Part shown: one piece after another, positions 1 to 55,035 of the stretch
How positions within the stretch are numbered: position 1 is the first letter of the stretch
How the letters are laid out: every line of letters starts with the position of its first letter
Origin: Porticoccaceae bacterium
GTDB lineage: Bacteria; Pseudomonadota; Gammaproteobacteria; Pseudomonadales; Porticoccaceae
DNA: 55,035 bases
Direction of reading: 5' to 3'
Assembly (NCBI GenBank): GCA_002702725.1
Contig: PABE01000006.1
Span: 1-55,035, forward strand
Notes under the pieces: generated by a model
What the model saw: the letters and a program-made list of their open reading frames with translations, nothing else
The model's database searches: none
Told to the model about the DNA's origin: nothing
Program-made: the position numbers and the translations under genes

Positions 1-135
1 CGACAAGCGTTAAGGATATCTCTGATACCCCGAAATCTATCGCTGGTCGATCCGGAGCTGGGCGATATGCCTATGAATTTCGGCGATATCTATTTGCCTA
101 CCGACGGTTTGTCGCTGTCCTATAGGATTAGATAA
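1..135 (+). CDS. C-terminal end of an unidentified protein (partial)
   Basis: Frame 1 is open from the first base to a TAA at 133-135 and gives 44 residues ending in GLSLSYRIR. The gene starts outside the window. The alternating hydrophobic end with a tyrosine near the C-terminus resembles the last strand of an outer-membrane beta-barrel, and a TonB-dependent receptor lies just downstream, but this is too little to name a family. There is no terminator-like hairpin before the next gene. Confidence 0.5.
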   Translation, partial: RQALRISLIPRNLSLVDPELGDMPMNFGDIYLPTDGLSLSYRIR

Positions 136-263
136 TAACGATATTAATAGATGGGGAATCTGAATGCGTCTTGCTCACCAAAGCAAGAACACGTTTTCCC
201 GTCCATTGCCGGACCAATTACCGGTGTTCCACCTGCCTACGTAAGAATAAAAGGAAATGGTAA

Positions 264-2408
264 ATGCTTTATTCAAACCGTTTTGTTGCTGTCACAGCCA
301 TCGCGATACTCTCAGCAATTCCACAGGTTCAGGCGCAAATTGCTGAGTCAGATCCAGAAACAGAAAAATCTGGGAGGAGCTATGGAATTGCAGAGATTGT
401 TGTGACGGCTCGGCGGCAGGAAGAGTCCATTCAAAGCACGCCGGTGGCCGTTACTGCATTCACAAGTGAAGCGATCAGCCAAAAGCAGATTGTCGATATA
501 CCTTCCATCCAGCAAACGACACCGGGTTTGGTAATCACAACCAACCATTCTGGGGTTGGTATTAGCTTGCGGGGACAAGTACAGACCTCAGCGGACAGCA
601 GCGTTGATCAGTCGGTTGGTCTCTACGTGGACGGCATTTACGTCGCCCGTCAAATGGGTGGGCGGTTTGATCTTGTTGACGTTGAGCGCGTTGAAGTGCT
701 GCACGGTCCTCAGGGGACACTCTTTGGTCGAAATACCACAGGAGGTGCTGTCAATATAACCACTAACCAGCCGACGGATATATTTGAAGGTTCGGCAACG
801 TTTGGAATTGGCAATTTCGACCGCGTTGAAGGGACTGCAATTGTAAATATGCCGTTGTTCGATGGTGTTGCCGCCCGATTTGTGGCGCGTCATATGGAGC
901 ACTCTGGGTATGGGGAGAATGTTTTTCTCGGACGTGATGTAGGAGATGACAACTACGATCACTTTCGTGGCTCGTTCAAGATAGCGCCTGCGGACGACTG
1001 GTCACTAATTATTAGCGGTGAATACATCGATCGAAGTAATAATGGTCCCATGGTACAGCCAACTGCCTTTGTGGCCGGTGTTCCGGATACGGGTTTCTCT
1101 GATCTGTCGTTCTACGATTTCGCGAGTGAACAGCGCACATTCGAGAACATAACTATGGCAAATGGCAGCGCTACGTTGTCGGTGGATATCGGCGAAGTTA
1201 CTTTCAAGTCCATTACTGCCTACCGGGACCTGAAGGTCCACACCCTTTCCGATTTTGATACCACACCGTTACCGTTGTTTTTCAATGAAGCAAATAGTCG
1301 CATAAGACAGATTACCCAGGAGGCCCAGCTATTTGGCAAAATTGGCCCGCTGGATTGGCTGGTAGGCGGATTTTATTTTGTCGAGAAAGGCCCCGAGCGA
1401 TATGACATATTCGGCGGTTTCCTCGCATATGATTCACGTATCCGGCATGAATCCTATGCCCCTTATAGCCAAGTCACTTACCACGTTAACGAACAGTTAA
1501 GATTGACAGCCGGCATTCGTTACACCAAGGATGAACGCGATCTTACTGCAAGCAATACGTTGGGCGGTGGCTGTTTTATTAATGTCTCGGAGCTGGATGA
1601 TGTCGCGGGCTGTATTTCTCGGAAAAGCCTCTCAGACAACTATTTTTCCTATACGGCAAGTGTTGATTACCAGTTTGCTGATGGGCTCTTTCTGTATGCC
1701 CGGACCGGTATGGCGCATAAATCGGGTGGATTTAATAAAACGAACAGCGGCCTGGAGCCATTTGGTCCTGAAAAAGTGACCGACTATGAACTTGGTGTAA
1801 AAAGCGACTTTTTTGATCGGCATCTGCGAATCAATATGGCGGTATTTACGTCGGACTATGAGGATATGCAGCGTCCTTTGACCTCAGATTCGACAGGTGT
1901 ACCCATCGTCCTGGTCCAATCGGTGGGCGAGGCCAGGATCAGGGGGGCTGAAATTGAAGTTACTGCCATCCCGGTTGAGGGTTTGGAAGTTTACGGCAAT
2001 ATCGGTTTCCTGGATCCTGAATACAGGGATTTTTCCGATGCTTCCGGTGATCGATCTGACGAACCGTTCACAAGAGTTTCAGAGAGAACCTGGAGCCTTG
2101 GGGCAACCTTTGAGTTCCCCGTTTCCTATGGTACCTATCGTATGCACGCTGACTATGGTCACCAATCACGCAAGTATTTCTTCCCCAGCCCACTTACCAG
2201 AGAACCCGATTACGGCGTACTCAATGTCCGTCTGAGTGTGGAGCTTACCCGCCCGCGACTGGAAATCGCCTTATGGGGCCGCAACCTCACGGAAAGGGAA
2301 TATCTGGTCGAAAATCTTGATTTTATTGCGGCAGCTCAGGTAAACCCTGGATTTCCCGGCGAGCCCCGGACTTATGGAGTATCGGTCACGCACCAGTTTG
2401 GTGACTAG
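264..2408 (+). CDS. TonB-dependent outer-membrane receptor
   Basis: This protein of 714 residues should import a scarce substrate across the outer membrane using TonB/ExbBD energy. Residues 1-25 are a signal peptide ending in VQAQ. A TonB box-like EIVVTAR lies at about 44-50, and the plug carries the family hallmark VEVLHGPQGTLFGRNTTGG near residues 140-160. The rest is a 22-strand-type barrel ending near TYGVSVTHQF, with two extra residues (GD) after the usual terminal aromatic. The ATG at 264 has a good ribosome binding site, AAGGA at 251. The substrate is unknown. Neighbouring AraC, SnoaL-like and phosphotransferase-like genes suggest a small organic compound rather than a siderophore, which is inference only. 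Confidence 0.9.
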   Translation: MLYSNRFVAVTAIAILSAIPQVQAQIAESDPETEKSGRSYGIAEIVVTARRQEESIQSTPVAVTAFTSEAISQKQIVDIPSIQQTTPGLVITTNHSGVGISLRGQVQTSADSSVDQSVGLYVDGIYVARQMGGRFDLVDVERVEVLHGPQGTLFGRNTTGGAVNITTNQPTDIFEGSATFGIGNFDRVEGTAIVNMPLFDGVAARFVARHMEHSGYGENVFLGRDVGDDNYDHFRGSFKIAPADDWSLIISGEYIDRSNNGPMVQPTAFVAGVPDTGFSDLSFYDFASEQRTFENITMANGSATLSVDIGEVTFKSITAYRDLKVHTLSDFDTTPLPLFFNEANSRIRQITQEAQLFGKIGPLDWLVGGFYFVEKGPERYDIFGGFLAYDSRIRHESYAPYSQVTYHVNEQLRLTAGIRYTKDERDLTASNTLGGGCFINVSELDDVAGCISRKSLSDNYFSYTASVDYQFADGLFLYARTGMAHKSGGFNKTNSGLEPFGPEKVTDYELGVKSDFFDRHLRINMAVFTSDYEDMQRPLTSDSTGVPIVLVQSVGEARIRGAEIEVTAIPVEGLEVYGNIGFLDPEYRDFSDASGDRSDEPFTRVSERTWSLGATFEFPVSYGTYRMHADYGHQSRKYFFPSPLTREPDYGVLNVRLSVELTRPRLEIALWGRNLTEREYLVENLDFIAAAQVNPGFPGEPRTYGVSVTHQFGD

Positions 2409-2615
2409 CGTCGGGTTGGTTATCTATAGAGTGCGCTCATCTAAAGCCCGAATACCTGAGGTAGATCATCACAGGCGCGATCTGGGCTATTGGAAAGGAT
2501 TGCGGAAACCCGATTTTGTCGCTTCAGGTCAATCTGGAACGTTTTTGATCCCTACTTCCTATAAACGATAGTCTGGCCGGGTACTCCATATGGCTGTTGA
2601 TTTGGAAAGATAATC

Positions 2616-3989
2616 TTGCTTTCTGACGATATTATAAAGATAACCGCTTGGATCGAACGGAACATCGGTGGCAAAGTTGAGCGCTGTGAACGTCAGGTTC
2701 GCTGGCGGCCCGGTTGGTGGGTCGATCTGAGGCGGGACGAGGAGTTGTTGCATCTCTATGTACGCGGAGACCGCAACGAGGAGTTCCCTCCATGGCCGCT
2801 GGAATATGAGCGCGACGTGATCATGCTTCTTCAGCAAAGTCCCGTACCTGTCCCCAAGATTTACGGTTTTTGCCCAGACCCACGTGCTATTGTCCTTGAG
2901 AGAGTGGGCGGTCGGCCCAACCTCAAATCGGCAAAGAGCGAAGAGGAGCGTTTGAAGGTTCTCCAACAGCTCGCGGGGCATGTCGCGACAATGCACAGCA
3001 TGGATATCGAGCCGTTTGTAAAGGCGGGGATGAAAATGCCCAATTCAGCTGAACAGAGGATTGTACCTTTCTTCCTCGAAGGCGAAAAGCTCTACCTGCG
3101 TTACAAGAATGCTCCGGATCCCAGAATGGAATTTGTCAGATCCTGGGTGCGACGCAACTTGCCCGCCGGCCGCGAGGAAGTCTGCTTTCTCCACGGTGAT
3201 CCAGGTCAGTTTTTGTTTGAAAATGGCGCTATCACCACGATGCTGGATTTTGAGTGGTCTTGCCTTGGCGATCCATTGATGGATATGGGCGGGTTGCGTC
3301 TGCGAGCAGTACACGAGCCCATGGGCGACATCGGTCCATTGTTTCGGCGATATCACCAGCTCACCGGGCGGGCGATTAAGGCAGATGTGCTTGGTTTCCA
3401 TACGGTCGCGTTTATTGCCAATACCTGTTTGGCAATCTCCCCCGCGTTATCATATCCCAGGGTCGGGGCCAATTATCCCGAGTATGTGAACTGGTACATT
3501 GTGGCGCTACTGTTTGCAATCAAAGCCATTGCCGAAGTGAAAGGTGTTGTCTTGCCAGACCCCCTCCCCATGGAAAGCGGGAATGACTCTCGTTGGGCAG
3601 GTGTCTACCAAGTCATGGCAGGGACTTTCGCTAATTCCAGTGCCGATGACTCAGAGAATTCGGGAGAAGAAACGGGTGACAGGTACAAACACTACCTCGC
3701 CAATGCGCTTGTCGGTTTTGCTAAAAAAGCGGATCGCTTTGGTAGTCGTCTGGAGCAGGACTATATTGCAGATGTTTCCGAAATTCTGGGCCGTCAGGTT
3801 ACAGGATGGCGAGAAGCGGATTGCGAGCTGGAAAGCTTTGTCATTGAGGCGGATGAGAGTAGCGAAGCCCAACTGCTGAACATATTTCACCGCTGGTGTT
3901 GGTCGCAGATCAACTTGTTGGAGGGAGTGATTGATAATCCCATGTGGACTGTTGGGTTGCAGCCGCTATCAGAGTTGGTCAGTGAATAA
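2616..3989 (+). CDS. Divergent aminoglycoside phosphotransferase (APH)-like kinase-fold protein
   Basis: This protein has 457 residues. The first 300 or so match the APH/ChoK-like fold: a nucleotide lobe (AIVLERVGGRP near 91-101), the catalytic segment FLHGDPGQFLF near 191-201 with H193 and D195, and the metal-binding LDFEWSCLGDP near 210-220 with D211. The usual H-G-D-x4-N loop is two residues shorter here and has Gln where the metal-binding Asn normally sits, so the chemistry may be altered. The last 150 residues are not recognised. Start choice: TTG at 2616, because GGAAAGA lies seven to twelve bases upstream and no ATG fits better. Such proteins in catabolic clusters often have no known substrate, and antibiotic resistance should not be assumed. 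Confidence 0.75.
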   Translation: MLSDDIIKITAWIERNIGGKVERCERQVRWRPGWWVDLRRDEELLHLYVRGDRNEEFPPWPLEYERDVIMLLQQSPVPVPKIYGFCPDPRAIVLERVGGRPNLKSAKSEEERLKVLQQLAGHVATMHSMDIEPFVKAGMKMPNSAEQRIVPFFLEGEKLYLRYKNAPDPRMEFVRSWVRRNLPAGREEVCFLHGDPGQFLFENGAITTMLDFEWSCLGDPLMDMGGLRLRAVHEPMGDIGPLFRRYHQLTGRAIKADVLGFHTVAFIANTCLAISPALSYPRVGANYPEYVNWYIVALLFAIKAIAEVKGVVLPDPLPMESGNDSRWAGVYQVMAGTFANSSADDSENSGEETGDRYKHYLANALVGFAKKADRFGSRLEQDYIADVSEILGRQVTGWREADCELESFVIEADESSEAQLLNIFHRWCWSQINLLEGVIDNPMWTVGLQPLSELVSE

Positions 3990-4050
3990 CGCTCATCCCA
4001 CCTCAACCACCAGAAAGAATGAACCAAATTTCTGCCGTGATTATACAGAT

Positions 4051-4507
4051 ATGACCTCCGGACAGAAATTCAAAGACGTGATTGACAAGCAGGAACTCTA
4101 CGAACGGGTGGTTTCCTATTGCAGGGGCACGGATCGCCATGATTGGACTATGATTTGCGGGCTCTATCACGAAGATGCGATTGATGATCAAGGTTCGCTG
4201 TTTTATGGCACTCGGGATGAGTTCCTGGCTTTCTGCCGGGGCCCATCGAGACATTCAATGCCGCCACCCACCACATCGCCTCACATATTACGAGAGAAGC
4301 CCCATCCCGCAATTTTCTGGTGAGCGGCCGATATCTGCATAAGTTCGAGCGTCTGGACGGAGTCTGGTGTTTCCTTTTGCGCGTATCCCTAATATTTCGG
4401 CTGAAGAGTTAAATAAGATTCTGCCACGGCTCCTGGACCACCCAGCGCTACTTCTTACCCAGGATCAAACGGAACCTTCCTACACATTGCTCAGCATGTT
4501 TCGGTGA
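4051..4507 (+). pseudogene. Broken SnoaL/NTF2-like protein gene
   Basis: From the ATG at 4051 the frame encodes LYERVVSYCRGTDRHDWTMI followed by LYHEDAIDDQG, the typical start of a SnoaL-like (NTF2 fold) protein. Near 4250 the homology passes into another frame, where FNAATHHIASHI and later FLVSGRYLHKFERLDGVW read from 4254 onward. Near 4370 a third frame takes over and ends at TGA 4505-4507 with 45 more residues (FPFARIPNISAEELNK and on). The middle is also shorter than usual. At least two frameshifts plus a deletion make a functional product unlikely, unless the sequence itself contains errors. No clear ribosome binding site precedes 4051. Confidence 0.6.
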
Positions 4508-4597
4508 TGAATTCACGCGATAGACTCTCACTCATAAACGTGGGTGCAAAGGGCGAGATCCGTGGCTAAACCCGGAATATTAGTCGGTTGTTTGCAG

Positions 4598-4603
4598 TAT
4601 AAT
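4598..4603 (+). promoter_or_regulatory. Possible -10 element upstream of the AraC-type regulator
   Basis: A perfect TATAAT lies about 95 bases before the start codon of the AraC-family gene. No convincing -35 element is found at the proper distance, so an activator-dependent promoter or a chance match are both possible. Confidence 0.25.
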
Positions 4604-4697
4604 ATTGTTGTTACTATCACCCCGTATTATCACCGAGAACAGGGATTTGTCCGCTGGTCAAATACGCTAAAAGCAGCGACAACAACCGGGATCCGCC

Positions 4698-5579
4698 ATG
4701 TCGAGTATTCAGGTTCAGTCCTTCCATACTGAAGATCATTTTGTCAGTAATCTAGACAGTCAAGTAACTGGCCCTGGTTATGATATCGAAGCCCACCACT
4801 TGCAACTCCCTTCTACCGGGACAGGTATTTATCATTCGGAGACCCATTGTTTCCTTCAGCTTGTAATGGTCCCCGGGCACATCCTCCAGGGCACCTACCC
4901 CTGTTGGCACCAGAACCGCTCTGTAGGCCAGTTAGTATTTGTTCCCCCCGGAGCAACATTGGAGTGGCACTGGGCTTCCGGTAGCCAGCGCACAGTAACC
5001 TGCATGTTTGAGGTCGATAAAATTGGTGCACTCGGGGCTTATGATTGGGACTGGCGTGAGGTAGACCTCTACAAAACACTTGATATTCGAAATGACTACC
5101 TTGTCATGGGTATGCGCAAACTTTGGCAAGAAGCACGTTCGCCGGGCTTTGCGAGTGAGCTCCAGATCGAAAGTACATTGACGCTGATGGCGTTGGAATT
5201 GCGTAAGAATTTCATGAAGCGGACAGTGAACGCCGAACCAGCAAGGCATCGCTTGGCCGATTCAAAGCTGCGCTCTATCCGCGACTATATCCACGCCAAC
5301 CTTGGCAAGGGGCTTGCCCTGTCGGACATCGCAGAGTCCAACGGTCTGTCGTCTCGAGCGTTGTCGGAGCTGTTCAGAAATACAACGGGCATAACTATCC
5401 GGGAGTTTATTGCCAACGCTCGGCTTTCCAAGGCTAAAGCGCTACTCGCCAACCGGGAACTGCTAATCAAGCAGGTAGGCTATGACTGCGGTTTTCGCGG
5501 GGCCGCGGCGTTTGTGGCGGCGTTTCGCAAGGCTACGGGCATGACCCCGACGGAATACCGTCAGCGCTTTTGTTTATAG
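4698..5579 (+). CDS. AraC/XylS-family transcriptional regulator
   Basis: This protein has 293 residues. The N-terminal part (about 1-180) is a cupin-like effector or dimerisation region. The C-terminal 100 residues hold the two helix-turn-helix units of AraC proteins: LALSDIAESNGLSSRALSEL (first HTH) and IKQVGYDCGFRGAAAFVAAF with the family signature ending in TGMTPTEYRQRF (second). It probably controls the nearby receptor and phosphotransferase-like genes, since regulators of this class usually act locally, but no operator repeat was identified. It is separated from the core block by a convergent minus-strand gene. Confidence 0.88.
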   Translation: MSSIQVQSFHTEDHFVSNLDSQVTGPGYDIEAHHLQLPSTGTGIYHSETHCFLQLVMVPGHILQGTYPCWHQNRSVGQLVFVPPGATLEWHWASGSQRTVTCMFEVDKIGALGAYDWDWREVDLYKTLDIRNDYLVMGMRKLWQEARSPGFASELQIESTLTLMALELRKNFMKRTVNAEPARHRLADSKLRSIRDYIHANLGKGLALSDIAESNGLSSRALSELFRNTTGITIREFIANARLSKAKALLANRELLIKQVGYDCGFRGAAAFVAAFRKATGMTPTEYRQRFCL

Positions 5580-5601
5580 TGAATCGAGGGCGGCGACAAA
5601 A

Positions 5602-5922
5602 TCAGTAATCTTCCAGCCCATAGAGCGAATCCGACTCAATGCTGGACAGGGGATCGTCATACAGTTCGGGGTTGAACGAGCGATCCGGGTCCAGGCTGTC
5701 GTCGTCGCCGGCTTCATCGTAGGACAGGCGCCAGTCTTCTGGCGGCTCCGCGGGCAGTACGATCATTTGCATCCAGGTTTCAAGGTCGAATTCGTTTACG
5801 TCGCCGTCTTCGTATTGCACTTCAATAGTCGCGGCGTTTTCGTCGACGGCAACGACTTCAAAAAGGACGTCCTCGACGGCATCCTGATACCAGTCACCAA
5901 TAATGGGGATCTGTTTGGCCAT
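5602..5922 (-). CDS. Small acidic conserved protein, DUF6763-like
   Basis: This 106-residue protein is rich in Asp and Glu. The first 60 residues (IPIIGDWYQDAVEDVLFEVV and the following YEDGDVNEFDLETW) look like a small beta domain known from gammaproteobacteria without an assigned role. The tail is a low-complexity acidic stretch. A very strong ribosome binding site (AAGGAGG) precedes the ATG at 5922, which supports real expression. It has no signal peptide and should be cytoplasmic. The family assignment is from memory of its length and motifs. Confidence 0.7.
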   Translation of the reverse strand: MAKQIPIIGDWYQDAVEDVLFEVVAVDENAATIEVQYEDGDVNEFDLETWMQMIVLPAEPPEDWRLSYDEAGDDDSLDPDRSFNPELYDDPLSSIESDSLYGLEDY

Positions 5923-6244
5923 CTTGTTTTCCTCCTTCGCTTGGCGATTTTCTTCAACATATCACCGGATGAAAGCCGGTAATAGCAATGCCGAAGGTCC
6001 GCGGGGAATAGCGATAGAGCATTCACCTGTCAGGTATTTGAGAAGGTGTCGACAAGGTTCTGATATGCAAGATAATTTGAAATCAAAACGTGGGCTCTTA
6101 TAATTCTCTCAGCTATTAGGGTACCGGTGTTAAATGAAAAAATTGTCTAAAGCGACCCCGGGTCAGTAAAAGGTTGACAGACGCCTGCCACGTTCTTACT
6201 GTCCGGGCCTCTCCCCCGTCTGGAATGGCTCTGAGGAACTGATT
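5923..6244. other. Divergent intergenic region
   Basis: These 322 bases separate the minus-strand DUF6763-like gene from nagZ. They hold the nagZ promoter at 6077-6104 and about 140 bases of leader. No coding frame with a plausible start or protein composition and no clear riboswitch fold was seen. Confidence 0.5.
6077..6104 (+). promoter_or_regulatory. Sigma-70-type promoter for nagZ operon
   Basis: TTGAAA at 6077-6082 and a perfect TATAAT at 6099-6104 are separated by 16 bases. Transcription would start near 6111 and leave a leader of about 130 bases before nagZ. This is the best housekeeping-type promoter seen in the first 10 kb. Confidence 0.6.
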
Positions 6245-7264
6245 ATGCTTGCTGGCCCGTTGATGCTGGATCTGGACGGCCTCGTCCTCTCCGAAGAGGA
6301 GCGGCGATTGCTCCGCCATCCCATGGTCGGGGGGGTAATCTACTTTGCGCGCAATTTCGAATCCCGGGAGCAGATCACTGCGCTGTCGTCCGAGGTGATG
6401 CGCATCCGGCCCGAACTTCTGCTGGCAGTGGACCAGGAGGGCGGACGGGTACAGCGGTTTCGGGAGGGTTTCACCCGTTTGCCGCCGATGGCCACGCTCG
6501 GTGAATATCTCGCCCGAGAGCCGGGCGTCGGCACGCGCCTGCTGCGTGATGCGGGTTGGCTGATGGCAGCTGAAGTGCTCGCCTGTGGTGTCGATTTCAG
6601 TTTTGCCCCGGTGCTGGATGTCGATCGGGATGCTTGTGAGGTCATCGCCAACCGCGCCTTTTCCGACAATCCTCACCGCGTCGCGGATGCCGCAAAACTG
6701 TTTGTCGAGGGCATGCATGAGGCGGGTATGGCGGCCACCGGCAAGCACTTTCCGGGTCACGGTGGCGTACGCGCTGACAGCCATCTGGAGACCCCCTTTG
6801 ATGGGCGCTCCATGGACGAACTCGAAGCGCGGGATCTGATACCCTTCAGGGCTCTGTCAGGACAACTGGATGCAGTCATGCCTGCGCATATTGTGTTTTC
6901 CGAAATCGACTCCCAGTGTGTCGGATTTTCCCGTTACTGGCTGGAGGAGTGCCTGCGCGGATCACTGGCGTTCGACGGTGTGATTTTCAGCGATGATCTT
7001 GCCATGAAGGGCGCCGACCACGCCGGCGACTATGCCCGTAAAGCGGAACTGGCCGTCAACGCGGGTTGCGATATGGTGCTGGTGTGCAATGACCGGGCCG
7101 GCGCCCTTGAGGTGCTGGATTATCTCGAACGTACCGGCACAGTGGCCTCGCCGCGACTGGAAAAAATGAAAGCCCGGCGTCAGTGGTCGTGGCAGGAACT
7201 GGAGCGGGATTCCCGTCGCCAGGCCATTCGCCGTCAGCTGGAGGTATTAGTCAATGGGCAATAA
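6245..7264 (+). CDS. nagZ: Beta-N-acetylhexosaminidase NagZ
   Basis: This 339-residue glycoside hydrolase family 3 enzyme removes N-acetylglucosamine from 1,6-anhydro-muropeptides in the cytoplasm during cell-wall recycling. Visible motifs are KHFPGHGGVRADSH at about 167-180, with the Asp/His general acid-base dyad on the mobile loop, and FSDDLAMKGA at about 249-258 with the nucleophilic Asp. The length matches single-domain NagZ and there is no signal peptide. GAGGAACTG just before the ATG serves as ribosome binding site. The gene is followed by mscS and mtnP in a tight run; nagZ next to mtnP, csiV and mfd is a familiar pseudomonad order. Confidence 0.95.
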   Translation: MLAGPLMLDLDGLVLSEEERRLLRHPMVGGVIYFARNFESREQITALSSEVMRIRPELLLAVDQEGGRVQRFREGFTRLPPMATLGEYLAREPGVGTRLLRDAGWLMAAEVLACGVDFSFAPVLDVDRDACEVIANRAFSDNPHRVADAAKLFVEGMHEAGMAATGKHFPGHGGVRADSHLETPFDGRSMDELEARDLIPFRALSGQLDAVMPAHIVFSEIDSQCVGFSRYWLEECLRGSLAFDGVIFSDDLAMKGADHAGDYARKAELAVNAGCDMVLVCNDRAGALEVLDYLERTGTVASPRLEKMKARRQWSWQELERDSRRQAIRRQLEVLVNGQ

Positions 7265-7282
7265 CCGGGGGGAACGACATCC

Positions 7283-8413
7283 GTGAAAGCCTTTGAGGAT
7301 TTTTTGCTGCAGTTTGTCGATGATAAGGCCCTTTTGTGGGTGGAAATTTTCCTGCTCATTTTCGCCGCGCTGCTGATTGGCTATCTGATCAACAGGCTGA
7401 TTCTTTTCCTGGAACAACGGGCGAGCTTGACCCAGACCGTCTGGGATGACGCTTTCCTCGAAGCCTCGCGTAAACCCGCGGTCTGGCTGGTGTGGATTGT
7501 GGGTGTGAACTTTGCCGCCGCTTTGGCGGCAAGAAAAACCGATTCTGACTGGTATGAGCCGATTGTCCACGCAAATCGTGTGGCGGTGATTTTCCTGATC
7601 ACCCTGTTTGCCGTCAATCTGATAAAACGCGCCGAAAGCAACCTGGTCAATCCGCGTTTCGTCAGTGAGCCGATGGATGCCACCACGGTCCGCGCAGTCG
7701 GCAAGTTGCTGCGCGCGACGGTGATTATCACGGCTTTGCTGATCACCATGCAGCTGTTGGGTTACAGTGTTTCAGGGGTGCTTGCCTTTGGCGGTATCGG
7801 TGGCCTGGCAGTGGGTTTTGCCGCCAAGGACCTGCTGGCCAATTTTTTTGGCGGTCTGATGATCTACCTCGACCGGCCTTTTTCAGTGGGCGACTGGGTC
7901 CGGTCAGCGGATAAGGAAATTGAAGGTACAGTGGAAGACATTGGCTGGCGTTTGACCCGGATACGGACCTTTGACCAGCGTCCGCTGTATCTACCCAACG
8001 CCATATTCAATACCATTGGTGTTGAAAACCCGTCGCGGATGCTGAACCGGCGCATCTACGAAACCGTGGGCGTGCGTTACGCCGATATCAGTCGCCTTAA
8101 AACAATTATCTGTGAGATTAAAGCCATGCTCGAGGAGCATGACGCTATCGATACATCCAGAACCCTTATCGTAACGTTCAATAAATTTGCCGCCTCGTCA
8201 CTGGATATCATGATCTACACCTTTACCAAAACCACGCAATGGGTCGAGTTTCATTCAGTGAAGCAGGATATCCTGTTTCGAATTGCCGGCATTATTGAAC
8301 ATCACGGCGCCGAGATTGCGTTCCCGACACAGACGGTGCATTTGCCCGATCCGCTGACCCTGGATACCGGAGATGGCCGTGACAATGGCGCAGACGAGGT
8401 CAAGGCTTCATGA
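7283..8413 (+). CDS. MscS-family mechanosensitive ion channel
   Basis: This 376-residue inner-membrane protein opens under membrane tension to release solutes on osmotic downshift. It has an N-terminal helix (about 17-36), further membrane segments up to about residue 170, and the MscS pore helix and beta domain: SGVLAFGGIGGLAVGFAAKDLLANFFGG near 160-190, followed by DRPFSVGDWV. The C-terminal alpha/beta cage follows. The start at 7283 is a GTG 18 bases after the nagZ stop, with GGGGGAACGAC upstream. The stop overlaps the mtnP start. The insertion between nagZ and mtnP is a local variation. Confidence 0.9.
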   Translation: MKAFEDFLLQFVDDKALLWVEIFLLIFAALLIGYLINRLILFLEQRASLTQTVWDDAFLEASRKPAVWLVWIVGVNFAAALAARKTDSDWYEPIVHANRVAVIFLITLFAVNLIKRAESNLVNPRFVSEPMDATTVRAVGKLLRATVIITALLITMQLLGYSVSGVLAFGGIGGLAVGFAAKDLLANFFGGLMIYLDRPFSVGDWVRSADKEIEGTVEDIGWRLTRIRTFDQRPLYLPNAIFNTIGVENPSRMLNRRIYETVGVRYADISRLKTIICEIKAMLEEHDAIDTSRTLIVTFNKFAASSLDIMIYTFTKTTQWVEFHSVKQDILFRIAGIIEHHGAEIAFPTQTVHLPDPLTLDTGDGRDNGADEVKAS

Positions 8414-9150
8414 AGCTGGGGATCATCGGCGGTACGGCTCTGGAACAGTTGGTCGTAGGCCGCAGCGACAGCATATTTGTCGAGACAGCCTGGGGGCGCC
8501 CGTCGGCGCCAATCAGTCGCAACCGGATCGGTGCGACCGAGGTGCTGTTCCTGAACCGGCACGGTCTTGAACACCGCATTCCTCCACACCTGATTAACTA
8601 CCGCGCCAACCTCAGTGCACTCCATCAGCAGCACGTCGATGGCATTGTTGCCGTTTACAGCGCAGGCGGTATCACGCAGCGTATGACAGCGGGATCCCTC
8701 GTGGTTCCCGACCAGATTGTCGATTACACCTGGGGGCGTGAGCACACTTACTCCGATGGGCCCCACCAGGTTCTACAACACATCGATTTTACCCACCCCT
8801 ATGATGACGAGCTCCGGCAGAAGTTGCTCCGGGCAGGGGCGGATTGTGGTGCCGGTCTGATCGATGGCGGGGTTTATGGTGTCGCCCAGGGCCCACGACT
8901 GGAGACCGCCGCCGAGGTCCGTCGTCTGGAGCGGGACGGCTGTGATTTGATCGGCATGACCGGTATGCCGGAGGCAGCGCTGGCCCGGGAGCTGGGTGTG
9001 CCTTTTGCCGGCCTGGTGATGGTCGTCAATCCGGCGGCGGGGAAAAGTGACAGACTGATATCAATGGCGGAGATCGCCGCCGTGATGGCGGAGGCTACGC
9101 CTGGGCTGTTGTCGGTGCTTTCGACGTTTTGTCAGGGTTCCGGCCCCTAG
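8410..9150 (+). CDS. mtnP: S-methyl-5'-thioinosine phosphorylase
   Basis: This 246-residue member of the purine nucleoside phosphorylase/MTAP family begins with the phosphate-binding GIIGGTALE. It carries FLNRHGLEHRIPPHLINYRAN, the histidine-rich loop typical of MTAP, and later GGVYGVAQGPRLETAAEV and IGMTGMPEAALARELG. In pseudomonads the protein encoded beside nagZ acts on methylthioinosine, a by-product of polyamine and quorum-signal synthesis after deamination of methylthioadenosine. The shared position and the HLINYRAN context favour that substrate over methylthioadenosine. The start overlaps the mscS stop by four bases, so translation is probably coupled. Confidence 0.85.
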   Translation: MKLGIIGGTALEQLVVGRSDSIFVETAWGRPSAPISRNRIGATEVLFLNRHGLEHRIPPHLINYRANLSALHQQHVDGIVAVYSAGGITQRMTAGSLVVPDQIVDYTWGREHTYSDGPHQVLQHIDFTHPYDDELRQKLLRAGADCGAGLIDGGVYGVAQGPRLETAAEVRRLERDGCDLIGMTGMPEAALARELGVPFAGLVMVVNPAAGKSDRLISMAEIAAVMAEATPGLLSVLSTFCQGSGP

Positions 9151-10400
9151 GCCATCGGCAGGGTGGCCCGATGTGGCCTCAGAAACGGGATTGATAACAG
9201 TGCGCATACAGCGAGTCCTGCGAATATCAGGAACATGATCCTGTAACTACCGGTTACGTCGAAGAGCCAGCCGGACAGTAGCGGCGACAATGCTGCAACA
9301 GAAATCACTACCCTGCTGACCTGTCCGAATAGTCGCGAATAGAGTTGCTGATCGAACAACCGGCCAATGAGCGACGTCCAGAGGGGCATAAAGCCGCCGC
9401 CACTGACCGCAATCATGCCTGTGGCAAATGCCAGCAGCATGAACGAGTTCGCCACCGAATAGAGCGACATGGCGCCCAGGACCATCACGAGACTGCCGGC
9501 CAGAACCAGTCGGGCGTCAATCAGATCACAGATGCGGCCGACGGTGACAGCTGAGCATAAACCCACCAGTGAATAGAGCGAAATCATCAGGGCGGCGGTT
9601 TCCCGCGCTTCGCCGATGTCCAGGGCAAACAGGGCCAGGTTGGCGAGTACGGCGGTGAAGCTGGCCATGAGCACCGCAAGAATCGGGGTTAACAGCCAAA
9701 AGGTGGGGCTTTTCCGGGCATGTCCGGCCAGTTGATCCAGGTCTTCGTGGGAGACGATGGTTGCTTCTGTATCGCCCGGTGCGGTTTCGACCCCGTCCGG
9801 ATAAAGGCCTTTATCGGCCGGGCGTTCGACGACAAACAGGTAGACAAGCAGCGGAATAAGCGTCGCCATGGTGAGACCGAGACAGGCCATGGCGACCCGC
9901 CAGCCCAGTAGTTCAAATAACACCGCCACCAGTGGTGGCAGGAAAAATCCGCCGGTCTGTGTCCCCAGTGTGGCCAGGCCTATGGCCGTACCCCGATGCT
10001 TGACAAACCAGCGCGACAGCAGGATTGCCGGTGCCAGTGAAGTAAAACACAGCGTAAATACCGGCAGCAGCAGTGCGTAGGTCCCGACAAAGAGCCAGAT
10101 GCTTGGTGTAACGGCAATGATCAGATAGCCAAACCCGGCGATCAGGGCCCCGGCAATCAATACTTTCCGAACAGACAACCGATCCATGAGTTGGGACAGC
10201 CGGGGCGCCATAAAGCCCGCCACCAGATTGTGGCCGGTGAGGGCCACCATGATAACTGCGCGGCTGACCTCAAAGGTCTCTTCCATGGCGCTGGCGATCA
10301 GGCTGATTATGTAGAGGGACATGCCGCCCCCCAGCCCCCCGAGGACCAGTGTGACCAGCACCAGCCACCATCCATAAAAAAGCGGTTTTCGTGACGGCAA
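9147..10400 (-). CDS. Major facilitator superfamily transporter
   Basis: This 417-residue inner-membrane carrier has about 12 predicted helices and a central cytoplasmic loop around residues 200-230. The N-terminal FYGWWLVLVTLVLGG is characteristic of the MFS subgroup related to monocarboxylate and oxalate/formate carriers, and the substrate cannot be told. The start appears to be a TTG with GGGGA about nine bases upstream, as no ATG aligns with the conserved beginning. Its stop overlaps the stop of mtnP by two bases on the opposite strand, so the two genes meet tail to tail without room for a terminator. Confidence 0.88.
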   Translation of the reverse strand: MPSRKPLFYGWWLVLVTLVLGGLGGGMSLYIISLIASAMEETFEVSRAVIMVALTGHNLVAGFMAPRLSQLMDRLSVRKVLIAGALIAGFGYLIIAVTPSIWLFVGTYALLLPVFTLCFTSLAPAILLSRWFVKHRGTAIGLATLGTQTGGFFLPPLVAVLFELLGWRVAMACLGLTMATLIPLLVYLFVVERPADKGLYPDGVETAPGDTEATIVSHEDLDQLAGHARKSPTFWLLTPILAVLMASFTAVLANLALFALDIGEARETAALMISLYSLVGLCSAVTVGRICDLIDARLVLAGSLVMVLGAMSLYSVANSFMLLAFATGMIAVSGGGFMPLWTSLIGRLFDQQLYSRLFGQVSRVVISVAALSPLLSGWLFDVTGSYRIMFLIFAGLAVCALLSIPFLRPHRATLPMA

Positions 10401-10478
10401 AGCGGTAGTCCCCTGTTCTGTAAGTTGGTTATTGTGGTTGATCTCTGCGGTCCGCGGTGCGGCGTGTTCGTCCGGCGC

Positions 10479-11462
10479 CTATTCGCGATTTGCCGGACCG
10501 CTATCCTCCAAAAGCCCATCCATTGGATTGATCATTGCCGGAGGCTCGACATTGGCTTCGTCCTGCTCCGGCTGATCGGGCTGATAGGGGGTCACCTTGA
10601 CCAGCAATCCCAGGCGGGGATGGTCGAGGTAGTGCAGGTCCTGATCGTTGATCCGTTGCCTGATTTTCATCAGGTCGATGTCCTGGATTGCGTAGCCGTC
10701 GGTCCCGTCGTCCCGGGTGGGTGTTCCCCTGGATGAAACAGGACTGCCGTCGACCACCGGCCAAAGTGCTGGGTCGGGACGCATGAAGGCGGGGAGGGGT
10801 TGGGTCATTTTCGGCAAACGGGGCAGTGCGGGCCACGGCTTCGCAGCGGTGTTACCCCCGTCGGATGGTCGCAGGGCGAGGGGAGCACCAAAGCGTGTTC
10901 GCCAGAGTCGGGTATCGATGGCTGTAAACCTGCCCGTATAAATTCTCAGGCTTCCCTCAAGCTCCCGGTGATTGCCAATGGTGGCGCCTCCGGTAATCAC
11001 CACCCAGGGGGTTGAATTTCGGGGTGATAGTCGCTGACGCCAGGCTTCGTGGAACAAGACCTGGTAGGTTCCAGATCGGCCCAGGGTATGGGCTTCGGGA
11101 TTGAGTGTTCGCTCCTGTTTGTCCAGTGTTCGGTAGGGCTGGGGCTGATCGTCGTCCCGCCGTTGTAAGGATGCCGCGGGAACCATCAGGGCCAGCAGCT
11201 GCCTATCCTGTTCCGACAATAACGCCAATTGCCCGGATTCATAGGGAACTGTCTCACCTGAACGCAGAAAAACCCGGGGTTTAGGGTAGTCCAGGGTGAT
11301 GGAGCGCAGGTTCTGCTCGTTTCGAGCGTCGTCCCGCTGGGCAAAAATGATCACTTCCACCTGATACCATGGCGTCGACGTGGTGTTGTCCTGGCCCTGT
11401 GCCAGCATCGGGAGGCCGCTCAGCAGTGCGGCGAGTAACGCGGTGGCGATAGTCCGTTTCAT
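10479..11462 (-). CDS. CsiV-like periplasmic protein
   Basis: This 327-residue exported protein has a signal peptide at 1-24 (ending LAQGQ) and the conserved opening WYQVEVIIFAQRD. The later segment YQVLFHEAWRQRL and a Pro-rich, poorly conserved middle match the CsiV family, described in Acinetobacter as binding peptidoglycan and acting with cell-wall enzymes. It starts five bases after the mfd stop and is therefore cotranscribed with mfd, the same arrangement as in pseudomonads. The C-terminal 30 residues are acidic and Pro-rich. The exact role here is unproven. Confidence 0.75.
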   Translation of the reverse strand: MKRTIATALLAALLSGLPMLAQGQDNTTSTPWYQVEVIIFAQRDDARNEQNLRSITLDYPKPRVFLRSGETVPYESGQLALLSEQDRQLLALMVPAASLQRRDDDQPQPYRTLDKQERTLNPEAHTLGRSGTYQVLFHEAWRQRLSPRNSTPWVVITGGATIGNHRELEGSLRIYTGRFTAIDTRLWRTRFGAPLALRPSDGGNTAAKPWPALPRLPKMTQPLPAFMRPDPALWPVVDGSPVSSRGTPTRDDGTDGYAIQDIDLMKIRQRINDQDLHYLDHPRLGLLVKVTPYQPDQPEQDEANVEPPAMINPMDGLLEDSGPANRE

Positions 11463-11467
11463 GGTGA

Positions 11468-14400
11468 TCAGGGTTGTGATTGTGGTGTAAGAGTGTCCAG
11501 CAAAGCGGACACGGTTTCCAGTCTTGTGTCACGGCTTTCCATCGGTACGGCGAATCTCAACTCCGTGGCGCCCGCAAGCCGGTAGCGTTCGGGCTGTTGC
11601 TGTACCAGTTGCACGATGGTGATGGGCTCGACGGGGGTGTCCCGCTTGAATTCCACCTTGCCGCCCCTGGCCCCCGCTTCGATGCGGGCAATGCCCAGGG
11701 CCTCTGCCCGTTGCCGGAGCAGTGCAATCCGGAACAGGGTTTTAGTGGCGTCCGGCAACAGGCCGAAGCGGTCAATCATCTCCACCTGCAGATCGCGTAT
11801 TGCTTCTTCATTTTCAGCGCCGCTGATGCGCTTGTACATGATCAGCCGCGTATTGACGTCCGGCAAATAGTCGTCGGGTATCAGAGCCGGAACATTGAGA
11901 TTGATCTCGGTGTTGTCGTGAAGGGAGTCCTCGATATCGAGGATTTTTCCCTGTTGCAGGGATTTGACGGCTTTTTCCAGCAACGACATATAGAGGCTGA
12001 ATCCGATGCTGTGGATGTGCCCGCTCTGGTCCTCGCCGAGTAATTCGCCGGCGCCGCGAATTTCCAGGTCATTGGTGGCGAGCGTGAAGCCGGAACCCAG
12101 ATGATCCGCCTCCGCCAGGGCTTCCAGTCGTTTGATCGCGTCATCGGTCATGGCGCGGGTTTCCGGGGTCATCAGATAGGCGTAGGCCTGGTGATGAGAG
12201 CGGCCTACGCGCCCCCGCAACTGGTGCAGTTGGGCCAGGCCGAACTTATCCGCCCGCTCGATGATAATGGTGTTGGCGGAGGGGATGTCGATACCGGTTT
12301 CGATAATGGTTGTACAGACAAGTACATTGAAGCGCTGGTGATAAAAATCCGACATCACCCGCTCCAGTTCCCGCTCCCGCATCTGACCATGGGCGAAATC
12401 GATTCGGGCCTCGGGCACGCGCTTTTTCAGTTCCTCGACGGCCCTTTCGATGGTTTTCACTTCATTGTGCAGGTAATAGACCTGGCCGCCGCGCAGGATC
12501 TCCCGCAGGACCGCTTCCCGAATGACCCGGTCCTCCCGCTGCCGTACAAAGGTTTTCACCGACAGGCGGCGGGCCGGAGGGGTGGCAATGATGGACAGAT
12601 CGCGAATCCCGCCCATTGCCATGTTGAGGGTGCGGGGTATGGGTGTGGCCGTCAGTGTCAGAATATCCACCTGGGCGCGCAGGGACTTGATCTTGTCTTT
12701 CTGCTGGACCCCGAAGCGGTGCTCCTCGTCAATGATCAACAGGCCCAGGTTTTTGAAGTCGGCCGGCGTATGGAGCAGTTTGTGGGTGCCGATGAGGATG
12801 TCCACCTTGCCGTCGGCGACCTGGTCGAGGAGGCCTTGCTGGCTTTTGGCGGATTTGAAACGCGAAATCACGTCGATGGTCACCGGCCAGTTGGCAAAGC
12901 GGTCGCGGAAGTTGTCAAAATGCTGCTGGGCGAGGAGGGTGGTGGGCACCAGCATCATCACCTGTTTGCCGCTGGCAACGGCGAGGAACGCGGCGCGCAT
13001 GGCCACTTCGGTCTTGCCAAAGCCGACATCGCCGCAGACCAGCCGGTCCATGGGTTGCGGCGAGCGCATATCCTTGAACACGGCGTCGATGGCGTCCTGC
13101 TGGTCAGGGGTTTCCTCGAAGGGGAATTCGGCACAAAAACGCTGATAGTCTGCGCCCGGATCACTGTAGCTGAAACCCTCTCGGGCCGCGCGACGGGCGT
13201 AGATGTCGAGCAATTCGGCGGCGGTGTCGCGAATCTGCTCGCTGGCCTTGCGTTTGGCTTTTGTCCACTGATCGGTGCCCAGTCGATGCAGTGGCGCCAG
13301 TGCCTCGTCGCCGCCGCCATAACGGCTGATCAGGTGCAGGTTGGCCACCGGTACGTATAACTTCGCGTCGTCGGCGTAGGCCAGGGCCAGAAATTCCTGG
13401 CTGGCACCGTCAACCGCCAGGGTTTCCAGCCCCCGGAAACGGCCGACCCCGTGGTCGGCGTGCACCACCGGCGCCCCGGGTTTCAATTCTGTGAGGTTGC
13501 GAACCACCAATTCGCTGTTGTCGCGACCGCGATTTCGCCGCCGTCGCTGCATGACCTGCTGGCCGAACAGTTGTGATTCAGTGATGATCCGAAGGGCCGG
13601 TTGCTCCAGTACCAGGCCCCGCTCCAGGGCAAAGGTAGTGATGGCGAGGGGCTCTGACCGGGAAACAAAATCCCCCCATGTGTCGACGGGGGCCGGTGCA
13701 ATGCCCGCGTCTTTCAACAGTTCCAGCAGGGCCTCCCTGCGACCGGAAGACTCGGCGCAAAACAGAGTCCGATGGTTTGTCGTGCTAAGCAATGTTTCCA
13801 GGGCCATTACGGGGCGAGCCGCCCTGCTGTCGATGGCGACCTCATCGGGCTGTCGGGCCGGGAAGTCCATGCTGCCGGCTTTGGCGGGTGCCGGGTGGGG
13901 TGAAAGATCAGTGCGCGGATAGCGGCCGAGGGCTCCAAACAGCTCGCCGGCGCTGAGGAACAGGTGCCGGGGTGCAAGCAGAGGTCGCGTCGGGTCGACG
14001 CCGTATTCTTCGTAGCGCTCCTGTACTTCCCGCCAGAACTGTTCTATTGCTTCCGGCAGTGCGCCTGTGGTCAGTACCAGCGCATCCTCGGGCAGGTAAT
14101 CAAAGAGGGTTGCGGTCTGGTCAAAAAACAGTGACAGGTAAGACTCAATGCCCTGGGGCGCGAAGCCGTCCTTGATGTCCTGGTAAATGGGGCAGCGGCG
14201 GGGGTCGACATCGAAATGGTCATGCCAATGGTCCAGGAAATGTTTGATGCCGGGCTTGTCCAGGGGGAATTCCCGGGCCGGCAACAGGCGAATTTCGTTT
14301 TGTTTTTCCAGCGTAACCTGAGTCTCCGGATCGAAACTGCGCAGGGTGTCGATTTCGTCGTCGAGCAGATCGATCCGAAAGGGCACGTCGCTGCCCATGG

Positions 14401-14929
14401 GGAATATGTCGACAAGATTTCCACGCACGGCATATTCGCCGTGTTCATAGACCGTCTCGACGGCGCGGTAGCCGGAATTATCCAGCGTCAGACGCAGTTT
14501 CTCGATATCGATGGACTCGCCGACGCGGTGCACGAAGCTGTTGGCCGCCACGTAGGCGGGCGGCGCCACGCGCTGTAACAAAGTGGTGATAGACACGACC
14601 AGAAGGCCGAGGCCCGTGTGAGGGAGCGTGTAAAGACAGTCGAGCCTCTCGGAAACGATATCCTGGTGTGGCGAGAAGACATCGTAGGGCAGCGTTTCCC
14701 AGTCCGGGAAATGCAATACCGGAAGCGCCTGGCCTTTGGCGAAAAAGCGCATTTCGCTTTCCAGCTGAGCAGCTTCTCCGGCGGATTCCGCAATCACCAG
14801 GCACAACCGACCGGACCTTGTCGCCGCCTCGAACGCAGCCAGTGCCGCAGCCGCCCCCGGCAGACTGGCCCAGAGTCGCCGGTCGCCGGGCGCGTTGTCG
14901 GGTGGGAGGCTGAGTACGGAATCGGTCAT
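11468..14929 (-). CDS. mfd: Transcription-repair coupling factor Mfd
   Basis: This 1153-residue SF2 translocase removes stalled RNA polymerase at DNA lesions and recruits UvrA. In order it shows the UvrB-homology N-terminus, the RNA-polymerase-interaction domain (GAPVVHADHGVGRFRGLETL), helicase motifs (DRLVCGDVGFGKTEVAMRAA for Walker A, LLIIDEEHRFGVQQKDKIK with DEEH, LTATPIPRTLNMA), the second RecA lobe ending in QLRGRVGRSHHQAYAYL and the C-terminal TRCF domain that controls UvrA binding. The length is normal. The upstream 218-base gap to the divergent gapdh gene must hold its promoter, but none is obvious. uvrC, a later partner in the same pathway, lies elsewhere in the window. Confidence 0.97.
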   Translation of the reverse strand: MTDSVLSLPPDNAPGDRRLWASLPGAAAALAAFEAATRSGRLCLVIAESAGEAAQLESEMRFFAKGQALPVLHFPDWETLPYDVFSPHQDIVSERLDCLYTLPHTGLGLLVVSITTLLQRVAPPAYVAANSFVHRVGESIDIEKLRLTLDNSGYRAVETVYEHGEYAVRGNLVDIFPMGSDVPFRIDLLDDEIDTLRSFDPETQVTLEKQNEIRLLPAREFPLDKPGIKHFLDHWHDHFDVDPRRCPIYQDIKDGFAPQGIESYLSLFFDQTATLFDYLPEDALVLTTGALPEAIEQFWREVQERYEEYGVDPTRPLLAPRHLFLSAGELFGALGRYPRTDLSPHPAPAKAGSMDFPARQPDEVAIDSRAARPVMALETLLSTTNHRTLFCAESSGRREALLELLKDAGIAPAPVDTWGDFVSRSEPLAITTFALERGLVLEQPALRIITESQLFGQQVMQRRRRNRGRDNSELVVRNLTELKPGAPVVHADHGVGRFRGLETLAVDGASQEFLALAYADDAKLYVPVANLHLISRYGGGDEALAPLHRLGTDQWTKAKRKASEQIRDTAAELLDIYARRAAREGFSYSDPGADYQRFCAEFPFEETPDQQDAIDAVFKDMRSPQPMDRLVCGDVGFGKTEVAMRAAFLAVASGKQVMMLVPTTLLAQQHFDNFRDRFANWPVTIDVISRFKSAKSQQGLLDQVADGKVDILIGTHKLLHTPADFKNLGLLIIDEEHRFGVQQKDKIKSLRAQVDILTLTATPIPRTLNMAMGGIRDLSIIATPPARRLSVKTFVRQREDRVIREAVLREILRGGQVYYLHNEVKTIERAVEELKKRVPEARIDFAHGQMRERELERVMSDFYHQRFNVLVCTTIIETGIDIPSANTIIIERADKFGLAQLHQLRGRVGRSHHQAYAYLMTPETRAMTDDAIKRLEALAEADHLGSGFTLATNDLEIRGAGELLGEDQSGHIHSIGFSLYMSLLEKAVKSLQQGKILDIEDSLHDNTEINLNVPALIPDDYLPDVNTRLIMYKRISGAENEEAIRDLQVEMIDRFGLLPDATKTLFRIALLRQRAEALGIARIEAGARGGKVEFKRDTPVEPITIVQLVQQQPERYRLAGATELRFAVPMESRDTRLETVSALLDTLTPQSQP

Positions 14930-15147
14930 GGGCGGCGTGCGGGTCAGTGGGGAAAAAAGGCCGCCATTGTAGCCGCCCAGACGGGAATCGTCATTGACGA
15001 CCGTTTCAGGGGCCTCTGTACCGGGGCGCTATCGGATGGGTTCTGCCCTGTGCAGGGCCCGGCCACTCGCCTTGCGCCGGCGCCACGTAATCACGATAAT
15101 AGCGGCCCTCTATCGACTCTCTGCAACACTAAAGAAGGTGACCTTCC

Positions 15148-16602
15148 GTGAATCGACCAAAACCCGACGATTTTTTTAAGGACTGGAAAGAGCGTGAGGC
15201 ACTCGCCGAAGGCATGATTCCGCTGATCGGGAAGCTGTACAGAAGTAACAATGTGTCCCTGTATATGTACGGTCGCAATCTGGTCAACCGTTCGGTGACC
15301 GAGATCATGAAGGCGCACCGTTTTGTGCGACAGATTGAGAAAAACGAGTTGTCGGAGTTTGAAACATTCCCGGTGATTCAGGCCCTCGCGGCCATGGACT
15401 TGGGCCCTGCCCATATTGATATCGGCAAGTTGACGGTGCTGTTTCAGCAGCAGAGCAATGGGCGTTCTCTCGAAGAATTCCTTCAGCAGGAAATTGGTGA
15501 CGACATAGGTAGCACCCGGAAGCCTATTCCCCAGCCCCAGGACGTTGTGCTTTACGGTTTTGGCCGCATCGGTCGCCTGGTTGCCCGGTTGCTGATCGAG
15601 AAGGCAGGTGGGGGTGATGTCCTGCGTTTGCGTGCCATTGTCGTTCGGCGGACCAAAAGTGCCGATGACCTGGCCAAGCGCGCCAGCCTGCTCCGCCGCG
15701 ACTCGGTTCACGGTTCCTTCAAGGGGACTATCCGGGTGATGGAGGACGAAAACAAACTGGTATGCAACGGCAATGAAATCCAGGTGATCTATGCCAACTC
15801 GCCGGAGGAGGTCGACTACACCCAGTACGGCATCGGCAATGCCCTGGTGGTCGACAATACCGGCGTCTGGCGGGATGAAGAAGGTCTCAGCCAGCACCTC
15901 AAGTGCCCCGGTGTCTCGAAAGTGTTACTGACCGCGCCGGGCAAAGGTGACCTGCCCAATATCGTCTACGGTATCAACCACCACACCCTGACCGGTGATG
16001 AAAAAATCGTCTCTGCAGCCTCCTGCACCACCAACGCCATCGTGCCGGTGCTGAAGGTGTTGATGGAGGATTACGGGATTGTGAAGGGGCATGTCGAGAC
16101 CGTTCACGCCTACACCAATGACCAGAATCTCATTGATAACTACCACAAGGGCGCCCGCCGGGGTAGAAGTGCGGCGCTGAATATGGTGCTCACGGAGACG
16201 GGCGCCGCCAAGGCTGTCGCCAAGGCGATCCCGGAGCTGGCCGGCAAGCTTACGGGCAATGCCATTCGCGTCCCTGTTCCCAATGTCTCGATGGCGATTC
16301 TCAATCTGCAGCTGGGCCGTGACACCACCGTCGAAGCGCTCAACGAATTCATGCGTCAGAAGGCGCTGTACTCGCCACTGCAGCAGCAGATCGGCTATAC
16401 GGTTTCAGAGGAGGCTGTGTCCACCGATTTTGTCGGTGATCGTCATGCCTGTGTGTTTGACTCCAAGGCAACCATCGTCAACGGCGACAGCTGTGTCCTT
16501 TACTGCTGGTACGACAACGAGTTCGGTTACAGCTGTCAGGTGGTTCGCGTCCTGGAGCAAATGGCTGGCGTGGAATGGGCCATTTACCCGAAAGGTCTCT
16601 GA
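15148..16602 (+). CDS. gap: Glyceraldehyde-3-phosphate dehydrogenase, long form
   Basis: This 484-residue protein has a GAPDH catalytic core from about residue 133 to the end and an N-terminal extension of about 130 residues. The core has the Rossmann motif LYGFGRIGRLVARLL near 134-148, the catalytic SCTTN with Cys293 and HAYTNDQNLIDNYHKGARRGR near 315-335. The usual NAD-selecting Asp after the second strand (AINDLTD in common GAPDHs) is replaced by AIVVRRTKS, with two arginines. This suggests NADP use and a gluconeogenic role, which is inference. The long form beside mfd and nqr occurs in pseudomonads. A GTG start at 15148 follows AAGGTGACC. A strong terminator follows the gene. Confidence 0.92.
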   Translation: MNRPKPDDFFKDWKEREALAEGMIPLIGKLYRSNNVSLYMYGRNLVNRSVTEIMKAHRFVRQIEKNELSEFETFPVIQALAAMDLGPAHIDIGKLTVLFQQQSNGRSLEEFLQQEIGDDIGSTRKPIPQPQDVVLYGFGRIGRLVARLLIEKAGGGDVLRLRAIVVRRTKSADDLAKRASLLRRDSVHGSFKGTIRVMEDENKLVCNGNEIQVIYANSPEEVDYTQYGIGNALVVDNTGVWRDEEGLSQHLKCPGVSKVLLTAPGKGDLPNIVYGINHHTLTGDEKIVSAASCTTNAIVPVLKVLMEDYGIVKGHVETVHAYTNDQNLIDNYHKGARRGRSAALNMVLTETGAAKAVAKAIPELAGKLTGNAIRVPVPNVSMAILNLQLGRDTTVEALNEFMRQKALYSPLQQQIGYTVSEEAVSTDFVGDRHACVFDSKATIVNGDSCVLYCWYDNEFGYSCQVVRVLEQMAGVEWAIYPKGL

Positions 16603-16620
16603 TACGATTGATATTTGGGA

Positions 16621-16645
16621 AGCCCCGCGCCGGCGGGGCTTTTTT
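16621..16645 (+). terminator. Rho-independent terminator after gapdh
   Basis: An eight-base perfect stem (AGCCCCGC / GCGGGGCT) with a four-base loop is followed at once by a run of T. It ends the gapdh transcript and isolates it from the nqr operon. Confidence 0.9.
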
Positions 16646-18248
<1,603 letters not shown>

Positions 18249-18251
18249 TCC

Positions 18252-19451
18252 ATGGCATTACGCAAATTCCTCGACCGCCTGGAACCCCATTTCCACAAGG
18301 GTGGAAAGTACGAAAAGTTCTATGCCCTCTACGAGGCCGTGGACACCATTTTCTATTCGCCGCCCGATGTGACCAAGAACGCCGCCCATGTGCGTGACGG
18401 TATTGATCTCAAAAGGGTGATGATTACCGTCTGGCTGGCCGCATTCCCGGCCATGTTTTACGGTATGTACAACCTTGGTTTCCAGGCCAACACCGCCCTG
18501 GAGGTGTTGGGGGCAACGTCCGTTGACGGCTGGCACGGCGCCCTTATCAGTCTGTTGGCAGGGCACGATCCGAACAGTATCTGGGATTGCTTCTGGTACG
18601 GCGCAGTTTACTTCCTGCCCATCTATATCGTGACCTTTGCCGTGGGCGGCTTATGGGAAGTCCTGTTCGCCATCGTCCGCGGCCATGAGATCAACGAAGG
18701 TTTCTTCGTGACTTCCATCCTTTTTGCCCTGACCTGTCCGCCGGACCTGCCCCTTTGGATGGTCGCCCTGGGCATCAGTTTTGGCGTCGTCATCGGCAAG
18801 GAAGTGTTTGGCGGTACCGGCAAGAACTTCCTCAACCCGGCACTGACCGGCCGCGCCTTCGTGTTTTTCGCCTATCCGGCGGAGATGTCCGGTGATGCGG
18901 TTTGGACTGCAGTGGATGGCTTTACCGGCGCCACTGCGCTGTCCGTGGCGGCATCTGACGGTATGGCGGCACTTCAGAGCCAGATGTCTTGGCTGGACGC
19001 CTTCTTTGGCCGTATTCAGGGTTCCGTCGGTGAAGTGTCCACCCTGGCGATCTTTATCGGCGGCGCTATCCTGCTGATTACCCGTATTGCCTCCTGGCGA
19101 ATTATGCTCGGCGTCATGCTGGGGATGATAGCGCTGTCGACCCTTTTTAACCTGGTGGGCTCTGACAGCAACCCGATGTTCGCCATGCCCTGGTACTGGC
19201 ATCTGGTGATCGGCGGCTTCGCCTTTGGTATGGTCTTTATGGCCACGGACCCGGTATCCGCCTCCATGACCGATACCGGCAAGCTGTGGTTTGGTGCGCT
19301 CATTGGCGTGATGGTGGTGTTGATTCGGGTCGTCAACCCCGCGTTCCCCGAAGGCATGATGCTGGCCATTCTGTTCGCCAACCTGTTTGCGCCCCTGATT
19401 GACCATTTCGTGGTCCAGGCCAATATCAAGAGGAGGCTCGCCCGTGGCTAG
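18252..19451 (+). CDS. nqrB: Na+-NQR subunit B
   Basis: This 399-residue integral membrane subunit, with about ten helices, carries covalently bound FMN and contributes to the Na+ channel. The FMN-attachment Thr lies in [13 protein letters not shown] near residues 225-237. [21 protein letters not shown] is a strongly conserved segment of the RnfD/NqrB family. The gene begins three bases after nqrA and its end overlaps nqrC by eight bases. Confidence 0.96.
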
Positions 19452-20226
19452 TAGTAATGATCGCATCAGCAAGGTGCTTCTGGTTGCCATCGTTTTGTGC
19501 CTGGTTTGTTCGGTTGTTGTCTCTTCGGCAGCGGTACTGCTGCGCGACGCCCAGCAGGCCAACAAGGCGCTGGACATGAAGCGCAACATCCTTGCCGCCG
19601 CCGGTATGCTTGAGCCCGGTGTCAGTGTCGAAGAGCAGTTCAAACGCGTCGAGACCCGGGCCATCAACTTCGAGACCGGCGAATTCACCGATGCCGTGAA
19701 TGCCGCCACCTATGACCAGCGCAAGGCCGCCAAGGCGCCGGAGACCTCCGAAGCCCTCGATGGCGAGGAAGACATTGCCGGTATCAATCGTCAGGAGAAA
19801 TACGGCCTCGTCTATCTGGTCTACGAGGGTGACCGCCTCGACAAGGTTATCCTGCCTGTGCGCGGCTACGGTCTCTGGTCTACCCTTTACGGGTTCCTGG
19901 CCCTGGAGTCCGACCTCAATACCGTGGCGGGGCTCGGTTTCTACGAGCACGGCGAAACTCCCGGTCTCGGAGGTGAAGTGGATAACCCGTTGTGGAAAGC
20001 CAAGTGGCACGGCAAGCAAGTCTACGAGCCGGGCGATTTCGGTGATGTGCAGCTTTCAGTCGTCAAGGGGGAAGTTGACCCGCAGGCGCCTAACGCCCAA
20101 TACAAGGTGGACGGTCTTTCCGGTGCCACGTTGACTTCAAAGGGCGTTGACCAGCTGATCAAATTCTGGCTGAGCGAACAGGGATACGCTCAGTTCCTGA
20201 CCAACCTGAAATCCGGGGAGGCCTGA
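19444..20226 (+). CDS. nqrC: Na+-NQR subunit C
   Basis: This 260-residue subunit has one N-terminal helix ([20 protein letters not shown]) and a periplasmic flavin domain. The covalent FMN site is the Thr of [11 protein letters not shown] near residue 235. The GTG at 19444 was chosen because [17 protein letters not shown] is the usual beginning and an earlier ATG would overlap nqrB by over 50 bases. The overlap suggests coupled translation with nqrB. Confidence 0.95.
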
Positions 20227-20231
20227 TTGTC

Positions 20232-20891
20232 ATGAAGATCAAAGAAATCGTCGTCAATCCGATTTTCAACAACAACCCTATCGCCTTGCAGATCCTGGGG
20301 ATCTGTTCTGCCCTGGCGGTGACCTCGAGCATGAAGGTCTCCCTGGTCATGTGTATCGCCCTGACCCTGGTGACAGCCTTTTCCAATCTGTTCGTGTCGT
20401 TAATCCGGCATCATATTCCGGGCAGCATCCGCATTATCGTGCAGATGACCATTATCGCCTCCCTGGTGATCGTGGTGGATCAGGTGATCAAGGCCTACGC
20501 CTACGACATCAGCAAGCAGCTGTCGGTATTCGTCGGGCTGATCATCACCAACTGTATCGTCATGGGCCGCGCAGAGGCGTTCGCCATGAAAAACCCGCCC
20601 ATTCCGAGCTTTCTGGATGGCATCGGCAATGGTCTGGGGTACAGCTTTATTCTGATCGTGCTCGCCTTTGTTCGGGAGTTGTTCGGTTCCGGCAGCCTTT
20701 TCGGTGTGCAGGTTATCCCCCTGGCCAGCACCGGTGGCTGGTATATCCCCAACGGCCTGCTTCTTTTGCCACCAAGCGCGTTCTTCCTGATCGGCCTTAT
20801 CATCTGGGGCATCCGTTCGGTGAAGAAGAACCAGATCGAAGAGCCGGAATTCAAGATCGCCCCCAATTCCGGACTGAAGGAGGTCGCGTAA
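20232..20891 (+). CDS. nqrD: Na+-NQR subunit D
   Basis: This 219-residue integral membrane subunit has six helices and is homologous to RnfE/RnfA. It forms, with NqrE, the membrane core that binds an intramembrane iron centre. The conserved [19 protein letters not shown] with its Cys lies near residues 103-122. The GGCCTGATTGTC before the ATG gives a weak ribosome binding site, so expression is probably coupled to nqrC. Confidence 0.96.
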
Positions 20892-20892
20892 C

Positions 20893-21510
20893 ATGGAACA
20901 CTATCTCAGCCTTCTGGTTCGCTCGATTTTTATCGAGAACATGGCGCTGGCGTTCTTTCTGGGCATGTGCACATTTATCGCCATTTCCAAAAAGATCAGC
21001 GCCGCGATCGGCCTGGGTATTGCCGTTGTGGTGGTGCTGACCATCACGGTGCCCGTCAACAATTTGATCTTTAAGGGGCTGCTCACAGAGGGGGCACTGG
21101 CCTGGACGGGTATTGATTCTCTCAAGAATGTCGATTTGAGCTTTCTGGGGCTACTCAGCTACATCGGTGTGATCGCGGCAATCGTGCAGATCATGGAGAT
21201 GTTCCTCGATAAATTCGTGCCGGCCCTCTACAACGCCCTGGGTGTGTTTCTGCCCCTCATTACCGTGAACTGCGCGATTTTGGGTGCCTCCCTGTTCATG
21301 GTCGAGAGGGACTATAACCTGGGTGAAAGCGCGGTCTTTGGTCTCGGTGCAGGTCTTGGCTGGGCCCTGGCCATTGTTGCCCTCGCCGGTATCCGGGAAA
21401 AGCTCAAGTACAGTGATGTGCCCGCCGGCCTGCAGGGCCTGGGCATTACCTTTATCACGGTGGGACTGATGTCCCTGGGGTTCATGTCCTTCGGCGGCAT
21501 CGATATCTAA
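20893..21510 (+). CDS. nqrE: Na+-NQR subunit E
   Basis: This 205-residue membrane partner of NqrD also has six helices. It carries the paired Cys segments [10 protein letters not shown] near residue 26 and [12 protein letters not shown] near 120, which with NqrD Cys residues hold the iron centre. It begins directly after the nqrD stop, with AAGGAGGTCGCG as a strong ribosome binding site inside the end of nqrD. Confidence 0.96.
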
Positions 21511-21536
21511 CCGGTGAAATGGAGTAACAATACGCT

Positions 21537-22760
21537 ATGAATCTTGAAATTATCCTGGGCGTTGCCATGTTCACCGCTATCGTGCTGGCGCTGGTGATGG
21601 TCATTCTCAGTGCCCGCGCCAGGTTGGTGAGCTCCGGTAACGTTGAAATCGTCATCAACCACGAGAAAACCATTACCGTCCCCGCCGGCGATAAGCTACT
21701 GCAAACCCTGGCGGGCGAAGGCATCTTCCTCGCTTCTGCCTGTGGTGGTGGCGGCAGCTGTGCGCAGTGCAAATGCATTGTCGAGGAGGGCGGTGGCGCG
21801 ATTTTGCCCACCGAGGAATCCCACTTTACACCCCGGGAGATCAAGCAGGGCTGGCGCCTGTCCTGTCAGACCCCCGTCAAGCAGAACATGAAAGTGGACG
21901 TGCCGGAAGACGTCTTTGGTGTCAAGCAATGGGAATGCACGGTGGCATCAAACCCCAATGTCGCGACCTTCATCAAAGAACTGACCCTCACCCTGCCGGA
22001 AGGAGAGAACGTCAATTTCCGCGCCGGTGGTTACGTTCAGCTTGAAGCCCCCCCGCACCACGTCAAGTTCAAGGACTTCGATATTGAGCCTGAGTACCGG
22101 GGCGACTGGGAGCGTTTTGGCTTTTTTGATCTGGAGTCCAAGGTCACTGAACCGGTCATTCGTGCCTACTCCATGGCCAACTATCCGGAAGAGCGCGGAC
22201 TGGTCAAATTCAATATCCGGATTGCAACGCCGCCTCCGGGCAGTAAGGGAATCCCCCCGGGGCAAATGTCCTCCTATGTGTTCAGCCTGAAACCGGGCGA
22301 CACGATCACTGTCTACGGGCCCTTCGGTGAATTTTTCGCCAAGGAGACCGAGGCGGAGATGGTCTTTATCGGTGGCGGTGCCGGCATGGCGCCAATGCGT
22401 TCACATATCTTCGACCAGCTCAAACGTCTCAATTCCAAGCGCAAGATATCGTTCTGGTATGGCGCGCGCAGCCTGCGCGAGTGCTTCTACAACGAGGAGT
22501 ACGACCAGCTTGCGGCGGAAAACGATAATTTCGAATGGCATCTGGCCCTGTCCGATCCCCAGCCGGAAGACAACTGGGACGGCCTCACCGGGTTTATTCA
22601 TAACGTTCTCTACGAGCAATATCTCAAGGATCATCCGGCGCCGGAGGACTGTGAGTACTACATGTGTGGCCCGCCGATGATGAATGCCGCCGTGATCAAG
22701 ATGCTCCAGGATCTCGGTGTCGAGAATGACAATATTCTGCTGGATGACTTCGGCGGCTGA
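21537..22760 (+). CDS. nqrF: Na+-NQR subunit F, NADH-oxidising
   Basis: This 407-residue electron entry subunit has an N-terminal anchor helix (about 3-22), a 2Fe-2S ferredoxin domain with [13 protein letters not shown] near 69-81 and a fourth Cys in LSCQ, a FAD domain with [11 protein letters not shown] near 210 and an NADH-binding domain with [14 protein letters not shown] near 280. The final residues ILLDDFGG are typical. All cofactor residues expected for the family appear present. Confidence 0.96.
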
Positions 22761-22761
22761 T

Positions 22762-23802
22762 GTGAGTGCTGCCAGGTTTGCAAAAACGGGGCTTTGGGCC
22801 TCGTTTTTGTTTGTGATCATGGTGGTGAGCGGTTTGCCGGGTTGCGATCGCGGCCCCGCAGTCCATGAGTTTACTGGCAGCACAATGGGTACCCGCTATC
22901 ACGTCAAAGTGATCGCCAACGAAGTTCCCGGGGCGATCGAAAAGGGCATTTACGAGGCCCTCGACGCCGTCGATAGGGCCATGAGCACCTATCAGATTAA
23001 CTCAGAGTTGAATCAGCTCAATCGCCAGCCCTTGGGACAGCCGTTTGCCCTGTCCGACCCGCTTTACGAAGTCCTGGTCCATGCCCGGCAGGTCTACCGT
23101 GAGACAGGCGGTGCTTTTGACCCCAGCATCGGGCCGCTGGTGGATCTTTGGGGTTTCGGACCCGCCCTGGAGCGGGGCGGTGAAGTGCCCGCCGAAGCTG
23201 ATATTGACGAGCTGCTCTCCGTGTTGGGCTATGACGGTCTCAGTATTGACAGCGAACAGCGAACGGCGACTCGGAACCGGGCGGTTCGCCTGGATTTATC
23301 CGCGATTGCCAAGGGGTACGGCGCGGACAGGGCGGCGGCCTATCTTCGGCAAAATGGCTTTGACCGTTTTCTTGTGGAAGTCGGCGGAGAAATGGTGCTC
23401 TCCGGTCTGAACGGCCAGGGTCGCCCCTGGCAGGTCGCCATAGAAACGCCGACCCCTGATCGAAGGACGGTTCAGCGGGTGATTGGTCTGTCAAAGGGAG
23501 CAGTCGCGACGTCCGGTGATTACCGCAACTATTTCGAGAAAGACGGCGTGCGTTATTCCCACACCCTGGATCCGCGCGATGGTTACCCGATTCGCCATGC
23601 CCTGGCATCGGTGACCGTCATCGCCGATAATTGTGCCCAGGCCGACGCGCTCGCAACCGCGTTTATGGTGATGGGCGATCAACCGACGTTGGCCTATGCA
23701 GAGGAACGGGATATCCCGGTCTTTTTGCTGGTCAAAGCGGGTGATGGTTTCGTCGAGCAATACTCCCCTGCCTTCGGGGCGTATTTGCAGGAGGTTAACT
23801 GA
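22762..23802 (+). CDS. apbE: FAD:protein FMN transferase ApbE (lipoprotein)
   Basis: This protein of about 346 residues attaches FMN to the Thr residues of NqrB and NqrC on the periplasmic side. It has a lipoprotein signal with a lipobox-like SGLPGC at about 23-28. FTGSTMGTRYHV, AIAKGYGADRAA and FLVEVGGEMVLSG are typical of the ApbE family, as is SHTLDPRDGYPI. The GTG at 22762, two bases after the nqrF stop, gives the most compact signal peptide; an in-frame ATG at 22744 is also possible. Position between nqrF and nqrM supports its job as the NQR flavinylase. Confidence 0.93.
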   Translation: MSAARFAKTGLWASFLFVIMVVSGLPGCDRGPAVHEFTGSTMGTRYHVKVIANEVPGAIEKGIYEALDAVDRAMSTYQINSELNQLNRQPLGQPFALSDPLYEVLVHARQVYRETGGAFDPSIGPLVDLWGFGPALERGGEVPAEADIDELLSVLGYDGLSIDSEQRTATRNRAVRLDLSAIAKGYGADRAAAYLRQNGFDRFLVEVGGEMVLSGLNGQGRPWQVAIETPTPDRRTVQRVIGLSKGAVATSGDYRNYFEKDGVRYSHTLDPRDGYPIRHALASVTVIADNCAQADALATAFMVMGDQPTLAYAEERDIPVFLLVKAGDGFVEQYSPAFGAYLQEVN

Positions 23803-24050
23803 TGGTCGAGTTTTTTGTTGCGTTAGTCGTGCTGTTAGCCATTGTCGCCGCCATGTCCGTGGGCGTCATCATGGGCCGAAAACCCATCGCTGGCTCCTGC
23901 GGCGGTGTGGGCGCGGCGTTGGGAGAGGTGGACTACACCTGTGAGATCTGTGGCGGTGATCCGGCCAAATGTGAGGAAAATACCGACCCTGAGGTCTCAG
24001 GCGCCGGGAAGAACCTGGGCTACGATGCGTCCAGCGGTAAAGGGCAATAG
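23802..24050 (+). CDS. nqrM: Na+-NQR maturation protein NqrM
   Basis: This 82-residue protein has one N-terminal helix (VEFFVALVVLLAIVAAMSVGVIMG) and four Cys in the pattern GSCGGVG then YTCEICGGDPAKC. NqrM is known to be needed for assembly of active Na+-NQR, probably by delivering iron to the NqrD/NqrE centre. Its start overlaps the apbE stop by one base. The presence of both apbE and nqrM suggests the locus encodes a complete, functional enzyme. Confidence 0.92.
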   Translation: MVEFFVALVVLLAIVAAMSVGVIMGRKPIAGSCGGVGAALGEVDYTCEICGGDPAKCEENTDPEVSGAGKNLGYDASSGKGQ

Positions 24051-24130
24051 TATCCGGCCCGAGAAGTTTTCTCTCCCCGCTGTTTCTGCCATTGCTCCGG
24101 ACATCTCCAGGACACCATGACCGGCATTTA

Positions 24131-24481
24131 TTACTCGCTCAGGGAAGGGTCTTTCCTGAATGGGACCACGGCGTGCAGAACCCGATCATTCTCGAAATAA
24201 ACCACAAATTCTGCGTATTCCCATCGGCCGATTGGTGGCTCGCCAACGGCGGGTATCCGGGTTAACGGTTCGCCATACGCATTCAGGACTCCGTTGGCCG
24301 TCATTCCCCGGTGCGGGAGTTGGGCATGTGGCCTGTCGCGGCTCTGGCTGCCAACGGGGATAATCAGTCTGTCAACCCGTTGTACGGACCCCGCCTCGTT
24401 TTGAGCGCTTGCCGCGATCGGGATTATCAGCGTTAGGATCGCGGTGAATGCTGACAGGGCGAAAAGACGATTCCTGATCAT
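24131..24481 (-). CDS. Small exported protein of unknown function
   Basis: This 116-residue protein has a signal peptide (MIRNRLFALSAFTAILTLIIP, cleaved after ASAQ). The mature part contains RGMTANGVLNAYGEPLTRIPAVGEPPI and a final beta segment, WEYAEFVVYFENDRVLHAVV. The pattern of a short strand-rich domain with the NAYGEP turn resembles SmpA/OmlA-like or small DUF periplasmic proteins, but the family is not identified with certainty. AAGGAAG lies at the right distance from the ATG at 24481, so longer upstream starts were rejected. It is antisense to the flanking operons. Confidence 0.75.
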   Translation of the reverse strand: MIRNRLFALSAFTAILTLIIPIAASAQNEAGSVQRVDRLIIPVGSQSRDRPHAQLPHRGMTANGVLNAYGEPLTRIPAVGEPPIGRWEYAEFVVYFENDRVLHAVVPFRKDPSLSE

Positions 24482-24617
24482 GGCACTTCCTTTTCGTTTC
24501 GTTTGCGTTAGAGAGCGACGAATGGACCCGGCCGACTCAGGCCCAACCCCCCTTAACAATCGGCAACTCGCTCATGCCACGGGATCCCGCTTGTGGATGC
24601 CGGGTCTTTCCGATTAA

Positions 24618-25871
24618 ATGCCGGCCATGAAAAATATCTTACCTCTGATGATCGGTCTTCGCTATGTGCGTAGCAAGCAAAGCGAAGGTTTTTTTTCGCT
24701 GGTATCCGCTTTTTCGTTCGGTGCCATGACCCTCGGTGTCATTGCGCTGATTGTCGTGCTGTCCGTGATGAACGGATTTGACCGGGAAATCAAGAGCCGC
24801 GTTCTCAGTGTTGTGCCCCACATTTCCCTGATGCAATCGGTGCCACTTTCCGACTGGCGGCAGAAGCTGGCGAGACAACTGGGCGATCCCTCGGTGGTAT
24901 CCGCCTCTCCGTTTGTCGAAACCCAGGGCATGTTGTCGACAGAGAAGCGTCAGCAGGGGGTCAGTGTTCAAGGTCTGGATCCAGAACTTGGGAGCACCGG
25001 CAACTTGCTGGATCGGCACATGATCAGCGGTTCCCTGAGTCGTCTGCAGCCCGGGGAGTTCGGGGTTGTTATGGGCAGTCTCCTGGCACGCAGTCTGGGC
25101 GTAATGGCAGGGGATTCCGTGGTGTTGACCTTGCCGGAAATGACGTTGACGCCATTTGGGGCCTTTCCGCGTGTTAAACAACTCAGGGTTGTCGGGATCT
25201 ATCAGGTCGGTGCCCAGGTGGACAGTGGCATCGCCTTTGTTCATATAGCCGATGCGCAAACCCTGAAACGTAACGGTGACATGGTGGATGGCGTGCGTTT
25301 CACCCTGGTCGATCCCTACAGGGTACAAGAAGTCGTCGATCGCTGGCGGACAGATATGGGACCGGATGGGCAACTGGTTTCCTGGCGCGATTCCCTGAGC
25401 GCACTGTTTGACGCGATCCATATGGAAAAACTGGTGGTTGGCTCTTTACTGACCATTATCATCGCCGTTGCTGCGTTCAATATTGTCGCCAGCCTGGTGT
25501 TGCTGGTGGCGGACAAGCGCAAGGACATCGCCGTTCTTCGCGCCATGGGCGCCAGTAGCGGAACGATTACCGGCATTTTTCGGGTCCAGGGTATTGCGGT
25601 GGGCCTTTCCGGCGTCGTACTCGGGGTGGGGCTGGGTTGTCTGCTGGCATCACAGCTTGGCGCGCTGGTGGCCTTTGTCGAAGGTGTTGTCGGTGTCTCG
25701 GTGTTCGATCCGGAGGTGTATTTTATCAGTCAGTTGCCGACGGATATTCAGTGGCCGGATGTGCTGGCGGTGGCGGCTGTCGGAGCGTTGATCAGTATTG
25801 CCGCCACGGTCTATCCGGCCTATCGGGCTGGGACTGTCAGTCCTGCAGAGGTATTACGCTATGAGCACTGA
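24618..25871 (+). CDS. lolC: Lipoprotein-releasing ABC transporter permease LolC
   Basis: This 417-residue inner-membrane protein has a first helix at about 25-48 (LVSAFSFGAMTLGVIALIVVLSVMNG), a large periplasmic domain (50-270) and three C-terminal helices of the FtsX type. It ends in AEVLRYEH. With LolD and LolE it extracts outer-membrane lipoproteins from the inner membrane and hands them to LolA. LolC/LolE start with a conserved RYVRSKQSEGFFSLVS, visible here. An ATG nine bases later is also possible. Confidence 0.93.
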   Translation: MPAMKNILPLMIGLRYVRSKQSEGFFSLVSAFSFGAMTLGVIALIVVLSVMNGFDREIKSRVLSVVPHISLMQSVPLSDWRQKLARQLGDPSVVSASPFVETQGMLSTEKRQQGVSVQGLDPELGSTGNLLDRHMISGSLSRLQPGEFGVVMGSLLARSLGVMAGDSVVLTLPEMTLTPFGAFPRVKQLRVVGIYQVGAQVDSGIAFVHIADAQTLKRNGDMVDGVRFTLVDPYRVQEVVDRWRTDMGPDGQLVSWRDSLSALFDAIHMEKLVVGSLLTIIIAVAAFNIVASLVLLVADKRKDIAVLRAMGASSGTITGIFRVQGIAVGLSGVVLGVGLGCLLASQLGALVAFVEGVVGVSVFDPEVYFISQLPTDIQWPDVLAVAAVGALISIAATVYPAYRAGTVSPAEVLRYEH

Positions 25872-26568
25872 ACCCGGGGCGGTGATTTCCTGTGTTTCGG
25901 TTTCGAAGGCCTATCAGCAGGGCTCCCAGACCGTCGAGGTACTCCGCGATCTCAGTTGCCAGATCGAGGCAGGGGAGCTGGTCGCAATCATCGGCTCATC
26001 CGGCTCCGGTAAATCCACCTTGCTCAATCTGATGGGCGGACTCGATGATCCGGACGGCGGCGATATATACATTCAGGGACAGGCGGTGCGGCCGATGTCC
26101 GAGTCCGCCCGCGCCCGCTGGCGAAACCGGCATCTCGGTTTTGTTTACCAGTTCCATCACCTGCTTGCGGAGTTTTCGGCGCAGGAAAATGTTGCCATTC
26201 CCAACCTGATTGCCGGCGTTGAGCGTCGTGAAGCCACCCGGCGTGCGGCCGTGTTGCTGGACCGGGTCGGCCTCTCGGGCCGCCTTGAGCACCGGCCGAG
26301 CGCTCTGTCAGGGGGAGAGCGCCAACGGGTGGCTATCGCCCGCGCACTGGCCACGTCTCCGGGGTGCGTGTTGATGGATGAACCCACCGGCAACCTGGAT
26401 CCTGCCACTGCCGCTCAGGTGCTTGGGCTGTTGCTTGAGTTGAATCGGGATCTGGGAATCAGTTTTGTCATTGTAACCCACGACCTGGCGATAGCCCGGC
26501 ACACCGATCGTATCCTTGAGCTCCGAAATGGGCAGCTGCTACCTGTTGCGGATGATCTCCATGCCTAG
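25861..26568 (+). CDS. lolD: Lipoprotein-releasing ABC transporter ATPase LolD
   Basis: This 235-residue ABC ATPase has Walker A GSSGSGKST near 45-53, the signature LSGGERQRVAIARAL, Walker B CVLMDEPTGNLD and the H-loop FVIVTHD. VYQFHHLLAEFSAQENV matches the LolD/MacB subgroup. The ATG at 25861 overlaps the end of lolC by 11 bases and was preferred to an upstream in-frame start that would overlap by over 70. Confidence 0.95.
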   Translation: MSTEPGAVISCVSVSKAYQQGSQTVEVLRDLSCQIEAGELVAIIGSSGSGKSTLLNLMGGLDDPDGGDIYIQGQAVRPMSESARARWRNRHLGFVYQFHHLLAEFSAQENVAIPNLIAGVERREATRRAAVLLDRVGLSGRLEHRPSALSGGERQRVAIARALATSPGCVLMDEPTGNLDPATAAQVLGLLLELNRDLGISFVIVTHDLAIARHTDRILELRNGQLLPVADDLHA

Positions 26569-27811
26569 CTCCACCTCCCTGTTCCTCGGTCGCCGCTATT
26601 TCGCCGCGGGTTCCGGTTCCCGATTGGGGTCGTTCATCTCGGGGCTTGCCATAGCAGGTCTTATCACCGGCGTTGCCCTGCTGATTATCGTGCTCTCAAT
26701 CATGAATGGGTTCGAGAGAGAAATGCGCACGCGGATTCTCGGTATCGTCCCGCACATACAGCTTTTCGAGCGCGGCGGTGTCCGTCGCTGGCAGGAACTG
26801 GCCGAATCCCTGGGATCAATCGAGGGCGTTCGGGAAGTGACACCCTTTACCGGTTTTCAGGCCTTGCTCAATGCACGCGGAAAGATCCAGTCGGTGCAGG
26901 TCATGGGGCTTTCCCCGGATCATCTGGACAGCGCTCTGCGGGCAGTGCTGCCAGCTAAAGCAGGGGATTGGTTGGGGGAAGAAAATGATGCTGAAAGGGC
27001 ACCGGGGATAATGCTATCCCAGGCCCTCGCCACCAAATTGGGTGCAAGCGCCGGCCAGCGCCTGACACTGATTGTGCCGCGGGTGGGCGCCGGCAACCGT
27101 CAGGCGACTCCGCGCGTCGCGGTATTTACCCTGGCGGGTATTTTTGACACCCACACGGCGGAGGATCAGGCGCTTGCTCTTATTCATCTGAATGTCGCGG
27201 GCGATATGGCGGGGCTGGGACTTGCGCCTGAGGGGTTGCGCATCAGCGTCGATGATGTCTTTGACGTACGTGACATCGGCTACGGCCTGCTGCAGCGCTT
27301 GCCCGGTGAGTTCAGCTTTATCGACTGGTTTCAGACCCACGGCAATCTCTACCAGGCTATTCAGATGTCGAGGCAGATGGTGGGACTGTTGATATTTCTC
27401 ATTATCGCCATCGCAGTGTTTAACGTTGTATCCATGCTGATCATGACGGTTGTCGACAAGCGGCCGGCCATTGCGACACTGAAAACCCTGGGCGCCGACA
27501 ACAAGACGATTCTCGGTATTTTCCTCGTTCAGGGCACACTTATCGGCGTCGTGGGGACACTGGTCGGAACCCTGCTGGGGGTTGCGGGTGCGCTCTATGT
27601 CCCGGATGCAATCGCGACGGTTGAGGCGGTTTTTCAGATACGTTTCCTTAATACCGAGATCTATCCCATCGATTACCTGCCCTCGGCGCTGGATTTGTCC
27701 GACGTCGGGCTGGTGGCGACAGTGGCACTGGGGCTCAATTTTTTTGCCACCTTGTATCCGGCGTGGCGGGCGGCGGCTGTGAAACCGGCCGAGGTGCTGC
27801 GGTACGAATAG
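26561..27811 (+). CDS. lolE: Lipoprotein-releasing ABC transporter permease LolE
   Basis: This permease of about 416 residues has the same layout as LolC: a first helix near 25-48 ending LSIMNGFEREMR, a periplasmic domain and three C-terminal FtsX-type helices, ending AEVLRYE. The order lolC-lolD-lolE places it as the second permease. The ATG at 26561 overlaps the lolD stop by eight bases; an ATG at 26552 is an alternative. The end is five bases from the stop of the convergent DUF2062 gene. Confidence 0.92.
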   Translation: MPSSTSLFLGRRYFAAGSGSRLGSFISGLAIAGLITGVALLIIVLSIMNGFEREMRTRILGIVPHIQLFERGGVRRWQELAESLGSIEGVREVTPFTGFQALLNARGKIQSVQVMGLSPDHLDSALRAVLPAKAGDWLGEENDAERAPGIMLSQALATKLGASAGQRLTLIVPRVGAGNRQATPRVAVFTLAGIFDTHTAEDQALALIHLNVAGDMAGLGLAPEGLRISVDDVFDVRDIGYGLLQRLPGEFSFIDWFQTHGNLYQAIQMSRQMVGLLIFLIIAIAVFNVVSMLIMTVVDKRPAIATLKTLGADNKTILGIFLVQGTLIGVVGTLVGTLLGVAGALYVPDAIATVEAVFQIRFLNTEIYPIDYLPSALDLSDVGLVATVALGLNFFATLYPAWRAAAVKPAEVLRYE

Positions 27812-27815
27812 GTAT

Positions 27816-28370
27816 TCAGCGTCGATTGCGGGGTTGTTCGAAGGGGTCCGGTGTTGCCTGGCGGGCCCGCCGCCGGGCCCGCCAGTTTCTGACCACCGTC
27901 CACCGCCACAGGCCTTGTATCGCAAGATAACCCAGAGCGCCGAGGATGAGGCCTGTCAATAAGCTGCCCAGCAGTAGCGGCAGAAGTAATGACTTGCCCT
28001 GTTCGTTAAACCATTCCCAGGTCATGTGAACATGAAAATCGATCGGGGGGCTACCCAGAATCCAGCTGCCCAACTGGTGAGTCAGTATGAAAATGGGGGT
28101 CATTGTCAGGGGGTTGGTAATCCAGATCAGAATCACCGACAGGGGCAGATTACAGCGGACCAGCAGGGCGAGCAGGGCCGCGATAATGGTTTGCCCGGGG
28201 ACGGGGATGAAAGCCGAAAATATTCCAACAAAAAACGCCAGCGAGACCGAGTGGCGGTTGAGGTGAAACAGGTATGGGTCTTTGACAAGCGGCCCCAGCC
28301 ATTTTAATGCCCTGTGCTCGGCATGATGTTTGGGCGAGGGCAAATACTGCTTGAAGAACTTCTTTGGCAT
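27816..28370 (-). CDS. DUF2062 membrane protein
   Basis: This 184-residue protein has three or more hydrophobic segments, including SLAFFVGIFSAFIPVPGQTIIAALLALLVRCNLP and ITNPLTMTPIFILTHQLG. These match the DUF2062 core (GxFxxxxPxPGQ and NPxTxxPxY), a small inner-membrane family of unknown role. The C-terminus is basic (RNWRARRRARQ). A DUF2062 gene between lolE and comEC is a common gammaproteobacterial arrangement. Confidence 0.85.
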   Translation of the reverse strand: MPKKFFKQYLPSPKHHAEHRALKWLGPLVKDPYLFHLNRHSVSLAFFVGIFSAFIPVPGQTIIAALLALLVRCNLPLSVILIWITNPLTMTPIFILTHQLGSWILGSPPIDFHVHMTWEWFNEQGKSLLLPLLLGSLLTGLILGALGYLAIQGLWRWTVVRNWRARRRARQATPDPFEQPRNRR

Positions 28371-28445
28371 GTCGCACAGCAGGGTAAATGGACGGGCATT
28401 ATGCCGCGAATGTGATGGCCTAACCAGTACTCCAGGGGCGCAACG

Positions 28446-29627
28446 TCAGCCGTGGGTCGACACCTCAGGCCGGTTTTCAGTGCCGATATCACCGGTAGAG
28501 GGGAGTTGGAAAAAATCCCTCACTCGCTGGGATTGCTTCATGGTATCACTATAGCCGAGCTCGATCAGCGCGCCGATGAAGCCGGGCTCAAACAGCAGAT
28601 AGCTGGCGGCACTGGTACCGCCTCCCCGGGCAGTGGCGCCCGTGGCGCGGAGAAAAAACCGAACCGTTCGTGGCAATTCGTGCAGATACGACTCCGCCAG
28701 TTCATTGATAGCCGTCGATGGTGAAATATTCAGGAACTCGATCTGCCTGAAGTCGGCAATCCCCTCCTCGGTCCGGGCGTTATCACCGGCGGCACCGGTG
28801 AGACGATTAATCGCCCGAAGCGTTTCCAGGTCGCTCTCAATAGTGTCGATAAAGGCGCTGTTGAGCATATGGCTGATCATCTGCGCGAGTGTCGGAGAGT
28901 GGTACACCTCCTCATCAAACGATTGGCGGTAGGGATTGTCGCTGACGCCGATAACAAACAGTTTCGATGCACCCAGGTGCAGGGCGGGGCTCAATGGCTT
29001 GAGTTGCCTCAGCGCGCCGTCGCCGTAGAAGTGATCACCAATCTTCACTGGCGGAAATATGGTCGGAATGGCGGCTGATGCCATTACGTGATCGAGGGTA
29101 AGACCGGTACGAACGCCCAACCTCCGGGCGCGTTTCCAGTGATCGTGCAAGCCCTGAAAGAATGTAATCGACTGGCCCGTACTGTAGGACATGGCGGTGA
29201 CGGCAACAGCCTGGAGTCGATTGCTGGCGATAGCTTCGTCGATCTGCCGGAACTGGATATAGCCCTCAAGCAACTTCCTCAACGGCTTGTTATCGAGTAG
29301 CGCGACAGGGCTTGAGGCTTTGGTACCACTGTAAACGAGGGACAGCGCCAGGCGCAGGCTATTTCTGACAATGCCCCACAGATCAGTGTGATAGATATCG
29401 CCGGCATTGATATTGCGCCAGGTTTTTTCAAGGGCTTCCACCTGATCGGTAAAGTACCCCGGTCGTCCGGCAAGGGCGAGGGTATTGATTGCCCCGGCAG
29501 ACGTGCCGCAAATGATGGGGAAGGGATTGTAGTGATGAGAGGGCAGGAGATCCTTTACTGCTTTGAGGACCCCCACCTGGTAAGCGGCCCTCGCGCCACC
29601 TCCGGACAGTATCAACGCATTGCTCAT
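28446..29627 (-). CDS. Patatin-like phospholipase
   Basis: This 393-residue protein has the oxyanion-hole motif SGGGARAAYQVG near 8-19, the nucleophile elbow GTSAGAIN near 45-52 and the dyad Asp in YGDGALRQL near 200. It should hydrolyse acyl esters of lipids; the exact substrate is unknown. No signal peptide is present when the start is placed at the ATG at 29627, which gives MSNALILSGGG, the usual beginning. A longer start with an extra hydrophilic 19 residues is less likely. It is divergent from comEC. Confidence 0.9.
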   Translation of the reverse strand: MSNALILSGGGARAAYQVGVLKAVKDLLPSHHYNPFPIICGTSAGAINTLALAGRPGYFTDQVEALEKTWRNINAGDIYHTDLWGIVRNSLRLALSLVYSGTKASSPVALLDNKPLRKLLEGYIQFRQIDEAIASNRLQAVAVTAMSYSTGQSITFFQGLHDHWKRARRLGVRTGLTLDHVMASAAIPTIFPPVKIGDHFYGDGALRQLKPLSPALHLGASKLFVIGVSDNPYRQSFDEEVYHSPTLAQMISHMLNSAFIDTIESDLETLRAINRLTGAAGDNARTEEGIADFRQIEFLNISPSTAINELAESYLHELPRTVRFFLRATGATARGGGTSAASYLLFEPGFIGALIELGYSDTMKQSQRVRDFFQLPSTGDIGTENRPEVSTHG

Positions 29628-29743
29628 TATCGTTTTTTCAGTCGTTCTCCGTTGGGTTTGAGTGTGTCCGTTGGTCGGCGTCATTGCAACATCCGGATAC
29701 CCCTTGTCATACTTTCACCATTGCTGGTACACGGACGTTGGCA

Positions 29744-32071
29744 ATGCAGCCTTTTTTCTGGTTTTTCCCCGCCGGGATTTTCTCGGTGGCAATTTTCCCT
29801 TCGCTGCCCGCGTTGGAATGGTGTCTTCTTCTCGCCCTTGTCGCCGTCCTGTTGATTACCCGTACCGGTTGGACGCGATGGTTCGGCTATATTATCGCTG
29901 GTGTCTGCTTCGCGACGCTCTGGGGCCATGGGGAATTGGCAAGCCGATTGCCTTCGGGCCATGACAAGTCGGATATCACGGTCGTCGGGGTGGTGGCTTC
30001 GCTGCCGTCCAGTGACAGCCGTCGTAGCCGATTTCGATTTGACATTGAGGGGCAGGAGGGACTGGAAAGCGTCCCGCTCGAGACCCTCCTTCTGAGTTGG
30101 TATCAACCGCCACTGTCGATACAGGCGGGTGAGCGCTGGCAACTTAGTGTTCGTGTTCGCACGCCGAGGGGATTTGCCAATCCTGGAGGCTTTGATTACA
30201 ACGCCTGGCTGCTTGCCGAGGGTATTTCGGCGACAGGCTACGTGCGATCCAGCGTCAATAATACATACCTCGGCCCCTCAGACGGTTACCGCATTCTTCG
30301 GTTGAGGCAGTGGCTCGCGGCGCAACTGGACGCTGCCGAACTCACGTCGACGGGCCGCAGCTTTCTCCAGGCCCTGGTGCTGGGGGATAAATCGGGTATT
30401 GAGCCTGCTCGCTGGTCACAACTGGTCGCGACCGGGACTGTGCATTTGATGGTCGTTTCCGGTCTTCACGTGGCCATGGTGGCGACCTGCAGTTACTTTC
30501 TGGGCTTTTTCTTCGGGCGGGTTCTGGCCGCCATTGGCTTCCCGATCGCGGCGCCGATACCGGCCGGGATTGGCGCGATTGTCGGTGCCGGTGTCTACGC
30601 GCTGTTGGCGGGTTTTGGCTTGCCGCTGCAGCGGGCCTTGATTATGACCGTGGCGGCGGTACTGGCTGTCACATTGCGGCGGCGCATCGCACCCTGGCTC
30701 GCCTACAGCGCCGCCCTTCTCGTGGTCTCCGTGGTCAATCCGTTAGCGGTTGTCAGCCAGGGTTTCTGGCTGTCATTTGGCGCCGTCGGGGCACTTTTGC
30801 TGTGGTTTTCAGGCCGGCCCAGGCAACCCTGGTGGCGTCAGCTTATCGAGGCTCAGGCTGTTGTCTTCATCGGCCTTGCGGTGTTGTTGGTTTTCTTCCA
30901 GGGAAAAGTCTACCCCCTGGCCCCTTTTGTGAACGCCCTGGCGATCCCCTGGCTGGGGTTTGGCGTCGTGCCCCTGGCCCTTCTCGGCGCGCTGCTGGCC
31001 CCCTTCGGTGAGACTGGCCGGCTTTGCTGGCAACTGGCGGACTGGCAATTGGCGCTATTTGCCCAAGGTCTCGACCTTGTCAGCGCAGTGAGCAGCAATC
31101 TGGCCTGGCAGCCACTGTTTGGTCGAGATGCCTGGATGTTGGCGGGCCTGGCCTTGGCGGCGCTCTGGATGTTGCTGCCCTCCGGGCTGTCCCTACGTCC
31201 TCTGGTACCTGTTTTGTTTATTGCATTGGTGACGGGAAGGGACACGCGGGATTGGCAAACCGAGTTGACGGTGCTCGATGTCGGTCAGGGCCTGGCTGTG
31301 GTGTTCCGGGCCGCAGAAAAAACACTGGTTTACGATACGGGGCCCTATTTTTCTCCCCGGTTCGACGCCGGGAAGGGTGTTCTTGCCCCCTTTCTGTCGT
31401 CCCAGGGGGTTGGTCGGGTGGATGTGCTGGTGGTCAGCCACGGTGACAACGACCATGCCGGTGGCTATGAGGGCTTGCTCAACGCTGTCCCGGTGGGTCG
31501 GGTGATCAGCGGGGCAGAAGCCCTGGCTGATGTCACATACCGCGTGCCGGTACAACCCTGCAGGGCGGGGCAGGCGTGGAACTGGGGGGATGTGCGTTTT
31601 ACGTTCCTTCATCCGGCGACAGGCTCCATCGACAGAAGCAATAATCGATCCTGTGTCTTGCATATCCAGCGGGGCGGCGTCGATATACTGTTGCCCGGCG
31701 ATATTGAAGCGTCCGTGGAAAGGCGCTTGCAGAGGGTGGATGCCAAGCCGTGGGGAGACCGGGGAATCGACGTTCTTTTAGCCCCCCATCACGGAAGCAA
31801 GACCTCTTCCTCACCCGGGTTTTTAAGCTGGGCACGGCCCGAGCACGGGGTGTTTTCAGCCGGGTACCAACACCATTTTGGCCATCCACATCCCCTGGTT
31901 TTGGACCGATATCGGAAAACGGGCGTGTCGACATGGAATACCGCTTCGGGAGGAGCAATACGGTTTCGCTGGGATAAGCGGGAAAACCTGGAGGTGAGTG
32001 AATATCGGCGCCGGTATCGGCGCTATTGGCATGGTGACGGTGCCGGCGGGACAGTCGTCAATTTGTGGTAA
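29744..32071 (+). CDS. comEC: DNA internalization protein ComEC/Rec2
   Basis: This protein of about 775 residues forms the inner-membrane channel that brings single-stranded DNA into the cell during natural transformation. It has N-terminal helices, the DUF4131 domain, the Competence domain (LHLMVVSGLHVAMVATCS near 225) with many helices, and a C-terminal metallo-beta-lactamase domain with VLVVSHGDNDHAGGYEG near 560-580 and LLAPHHGSKTSSSPGF near 685. The domain order and length are complete. The ATG at 29744 was chosen since MQPFFWFFPAGIF begins the first helix; an in-frame ATG at 29684 is possible. No other competence gene is in the window. Confidence 0.93.
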   Translation: MQPFFWFFPAGIFSVAIFPSLPALEWCLLLALVAVLLITRTGWTRWFGYIIAGVCFATLWGHGELASRLPSGHDKSDITVVGVVASLPSSDSRRSRFRFDIEGQEGLESVPLETLLLSWYQPPLSIQAGERWQLSVRVRTPRGFANPGGFDYNAWLLAEGISATGYVRSSVNNTYLGPSDGYRILRLRQWLAAQLDAAELTSTGRSFLQALVLGDKSGIEPARWSQLVATGTVHLMVVSGLHVAMVATCSYFLGFFFGRVLAAIGFPIAAPIPAGIGAIVGAGVYALLAGFGLPLQRALIMTVAAVLAVTLRRRIAPWLAYSAALLVVSVVNPLAVVSQGFWLSFGAVGALLLWFSGRPRQPWWRQLIEAQAVVFIGLAVLLVFFQGKVYPLAPFVNALAIPWLGFGVVPLALLGALLAPFGETGRLCWQLADWQLALFAQGLDLVSAVSSNLAWQPLFGRDAWMLAGLALAALWMLLPSGLSLRPLVPVLFIALVTGRDTRDWQTELTVLDVGQGLAVVFRAAEKTLVYDTGPYFSPRFDAGKGVLAPFLSSQGVGRVDVLVVSHGDNDHAGGYEGLLNAVPVGRVISGAEALADVTYRVPVQPCRAGQAWNWGDVRFTFLHPATGSIDRSNNRSCVLHIQRGGVDILLPGDIEASVERRLQRVDAKPWGDRGIDVLLAPHHGSKTSSSPGFLSWARPEHGVFSAGYQHHFGHPHPLVLDRYRKTGVSTWNTASGGAIRFRWDKRENLEVSEYRRRYRRYWHGDGAGGTVVNLW

Positions 32072-32103
32072 AGTGGTCGCGAAAAAATTGTATAGGAACG
32101 CCC

Positions 32104-32736
32104 GTGTACGCATTTGTCATTGCAGGTGGCTGGCTGATGCTGCCCATTTTGCTCTGCTCAATCGCCGTTATCACCATTGCCATAGAGCGCTATCTGGCTC
32201 TGCGTCCCCATAAAGTCGTGCCCCCCAATTTGTTGCGTCAGGTGTGGCAATGGCTGCGGACCGACGAGATGACCCGGGAGCGGTTGAGCGACGTGCGGCA
32301 ATCGTCGCCACTGGGCCAGATTCTCGCCGCCGGCCTGGCCAACTCCCACCATGGCCGGGAGGTGATGAAAGACAGTATTGAGGAGGCCGCCAACCAGGTT
32401 GTCCATCGCCTTGAGCGGTATTTGTCAGTATTGGGCACCATCGCGGCCATTGCGCCGTTACTCGGGCTGCTGGGCACGGTGATAGGAATGATCAAGGTGT
32501 TCACCGCCATTGTCACCCAGGGTACAGGCAATCCGGCTGTCCTCGCCGGAGGGATCTCCGAGGCCCTGATTACCACCGCGGCGGGTTTGACGGTGGCCAT
32601 ACCGGCGTTGATTTTCCACCGCTATTTCGAGCGCCGTATCGATTCTCTGGTTGTGGTTATGGAGGATCAGGCGATCAAGCTGGTGGACGCGTTGCACGGT
32701 GACCGACCGGCCCCTCAGGAGAGCCGGGATTCATGA
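32104..32736 (+). CDS. exbB: ExbB/TolQ-type proton channel subunit
   Basis: This 210-residue protein of the MotA/TolQ/ExbB family has three membrane helices: the first at the N-terminus (FVIAGGWLMLPILLCSIAVI) and two at 115-185, with the conserved LGTIAAIAPLLGLLGTVIGMI and LITTAAGLTVAIPALIFHRYF. It forms the proton channel that powers TonB. The GTG at 32104 has AGGA six bases upstream. It is paired with exbD by a four-base overlap and heads the exbB-exbD-msbA-lpxK-kdsB run. It may energise the TonB receptors of this window, but no tonB is next to it. Confidence 0.9.
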   Translation: MYAFVIAGGWLMLPILLCSIAVITIAIERYLALRPHKVVPPNLLRQVWQWLRTDEMTRERLSDVRQSSPLGQILAAGLANSHHGREVMKDSIEEAANQVVHRLERYLSVLGTIAAIAPLLGLLGTVIGMIKVFTAIVTQGTGNPAVLAGGISEALITTAAGLTVAIPALIFHRYFERRIDSLVVVMEDQAIKLVDALHGDRPAPQESRDS

Positions 32737-33158
32737 AATTCCACCGGCAACCCCGGACAGAGAATGGCATCAATCTGACCCCGCTGATCGACGTGGTGTT
32801 TCTATTGTTGATTTTCTTTATGGTCAGCACCACCTTCACCCGCGAAACCCGGTTGGTGGTGGAACTGCCAGAGGCCGAAGGCCAGATGACGGAAGCCGCA
32901 CCGGAGACCCTGGAGATCGTTGTAGCCAAGGACAACAGTTACAGCGTCAACGGTCGGCTTCTGGTCAATCGGGAGATCGATACCCTGATGGATGCCCTGG
33001 AGGAGGTCTCTGCCGGCAAGCGGGATATCCCCCTGGTCATCTCGGCGGATAGCGACACCAGTCACCGGGCGGTGGTGACGGCAATGGATGCCGCCGGCCG
33101 GTTGGGCTTCACCCAACTACGTATTGCCACCCAGGAGCCAGCCGAGGAGCCCCAATGA
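32733..33158 (+). CDS. exbD: ExbD/TolR-type protein
   Basis: This 141-residue protein has a short cytoplasmic N-terminus, one helix (LIDVVFLLLIFFMVSTTF near 16-33) with the conserved Asp18 used for proton passage, and a periplasmic domain. It is the partner of ExbB; the distinction from TolR rests on gene context, because no tolA, tolB or pal is nearby. The ATG overlaps the exbB stop. Confidence 0.9.
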   Translation: MKFHRQPRTENGINLTPLIDVVFLLLIFFMVSTTFTRETRLVVELPEAEGQMTEAAPETLEIVVAKDNSYSVNGRLLVNREIDTLMDALEEVSAGKRDIPLVISADSDTSHRAVVTAMDAAGRLGFTQLRIATQEPAEEPQ

Positions 33159-35014
33159 AGTTGTCTGCCGCCAGCGGCGAAGCCAGCAACCTGGCGATCT
33201 ACCTGCGCCTGCTGACCTATATCAAGCGCTACTGGATGATTTTCATCGTCAGTGTACTCGGCATGTGGCTGTTCTCCGCCATGGAGGTCGCCTTTGTCGA
33301 TCTGCTCGGGTACCTCGTCAATGTTCTGACGGTAATGACCGGTGAGTCCGCCGGCAAGGGGCTGAGTATCGACATCACGACCATTGATACGGGTCTCACC
33401 GCCCGGCTTGCCGAACAGTGGGTGCAGGGCGGTACCGTGCTGGAACAGAGTCGGGTGGTCATACCCGTGATGGTGGTTGCGATTGCGCTGCTCCGCGCCC
33501 TGGGTTTTGTGATCGGCAATTACGGTATGAGCTACATCTCCCAGTCGGTGGTCGACCGGCTGCGCAACGAAATTTTTGAGAAGTATACGCGCATGCCCAG
33601 CCACTATTTCGATCAGCAGATGTCCGGGCATCTGGTGGCCCAGCTGACCTTTCATGTCACCCAGGTGATGGGGGCCACGACCGGGGCCTTGAAGGTGATT
33701 ATCCGTGAGGGCTCACTGGTTATCGGCCTGTTGATTTATCTCTTTATTCTCAATTGGCAGTTGGCGCTTATTTTTGGTGCCGTCATGCCGATCATTGCAC
33801 TCATTATTCATCAGGTCAGCAAGCGTTTTCGGCGGCTGAGCAAGCGCATTCAAAACGCCATGGGGCAGGTCACGCAGGTGTCCAACGAAGCGGTGGCCGG
33901 TTACCGGGAGATGCGCCTGTTCGGCGCCGAGCCATTTGAGATCCGGCGCATGCACAGCGCCAGCCGCCAGAATCGCAAGCAGAGTCTCAAGCTGGCGCTC
34001 ACCGAGGGCACCAGTACGCCCCTGGTTCAGATCCTGGTGGCGGTGGCTCTGGCCTTCCTGATCTGGATGGCCATGGTGCCGGATATTCTGGGGAGTATGT
34101 CCACCGGTGGATTCACCAAATTTCTGCTCACCGCAGGGCTGCTGGCCAAACCCCTGCGCCAGCTGACCCAGACCAACAGCACCATCCAGCGCGGTATCGC
34201 CGCGGGGTCGGTACTCTTCGGCACCCTCGATGCCCCCGAGGAGGTGAACAGCGGTGATTTCAAGGTTGACCGGGCGAAAGGCGCGTTTGAATTTCGCAAT
34301 GTATCCTTCGCCTACCCGGGTGCGGAGGCGCCGGCTTTGAATGACATCACGTTTTCCGCCAGTCCCGGACAGACTGTTGCCCTGGTGGGTTCTTCCGGCA
34401 GCGGCAAGAGTACATTGATCAGCCTCATTCCGCGCTTTTACAACCACCAGGATGGCGATATCCTCCTCGATGGTGTTGAGATCAACGATTACGACCTCAA
34501 GAACCTGCGCAGTCAGATCGCCCTCGTAAGCCAGCAGGTGACCCTGTTCAACGACACGGTGTACAACAATATCGCCTACGGCGAGCTGGCCAATCGCTCG
34601 CCGGAGCAGGTCCGTGAAGCCGCCCGCGCAGCCCATGCCCTGGAATTCATTGAAAACCTGGGCCGTGGCTTCGATACCCTGATCGGGGACGATGGCGTCA
34701 TGTTGTCCGGTGGCCAGCGGCAGCGGCTGGCCATAGCCCGTGCGCTGCTCAAGGATGCACCCATCCTGATCCTCGATGAAGCCACCTCGGCACTGGATAC
34801 CGAGTCCGAACGGCATATTCAGGCGGCACTTGAGGTGGCGATGGCAGGACGCACCACATTCGTGATTGCCCATCGCCTGAGTACCGTCGAGAAAGCCGAC
34901 AAGATACTGGTTCTGGAGCAGGGCAGAATTGTCGAGGAGGGCAGCCACGACGAACTGCTCCTTCGTCAGGGCCGTTATGCCCGTCTTCACCAGCAGCAGT
35001 TTTCAGAGGGATAG
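33155..35014 (+). CDS. msbA: Lipid A export ABC transporter MsbA
   Basis: This 619-residue half-transporter has an N-terminal six-helix membrane domain and a C-terminal ATPase with Walker A GSSGSGKST near 413-421, the signature LSGGQRQRLAIARALL, Walker B ILILDEATSALD and the H-loop FVIAHRLST. It flips core-lipid A across the inner membrane. The lpxK and kdsB neighbours support this over other ABC exporters. It is a little longer than the E. coli protein, mostly in the segment around residues 60-100 (between helices 1 and 2). Confidence 0.93.
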   Translation: MKLSAASGEASNLAIYLRLLTYIKRYWMIFIVSVLGMWLFSAMEVAFVDLLGYLVNVLTVMTGESAGKGLSIDITTIDTGLTARLAEQWVQGGTVLEQSRVVIPVMVVAIALLRALGFVIGNYGMSYISQSVVDRLRNEIFEKYTRMPSHYFDQQMSGHLVAQLTFHVTQVMGATTGALKVIIREGSLVIGLLIYLFILNWQLALIFGAVMPIIALIIHQVSKRFRRLSKRIQNAMGQVTQVSNEAVAGYREMRLFGAEPFEIRRMHSASRQNRKQSLKLALTEGTSTPLVQILVAVALAFLIWMAMVPDILGSMSTGGFTKFLLTAGLLAKPLRQLTQTNSTIQRGIAAGSVLFGTLDAPEEVNSGDFKVDRAKGAFEFRNVSFAYPGAEAPALNDITFSASPGQTVALVGSSGSGKSTLISLIPRFYNHQDGDILLDGVEINDYDLKNLRSQIALVSQQVTLFNDTVYNNIAYGELANRSPEQVREAARAAHALEFIENLGRGFDTLIGDDGVMLSGGQRQRLAIARALLKDAPILILDEATSALDTESERHIQAALEVAMAGRTTFVIAHRLSTVEKADKILVLEQGRIVEEGSHDELLLRQGRYARLHQQQFSEG

Positions 35015-35016
35015 GA

Positions 35017-36003
35017 GTGACAGCACTGGAGCGAGCCTGGTATCGGCAGCACAGTTGGAGCCGCCTTCTGACACCGTTGTCGTGGCTATTTGCCCGGGTG
35101 GTCCTGTACCGCCGCGAGTATCTGGAAAAACGCCGTCAACCGCTGGCCCTCCCTGTTGTCGTGGTAGGTAACCTGACCGTTGGCGGTACCGGTAAAACGC
35201 CGCTTATTATCGCCCTTGTGAACGCCCTTCGCGAGCGGGGCTATCGGCCCGGAGTGATCAGCAGGGGATACGGTGGCAAGGCCCCGCAGTACCCGATGCG
35301 GGTAAGGGAAAGCAGCGATCCGGCGGCGAGCGGCGACGAACCGTTGCTGATAGCGCAGGTCTGTGGCTGCCCTGTGGTGGTCGATCCTGACCGCTATCGG
35401 GCAGCTCGCTATCTGCAGGATCACACCGATTGTGACGTCATTTTGAGCGATGATGGACTGCAGCATTACCGCCTGCCCCGCGATCTTGAGATTGTCGTCG
35501 TCGACGGGGAGCGGATGCTGGGTAACGGACTTTGCCTGCCTGCCGGCCCACTGCGGGAGCCGAAATCCCGGCTCCGTGAAGCGGACTATGTGATTATCAA
35601 TGGCGGCAACGCCCTGGTTGATCATCCGCATCAATATCGGATGTTCCTGAAACCCCTGCGATTTCGACATTTGAAGGGTACGGATATCCGCACGGTCGAC
35701 GATCCCCCGGGCGATTCCGTCAATGCTGTTGCTGCCATCGGCAATCCGACACGCTTCGCCCGAACCCTGGCCAGTCTCGGTCTTTCGGTGCGGCTCCATC
35801 CCTTTCCCGATCACCATGCCCTGAGCCCAGGCGATCTTCAGTTCGGCGATGGACGACCGGTTATCATGACCGCCAAGGATGGGGTTAAGTGCCGGGGATT
35901 CGATCATGCTGATGTGTGGATCCTCGATGTTGCCGCCACCCTGGAAAACAGCGGATTGCACACCTTGCTTGATGCCATTGAAAAAAGAGTGACCGCACTG
36001 TGA
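35017..36003 (+). CDS. lpxK: Tetraacyldisaccharide 4'-kinase LpxK
   Basis: This 328-residue enzyme phosphorylates the lipid A disaccharide at the 4' position. The P-loop VGNLTVGGTGKTPL lies near 52-65, followed by SRGYGGKAPQYPMRV and DVILSDDGLQHYRLPRDLEI. An N-terminal hydrophobic region anchors it to the membrane. The start (GTG at 35017) follows the msbA stop by two bases and GGGATAGGA is the ribosome binding site. The gene overlaps kdsB by four bases. Confidence 0.95.
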   Translation: MTALERAWYRQHSWSRLLTPLSWLFARVVLYRREYLEKRRQPLALPVVVVGNLTVGGTGKTPLIIALVNALRERGYRPGVISRGYGGKAPQYPMRVRESSDPAASGDEPLLIAQVCGCPVVVDPDRYRAARYLQDHTDCDVILSDDGLQHYRLPRDLEIVVVDGERMLGNGLCLPAGPLREPKSRLREADYVIINGGNALVDHPHQYRMFLKPLRFRHLKGTDIRTVDDPPGDSVNAVAAIGNPTRFARTLASLGLSVRLHPFPDHHALSPGDLQFGDGRPVIMTAKDGVKCRGFDHADVWILDVAATLENSGLHTLLDAIEKRVTAL

Positions 36004-36770
36004 CCATCCCGTTTCATATTGTCATCCCCGCTCGATACGCCTCCACCCGCCTACCGGCAAAACCCCTTCGGGACATTGCCGGCAAGGCCATGATCCAGCG
36101 GGTGTACGAACAGGCGCTTCAGGCGGGTGGTCAGACCGTGACCGTCGCCACGGACGACACGCGTATTGAAGAGGTCGTCCGGCAGTTTGGTGGTGACGTG
36201 CTGATGACCGCCGCCGATCATCCCTCCGGTACGGATCGCCTTGAAGAGGTCAGTCGGTTAAAGGGCTTTGCCGATGACGACCTGATCGTCAATGTCCAGG
36301 GCGACGAGCCGCTGATACCCCCCGGCGTGATTCGCCAGGTGGCCGTCAACTTGTCCCGCCAGCCGACGGCGGCGGTCGCCACCCTGTGCGAGCCCATTGA
36401 ACACCCTGAGGACTTCGACAATCCCAATATCGTCAAGGTGGTGGCGGACCTCGATGGCCTGGCCCTTTACTTCAGCCGCGCCCCTATTCCCTGGCCCCGG
36501 GATCACCGCCTCCGCGCTGCCCCGGGCCTGCCAGCGGGGTTTGCGCCGATGCGCCACCTGGGGATATACGCCTATCGCGTCAGCGCCCTGCGCCGCTTTG
36601 TTGCCTGGCCGGTGGCACCGCTGGAAGCGCTGGAAAGTCTAGAGCAACTGCGGTTTCTGAGTCACGGCGATCGGATTCATGTCGAGTCGGCCTGTGCATC
36701 GGTTCCCGGCGGTGTCGACACCGAGGCGGATCTGGAGCGGGTGATTGCACTGCTCCACAGAGCCTCCTGA
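36000..36770 (+). CDS. kdsB: 3-deoxy-manno-octulosonate cytidylyltransferase KdsB
   Basis: This 256-residue enzyme activates Kdo with CTP for LPS inner-core synthesis. It shows IPARYASTRLPAKPLRDI near 8-25, the nucleotide-binding motif, TAADHPSGTDRLEEV and IVNVQGDEPLIPP. The start is the GTG at 36000 overlapping the lpxK stop. The small Trm112-like gene that often sits between lpxK and kdsB is absent here. Confidence 0.95.
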   Translation: MTIPFHIVIPARYASTRLPAKPLRDIAGKAMIQRVYEQALQAGGQTVTVATDDTRIEEVVRQFGGDVLMTAADHPSGTDRLEEVSRLKGFADDDLIVNVQGDEPLIPPGVIRQVAVNLSRQPTAAVATLCEPIEHPEDFDNPNIVKVVADLDGLALYFSRAPIPWPRDHRLRAAPGLPAGFAPMRHLGIYAYRVSALRRFVAWPVAPLEALESLEQLRFLSHGDRIHVESACASVPGGVDTEADLERVIALLHRAS

Positions 36771-37210
36771 TTCTGCCCCCTGACGTTTTCCTATGCATAT
36801 CTGTCTCGTCCTGACAACCTATGTCAGGACGAGACACTGGCTTGTTCCTCTTTTGATAGTTATTGCCGCTTTCATCCGTGCCCTCAAGCCGGATGATTTC
36901 CCTATCCCTACCCCTCGGCTTGGAAACCGGTACAGATTGAGCGCTCTTGTTGCGGCTTGCGGATACCGCCAAATGACTATGGCACGGTGTTTCGCCAGGC
37001 GCCAGTCGAGTTTAATTTCGATGCTGGCCGCCGAAGGTTTAGGCATTCTCTAAACCTGAGAATTAATGTTATAAAGATTTGATAAGAATATGAAATATAT
37101 AATTAAGATATTTTGTTAAGCTGATGACCTCTCTCAGTGGGGTGTTGTACAACCATGTTTTGTACCGCTTGCTTTATACTGCGCAACTCAGTTCCAACCG
37201 TTGTTTTGCT
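36771..37210. other. Long intergenic region with hairpins and an AT-rich segment
   Basis: These 440 bases separate kdsB from the phosphatase gene. They hold a perfect 14-base inverted repeat (36803-36835), a second 8-base inverted repeat (AGGTTTAG at 37035-37042 and CTAAACCT at 37050-37057), and an AT-rich stretch at about 37050-37115 with TATAAT at 37098-37103. The stretch contrasts with the GC-rich surroundings and is the likely promoter region for the phosphatase-murB run. Short open frames here have no protein-like features. Confidence 0.5.
36803..36835. repeat. Perfect 14-base inverted repeat downstream of kdsB
   Basis: GTCTCGTCCTGACA at 36803-36816 is exactly complementary to 36822-36835, with a five-base loop. 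It lies 33 bases after the kdsB stop. The RNA hairpin would be very stable, but no T run follows on the + strand, so it is not a standard terminator. It may protect the 3' end of the exbB-kdsB mRNA or be a protein site. Confidence 0.75.
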
Positions 37211-37720
37211 ATGAACTCTACCCCTCAGGTTTCAGTCTTGTTTGTCTGTCTCGGCAATATCTGCAGGTCTCCGACCGCCCACGGTATTTTCGAAGCCCTC
37301 GTTCGGGATGCCGGGCTCGATGGTTGGATTCGGGTGGATTCGGCGGGCACGGGTGACTGGCACATCGGCAAGTCTCCGGATAAGCGTGCGATGGCCGCTG
37401 CCCTTGGGCGGGGCCTGGATATCGGCCATCTGATTGCCCGTCAGGTCCGGCCCTCCGACTTCGATCAATTCGATTACATACTGGCCATGGATCGCAGCAA
37501 TCTGTCCAATCTGGAACGCATGCGCCCGCCGTCATTCGCGGGGCATCTCGGCCTTTTCCTGCCCTTTGCCGCCTATGCGGGACAGCCATTGGAAACCGAT
37601 GAAGTCCCCGATCCCTATTATGGTGAAGCTGGCGGTTTCCAGCATGTCTACGAACTGGTTGAACAGGCGGCTCGCGGTCTGCTTGCCCATATCAGCCAGC
37701 ATCATCCCCGGAGCATCTGA
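37211..37720 (+). CDS. Low-molecular-weight protein-tyrosine phosphatase
   Basis: This 169-residue cytoplasmic enzyme has the P-loop VCLGNICRSPTAHGIFE at 12-28, with Cys13 as nucleophile and Arg19, and the general-acid loop DEVPDPYYGEAGGF near 131-144. In bacteria such enzymes often counter tyrosine kinases of polysaccharide export; here the neighbours are murB and kdsB and no kinase is seen. The ATG at 37211 was preferred over an upstream start because it gives the usual short N-terminus. Confidence 0.9.
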   Translation: MNSTPQVSVLFVCLGNICRSPTAHGIFEALVRDAGLDGWIRVDSAGTGDWHIGKSPDKRAMAAALGRGLDIGHLIARQVRPSDFDQFDYILAMDRSNLSNLERMRPPSFAGHLGLFLPFAAYAGQPLETDEVPDPYYGEAGGFQHVYELVEQAARGLLAHISQHHPRSI

Positions 37721-37723
37721 CCG

Positions 37724-38770
37724 GTGCAGTTTCTTTCCGACGTGTCACTCGAAGCCTTCAATACCCTGGCGTTGCCGGCCCGTGCGGCAAATTTCTGTAC
37801 GGTTCACACGCTCCCCGAACTCGAACAGGCGCGACGCCATGCCCAGGCACGGGACTGGCCCGTAACCGTTCTCGGGGGTGGCAGCAATGTTGTGCTTGTT
37901 GGCGATGTGTCCGGCCTGGTGGTAAGAATGGCGATCACCGGCATTGAAACGGTCGAGGAAGACGGGGATGTTCTGGTCCGGGCCGGCGCCGGGGAAAACT
38001 GGCATTCACTGGTGGCCCATTGCCTTGAGAATGACTGGTATGGACTGGAAAATCTGGCCCTTATACCGGGTTCCGTGGGCGCGGCGCCAATCCAGAATAT
38101 CGGCGCCTACGGGGTCGAGCTGGCCGAGCGTTTTGAAAGCCTCGAGGCGCTGGTTCTGGACACCGGTGAGTGCGTAACCCTGGGGCCAGAGGACTGCCGA
38201 TTTGGTTATAGGGACAGTGTTTTCAAGCACGGTGCGTTGCCGCCGGTGATCATTACTTCGGTCACTCTGCGGCTTTTCAGGCAGCCGCGGCTGTGCCTGG
38301 ACTACCCAGAACTCGCCGGGGTGTTGGCGGAAAGGGGACCCGGGTCAGTCAGCCCGCGGACGGTGTTCGACGCCGTTTGCCGGTTGCGGCGACAAAAGCT
38401 CCCGGACCCATCCTTACGGCCGAATGCCGGCAGCTTCTTTAAAAACCCGGTGATTGATGGCGCCCGGGCGCGATCTCTGGCCCGGCGATTTCCCGATATG
38501 CCCCGTTATGCAATCCCGGATGGGCGGGTGAAGGTGCCTGCCGCCTGGCTGATTGATCGATGCGGCTGGAAGGGGCGTCGCCTGGGTGCTGTGGGCGTTC
38601 ACGATCGCCAGGCTCTGGTGCTGGTGAACTTCGGCGGCGGGGTTGGCAAAGAATTGCTGGCGCTATCCGCGCAAATCGCCGAGGATGTCAGACGTTGTTT
38701 CGGTATTGAGCTCGAGCTCGAGCCAACAGTGCTGGGCGCAGAGGCTTACACAGGCCCGGAGTCGGAATGA
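37724..38770 (+). CDS. murB: UDP-N-acetylenolpyruvoylglucosamine reductase MurB
   Basis: This 348-residue FAD enzyme makes UDP-MurNAc for peptidoglycan. The FAD domain has VLGGGSNVVLVGDVSGLVVRM near 47-67 and GLENLALIPGSVGAAPIQNIGAYGVEL near 107-133. The catalytic serine and glutamate regions lie in NAGSFFKNPV near 236-245 and in the C-terminal segment. This is the long (type I) form with the Tyr loop. The start is the GTG at 37724, three bases after the phosphatase stop. The end overlaps alkB by four bases. Confidence 0.95.
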   Translation: MQFLSDVSLEAFNTLALPARAANFCTVHTLPELEQARRHAQARDWPVTVLGGGSNVVLVGDVSGLVVRMAITGIETVEEDGDVLVRAGAGENWHSLVAHCLENDWYGLENLALIPGSVGAAPIQNIGAYGVELAERFESLEALVLDTGECVTLGPEDCRFGYRDSVFKHGALPPVIITSVTLRLFRQPRLCLDYPELAGVLAERGPGSVSPRTVFDAVCRLRRQKLPDPSLRPNAGSFFKNPVIDGARARSLARRFPDMPRYAIPDGRVKVPAAWLIDRCGWKGRRLGAVGVHDRQALVLVNFGGGVGKELLALSAQIAEDVRRCFGIELELEPTVLGAEAYTGPESE

Positions 38771-39393
38771 ATTTGTTTGACTCGGATTTCGGAACGGAAA
38801 TCCCCCTCGGGGACGGTCGCTTGCGGTTCTGGCCAAATTTTATCGATAGCGTCGAGGCGGATCGCCGGTATCGGGAATTGCTCGATACCGTGCCCTGGGA
38901 ACGCAGTGAAATTCGCATTGCCGGCCGTGTCATACCCATTCCGCGACTGAACGCCTGGTACGGTGATAGCGGTGCGGATTACAGCTATTCCGGGGTGAAG
39001 CTGGCCATACAGCCCTGGTCGCCAATGCTGATGACGTTAAAACAGGATGTCGAAACCCTGACCGGTGTCGAATTCAACAGTGCCCTGGTAAATCACTATC
39101 GCCACGGAAACGACAGTGTCGACTGGCATGCGGACGATGAACCGGAGCTCGGGGCCAATCCGGTGGTCGCCTCGCTGAGCTTTGGCACGGTGCGTCGGTT
39201 TGAGCTGCGGCACCGGCGGGACAGGAATCTTCGCTACCGTCTGGATCTGCCCCACGGCTCATTGCTGTTGATGGCAGGGCCATTGCAACATCACTGGCAG
39301 CACCGGGTGCCCAAACAGCGGGATATTGACACCGGCCGGATAAACATTACCTTTCGAAAGGTAATATCAGGGGAAGGGGACACGGGATTATGA
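38767..39393 (+). CDS. AlkB-family 2-oxoglutarate/Fe(II) dioxygenase
   Basis: This 208-residue protein removes alkyl groups from nucleic-acid bases by oxidation. Iron ligands are His121 and Asp123 (WHADDEPELG) and His179 (QHRVPK). The 2-oxoglutarate-binding arginines lie in RINITFRK near 191-198, and NHYRHGNDSVDWH precedes the first ligands. It resembles the short AlkB homologues of the ALKBH2/3 type more than E. coli AlkB, as judged from the beginning WPNFIDSVEADRRYREL. It overlaps both murB and gacA by four bases, so it is likely cotranscribed with them. Confidence 0.88.
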   Translation: MNLFDSDFGTEIPLGDGRLRFWPNFIDSVEADRRYRELLDTVPWERSEIRIAGRVIPIPRLNAWYGDSGADYSYSGVKLAIQPWSPMLMTLKQDVETLTGVEFNSALVNHYRHGNDSVDWHADDEPELGANPVVASLSFGTVRRFELRHRRDRNLRYRLDLPHGSLLLMAGPLQHHWQHRVPKQRDIDTGRINITFRKVISGEGDTGL

Positions 39394-40079
39394 GCGATCC
39401 TTCAAACAGGCTGAACGGACATCCGGACAAAGTGCGTGTCCTGGTCGTCGACGACCACGACCTGATACGAATGGGACTTTGCCGGTTACTCGATTCGGTG
39501 CCGGAGGCCCTGGTTGTGGCGCAGGCGGCCAGTGGCGAAGAAGCCCTCGACCAGGTGCGTCGCGATCCGCCGGAGGTCGTGCTGATGGATATCCGCATGC
39601 CCGGCATGGGCGGTTTTGAGGCGACCCGCCGGATTCTGGTCAGTCACCCGGGGGTGCGCGTGATCGTCATCACCGCGTTCAACGACGATGTGCACCTCAA
39701 CAAGCTGCTCAAGGCCGGTGCATCGGGCTATATCACAAAAAGTTCCGATCACAGTGAAATCAGCCAGGCGCTAAAGGTCGTGATGGCGGGAGACATCTAT
39801 GTCAGCCCCGCGATTGCCCAGCAAATGGTGGTCAGCGGCCTGAAACCCGGCCAGGAAAGCTCGCCATTGGGCCTGCTCTCCGAGCGTGAACTGCAAATCG
39901 CCCAAATGATCACCAGCGGGCACCGGGCCGCCGAGGTAGCGGCGGTCCTCTGTATCAGCCCCAAAACCATCAATACCCACAAATACCGTATCTACGAAAA
40001 GCTCGGTGTCAGCAATGACGTGGAACTCACCCTGGCGGCGGTTCGCCACGGCCTGGTGGACCCCGGCGAAGTGCTGTAG
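39390..40079 (+). CDS. gacA: Response regulator GacA/UvrY
   Basis: This 229-residue two-component regulator has a receiver domain (VVDDHDLIRMGLCRLL near 19-34; phosphorylated Asp67 in VVLMDIRMPG; Lys in YITKSSD) and a C-terminal LuxR-type helix-turn-helix (LSERELQIAQMITSGHRAAEVAAVLCISPKTINTHKYRIYEKL). In gammaproteobacteria it activates small RNAs that titrate CsrA/RsmA. The gacA-uvrC order is the classical one and supports the name. It overlaps alkB at its start. The sensor kinase is not in this window. Confidence 0.93.
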   Translation: MSDPSNRLNGHPDKVRVLVVDDHDLIRMGLCRLLDSVPEALVVAQAASGEEALDQVRRDPPEVVLMDIRMPGMGGFEATRRILVSHPGVRVIVITAFNDDVHLNKLLKAGASGYITKSSDHSEISQALKVVMAGDIYVSPAIAQQMVVSGLKPGQESSPLGLLSERELQIAQMITSGHRAAEVAAVLCISPKTINTHKYRIYEKLGVSNDVELTLAAVRHGLVDPGEVL

Positions 40080-40112
40080 TGTCCGGCCTGATATGGACCG
40101 GTCCCCGCCCTC

Positions 40113-41933
40113 ATGTTTGATGTAAAAACCTTTCTTAAAACCCTGACCCAGCGCCCCGGTGTCTACCAGATGCTGGGGGAGGGCGATCAGGTGCTGTATG
40201 TGGGCAAGGCCAAAAACCTGCGCAAGCGGGTGAGCAGCTATTTCCGTAGCTCCGGCCTGAGTCACAAAACCCAGGCTTTGGTCAGTCGGATTCAGCAGGT
40301 TCAGGTGACGGTCACCGGCACCGAGGTGGAAGCACTGATTCTCGAACAGAACCTGATCAAGGAGTACCGCCCGCCGTTCAACATTTTGCTCAGGGACGAC
40401 AAATCCTACCCCTATATATTGTTGACGGAGGACGAACCCTACCCGCGACTGGCCTTCCATCGTGGTACAAAACGCAAGAAGGGCCACTATTTTGGCCCCT
40501 ACCCAAATGCCAGCACGGTGCGCGACAGTCTTGTTTTTCTTCAGAAAACCTTTCGTGTCCGCCAGTGTGAAGACAGTTTCTTTCGCAATCGCTCCAGGCC
40601 CTGTCTGCAGTACCAGATAAAACGCTGTACCGGGCCCTGCGTCGGACTGGTGTCGGAGGAAGACTACGCCCACGATGTGCACCTGACCCGTTTATTTCTC
40701 GAGGGCAAGAGCGATCAGGTGATTCGACAGCTGGAGCTGGAAATGGATCGGTGCGTCGCCGACCTGGAATTTGAGCAGGCGGCGGAGATCCGCGATCAGA
40801 TCATTGCTCTGCGCCAGTTGCAGTCGGACCAGATTATCGAAGCGGGGCAGGGGAATGTCGACGTGCTGGCGGCAGCGGTAGCGGGTGATCTGGCCTGCGT
40901 GCATATGCTGTTTATTCGCCAGGGACGGATGTTGGGCAGTCGTACTTTCTACCCGAAAACGCCCCTGACCGAAGACAAGCCGGCGATGCTCAGCGAATTT
41001 ATCTCGCAGCTTTACCTCGGCGGTGGCGGCCTGAGTGATCTGCCCAGGGAGGTGATCGCCGAAATCCCCGACGACGATGCACCGGTGCTGTCTGAGGCCA
41101 TTACCCAGTCTCTCGGGCGTCGTGTGGATGTTAAAACGTCAGTGAGGTCCACCCGAGCCAAGTGGCTTGATCTCGCCAGGCGGACCGCGGAACAGAATCT
41201 GGCCAGTCGCAACGCCTCACGCCAGACCATCACCCGTCGGCTGGAAAGTCTGAGGGACAGCCTGGGCCTGGAGATCACGCCGGAGCGCATCGAGTGCTTT
41301 GACATCAGCCACAGTAGCGGCGAGGCGACCGTGGCTTCCTGCGTCGTGTTTGGCCCCGAGGGCGCCATCAAATCGGATTATCGACGGTTTAACATCGAGG
41401 GCATTACCGGGGGGGACGACTACGCGGCCATGTCCCAGGCCCTCGAGCGCCGTTACAGGCGATTGAAAAGCGGCGAGGGCAAGTTGCCGGATGTCCTGCT
41501 CATCGACGGCGGTAAGGGCCAGCTTCGCATGGCCTCTGACGTGCTCAACAATCTGGGCGTCGCGGGCGTGATTCTGGTCGGCGTCGCCAAGGGGACGACC
41601 CGAAAACCGGGCTTTGAAACCCTGTTTCTGGCCGAAGACGAACGGGAACGCATTCTCCGGGCGGATTCGCCGGCATTGCACCTGATTCAGCAGATCCGGG
41701 ACGAAGCCCATCGGTTTGCCATTACCGGCCATCGGCAACGTCGGGACAAAAAACGCCGGGAGTCGCCCCTGGAAGGGATCGATGGTGTCGGTCCCAAGCG
41801 CCGCAGGGAGTTGCTGCGGTTTTTCGGTGGCCTGGGTGAAGTAAAAAAAGCCAGCGTGGCGGATCTGATGAAAGTGCCGGGTATCAGCCGAAAAGTGGCG
41901 GAGGCTATTTACAGCGAACTTCACAACGAGTAA
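40113..41933 (+). CDS. uvrC: Excinuclease ABC subunit C
   Basis: This 606-residue enzyme cuts DNA on both sides of a lesion in nucleotide excision repair. The N-terminal GIY-YIG domain has GVYQMLGEGDQVLYVGKAKNL near 14-35; a UVR motif binding UvrB lies near 200-235; the RNase H-like nuclease has IECFDISHSSGEATVASCVV near 390-410 and DVLLIDGGKGQL; the C-terminal helix-hairpin-helix pair is at 550-606. The length is normal. It is separated from gacA by 33 bases and is likely in the same transcript. Confidence 0.97.
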   Translation: MFDVKTFLKTLTQRPGVYQMLGEGDQVLYVGKAKNLRKRVSSYFRSSGLSHKTQALVSRIQQVQVTVTGTEVEALILEQNLIKEYRPPFNILLRDDKSYPYILLTEDEPYPRLAFHRGTKRKKGHYFGPYPNASTVRDSLVFLQKTFRVRQCEDSFFRNRSRPCLQYQIKRCTGPCVGLVSEEDYAHDVHLTRLFLEGKSDQVIRQLELEMDRCVADLEFEQAAEIRDQIIALRQLQSDQIIEAGQGNVDVLAAAVAGDLACVHMLFIRQGRMLGSRTFYPKTPLTEDKPAMLSEFISQLYLGGGGLSDLPREVIAEIPDDDAPVLSEAITQSLGRRVDVKTSVRSTRAKWLDLARRTAEQNLASRNASRQTITRRLESLRDSLGLEITPERIECFDISHSSGEATVASCVVFGPEGAIKSDYRRFNIEGITGGDDYAAMSQALERRYRRLKSGEGKLPDVLLIDGGKGQLRMASDVLNNLGVAGVILVGVAKGTTRKPGFETLFLAEDERERILRADSPALHLIQQIRDEAHRFAITGHRQRRDKKRRESPLEGIDGVGPKRRRELLRFFGGLGEVKKASVADLMKVPGISRKVAEAIYSELHNE

Positions 41934-41951
41934 CTTGCCTCCTTGTCGTCG

Positions 41952-42524
41952 ATGTCCCCTGCCGCTATGTGGAATTTGCCCAACCTTCTTACCCTGCTGC
42001 GAATCCTCTGCATTCCATTGCTGGTGGTGGTCTATTACATGCCATGGCCGGGGCACCATATCGCCAGTGCAGCGATCTTCGGCGTCGCCGCAATCACAGA
42101 TTGGTTCGACGGCTATCTGGCCCGCAAGCTCGACCAGATGACCCCCTTTGGTGCTTTTCTCGATCCGGTGGCGGACAAACTCATTGTCGCGGTCGCGCTG
42201 GTTGTACTGATGCAGAGCCATGCGTCCCTGTTATTCGCCATTCCCACCATGGTGATCATCTCCAGGGAGATCGTTATTTCCGCACTGCGGGAGTGGATGG
42301 CCGAGATCGGACAGCGGGCCAGTGTCGCGGTGTCCTATGTGGGCAAGATCAAAACAACCCTGCAAATGATCGCCATCGCGTTCCTGCTGCTGGTGGACCC
42401 CGACAGGCACCCGAACCTCGATTACCTGGGCATCTTCATTCTGTATGTCGCTGCGGTATTAACCCTGTGGTCCATGTGTATTTACCTCGCCGCTGCATGG
42501 CCAATGCTTAAAAGCCGCACCTGA
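41952..42524 (+). CDS. pgsA: CDP-diacylglycerol--glycerol-3-phosphate 3-phosphatidyltransferase
   Basis: This inner-membrane enzyme of about 190 residues makes phosphatidylglycerol phosphate, the precursor of the main anionic lipids. The CDP-alcohol phosphotransferase motif is complete in DWFDGYLARKLDQMTPFGAF followed by LDPVADKL. Several helices follow. MWNLPNLLTLLRIL is the family N-terminus, so the ATG at 41967 could also be the start; neither has a clear ribosome binding site. It sits directly after uvrC and before tRNA-Cys. Confidence 0.93.
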   Translation: MSPAAMWNLPNLLTLLRILCIPLLVVVYYMPWPGHHIASAAIFGVAAITDWFDGYLARKLDQMTPFGAFLDPVADKLIVAVALVVLMQSHASLLFAIPTMVIISREIVISALREWMAEIGQRASVAVSYVGKIKTTLQMIAIAFLLLVDPDRHPNLDYLGIFILYVAAVLTLWSMCIYLAAAWPMLKSRT

Positions 42525-42527
42525 CAC

Positions 42528-42555
42528 TTGATTCCCGCGCTGTAATCCATAGAAT
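42528..42555 (+). promoter_or_regulatory. Promoter of tRNA-Cys
   Basis: TTGATT at 42528-42533 and TAGAAT at 42550-42555 are separated by 16 bases and lie just after the pgsA stop. The start of transcription would be near 42562 within a C-rich segment. The tRNA begins about 56 bases later. Confidence 0.5.
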
Positions 42556-42617
42556 ACGCACCTCCCCATGCAAACGGGGCGAGCAGTTATCTTCATTCAG
42601 AAAGTAATGCTCACAAA

Positions 42618-42698
<81 letters not shown>

Positions 42699-42840
42699 CC
42701 TCCCGGATTCCCTGCCTCGACGCCTTTACGCTTGCCTAACCGTTTGAGTTCCAACCTGTCAGAAATCGTTTTGCGGTTTCCCTTTGTTTCCTGAACCGCA
42801 GGCCCCATGCCAGGTTATTCCGCGCAGGTTGTCTAACAAC

Positions 42841-42864
42841 AAGCCCGGCGAATTTGCCGGGCTT
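42841..42864 (-). terminator. Hairpin terminator for the minus-strand OB-fold gene
   Basis: AAGCCCGGC and GCCGGGCTT form a perfect nine-base stem with a six-base loop. It lies 22 bases past the stop of the minus-strand gene, and on that strand is followed by GTTGTT, a moderately T-rich tail. It could also act in the other direction on a transcript leaving tRNA-Cys. Confidence 0.7.
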
Positions 42865-42886
42865 TCCCTGGACCTGCGCGACATCG

Positions 42887-43516
42887 TTATGAATCGCCTT
42901 TGAGCAGCGTGGTCACTTGCTCGGCTTCCATAATGCGGTCACTGAGCAATTTCTCCTTCATGGTTCCGCTGACACTGACCAGGTCACCGGTCTCGATTTT
43001 CTGGTAGCCGGTGTCATCCAGGGGGTCATAGACCATAGTCGCTGTATTGACGGTCATTTCCCTTGGGCCGGTGTCGATGCTGAATGTTGTATCGCCAACA
43101 TCCGTCACTGTTCCCTGAACGATGGTGCGGGCAACCATAATCGGTGTGGTAAGGGTGACAAAGCGGTCCTCCTCGTCGGCACTGCTGGCGTAGAAGTAGG
43201 TGCCAATGTTCTCGACGTAGACACTGTTGGCCTCAATGCTGGCTACCTCATAGAAATCATCGTCAATCAGGCCCGTGACCGTTACCTTGTCGCCTTTCAT
43301 GAGCTTGTAGGCATCGGCATCCCGGTCGCCATCATCCATCTCCACACTGATAGTGCCGTCGCCATAACTGAGGGCAAAGGAATCCCGCGTCACCGCTTCG
43401 ACCGTGCCGCTGATACTGATCCAGCTGTCATCGGGTTTTTCGTAAGGGTTTTGTGCTGAGGCTGCGGTGCCGATAAGCAGTGTGCCGATGGCTGTTACGA
43501 GCAACTTGCGAGTCAT
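42887..43516 (-). CDS. Exported OB-fold-like protein with two repeats
   Basis: This 209-residue protein has a signal peptide at 1-21 (LLVTAIGTLLIGTAASAQ). The mature part contains two similar strand-rich units: ISISGTVEAVTRDSFALSYGD up to KGDKVTVTGLIDDDFYE, and IVQGTVTDVGDTTFSIDTGP up to TGDLVSVSGTMKEKL. The repeated pattern G-T-V-x-V then G-D-x-V-x-V-x-G is that of bacterial OB-fold (BOF/DUF5666-like) domains, which bind ligands in the periplasm. The protein is very acidic. Function is unknown. A terminator follows, so it is a single-gene unit at the edge of the accessory module. Confidence 0.75.
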   Translation of the reverse strand: MTRKLLVTAIGTLLIGTAASAQNPYEKPDDSWISISGTVEAVTRDSFALSYGDGTISVEMDDGDRDADAYKLMKGDKVTVTGLIDDDFYEVASIEANSVYVENIGTYFYASSADEEDRFVTLTTPIMVARTIVQGTVTDVGDTTFSIDTGPREMTVNTATMVYDPLDDTGYQKIETGDLVSVSGTMKEKLLSDRIMEAEQVTTLLKGDS

Positions 43517-44016
43517 ACGGACCTCCTATCTCCGATTGTCGCTTTCAGACCTTGAAATAAAAAAAGCCGTAATACTGCGTCAGTTAAGTGCCTGAAAAGT
43601 TCCGGGTTAATGCTTGATGGCTGGCCCGCAATCCGCTATCCGGGTTCCGGGCAATTGTCCACGCTGAACTGATAAATAACGGCAATTTTGATGGTCGACG
43701 GGACAGGCGAGCCATTCTGCGAACGTTTTGATGGTGGCTTCCGCTGGAGCCCCGCCCCTTGATCAACCGATTGTGGGACGCAACGCTCATGCTATTTGAG
43801 CTGAATTCAAATACTTCACCCCTCAAAGTCGCCAGAACTGTGCTGAAATCGATGGGTGTGCAAACCAACGCCGCATATCGAATATTGCAAAAAAATAAAG
43901 TCTCGATCAGTTTTTCAGGGGTTAATGATCAGCCCTCCGTTTGCCAGATTCCGTGGCAGGGCGTGTTAAAGGTCACATAATCAATCCTATAACCGTAACT
44001 ATAATAGGGAATGGAA
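43517..44016. other. Intergenic region upstream of the second TonB receptor
   Basis: These 500 bases lie between two divergent genes. A TATAAT at 44000-44005 is too close to the receptor start to be its -10 unless the transcript is almost leaderless. An open frame at 43759-43980 (73 codons) shows no recognisable domain or good ribosome binding site and is not called. No terminator, tRNA or clear operator repeat was found. Confidence 0.4.
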
Positions 44017-46458
44017 ATGAACCGGATATTGTTTATTTCATCGGTGACGGCGTGTTCTCTCTTGTCGGCCGCTTCAGCGATGGGTGCCGAGCTGGAAGAG
44101 ATTATTGTAACGGCCCAAAAGCGGGAGCAGAGCCTTCAGGATGTGCCCATCTCGCTCGATGTTATCGGTGGTGAGGCATTGCGCAACGCGAAGATCGATA
44201 CCACTATCGATCTCGCCCTGGCGACACCGTCCATACATTTTCAACAGGCGTTCATTCCCCTCGCGTCGAGCTTTGGTCTTCGCGGGATCAATACCTATGC
44301 GACCAGCGGCGGACTCCAGCCGAGCGTGTCGTTTGTGATCGATGGCGTTCCGATTGCCCGGGTCGGTGAATTCCAGGCGGAGCTTGGCGATATAGAACGG
44401 GTGGAGATCCTCCGCGGTCCCCAGGGAACCCTTTTCGGGCGAAATGCTACGGCGGGGGCCATTAATGTGGTCCGCAAGAAGCCGACCGAGGCGTTCGAAG
44501 GATACGTTGAAGGCAGTATCACAGACGATGACGAGTACATCGTTCGCATGGGTGTCAGTGGTCCTATCACGGATCGGGTGCGCGGTCGTCTTGCCGCTTA
44601 CTCGAAGCAGCTCGATGACTATATCGACAACCTTCATCCCTTGGCGGATGACGAAGGCGGTGAGGAAAATTTCGGCCTGTTGGGCAAGCTGGATATTGAT
44701 GTAAGTGACAGTGTTAACGTCCTTTTGACGGCGGAGTACAGCCGTCAAAATACCGATCTTTCCCCGAGTGTTACCATCGTTGCCGACACTATTCCGGGAA
44801 TCGGAGCGATCCGTGAAACGGCGCTTGGCAATGGTGATATAGCCCTTGGACAGTCGGTGATCCGGGATCTGAATAAAATCAATGTTAATGAGAATTCCTT
44901 TGCCGACACTATAAATAAGGGCATTGCCGCTGATTTGACCTGGCAGCTAAAGGACGGCCTGACCCTCAAGTCAATCTCGGCGTACCGGTCCTGGGAAGTG
45001 GGCAGCGAAATCGACGTCGATGCGACACCGGCAAACCCCGAAAATACCATGTTCATGCCCATTGTCGGCTGGAATCGCAGTAATCTGCATCCCGGTGGTA
45101 GCAGTGCGCCCGGATACTTCTTCGAGACAGATTACTTCAGTCAGGAGTTGCGACTTGAAGGTAGCGGCGAGCCCCTGGACTGGGTTGTGGGCGGCTTTTA
45201 TCAGATCTATACCGACGGGAATGCCCAGGAAACTCCGCTGTTGCAAGTCGACTATTTCTTTGAACCCGGGCTTGGCTTGCCGGGCGATGGTATTCTCGGA
45301 AACAATTACTATTTCTTCACCGATCCGGTCAAAGCTGAAGCCGAATGGGAAACCTGGGCGGCATTTGGCGATGTTACCTGGCATATCACCGATAATCTGA
45401 ATCTTTTTGCCGGCTTGCGCTGGACGATGGAGGATACCCGCATGAACCGGTATTCCCGTCGGGTCAGTATCGGCCCTGCCGAAGCGCCTTTTTACGATGT
45501 TGTAAATCCGGATTTTGTTGTTATTGACCTGGATGCGTTGGCGGCGGACCCACTGTGGTCGTTGTTCCAGTCCACGACGAAATTCAAAGCGGAGGATCGC
45601 GCGGAAGACTGGTCAGGACGCATTGGCGCATCCTGGGATGTGACCGACGATATTAATGTCTATATCACTGCCTCGCGAGGTTTTGTCGGCAGTGGCATCA
45701 AGTTTGGTCGTGATTCCTCGCCGGATAATACATTCGTGGATCCCTCTATTGCGGAATCCTATGAACTCGGCTTGAAGGCCGATTGGCTTGACCGGGGTTT
45801 GCGAACCAACCTGGCGCTGTTCTGGACTGAAGTTGTCGATCTGCAAACCTCGCGCCTCATCCCCGGAACCGTTCAAACCACGACATTTAACGCCGGCGAT
45901 CTGCGTTCCCACGGCCTGGAGGCGAATATTTCGTGGAATGTGACCGACCAGCTGATGATGGACTTTTCGGCAACCTGGATGGATACAGAGGTCAAGGACT
46001 TGCTCCAGCCCTGTTATCCCGGTCAACCCCAGGGGGCCGGCGAGTGTGAGTTTGATAACAATAATGACGGAACAGCCGACCTTCAGGATCTCGACGGTAA
46101 GAGTGGTGTTATGGCACCTGACCTGGCCTACAGGGCGCTGGTGCGCTACGACATTATGTTCGATACGCTGCCCTTTGATGGTTTTGCGCAGGTCAGTTAT
46201 ACCTGGCAAGACGATATTCAATTCCGCCTTACCTACGACCCCATGACTGAACAGGATGCCTATGGCCTGACAGATATCGTGGTCGGGATTGAAGACAGGC
46301 AGGGGCGATATACCGTGTCTGTGTTTGGCAAGAACATCGGTGACGAAGAGTTCGTCAATAACCTTGATTCCGCAGACGGTGTCATTGGCCGTGTCTTCGG
46401 CAGGGTAACCCGCCAGGCGCAGGCGTATTACGGAATCAGGGCCAGATACAATTTTTAA
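44017..46458 (+). CDS. TonB-dependent outer-membrane receptor
   Basis: This 813-residue protein has a signal peptide of about 25 residues (MNRILFISSVTACSLLSAAS), a TonB box-like EEIIVTAQK just after cleavage, the plug motif VEILRGPQGTLFGRNATAGA near 125-145 and a long barrel ending FYGIRARYNF-like (YYGIRARYNF) with the terminal Phe required for assembly. The start at 44017 was chosen because AGGGA lies seven bases upstream. A six-base-upstream ATG is less well placed. It heads a run of same-strand genes with an MBL protein and a molybdoenzyme. The substrate is unknown; it differs clearly from the receptor at the left end. Confidence 0.92.
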   Translation: MNRILFISSVTACSLLSAASAMGAELEEIIVTAQKREQSLQDVPISLDVIGGEALRNAKIDTTIDLALATPSIHFQQAFIPLASSFGLRGINTYATSGGLQPSVSFVIDGVPIARVGEFQAELGDIERVEILRGPQGTLFGRNATAGAINVVRKKPTEAFEGYVEGSITDDDEYIVRMGVSGPITDRVRGRLAAYSKQLDDYIDNLHPLADDEGGEENFGLLGKLDIDVSDSVNVLLTAEYSRQNTDLSPSVTIVADTIPGIGAIRETALGNGDIALGQSVIRDLNKINVNENSFADTINKGIAADLTWQLKDGLTLKSISAYRSWEVGSEIDVDATPANPENTMFMPIVGWNRSNLHPGGSSAPGYFFETDYFSQELRLEGSGEPLDWVVGGFYQIYTDGNAQETPLLQVDYFFEPGLGLPGDGILGNNYYFFTDPVKAEAEWETWAAFGDVTWHITDNLNLFAGLRWTMEDTRMNRYSRRVSIGPAEAPFYDVVNPDFVVIDLDALAADPLWSLFQSTTKFKAEDRAEDWSGRIGASWDVTDDINVYITASRGFVGSGIKFGRDSSPDNTFVDPSIAESYELGLKADWLDRGLRTNLALFWTEVVDLQTSRLIPGTVQTTTFNAGDLRSHGLEANISWNVTDQLMMDFSATWMDTEVKDLLQPCYPGQPQGAGECEFDNNNDGTADLQDLDGKSGVMAPDLAYRALVRYDIMFDTLPFDGFAQVSYTWQDDIQFRLTYDPMTEQDAYGLTDIVVGIEDRQGRYTVSVFGKNIGDEEFVNNLDSADGVIGRVFGRVTRQAQAYYGIRARYNF

Positions 46459-46463
46459 TCCGC

Positions 46464-46487
46464 AGGGCCGCTTCGCGGCGGCCTTTC
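46464..46487 (+). terminator. Weak hairpin after the second TonB receptor
   Basis: GCCGC and GCGGC with a TTC loop, flanked by partly pairing AGG and CCT, are followed by only three T. It may reduce but not stop readthrough into the next gene. Confidence 0.35.
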
Positions 46488-46547
46488 ATTACGGCAACTG
46501 TTGGCATTTGCTCCCCTGTAGCCCAGTGCTGTTTTCAGGAGGCTTGT

Positions 46548-48329
46548 ATGTCAATAAGCGCAACGGTCCATCGGTTTATTTATATTGGGTTGATCGCTAT
46601 TACGTCATCCGTCGTCGATGCGACGCCGCTATTCTACCGGGGCGATATGGACGACCGTATAACCAAAGCGGAAAACGGCGCGATCATTAACGGCGACTAT
46701 TTAAAGGCCCTCGCTTCCGGTCCCTATGGTGAAGTCAACGTTATACGGGTGACGGACCGCATCACCACCGTCACAGGCTATGCCAACGCCAATTTCACTT
46801 TTATCGAAACCGATAATGGGCTGATCGCCGTCGATGCCGGGAGCAATATCGGCCAGGCCCGCGGCGCTCTGGCGATGTTGCGGGAAATTACCGACAAACC
46901 CCTGATAGCGCTGATTTATACCCATCATCACTACACTGGCGGTGCGGGTGAATACCGCCGCCTGTATCCGGAAATGGACGTTTACGGGCATCCGGATGTT
47001 GACAGCCATCTTCAGACAACAGCGGGCGTCCTCGGGCCAAAACAGGCTCGAAACGTGGGTCGCATACTCGGGTTGTACCTGCCCCACACCGGGCCGGACG
47101 GGGTGGTCGCGACGCCGGAGGTACAGTTTGACGATCCGGCCCTGAACGTTAACCGTCATGTGCAGGTGAGCCACCCGGTCGAGGACGGGGAAACGGTTTG
47201 GATAGACGGCCTTGAAGCGATCTTCTACCACGCGGTGGGGGATACCCGGGACAGCCTGATCGTGCATTTCCCCTCCCTCGACCTGGTGATACACAACACC
47301 GGCCTGTTGCCGACCCTGGCACCTCTCTCCACATTGCGTGGTGAGTACTATCGAGATCCGAGTGATCTGATTGTCAGTATTGATAAACTGCGGCAGTTGC
47401 GCGCCCGCTACATGATCCCATCCCACGGGTTCCCGACCATGAGTGCCGAGGAGGGTTACGAGGCGGCCACCGCCCATCGCGATGCCTATTCATTCATTTA
47501 TTACCAGTCGATACGTGCCATCAATCGGGGGCTCTCCCCGGATGAAATGGCACGCACTGTCCGGCTGCCGCCCCATTTGGCCCAGCATCCATTGCTGCAA
47601 CCCACCTACGTCGATAATGAGTACAACGTGCGAGCCCAGTATCGCGGTCTTGTCGGCTGGTTCGACGGTGATGGCGCCAGTCTCCATCCCCCTGAAAATG
47701 GGCAAATAGGTCAGGTGTTGATCGAAGGGTTTGGCGGCGTCGCCAATGTGTTGGACCGCATTCGCAAGGCCCAGACAGAACACGATTACAACCTGGCGGC
47801 TACCCTGGCGACCTATATCCTTGGGGTAGAGCCCGACCATGCCGGTGCAAGGCAGCTGAAAGCGGATGCGCTAAGGGCGATGGCCCAGGCCACACCATCC
47901 ATGCAGACCCGAAATTACATGCTCACCCAGGCGCTGCATCTGGAGGGCAAAATCGACTGGGCGAAGCCCCCTTCTGCCGCATTGTTCCGGGCCAATACTG
48001 TCGACACCATTCTCGATACGCCACCGGGCACCTATCTGGAACTGCTCCAGGTAAGAATTGACCCGGTGAAAAGTGCCGATCTGGACACGGGTGTCGCGGT
48101 CGAGTTTACCGACCTCGGACGAGTCTGGACGCTTTATGTGCGCAGGGGTGTTGTCGAAGTGGTCGAGACCCGGGAGCCTTTGGTGAAGAATATTCTCAGC
48201 CTGCCGCGGCCTGTCTGGGCGCAGGTGGCCAGTGGCGATTCGTCAGTGGCTGCGGTGCTCGATTCCGGCGCTGCCTCGTATACGGGCGACCGGGCGGCCA
48301 TTGAGGCGGTATTCGCCGTCTTTGACTGA
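46548..48329 (+). CDS. Alkylsulfatase-like metallo-beta-lactamase-fold protein with altered metal motif
   Basis: This 593-residue protein has an N-terminal signal-like helix (FIYIGLIAITSSVVDA) and then the SdsA/YjcS architecture: a metallo-beta-lactamase fold (about 60-320), an alkyl-sulfatase dimerisation domain (YNLAATLATYILGVEPDHAGARQLKAD near 405-432) and a C-terminal SCP2-like sterol-carrier domain (LDTPPGTYLELLQV near 485 onward). Canonical enzymes carry H-x-H-x-D-H; here residues 125-132 read THHHYTGG, so the Asp and the last His are lost. It may bind one metal differently or have another activity. The export signal and the receptor next door fit an envelope role. A GGAGG ribosome binding site precedes the start. 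Confidence 0.82.
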   Translation: MSISATVHRFIYIGLIAITSSVVDATPLFYRGDMDDRITKAENGAIINGDYLKALASGPYGEVNVIRVTDRITTVTGYANANFTFIETDNGLIAVDAGSNIGQARGALAMLREITDKPLIALIYTHHHYTGGAGEYRRLYPEMDVYGHPDVDSHLQTTAGVLGPKQARNVGRILGLYLPHTGPDGVVATPEVQFDDPALNVNRHVQVSHPVEDGETVWIDGLEAIFYHAVGDTRDSLIVHFPSLDLVIHNTGLLPTLAPLSTLRGEYYRDPSDLIVSIDKLRQLRARYMIPSHGFPTMSAEEGYEAATAHRDAYSFIYYQSIRAINRGLSPDEMARTVRLPPHLAQHPLLQPTYVDNEYNVRAQYRGLVGWFDGDGASLHPPENGQIGQVLIEGFGGVANVLDRIRKAQTEHDYNLAATLATYILGVEPDHAGARQLKADALRAMAQATPSMQTRNYMLTQALHLEGKIDWAKPPSAALFRANTVDTILDTPPGTYLELLQVRIDPVKSADLDTGVAVEFTDLGRVWTLYVRRGVVEVVETREPLVKNILSLPRPVWAQVASGDSSVAAVLDSGAASYTGDRAAIEAVFAVFD

Positions 48330-48412
48330 GGCACGCAAGGCCTGCTCATGTGGCGGTAGAGGCTGTAATGCGCCACACTCAAACCTCAGTGCGAAGTTGG
48401 ATAACCATAACG

Positions 48413-50590
48413 ATGAACGAACGTTTTACGGAACCGAACCCCAAGCCGGCCGTGGCGGCCGGTGACACCGTCGAGAAAAAGTCCTTTTGCCGTATCTGTA
48501 CCGGGATGTGTGGCACCGTGGTTACCCTCGACAGGGAAGAGCGAGTGGTCGCCGTCCATGGCGACAGGGACGATCCCCAGAGCCTGGGGTTTATCTGTTC
48601 CAAGGGTGCCAATGCCCCCGAGGCCCACAACCACGAGGGCCGCATATTGCATCCCCTGAAACGGCAGGCGGATGGCTCCTTCAAGGCCATACCTCTGTCC
48701 CAGGCCCTCGATGAGATCGGCGACAGGCTGGCGGCGATCTATCAGGAGCACGGCCCGGAAGCGATAGCCGCCTACCGGGGTTCCGGCTGCTTTTTTTCCT
48801 CTGTGCTGTTGTCCCTGGTACCCGAGTGGATGGCTGCGCTGGGCAGCCCCAAGTTGTTCTCGACCCTGACCATCGACCAGTCCGCGAAGCTGGTGGCCAT
48901 GGGGCGCCTGGGTTACTGGCCCCCCGGACCCCAGAATTTTCAGGACAGCGATGTGACCCTGCTGATTGGCAGCAACCCGCTGGTGTCTATTGCCAATCTC
49001 GATATGCGCCACCCTTTAAAGCGGTTGAAAGACGCAAAAGACCGGGGCATGACCCTGATCGTCATCGACCCCCGGCGCACCGAAACCGCACAGTATGCGG
49101 ATATTTTCCTTCAGCCGCTGCCGGGCACGGACGGGGTTATCCTCGCCGCCATGCTGCGGCTGATTATCGACGAAGGCTGGCACGACAAAGCCTTTTGCGA
49201 ACAGCACGTGGGCGACCTGCCATCCCTGCGACAGGCAGTGGAGCCCTTCACCCTTGACGCGGCCTCGGCTGTCGCCGATGTGCCGGCGGAGCAGATTCGG
49301 GAAGCCGCGGCGGCATTTGCCCGCGATGGCAGTAAAGGCTGTGTCCGTACCGGTACAGGGCCCGATATGGCGCCGTTTTCCAACCTCAATGAACACCTGG
49401 CGGAATCCCTGAACATTGTCTGTGGCCGCCTTATCCGGGAGGGGGAAGCGATACCCAATGCCGGTTTTCTGATGGGCCGGGGCCCGCGACCGGCACAGGT
49501 GGTGCCGGCCCCCAGGCCCTGGGAGAGCGGGCCGAAATCCCGTATCGGCGGCTATGGCCTTATCGGCGGGGAGATGTGCACCGGTGTTCTGGCCGATGAG
49601 ATCCTCGAGCCAGGCCCGGGTCAGATTCGTTTCCTGCTCAACCATGGCGGCAATCCGGCACAGGCGGTACCCGGTCAGCGCAAGATGGTGGATGCCCTTA
49701 AAAGCCTGGAACTCATGGTCAGTATCGAGCCCCATATGACCCCCAGCGCCAGGCTGTCGGATTATATTATTCCGCCCAAACTGCAATACGAGCGCGGGGA
49801 CTTTCCCATCTATATTTTTGAACCGAACCTGTCGCCGCGACCCTACACCCGCTACACGCCCCCCGTGGCGAAACCGCCGGCGGACGCGGACGTCTGCGAT
49901 GAATGGTACGTGCTCTGGGCGCTTGCCAAACGTCTGGGCAAAAACCTGACCTGCATGGGTGAGCCCCTCGATATGGAAACGCCGCCCACGGAAGAACAGT
50001 TACTGCGGTTGACCAGCAAGAATGCCCCGGCGTCCTTCGACGACATTGCCGCCGAGCCGCTGGGATATTTCCTTGAAGGGGAGCCGGATATCGCACTGCC
50101 CCCAGACCCCGCCACCGCCGGCAAGTTCTCCCTGATGCCCGACGATGTGCGCGATGAAATCACCGGTCTCTGGCAGCGTCGGGAGGAACTGGTGGCCCGC
50201 GATAGCTACCCGTTCCGGCTGATCAGCCGTCGCAACCGGCACCGCTTCAACTCCATGGGCTTTACTCAGCCCCGCATTCGCAAGTTGCTGCCCTATAACC
50301 CTGCGTACCTGAATCCGGATGACATGGCGCGGCACGGGATTGGCGAAGGCACCATCATACGAATTCGGTCGGAGCAGGGCAGCCTGACCGCCATTGCCGA
50401 AGCGGACGACGCCCTGAGGCCGGGAGTGATCTCCATCTCCCACGGCTTTGGGGATCTGCCCGGCGAGACCGATTACCAACGGGATGGGGTCAACCCGAAT
50501 TTGCTGACAACAGCGGATACCGAACGGCAAACCATCAACGCCATGCCAAGAATGAGTGCCATACCGGTAACACTGGAAAAAACGGCGTGA
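48413..50590 (+). CDS. Molybdopterin-dependent oxidoreductase (DMSO-reductase superfamily)
   Basis: This protein of about 725 residues has an N-terminal 4Fe-4S site with Cys26, Cys29, Cys33 and Cys62 (FCRICTGMCG, FICSKG), the central molybdopterin domains (LIGSNPLVSIANLDMRHPLK, IVIDPRRTETAQYADIFLQ) and the C-terminal dinucleotide-binding domain (LISRRNRHRFNSMGF, ISHGFGDLPGETDY). No twin-arginine signal is present, so it is cytoplasmic. Asp155 in TLTIDQSAK sits about where the Mo ligand is found in relatives, a tentative reading. No dedicated electron-transfer or membrane subunit is adjacent. The start at 48413 was chosen because upstream codons are not protein-like. The substrate is unknown. 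Confidence 0.88.
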   Translation: MNERFTEPNPKPAVAAGDTVEKKSFCRICTGMCGTVVTLDREERVVAVHGDRDDPQSLGFICSKGANAPEAHNHEGRILHPLKRQADGSFKAIPLSQALDEIGDRLAAIYQEHGPEAIAAYRGSGCFFSSVLLSLVPEWMAALGSPKLFSTLTIDQSAKLVAMGRLGYWPPGPQNFQDSDVTLLIGSNPLVSIANLDMRHPLKRLKDAKDRGMTLIVIDPRRTETAQYADIFLQPLPGTDGVILAAMLRLIIDEGWHDKAFCEQHVGDLPSLRQAVEPFTLDAASAVADVPAEQIREAAAAFARDGSKGCVRTGTGPDMAPFSNLNEHLAESLNIVCGRLIREGEAIPNAGFLMGRGPRPAQVVPAPRPWESGPKSRIGGYGLIGGEMCTGVLADEILEPGPGQIRFLLNHGGNPAQAVPGQRKMVDALKSLELMVSIEPHMTPSARLSDYIIPPKLQYERGDFPIYIFEPNLSPRPYTRYTPPVAKPPADADVCDEWYVLWALAKRLGKNLTCMGEPLDMETPPTEEQLLRLTSKNAPASFDDIAAEPLGYFLEGEPDIALPPDPATAGKFSLMPDDVRDEITGLWQRREELVARDSYPFRLISRRNRHRFNSMGFTQPRIRKLLPYNPAYLNPDDMARHGIGEGTIIRIRSEQGSLTAIAEADDALRPGVISISHGFGDLPGETDYQRDGVNPNLLTTADTERQTINAMPRMSAIPVTLEKTA

Positions 50591-50682
50591 TTGATCAGAG
50601 TGTTTTTTGATTGCCGCACCGGGAATGGCATGACATAGAACCCGGTCAGACGGGAAATCACCTTCCTGGGATCATAGCAAGC

Positions 50683-51531
50683 ATGTTTAAAAAAGTACTC
50701 CGCGAGCCTCTGGTGCACTTTTTTTCTGTGGCCCTGGCTCTTTACGGACTGTTCCTGTGGGCCGAGAGCCAGCGGGAGGCACCTATTCGGATCAGTCAGC
50801 AGCAGCTCGATCAGTTCGCGGAGTACCACCGCACCCGGTTCGGAAACACCCCGGATCGGGCCGCCGTGGATCGTTACGTCGATGAACTGGTCACAGAAGA
50901 GACCCTTTATCGCGAAGCGCTGTCATTGGGCCTCGATGAAAACGACGTCATCGTTCGCCGCCGGCTGGCCCAGAAAATGGAATTTCTGCTGCGGGATGGC
51001 GGCTTCGTCGAGACGCCGGACGACAACGCCCTGCGGGACTACTTCAACGCCCATTCCGCGCGTTACCGGCCCTCACCCCGTGCCACTTTCGTTCAGCTGT
51101 ATTTCTCCCCGGATCGCTCGGCCTCGCTCTCCGCGGTGGATCGGGCCAGCGCCACGCTCACTTCGCTGACCGCGGATACCTGCAGTGACCTGCCGAAAAG
51201 TGATGCCGACCGCTTCCCGGGTGGCGAGCGGTGGGCCGACCAGACCCCCGACAGCCTCCGCCGCACCTTTGGTGATTTTGCCCTGACCGAGGCGGTATTC
51301 ACCACGCCGGTGAATCGCTGGCAGGGGCCCTATGAATCCGGTCTCGGCTGGCACCTGCTCTGTGTTACCCACCGGGATAACGGCGCGCCCCCGCAATTCA
51401 GTGCGGTTAAAAGCCAGGTTCTGCAGGATTACCTCAACGATGCCCAGGCGCAGCGCTACAACCGGAGTCTTGAAGACCTTAAGTCCCGCTATGTGGTGGA
51501 GTTGCCGGTATCGGGGGCCGGGGCGCAGTGA
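50683..51531 (+). CDS. Membrane-anchored parvulin-like peptidyl-prolyl isomerase
   Basis: This 282-residue protein has one N-terminal helix (VHFFSVALALYGLFLWA near 10-26) and a periplasmic part. Residues 40-120 resemble a SurA/PpiD-type chaperone region (VDRYVDELVTEETLYREALSLGLDENDVIVRRRLAQKMEFLL), and 130-240 resemble a PPIC rotamase domain that is poorly conserved (VQLYFSPD, FGDFALTEAVFTTPVNRWQGPYESGLGWHLL). It should assist folding of exported proteins. The ATG at 50683 is the first after a gap of 92 bases. The stop overlaps the following HupE-like gene, which implies coupling. Confidence 0.82.
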   Translation: MFKKVLREPLVHFFSVALALYGLFLWAESQREAPIRISQQQLDQFAEYHRTRFGNTPDRAAVDRYVDELVTEETLYREALSLGLDENDVIVRRRLAQKMEFLLRDGGFVETPDDNALRDYFNAHSARYRPSPRATFVQLYFSPDRSASLSAVDRASATLTSLTADTCSDLPKSDADRFPGGERWADQTPDSLRRTFGDFALTEAVFTTPVNRWQGPYESGLGWHLLCVTHRDNGAPPQFSAVKSQVLQDYLNDAQAQRYNRSLEDLKSRYVVELPVSGAGAQ

Positions 51532-52547
51532 GGGTGCGCGTGGTGTGGCTGGTCTTGCTGGCCCTGCTCATGGGGGGTTCCGCCGCCGGCTGGGGCCATG
51601 AACTGCGCCCGGCGTATTTCCAGATCAACGAAACCCGGGGTGAACTGCACCTGACCTGGAAGCAGCCTGTGCGCGGTGACATGGCACTGAAACTGGTTCC
51701 CCGCCTGTCCAGCGGCTGGCTGGCGCGCACGCCGGTGTCCTCAATCAACACCGGCGACTACCTGATTCGCCAGTGGCGCATTCCGGCCACGGAAGCCACG
51801 GCCCTGCACGGCACGACTTTTCGGGTCGAGGGACTGGAAAAATCCATCGCCGAAGTCATGGTGCGGGTTGATACCCCTGATATGGCATTGACCGCTGTGC
51901 TGACCCCGGCGGCGCCACAACTGGTCCTGGTGGAAGAGCAGGGTGCGTCTGTCCCGGCCTATCTGGGCATGGGGTTCGATCACATCCTCGAAGGCGTCGA
52001 TCACCTGGCCTTTGTGCTGGGGCTTATCCTGCTGGTGGGCTTTCGGCGGCGGCTGATCTGGGCCGTGACGGCCTTTACCCTGGCACACTGTCTGACCCTT
52101 TACCTGGTAACCGCCGGGGTTTTCCTGTTGCCGTCGCCGGTGGTCGAGACCCTGGTGGCAATCAGTATCGTGTTCCTGGCCCGGGAAGTGATTCGCCGGC
52201 GGCGGGGCGGTACGAGCCTCGCGATTCGCTATCCCGCGGTACTCGCCTTTCTGTTCGGGCTGATCCACGGTTTTGCCTTTGCCGGCGCCCTGGCGGACAT
52301 CGGTTTTCCGAAGGAGGGGGTGTGGCAGGCACTGCTATTGTTCAACCTTGGCGTGGAACTGGGGCAGATCGCCTTTGTGGCGGCGGTCTTTGCGACAATG
52401 ATTGCATGGCACAAGATTGTTAGGTTGACAAAGGCTGAGCGCATCCACGCCGCAATACACCCTTTGGCTGCCCCCTGCGGGACCTATGCCATCGGCAGTT
52501 ATGCCGCCTTTCTGGTGCTGCAGCGGCTGCCTCTCATTGTTCAGTGA
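51528..52547 (+). CDS. HupE/UreJ-2-like membrane protein
   Basis: This 339-residue protein has a signal peptide (VVWLVLLALLMGGSAAGWGHE), a periplasmic domain of about 110 residues and then six or seven helices. The HupE/UreJ hallmark is present: GFDHILEGVDHLAFVLGLIL near 145-164 and AFTLAHCLTLYLV near 183-195, with LFGLIHGFAFAGAL near 243-256. The conserved His and Asp residues are those proposed to bind metal ions in the family, which includes nickel, cobalt and possibly copper carriers. No hydrogenase or urease genes are here, so the metal is unknown. It starts four bases inside the foldase gene. Confidence 0.88.
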   Translation: MRVRVVWLVLLALLMGGSAAGWGHELRPAYFQINETRGELHLTWKQPVRGDMALKLVPRLSSGWLARTPVSSINTGDYLIRQWRIPATEATALHGTTFRVEGLEKSIAEVMVRVDTPDMALTAVLTPAAPQLVLVEEQGASVPAYLGMGFDHILEGVDHLAFVLGLILLVGFRRRLIWAVTAFTLAHCLTLYLVTAGVFLLPSPVVETLVAISIVFLAREVIRRRRGGTSLAIRYPAVLAFLFGLIHGFAFAGALADIGFPKEGVWQALLLFNLGVELGQIAFVAAVFATMIAWHKIVRLTKAERIHAAIHPLAAPCGTYAIGSYAAFLVLQRLPLIVQ

Positions 52548-52566
52548 TTACTTCGGGATAACTATT

Positions 52567-54492
52567 ATGAAAAAAACACTCGTCGCCTGCCTGTTCTTCG
52601 TTCTTGCCGGTTGTGAAAAGCCCGAATACGAACCACCGGTAAAAACCACCTCGGTACCGCCGCCGGTGCTTAAACCGGTGGTTGAGTCATCCACTTCCCC
52701 CGCAGATCGGCAACCTTTTTACGGCGACCTGCATTTGCACACCGGTTGGTCATTTGATGCCTGGGGCATGTACGGGATGCAGACCACGCCGGCGGAGGCG
52801 TATCAATTCGCCAGCGGGGAGGCGATAGATTTTATGGGCCACCGGGTACAAGCCCGCCGGCCACTGGATTTTGTTGCCGTCACCGACCATGCCGAATACC
52901 TGGCGGTGCTCAACGAGCTTGACGACCCCGAAAGCGAACTTTCCCTTTCCGAATTCGGCGAGCGCTTTCGCGAACACCCGTTTCAGGCCTTTGGTGCCAT
53001 TCACCATGCCTACACCCAGGATGGGCCACTGCCGGAATTCGATTACGCGGGGCTGATGCGTTCGGCCTGGGCGCGGATGATCGAGGCCGCCAACCAGTAT
53101 TACCAGCCGGGCCGATTTACCACCCTGATCGGCTACGAATGGACCGCCATGCCCGAGGGGAAGTACAACCTGCACCGCAACGTGATTTTCAGGGGCGATG
53201 ACGCCCCCGAACCCTTCGATGCCAGTAAGTCCCAAAATCCGGAAGACCTGTGGACCTATATGGAAGGGCTGCGCGAGCAGGGGTATGAACTTCTTGCCAT
53301 TCCCCACAACAGCAATGGCAGTGGGGGCTACATGTTCGACTGGGTGGACCGGAAGGGCGATCCCATCAGCAAAGCCTACGCCGAGCGCAGGCAACGCAAC
53401 GAGCCACTGGTGGAGGTGTTCCAGGGCAAGGGTCAGTCGGAGACAATGCCCGCCATATCCCCGAATGACGAGTTCGCCGATTTCGAAGTGCTGGAAACCC
53501 TGCTCACCAGCGGCGAAATCAGCGAACCGGCGGGCAGCTACGCCCGCGATGCACTGGGCCGCGGCCTGGTGCTGGAACAGCGGACCGGTATAAATCCCTT
53601 CAACTTTGGCATGATCGGGTCGTCTGACTTTCACAATGGCCTCAGCACCAGTGAGGAACGGGAATTTACCGGAAAAAACTGGGGTGTTGACCCCGAATCC
53701 GGCATGGTCACAAGGGAAGAGGCCGCCAAAACCCTGGCCCAGGCAGGCAAAAACGCTAAAAGCGACAGTGACTGGGATTCCCTGAATGGCAAATCCCAGT
53801 CGGACCTCGTGACCGATCTGACCATTGTCGGCTCCGCCGGCCTTGCCGGTGTCTGGGCGGAAGAAAACACCAGGGAGGCCATCTACGACGCACTGGCCCG
53901 AAAGGAAGCCTTTGCCACCTCCGGCACCCGTCTGCGCATTCGCCTGTTTGCCGGCTGGCAATACCCTGAAACCCTCGCCGCAGACCCCGACTGGGTGGCG
54001 AAAGCCTACGCTGGCGGCGTGCCCATGGGCAGTGATCTTGCAGCACAGCCTGACAATACGGAAAGTCCGCACTTTATGGTCTGGGCTGGCAAGGACCCGG
54101 ACGGCGCCAACCTCGACCGGTTGCAGATTATCAAGCTCTGGCTCGCGGATGATGGCTATCAGGAGAAGGTCTACGATGTGGCCCTGTCCGATGGTCGGGC
54201 GCCCGATCCTGTCACTGGCAAAGTTGCAGCCGTGGGTAATACCGTCAACCTTCAAACCGCAACCTATGAAAACAGCATTGGCGATGCCGCGCTTGCCACC
54301 GTCTGGCAGGATCCGGACTTCGATCCCGCCGTGCCCGCCATCTATTACGCCAGAGCCATTGAGATTCCCACACCCCGCTGGACCACCATACTCGCCAGCC
54401 GATTTGACTTGCCCCTGCCAGACAACGGTCGTCCCACCCTGCAGGAGCGGGCGGTGTCGTCCCCGGTCTGGTTAAAGCCACAGGCACAGTAA
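52567..54492 (+). CDS. DUF3604 lipoprotein
   Basis: This 641-residue protein has a lipoprotein signal ending LAGC at Cys16, a Pro-rich linker to about 48, and a large domain beginning FYGDLHLHTGWSFDAWGM near 51-68. The paired His56 and His58, VAVTDHAEYL and LIGYEWTAM resemble the PHP metal-hydrolase fold, which DUF3604 proteins share. Function is not established. The 20-base gap to the HupE-like gene suggests cotranscription. The residues after Cys16 are Glu-Lys, so the lipoprotein probably goes to the outer membrane through the Lol system. Confidence 0.88.
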   Translation: MKKTLVACLFFVLAGCEKPEYEPPVKTTSVPPPVLKPVVESSTSPADRQPFYGDLHLHTGWSFDAWGMYGMQTTPAEAYQFASGEAIDFMGHRVQARRPLDFVAVTDHAEYLAVLNELDDPESELSLSEFGERFREHPFQAFGAIHHAYTQDGPLPEFDYAGLMRSAWARMIEAANQYYQPGRFTTLIGYEWTAMPEGKYNLHRNVIFRGDDAPEPFDASKSQNPEDLWTYMEGLREQGYELLAIPHNSNGSGGYMFDWVDRKGDPISKAYAERRQRNEPLVEVFQGKGQSETMPAISPNDEFADFEVLETLLTSGEISEPAGSYARDALGRGLVLEQRTGINPFNFGMIGSSDFHNGLSTSEEREFTGKNWGVDPESGMVTREEAAKTLAQAGKNAKSDSDWDSLNGKSQSDLVTDLTIVGSAGLAGVWAEENTREAIYDALARKEAFATSGTRLRIRLFAGWQYPETLAADPDWVAKAYAGGVPMGSDLAAQPDNTESPHFMVWAGKDPDGANLDRLQIIKLWLADDGYQEKVYDVALSDGRAPDPVTGKVAAVGNTVNLQTATYENSIGDAALATVWQDPDFDPAVPAIYYARAIEIPTPRWTTILASRFDLPLPDNGRPTLQERAVSSPVWLKPQAQ

Positions 54493-54691
54493 CCTGAGGA
54501 CGGCGAGTAGGGGAGCGCGGCACCGCGGGTAATCGTTGAATTGACGGGCGCATCTGGTAGTATTGCCGCCCTGTTGCTGCCCGTCTTCAGCACTTGGTCC
54601 AGTCCCATCATGCACCGGCCCGCGGTGAAGACACCAACGAGCTTTACGGGTTATTGAGCGCAGTAACCGACAGCAAGGCCCCCTCAAATAT
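54493..54691. other. Gap before the tRNA-Leu region
   Basis: These 199 bases contain no gene. A possible promoter, TTGAAT at 54537-54542 and TAGTAT at 54559-54564 with a 16-base spacer, lies about 130 bases before the tRNA-like sequence. It could drive the tRNA-Leu locus. Confidence 0.35.
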
Positions 54692-54735
54692 GCCCGGGTG
54701 GCGAAATTGGTAGACGCAAGGGACTTAAAATCTCT
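54692..54735 (+). pseudogene. Orphan 5' half of tRNA-Leu(UAA)
   Basis: The first 35 bases (acceptor 5' strand GCCCGGG, D-arm, and half of the anticodon arm) agree at 32 positions with the second copy at 54913-54947. The anticodon stem-loop is complete: AGGGA, loop CTTAAAA with anticodon TAA, TCTCT with one G-T pair. After that no variable arm, T-arm (GGTTCGA) or CCCGGGC 3' acceptor strand is found up to the next copy or to the window end. It cannot form a tRNA by simple processing. Confidence 0.75.
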
Positions 54736-54912
54736 AATGTCAACCGTTTTGAAGAGGTGGCGATGTGGCTGAAAGCCAGGCAGCATAAGGCTTTCAGCGG
54801 GATTTAAGCTTTACGGTTGAATTGAAATTGGCTCGCTAGGTGTCAAATAGGGGCCACTAGAACCAAAGAAGACGTAACAAGCCTGGTAAAATCCAGGCAA
54901 ATGTAAGACCAC
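54736..54912 (+). other. Hairpin-rich spacer between two tRNA-Leu 5' halves
   Basis: TCAACCGT at 54740-54747 pairs with ACGGTTGA at 54813-54820. Inside it GCTGAAAGCC at 54768-54777 pairs with GGCTTTCAGC at 54789-54798. Further on, GCCTGG at 54881-54886 pairs with CCAGGC at 54893-54898. Such nested perfect stems in 177 bases suggest a structured RNA or the remains of one. It codes for no evident protein. Confidence 0.55.
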
Positions 54913-54947
54913 GCCCGAGTGGTGAAATTGGTAGACACAAGGGACTT
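54913..54947 (+). tRNA. tRNA-Leu(UAA), 5' exon (partial, split by an intron)
   Basis: The sequence GCCCGAG, D-arm GTGAAATTGGTAGACAC and the anticodon 5' strand AGGGACTT match bacterial tRNA-Leu(UAA) up to U34. It is then interrupted: instead of the 3' anticodon strand, a group I intron begins at 54948. The 3' exon, expected to end in CTCGGGC plus CCA, lies beyond the window end. Confidence 0.85.
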
Positions 54948-55035
54948 AAACAATTTGAGCCCTCCAGGGGAAACCCTGAAGGTGAAGCCCGTCAAACTCG
55001 GCGAAAGCCCTGGATCGAGATAAGTATCCGAGCCA
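54948..55035 (+). ncRNA. Group I intron (IC3-like) in tRNA-Leu(UAA), 5' part
   Basis: The insertion point, after the first anticodon base, is that of the cyanobacterial tRNA-Leu(UAA) intron. P1 can form between exon CTT (54945-54947) and intron GAG (54957-54959) with the U-G wobble at the splice site. P2 is a nine-position stem at 54961-54969 and 54974-54982 (one mismatch) capped by a GAAA tetraloop. GTCAAACTCGGCGAAAGCC at 54991-55009 matches the P3/J3-4/P4/P5 core, and CTCGG (54997-55001) pairs with CCGAG (55028-55032) as P4. The layout also matches the Azoarcus tRNA-Ile intron. The 3' part with the guanosine site (P7) is cut off. Confidence 0.88.

Follow-up and report, generated by a model that had tools for sequence, protein, structure and literature searches.

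A putative rescue tRNA-Leu(UAA) with a group I intron, carried by a conjugative element that splits the native gene

The window, a stretch of 55,035 nucleotides from a Porticoccaceae bacterium (GCA_002702725.1, contig PABE01000006.1, forward strand), ends inside a tRNA-Leu(UAA) gene that is interrupted by a group I intron and lies about 180 nt inside the left end of a mobile element. The reading that we favor, with a probability of roughly 0.8, is that this gene is a rescue tRNA borne by a conjugative element (ICE) and that its intron hides the replacement from the element's own integrase. The initial annotation of the window identified the intron correctly; its suggestions that such an intron is rare and of cyanobacterial source were not supported, and it overlooked both the split native gene at 54692-54732 and the mobile element.

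Intron-bearing tRNA-Leu(UAA) gene

The 5′ exon of the putative element-borne rescue gene, GCCCGAGTGGTGAAATTGGTAGACACAAGGGACTT, occupies 54913..54947 on the + strand and ends at U34, and the intron starts at 54948, both as initially annotated. The first 88 of the 251 nt of the intron are present in the window (54948..55035, + strand). A search of the window's own genome (G000) identified the window as the end of contig C47, with position 55035 falling within the intron. Contig C59 of the same genome starts with an exact 75-nt copy of window 54961-55035 and runs on through the remaining intron (C59 76-238), the 3′ splice site and the 3′ exon (C59 239-292). Joining of C47 and C59 yields a 340-nt gene, in which the 251-nt intron has G as its last base and contains no protein gene; when the intron is removed, ARAGORN returns a perfect 89-nt tRNA-Leu(taa) with a full cloverleaf. 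The rest of the intron, ending in G, and the tRNA 3′ exon that had been expected beyond the window are found on C59, together with P7 and P9, and the exons form the acceptor GCCCGAG...CTCGGGC. In this genome, which is a draft bin with 91% completeness, the element is spread over three contigs (C47, C59 and C97). The join between C47 and C59 is supported by contiguous homologues of the intron-bearing gene in two relatives, G032, where it is uninterrupted on one 226-kb contig (89% identity), and G030 (74% identity).

The Rfam model Intron_gpI (RF00028; gathering score 50 bits) matches the C59 part, in which the 5′ end of the intron with P1 is cut off, at 33 bits (E 6.7e-6), short of that score, and it scores 27.9 bits in the genome search. 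An Rfam scan of the last 5 kb of the window gave no match because only the first 88 nt of the intron are present there. Alignment of 107 distinct homologous introns gives stronger evidence than the Rfam score: the helices P1, P3, P4, P6, P7 and P9 hold. P7 (GAGCA/UGCUC) is paired in 103-107 of the 107 introns, with double changes at three pairs, in which G-C is exchanged for C-G, C-G for U-A, and A-U for U-A or G-C. P3, P4, P6 and P9 are mostly paired, and in P4, P6 and P9 the pairing is maintained with base changes. The P1 strand GAG (54957..54959, + strand) lies opposite exon CUU, and all 107 introns have a U-G pair at the 5′ splice site. The 5′ strands of P3 (CCGUC, 54989..54993, + strand) and P4 (CUCGGCG, 54997..55003, + strand) have their partners on C59; P3 is paired in 82-99% of the 107 introns, while five of the seven P4 pairs are formed in every intron, with changes, and the outermost in 68/107. 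The terminal G was demanded during intron extraction and is hence informative for the window intron alone. On these sequence features, the insertion after U34 of tRNA-Leu(UAA) is a group I intron with P7 covariation and a probable IC3-type core, the IC3 label following from its order of elements and insertion site. The initial assignment of such an intron to a gammaproteobacterium was right, and the precursor would be spliced to a normal tRNA.

Split native gene and ends of the element

Three features precede the intron-bearing gene in the window, all on the + strand: half of the native, intronless tRNA-Leu(UAA) of the host, from the 5′ end to the anticodon loop (54692..54723); the 9-nt attL core CTTAAAATC, comprising the anticodon loop plus 2 nt (54724..54732); and a left end of the integrative element of about 180 nt (54733..54912), for which GACTTAAAATCNNNNNTGTCAA is a marker sequence. 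From 54692, the first 41-44 nt share up to 98-100% identity with intact intronless tRNA-Leu(UAA) genes in relatives. Over the whole of 54692-54912, identity at the corresponding position reaches 92% for G032 and 84% for G427, while other relatives match the tRNA part alone; the stretch has no plasmid or phage match, and the left-end pattern has no match in IMG/VR. The exon types of the two genes differ, the intron-bearing gene having GCCCGAG...CTCGGGC and the upstream half gene GCCCGGG. This indicates that the intron-bearing gene is a second, foreign gene; it is of betaproteobacterial type and not the host's own. We had also considered the upstream half gene as the scar of a whole-gene replacement, an idea that was dropped when the far half of the native gene in G032 revealed the ICE.

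In G032, the native 3′ half (CTTAAAATCCCTCGG...TCCGGGCACCA) is located 62,084 bp downstream of the 5′ half on one contig, where it adjoins a tyrosine recombinase, and the rejoined halves give a perfect tRNA-Leu(taa) with acceptor GCCCGGA/TCCGGGC. In the window genome, C97 holds a tRNA 3′ half plus an integrase 98% identical over 397 aa to that of G032, and the 5′ half of the window joined to the 3′ half of C97 gives a perfect tRNA-Leu(taa) with acceptor GCCCGGG/CCCGGGC. The core CTTAAAATC recurs at the right end on C97 beside the integrase, as well as in all recovered host-half pairs, with differing flanking bases. At the right boundary, the bases preceding the core (GACTACCG) are identical in G000, G032 and the same-genus genome G001, and the tRNA half beyond the core differs in each. 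G001 has the integrase and 3′ half, and no left end was located in its assembly.

Between the two ends in G032 are encoded Phage_integrase, RadC, ParA, a DUF3363 relaxase, a coupling protein, a VirB11-like ATPase, CagX/TrbG and TrbI. The presence of relaxase, coupling protein and type IV secretion genes between the split halves identifies the 62-kb element of G032, by gene content, as a conjugative element (ICE) that starts with the intron-bearing gene. Both genomes have the integrase and att repeats at the element ends; the relaxase and type IV secretion genes are those of G032, and the window genome has RadC, DUF736 and DUF2958, carried on C59, in addition to the integrase.

Integrases about 62% identical to the ICE integrase, in three genomes (G164, G378, G370; L276, L277 and L278), were considered as family members and left out, as they adjoin terminator-like hairpins and not tRNA-Leu. 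They form a sister group with another target, and integrases of this kind occur in 119 PLSDB plasmid records, on many large, mostly conjugative plasmids. We also note another tyrosine-recombinase element, at L257 in a relative (G438:C37, 1512-2570), which splits tRNA-Leu(UAA) just past AAAATCCC; a search of that genome with the 5′ exon pattern found no intron-bearing rescue gene.

The usual upstream neighbor of tRNA-Leu(UAA), as Cys-Leu neighbors in relatives attest, is tRNA-Cys, which ARAGORN places 12 kb away in the window (42618..42691, + strand). The intervening ~12 kb (42692-54691) encode a TonB-dependent receptor, an MBL-fold protein and a molybdopterin oxidoreductase, as named by eye. 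Just inside the rescue tRNA, G000:C59 (L216) encodes an E2-ThiF-JAB fusion and metallo-beta-lactamase-like proteins at 353-5319, and G032 (L217) an LA2681-like HEPN protein at 10531-13713; this variable content looks like exchangeable defence cargo. Several relatives of the same family have 25-nt copies of the tRNA-Leu(UAA) 5′ end at ~140-nt spacing upstream of the gene (four in a row at L220 1466-1910; L223 1581; L224 1682; L227 1451; G032:C8 19663). Each copy is followed by a conserved, apparently structured stretch, and Rfam finds only tRNAs at these places. The copies are reminiscent of the repeats at E. coli tyrT.

Occurrence in other genomes

The arrangement is found well beyond the window genome. 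In at least 26 further named loci, an intron-bearing gene is preceded, at a distance of 197-352 nt, by a host 5′ half that breaks off at the same core; the hosts include Lysobacter, Stenotrophomonas, Pseudoxanthomonas, Rhodanobacter, Variovorax, Ottowia, Hydrogenophaga, Eoetvoesiella and Nitrotoga. In 30 such loci, a varied set of host halves (27 distinct, 86% mean identity) stands against a near-constant element exon (4 forms, 98%). The host 3′ half was recovered in 11 genomes, those of the window and G032 included, and every rejoined pair is recognized as a tRNA-Leu(taa). Halves from the same genome pair at 11.5 of 12 stem positions, compared with 9.7 when swapped, and the total for own halves was unmatched in 100,000 permutations, in a set that kept one false pair, L130, which counts against the result. 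L130, not among the 11, comes from an ICE-bearing bin that also has an intact intronless tRNA-Leu(UAA), and its 3′ half is part of a separate intact gene. In 10 of these 11, counting the query copy of G032 (100%), the 3′ half has an integrase of 70-98% identity next to it. Elements with both ends on a single contig measure 62 kb (G032), 51 kb (L119), 41 kb (L085) and 14 kb (L111). Remnants also occur: about 1.5 kb of element is left at L169, which is without integrase and retains the rescue gene, and at L121 the rescue gene is next to a degraded integrase and a mutated host half.

The attachment core is intact in none of the 30 rescue genes, and the intron interrupts it in 30/30, a count biased by the fact that most of the 30 came from a pattern requiring the intron. 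About five left ends were found without that requirement, G032 and G427 by DNA similarity plus three, of which two were new, from a set of 398 Lysobacterales genomes, and all have the intron.

Proposed mechanism and alternative explanations

From the comparisons above, the tyrosine recombinase of the ICE acts on CTTAAAATC, a core of 9 bp within the anticodon loop of the tRNA-Leu(UAA) gene of the host. That gene is thereby split, its 5′ half lying at window 54692-54732 and its 3′ half on C97. Insertion at this core, the split of the host gene and a complete replacement in the same orientation ~180 nt inside the left end are shown by comparison of the sequences. The complete tRNA-Leu(UAA) carried by the ICE would then take over from the broken host copy. 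In G000 and G032, the split native gene and the ICE copy are the only tRNA-Leu(UAA) genes found, so the ICE gene is the only candidate for reading UUA in these genomes. No sigma-70-like promoter was detected in 54480-54950, and the rescue gene is perhaps expressed from the host tRNA promoter. As the intron breaks the 9-bp core, the rescue gene should escape the integrase; the intron would bar from it the ICE integrase and others targeting this loop, and splicing would restore a normal tRNA. Of all the steps, shielding by the intron is the one of which we are least sure. We lean, at slightly better than even odds, to a broader statement: that a wide ICE family breaks the essential tRNA-Leu(UAA) and makes the host depend on an element copy hidden by its intron from the integrase, and that group I introns have also been spread and fixed in proteobacterial tRNA genes in this way.

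The alternative that survives best accepts the rescue tRNA as real and gives the intron no protective part; it would be a neutral passenger that arrived when the element captured a tRNA-Leu gene of betaproteobacteria. We consider this possible, at odds clearly below even: the intron and broken core of every rescue gene seen, including the few left ends found without the intron requirement, speak against it, while introns of the same clade do occur in rows without an ICE left end, some of them in ordinary Gly-Cys-Leu clusters, and other tRNAs of the class commonly have group I introns.

A second alternative is a normal tRNA-Leu(UAA) of the chromosome, interrupted by a group I intron and either inherited or acquired on its own, with an unrelated duplication as the upstream half. 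Cys-Leu(intron) neighbors do exist in G030 and Thiotrichaceae, yet the two-ended ICE on one contig in G032 contradicts this explanation, the left end is missing from most relatives, the matching host 3′ half lies beside the integrase in 10/11 genomes, and the rejoining and permutation tests support the host-half pairs; we judge it very unlikely. An assembly or binning artefact linking unrelated contigs, which the end of the window within the intron and the need for three contigs in G000 might suggest, is more improbable still given the same arrangement on the single contigs of G032, L119, L085 and L111.

The ICE-borne rescue tRNA, as we read it, would let the old proposal that tRNA introns protect against integration be tested directly in bacteria: there is a single integrase with a single 9-bp target, and versions with and without the intron occur naturally. 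A ribozyme would thereby become part of how a conjugative element lives. The system may also account for the uneven distribution of tRNA-Leu introns among proteobacteria, and it suggests addiction of the host to the element through an essential tRNA.

Distribution and origin of the intron

The rarity in gammaproteobacteria that had been supposed for this intron is not borne out, introns at the same site being common in beta- and gammaproteobacteria. The exact pattern of a tRNA-Leu(UAA) 5′ exon running into such an intron is present in at least 119 stretches in named genomes, nearly all from these two groups. In a sample of 369 genomes of the class, RF00028 has matches in 56, with tRNA-Ile(CAU) and tRNA-Thr making up most of the best-scoring loci. 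Interrupted tRNA-Leu-TAA genes with putative group I introns were reported earlier in Thiomargarita and Beggiatoa (PMC4853749). In six loci (L078, L090, L107, L170, L182 and L184), no 3′ exon was found within the usual distance of the tRNA-Leu(UAA) introns; their extra sequence is mutually similar and could encode a homing endonuclease.

In a maximum-likelihood tree of 117 introns, the window intron groups with those of G032 and G427 (100/100) within a proteobacterial clade of 73 rows (97/95). The single cyanobacterial row is outside this clade, beside tRNA-Ile and tRNA-Thr introns. The tree thus gives no support to the cyanobacterial donor initially proposed, and a recent horizontal transfer from marine cyanobacteria, for which the insertion site identical to that of the cyanobacterial tRNA-Leu(UAA) intron would speak, appears highly improbable, though one row is thin evidence.

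Comparison with known systems

The window intron shares with the cyanobacterial tRNA-Leu(UAA) and Azoarcus tRNA-Ile IC3 introns a site in the anticodon loop (after U34 in tRNA-Leu), the U-G pair in P1, the P3-P9 core, the terminal G and the lack of an internal protein gene. It is unlike these in its location on an ICE within a complete replacement tRNA gene, and in its proteobacterial clade. The P7 of the Azoarcus intron is GACUA/UAGUC, compared with GAGCA/UGCUC here. The gene backbone of the G032 element is that of a Tn4371-like ICE (RadC, DUF736, DUF2958, DUF3363 relaxase, TraG and Trb genes), and the Tn4371-type attachment site differs from the tRNA-Leu(UAA) anticodon loop used here. In contrast to Tn4371-like ICEs, the G032 element has this anticodon loop as its site and carries a whole intron-bearing tRNA.

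The introns of Thiomargarita and Beggiatoa (PMC4853749) are also gammaproteobacterial and interrupt the same tRNA, and Thiotrichaceae rows are included in the tree. Unlike the window intron, the Thiotrichaceae introns found here are in Gly-Cys-Leu clusters, have another P7, belong to another clade and are without an ICE end. In Pasteurellaceae, the 11-bp direct repeat of ICEMh1 and ICEPmu1 is a tRNA-Leu anticodon loop and one disrupted copy remains (PMC6861422). That tRNA-Leu, in contrast to the one described here, is for UUG and is completed at one element end, and no intron is reported for it (PMC6861422).

Randau and Soll, as cited in PMC4390854, regarded disrupted archaeal tRNA genes as retained for protection against integration. 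In Caldiarchaeum, an archaeal element brings a tRNA intron, and exclusion of other elements was suggested (PMC3293823). The archaeal guard idea is alike in that integration would be blocked by an intron lying in attB, which the element itself may supply; the archaeal introns are cut by an endonuclease, as opposed to a bacterial ribozyme located in a complete rescue gene. Among 5.39 million open-access papers, our search found no earlier account of an ICE that carries a complete rescue tRNA interrupted by a group I intron.
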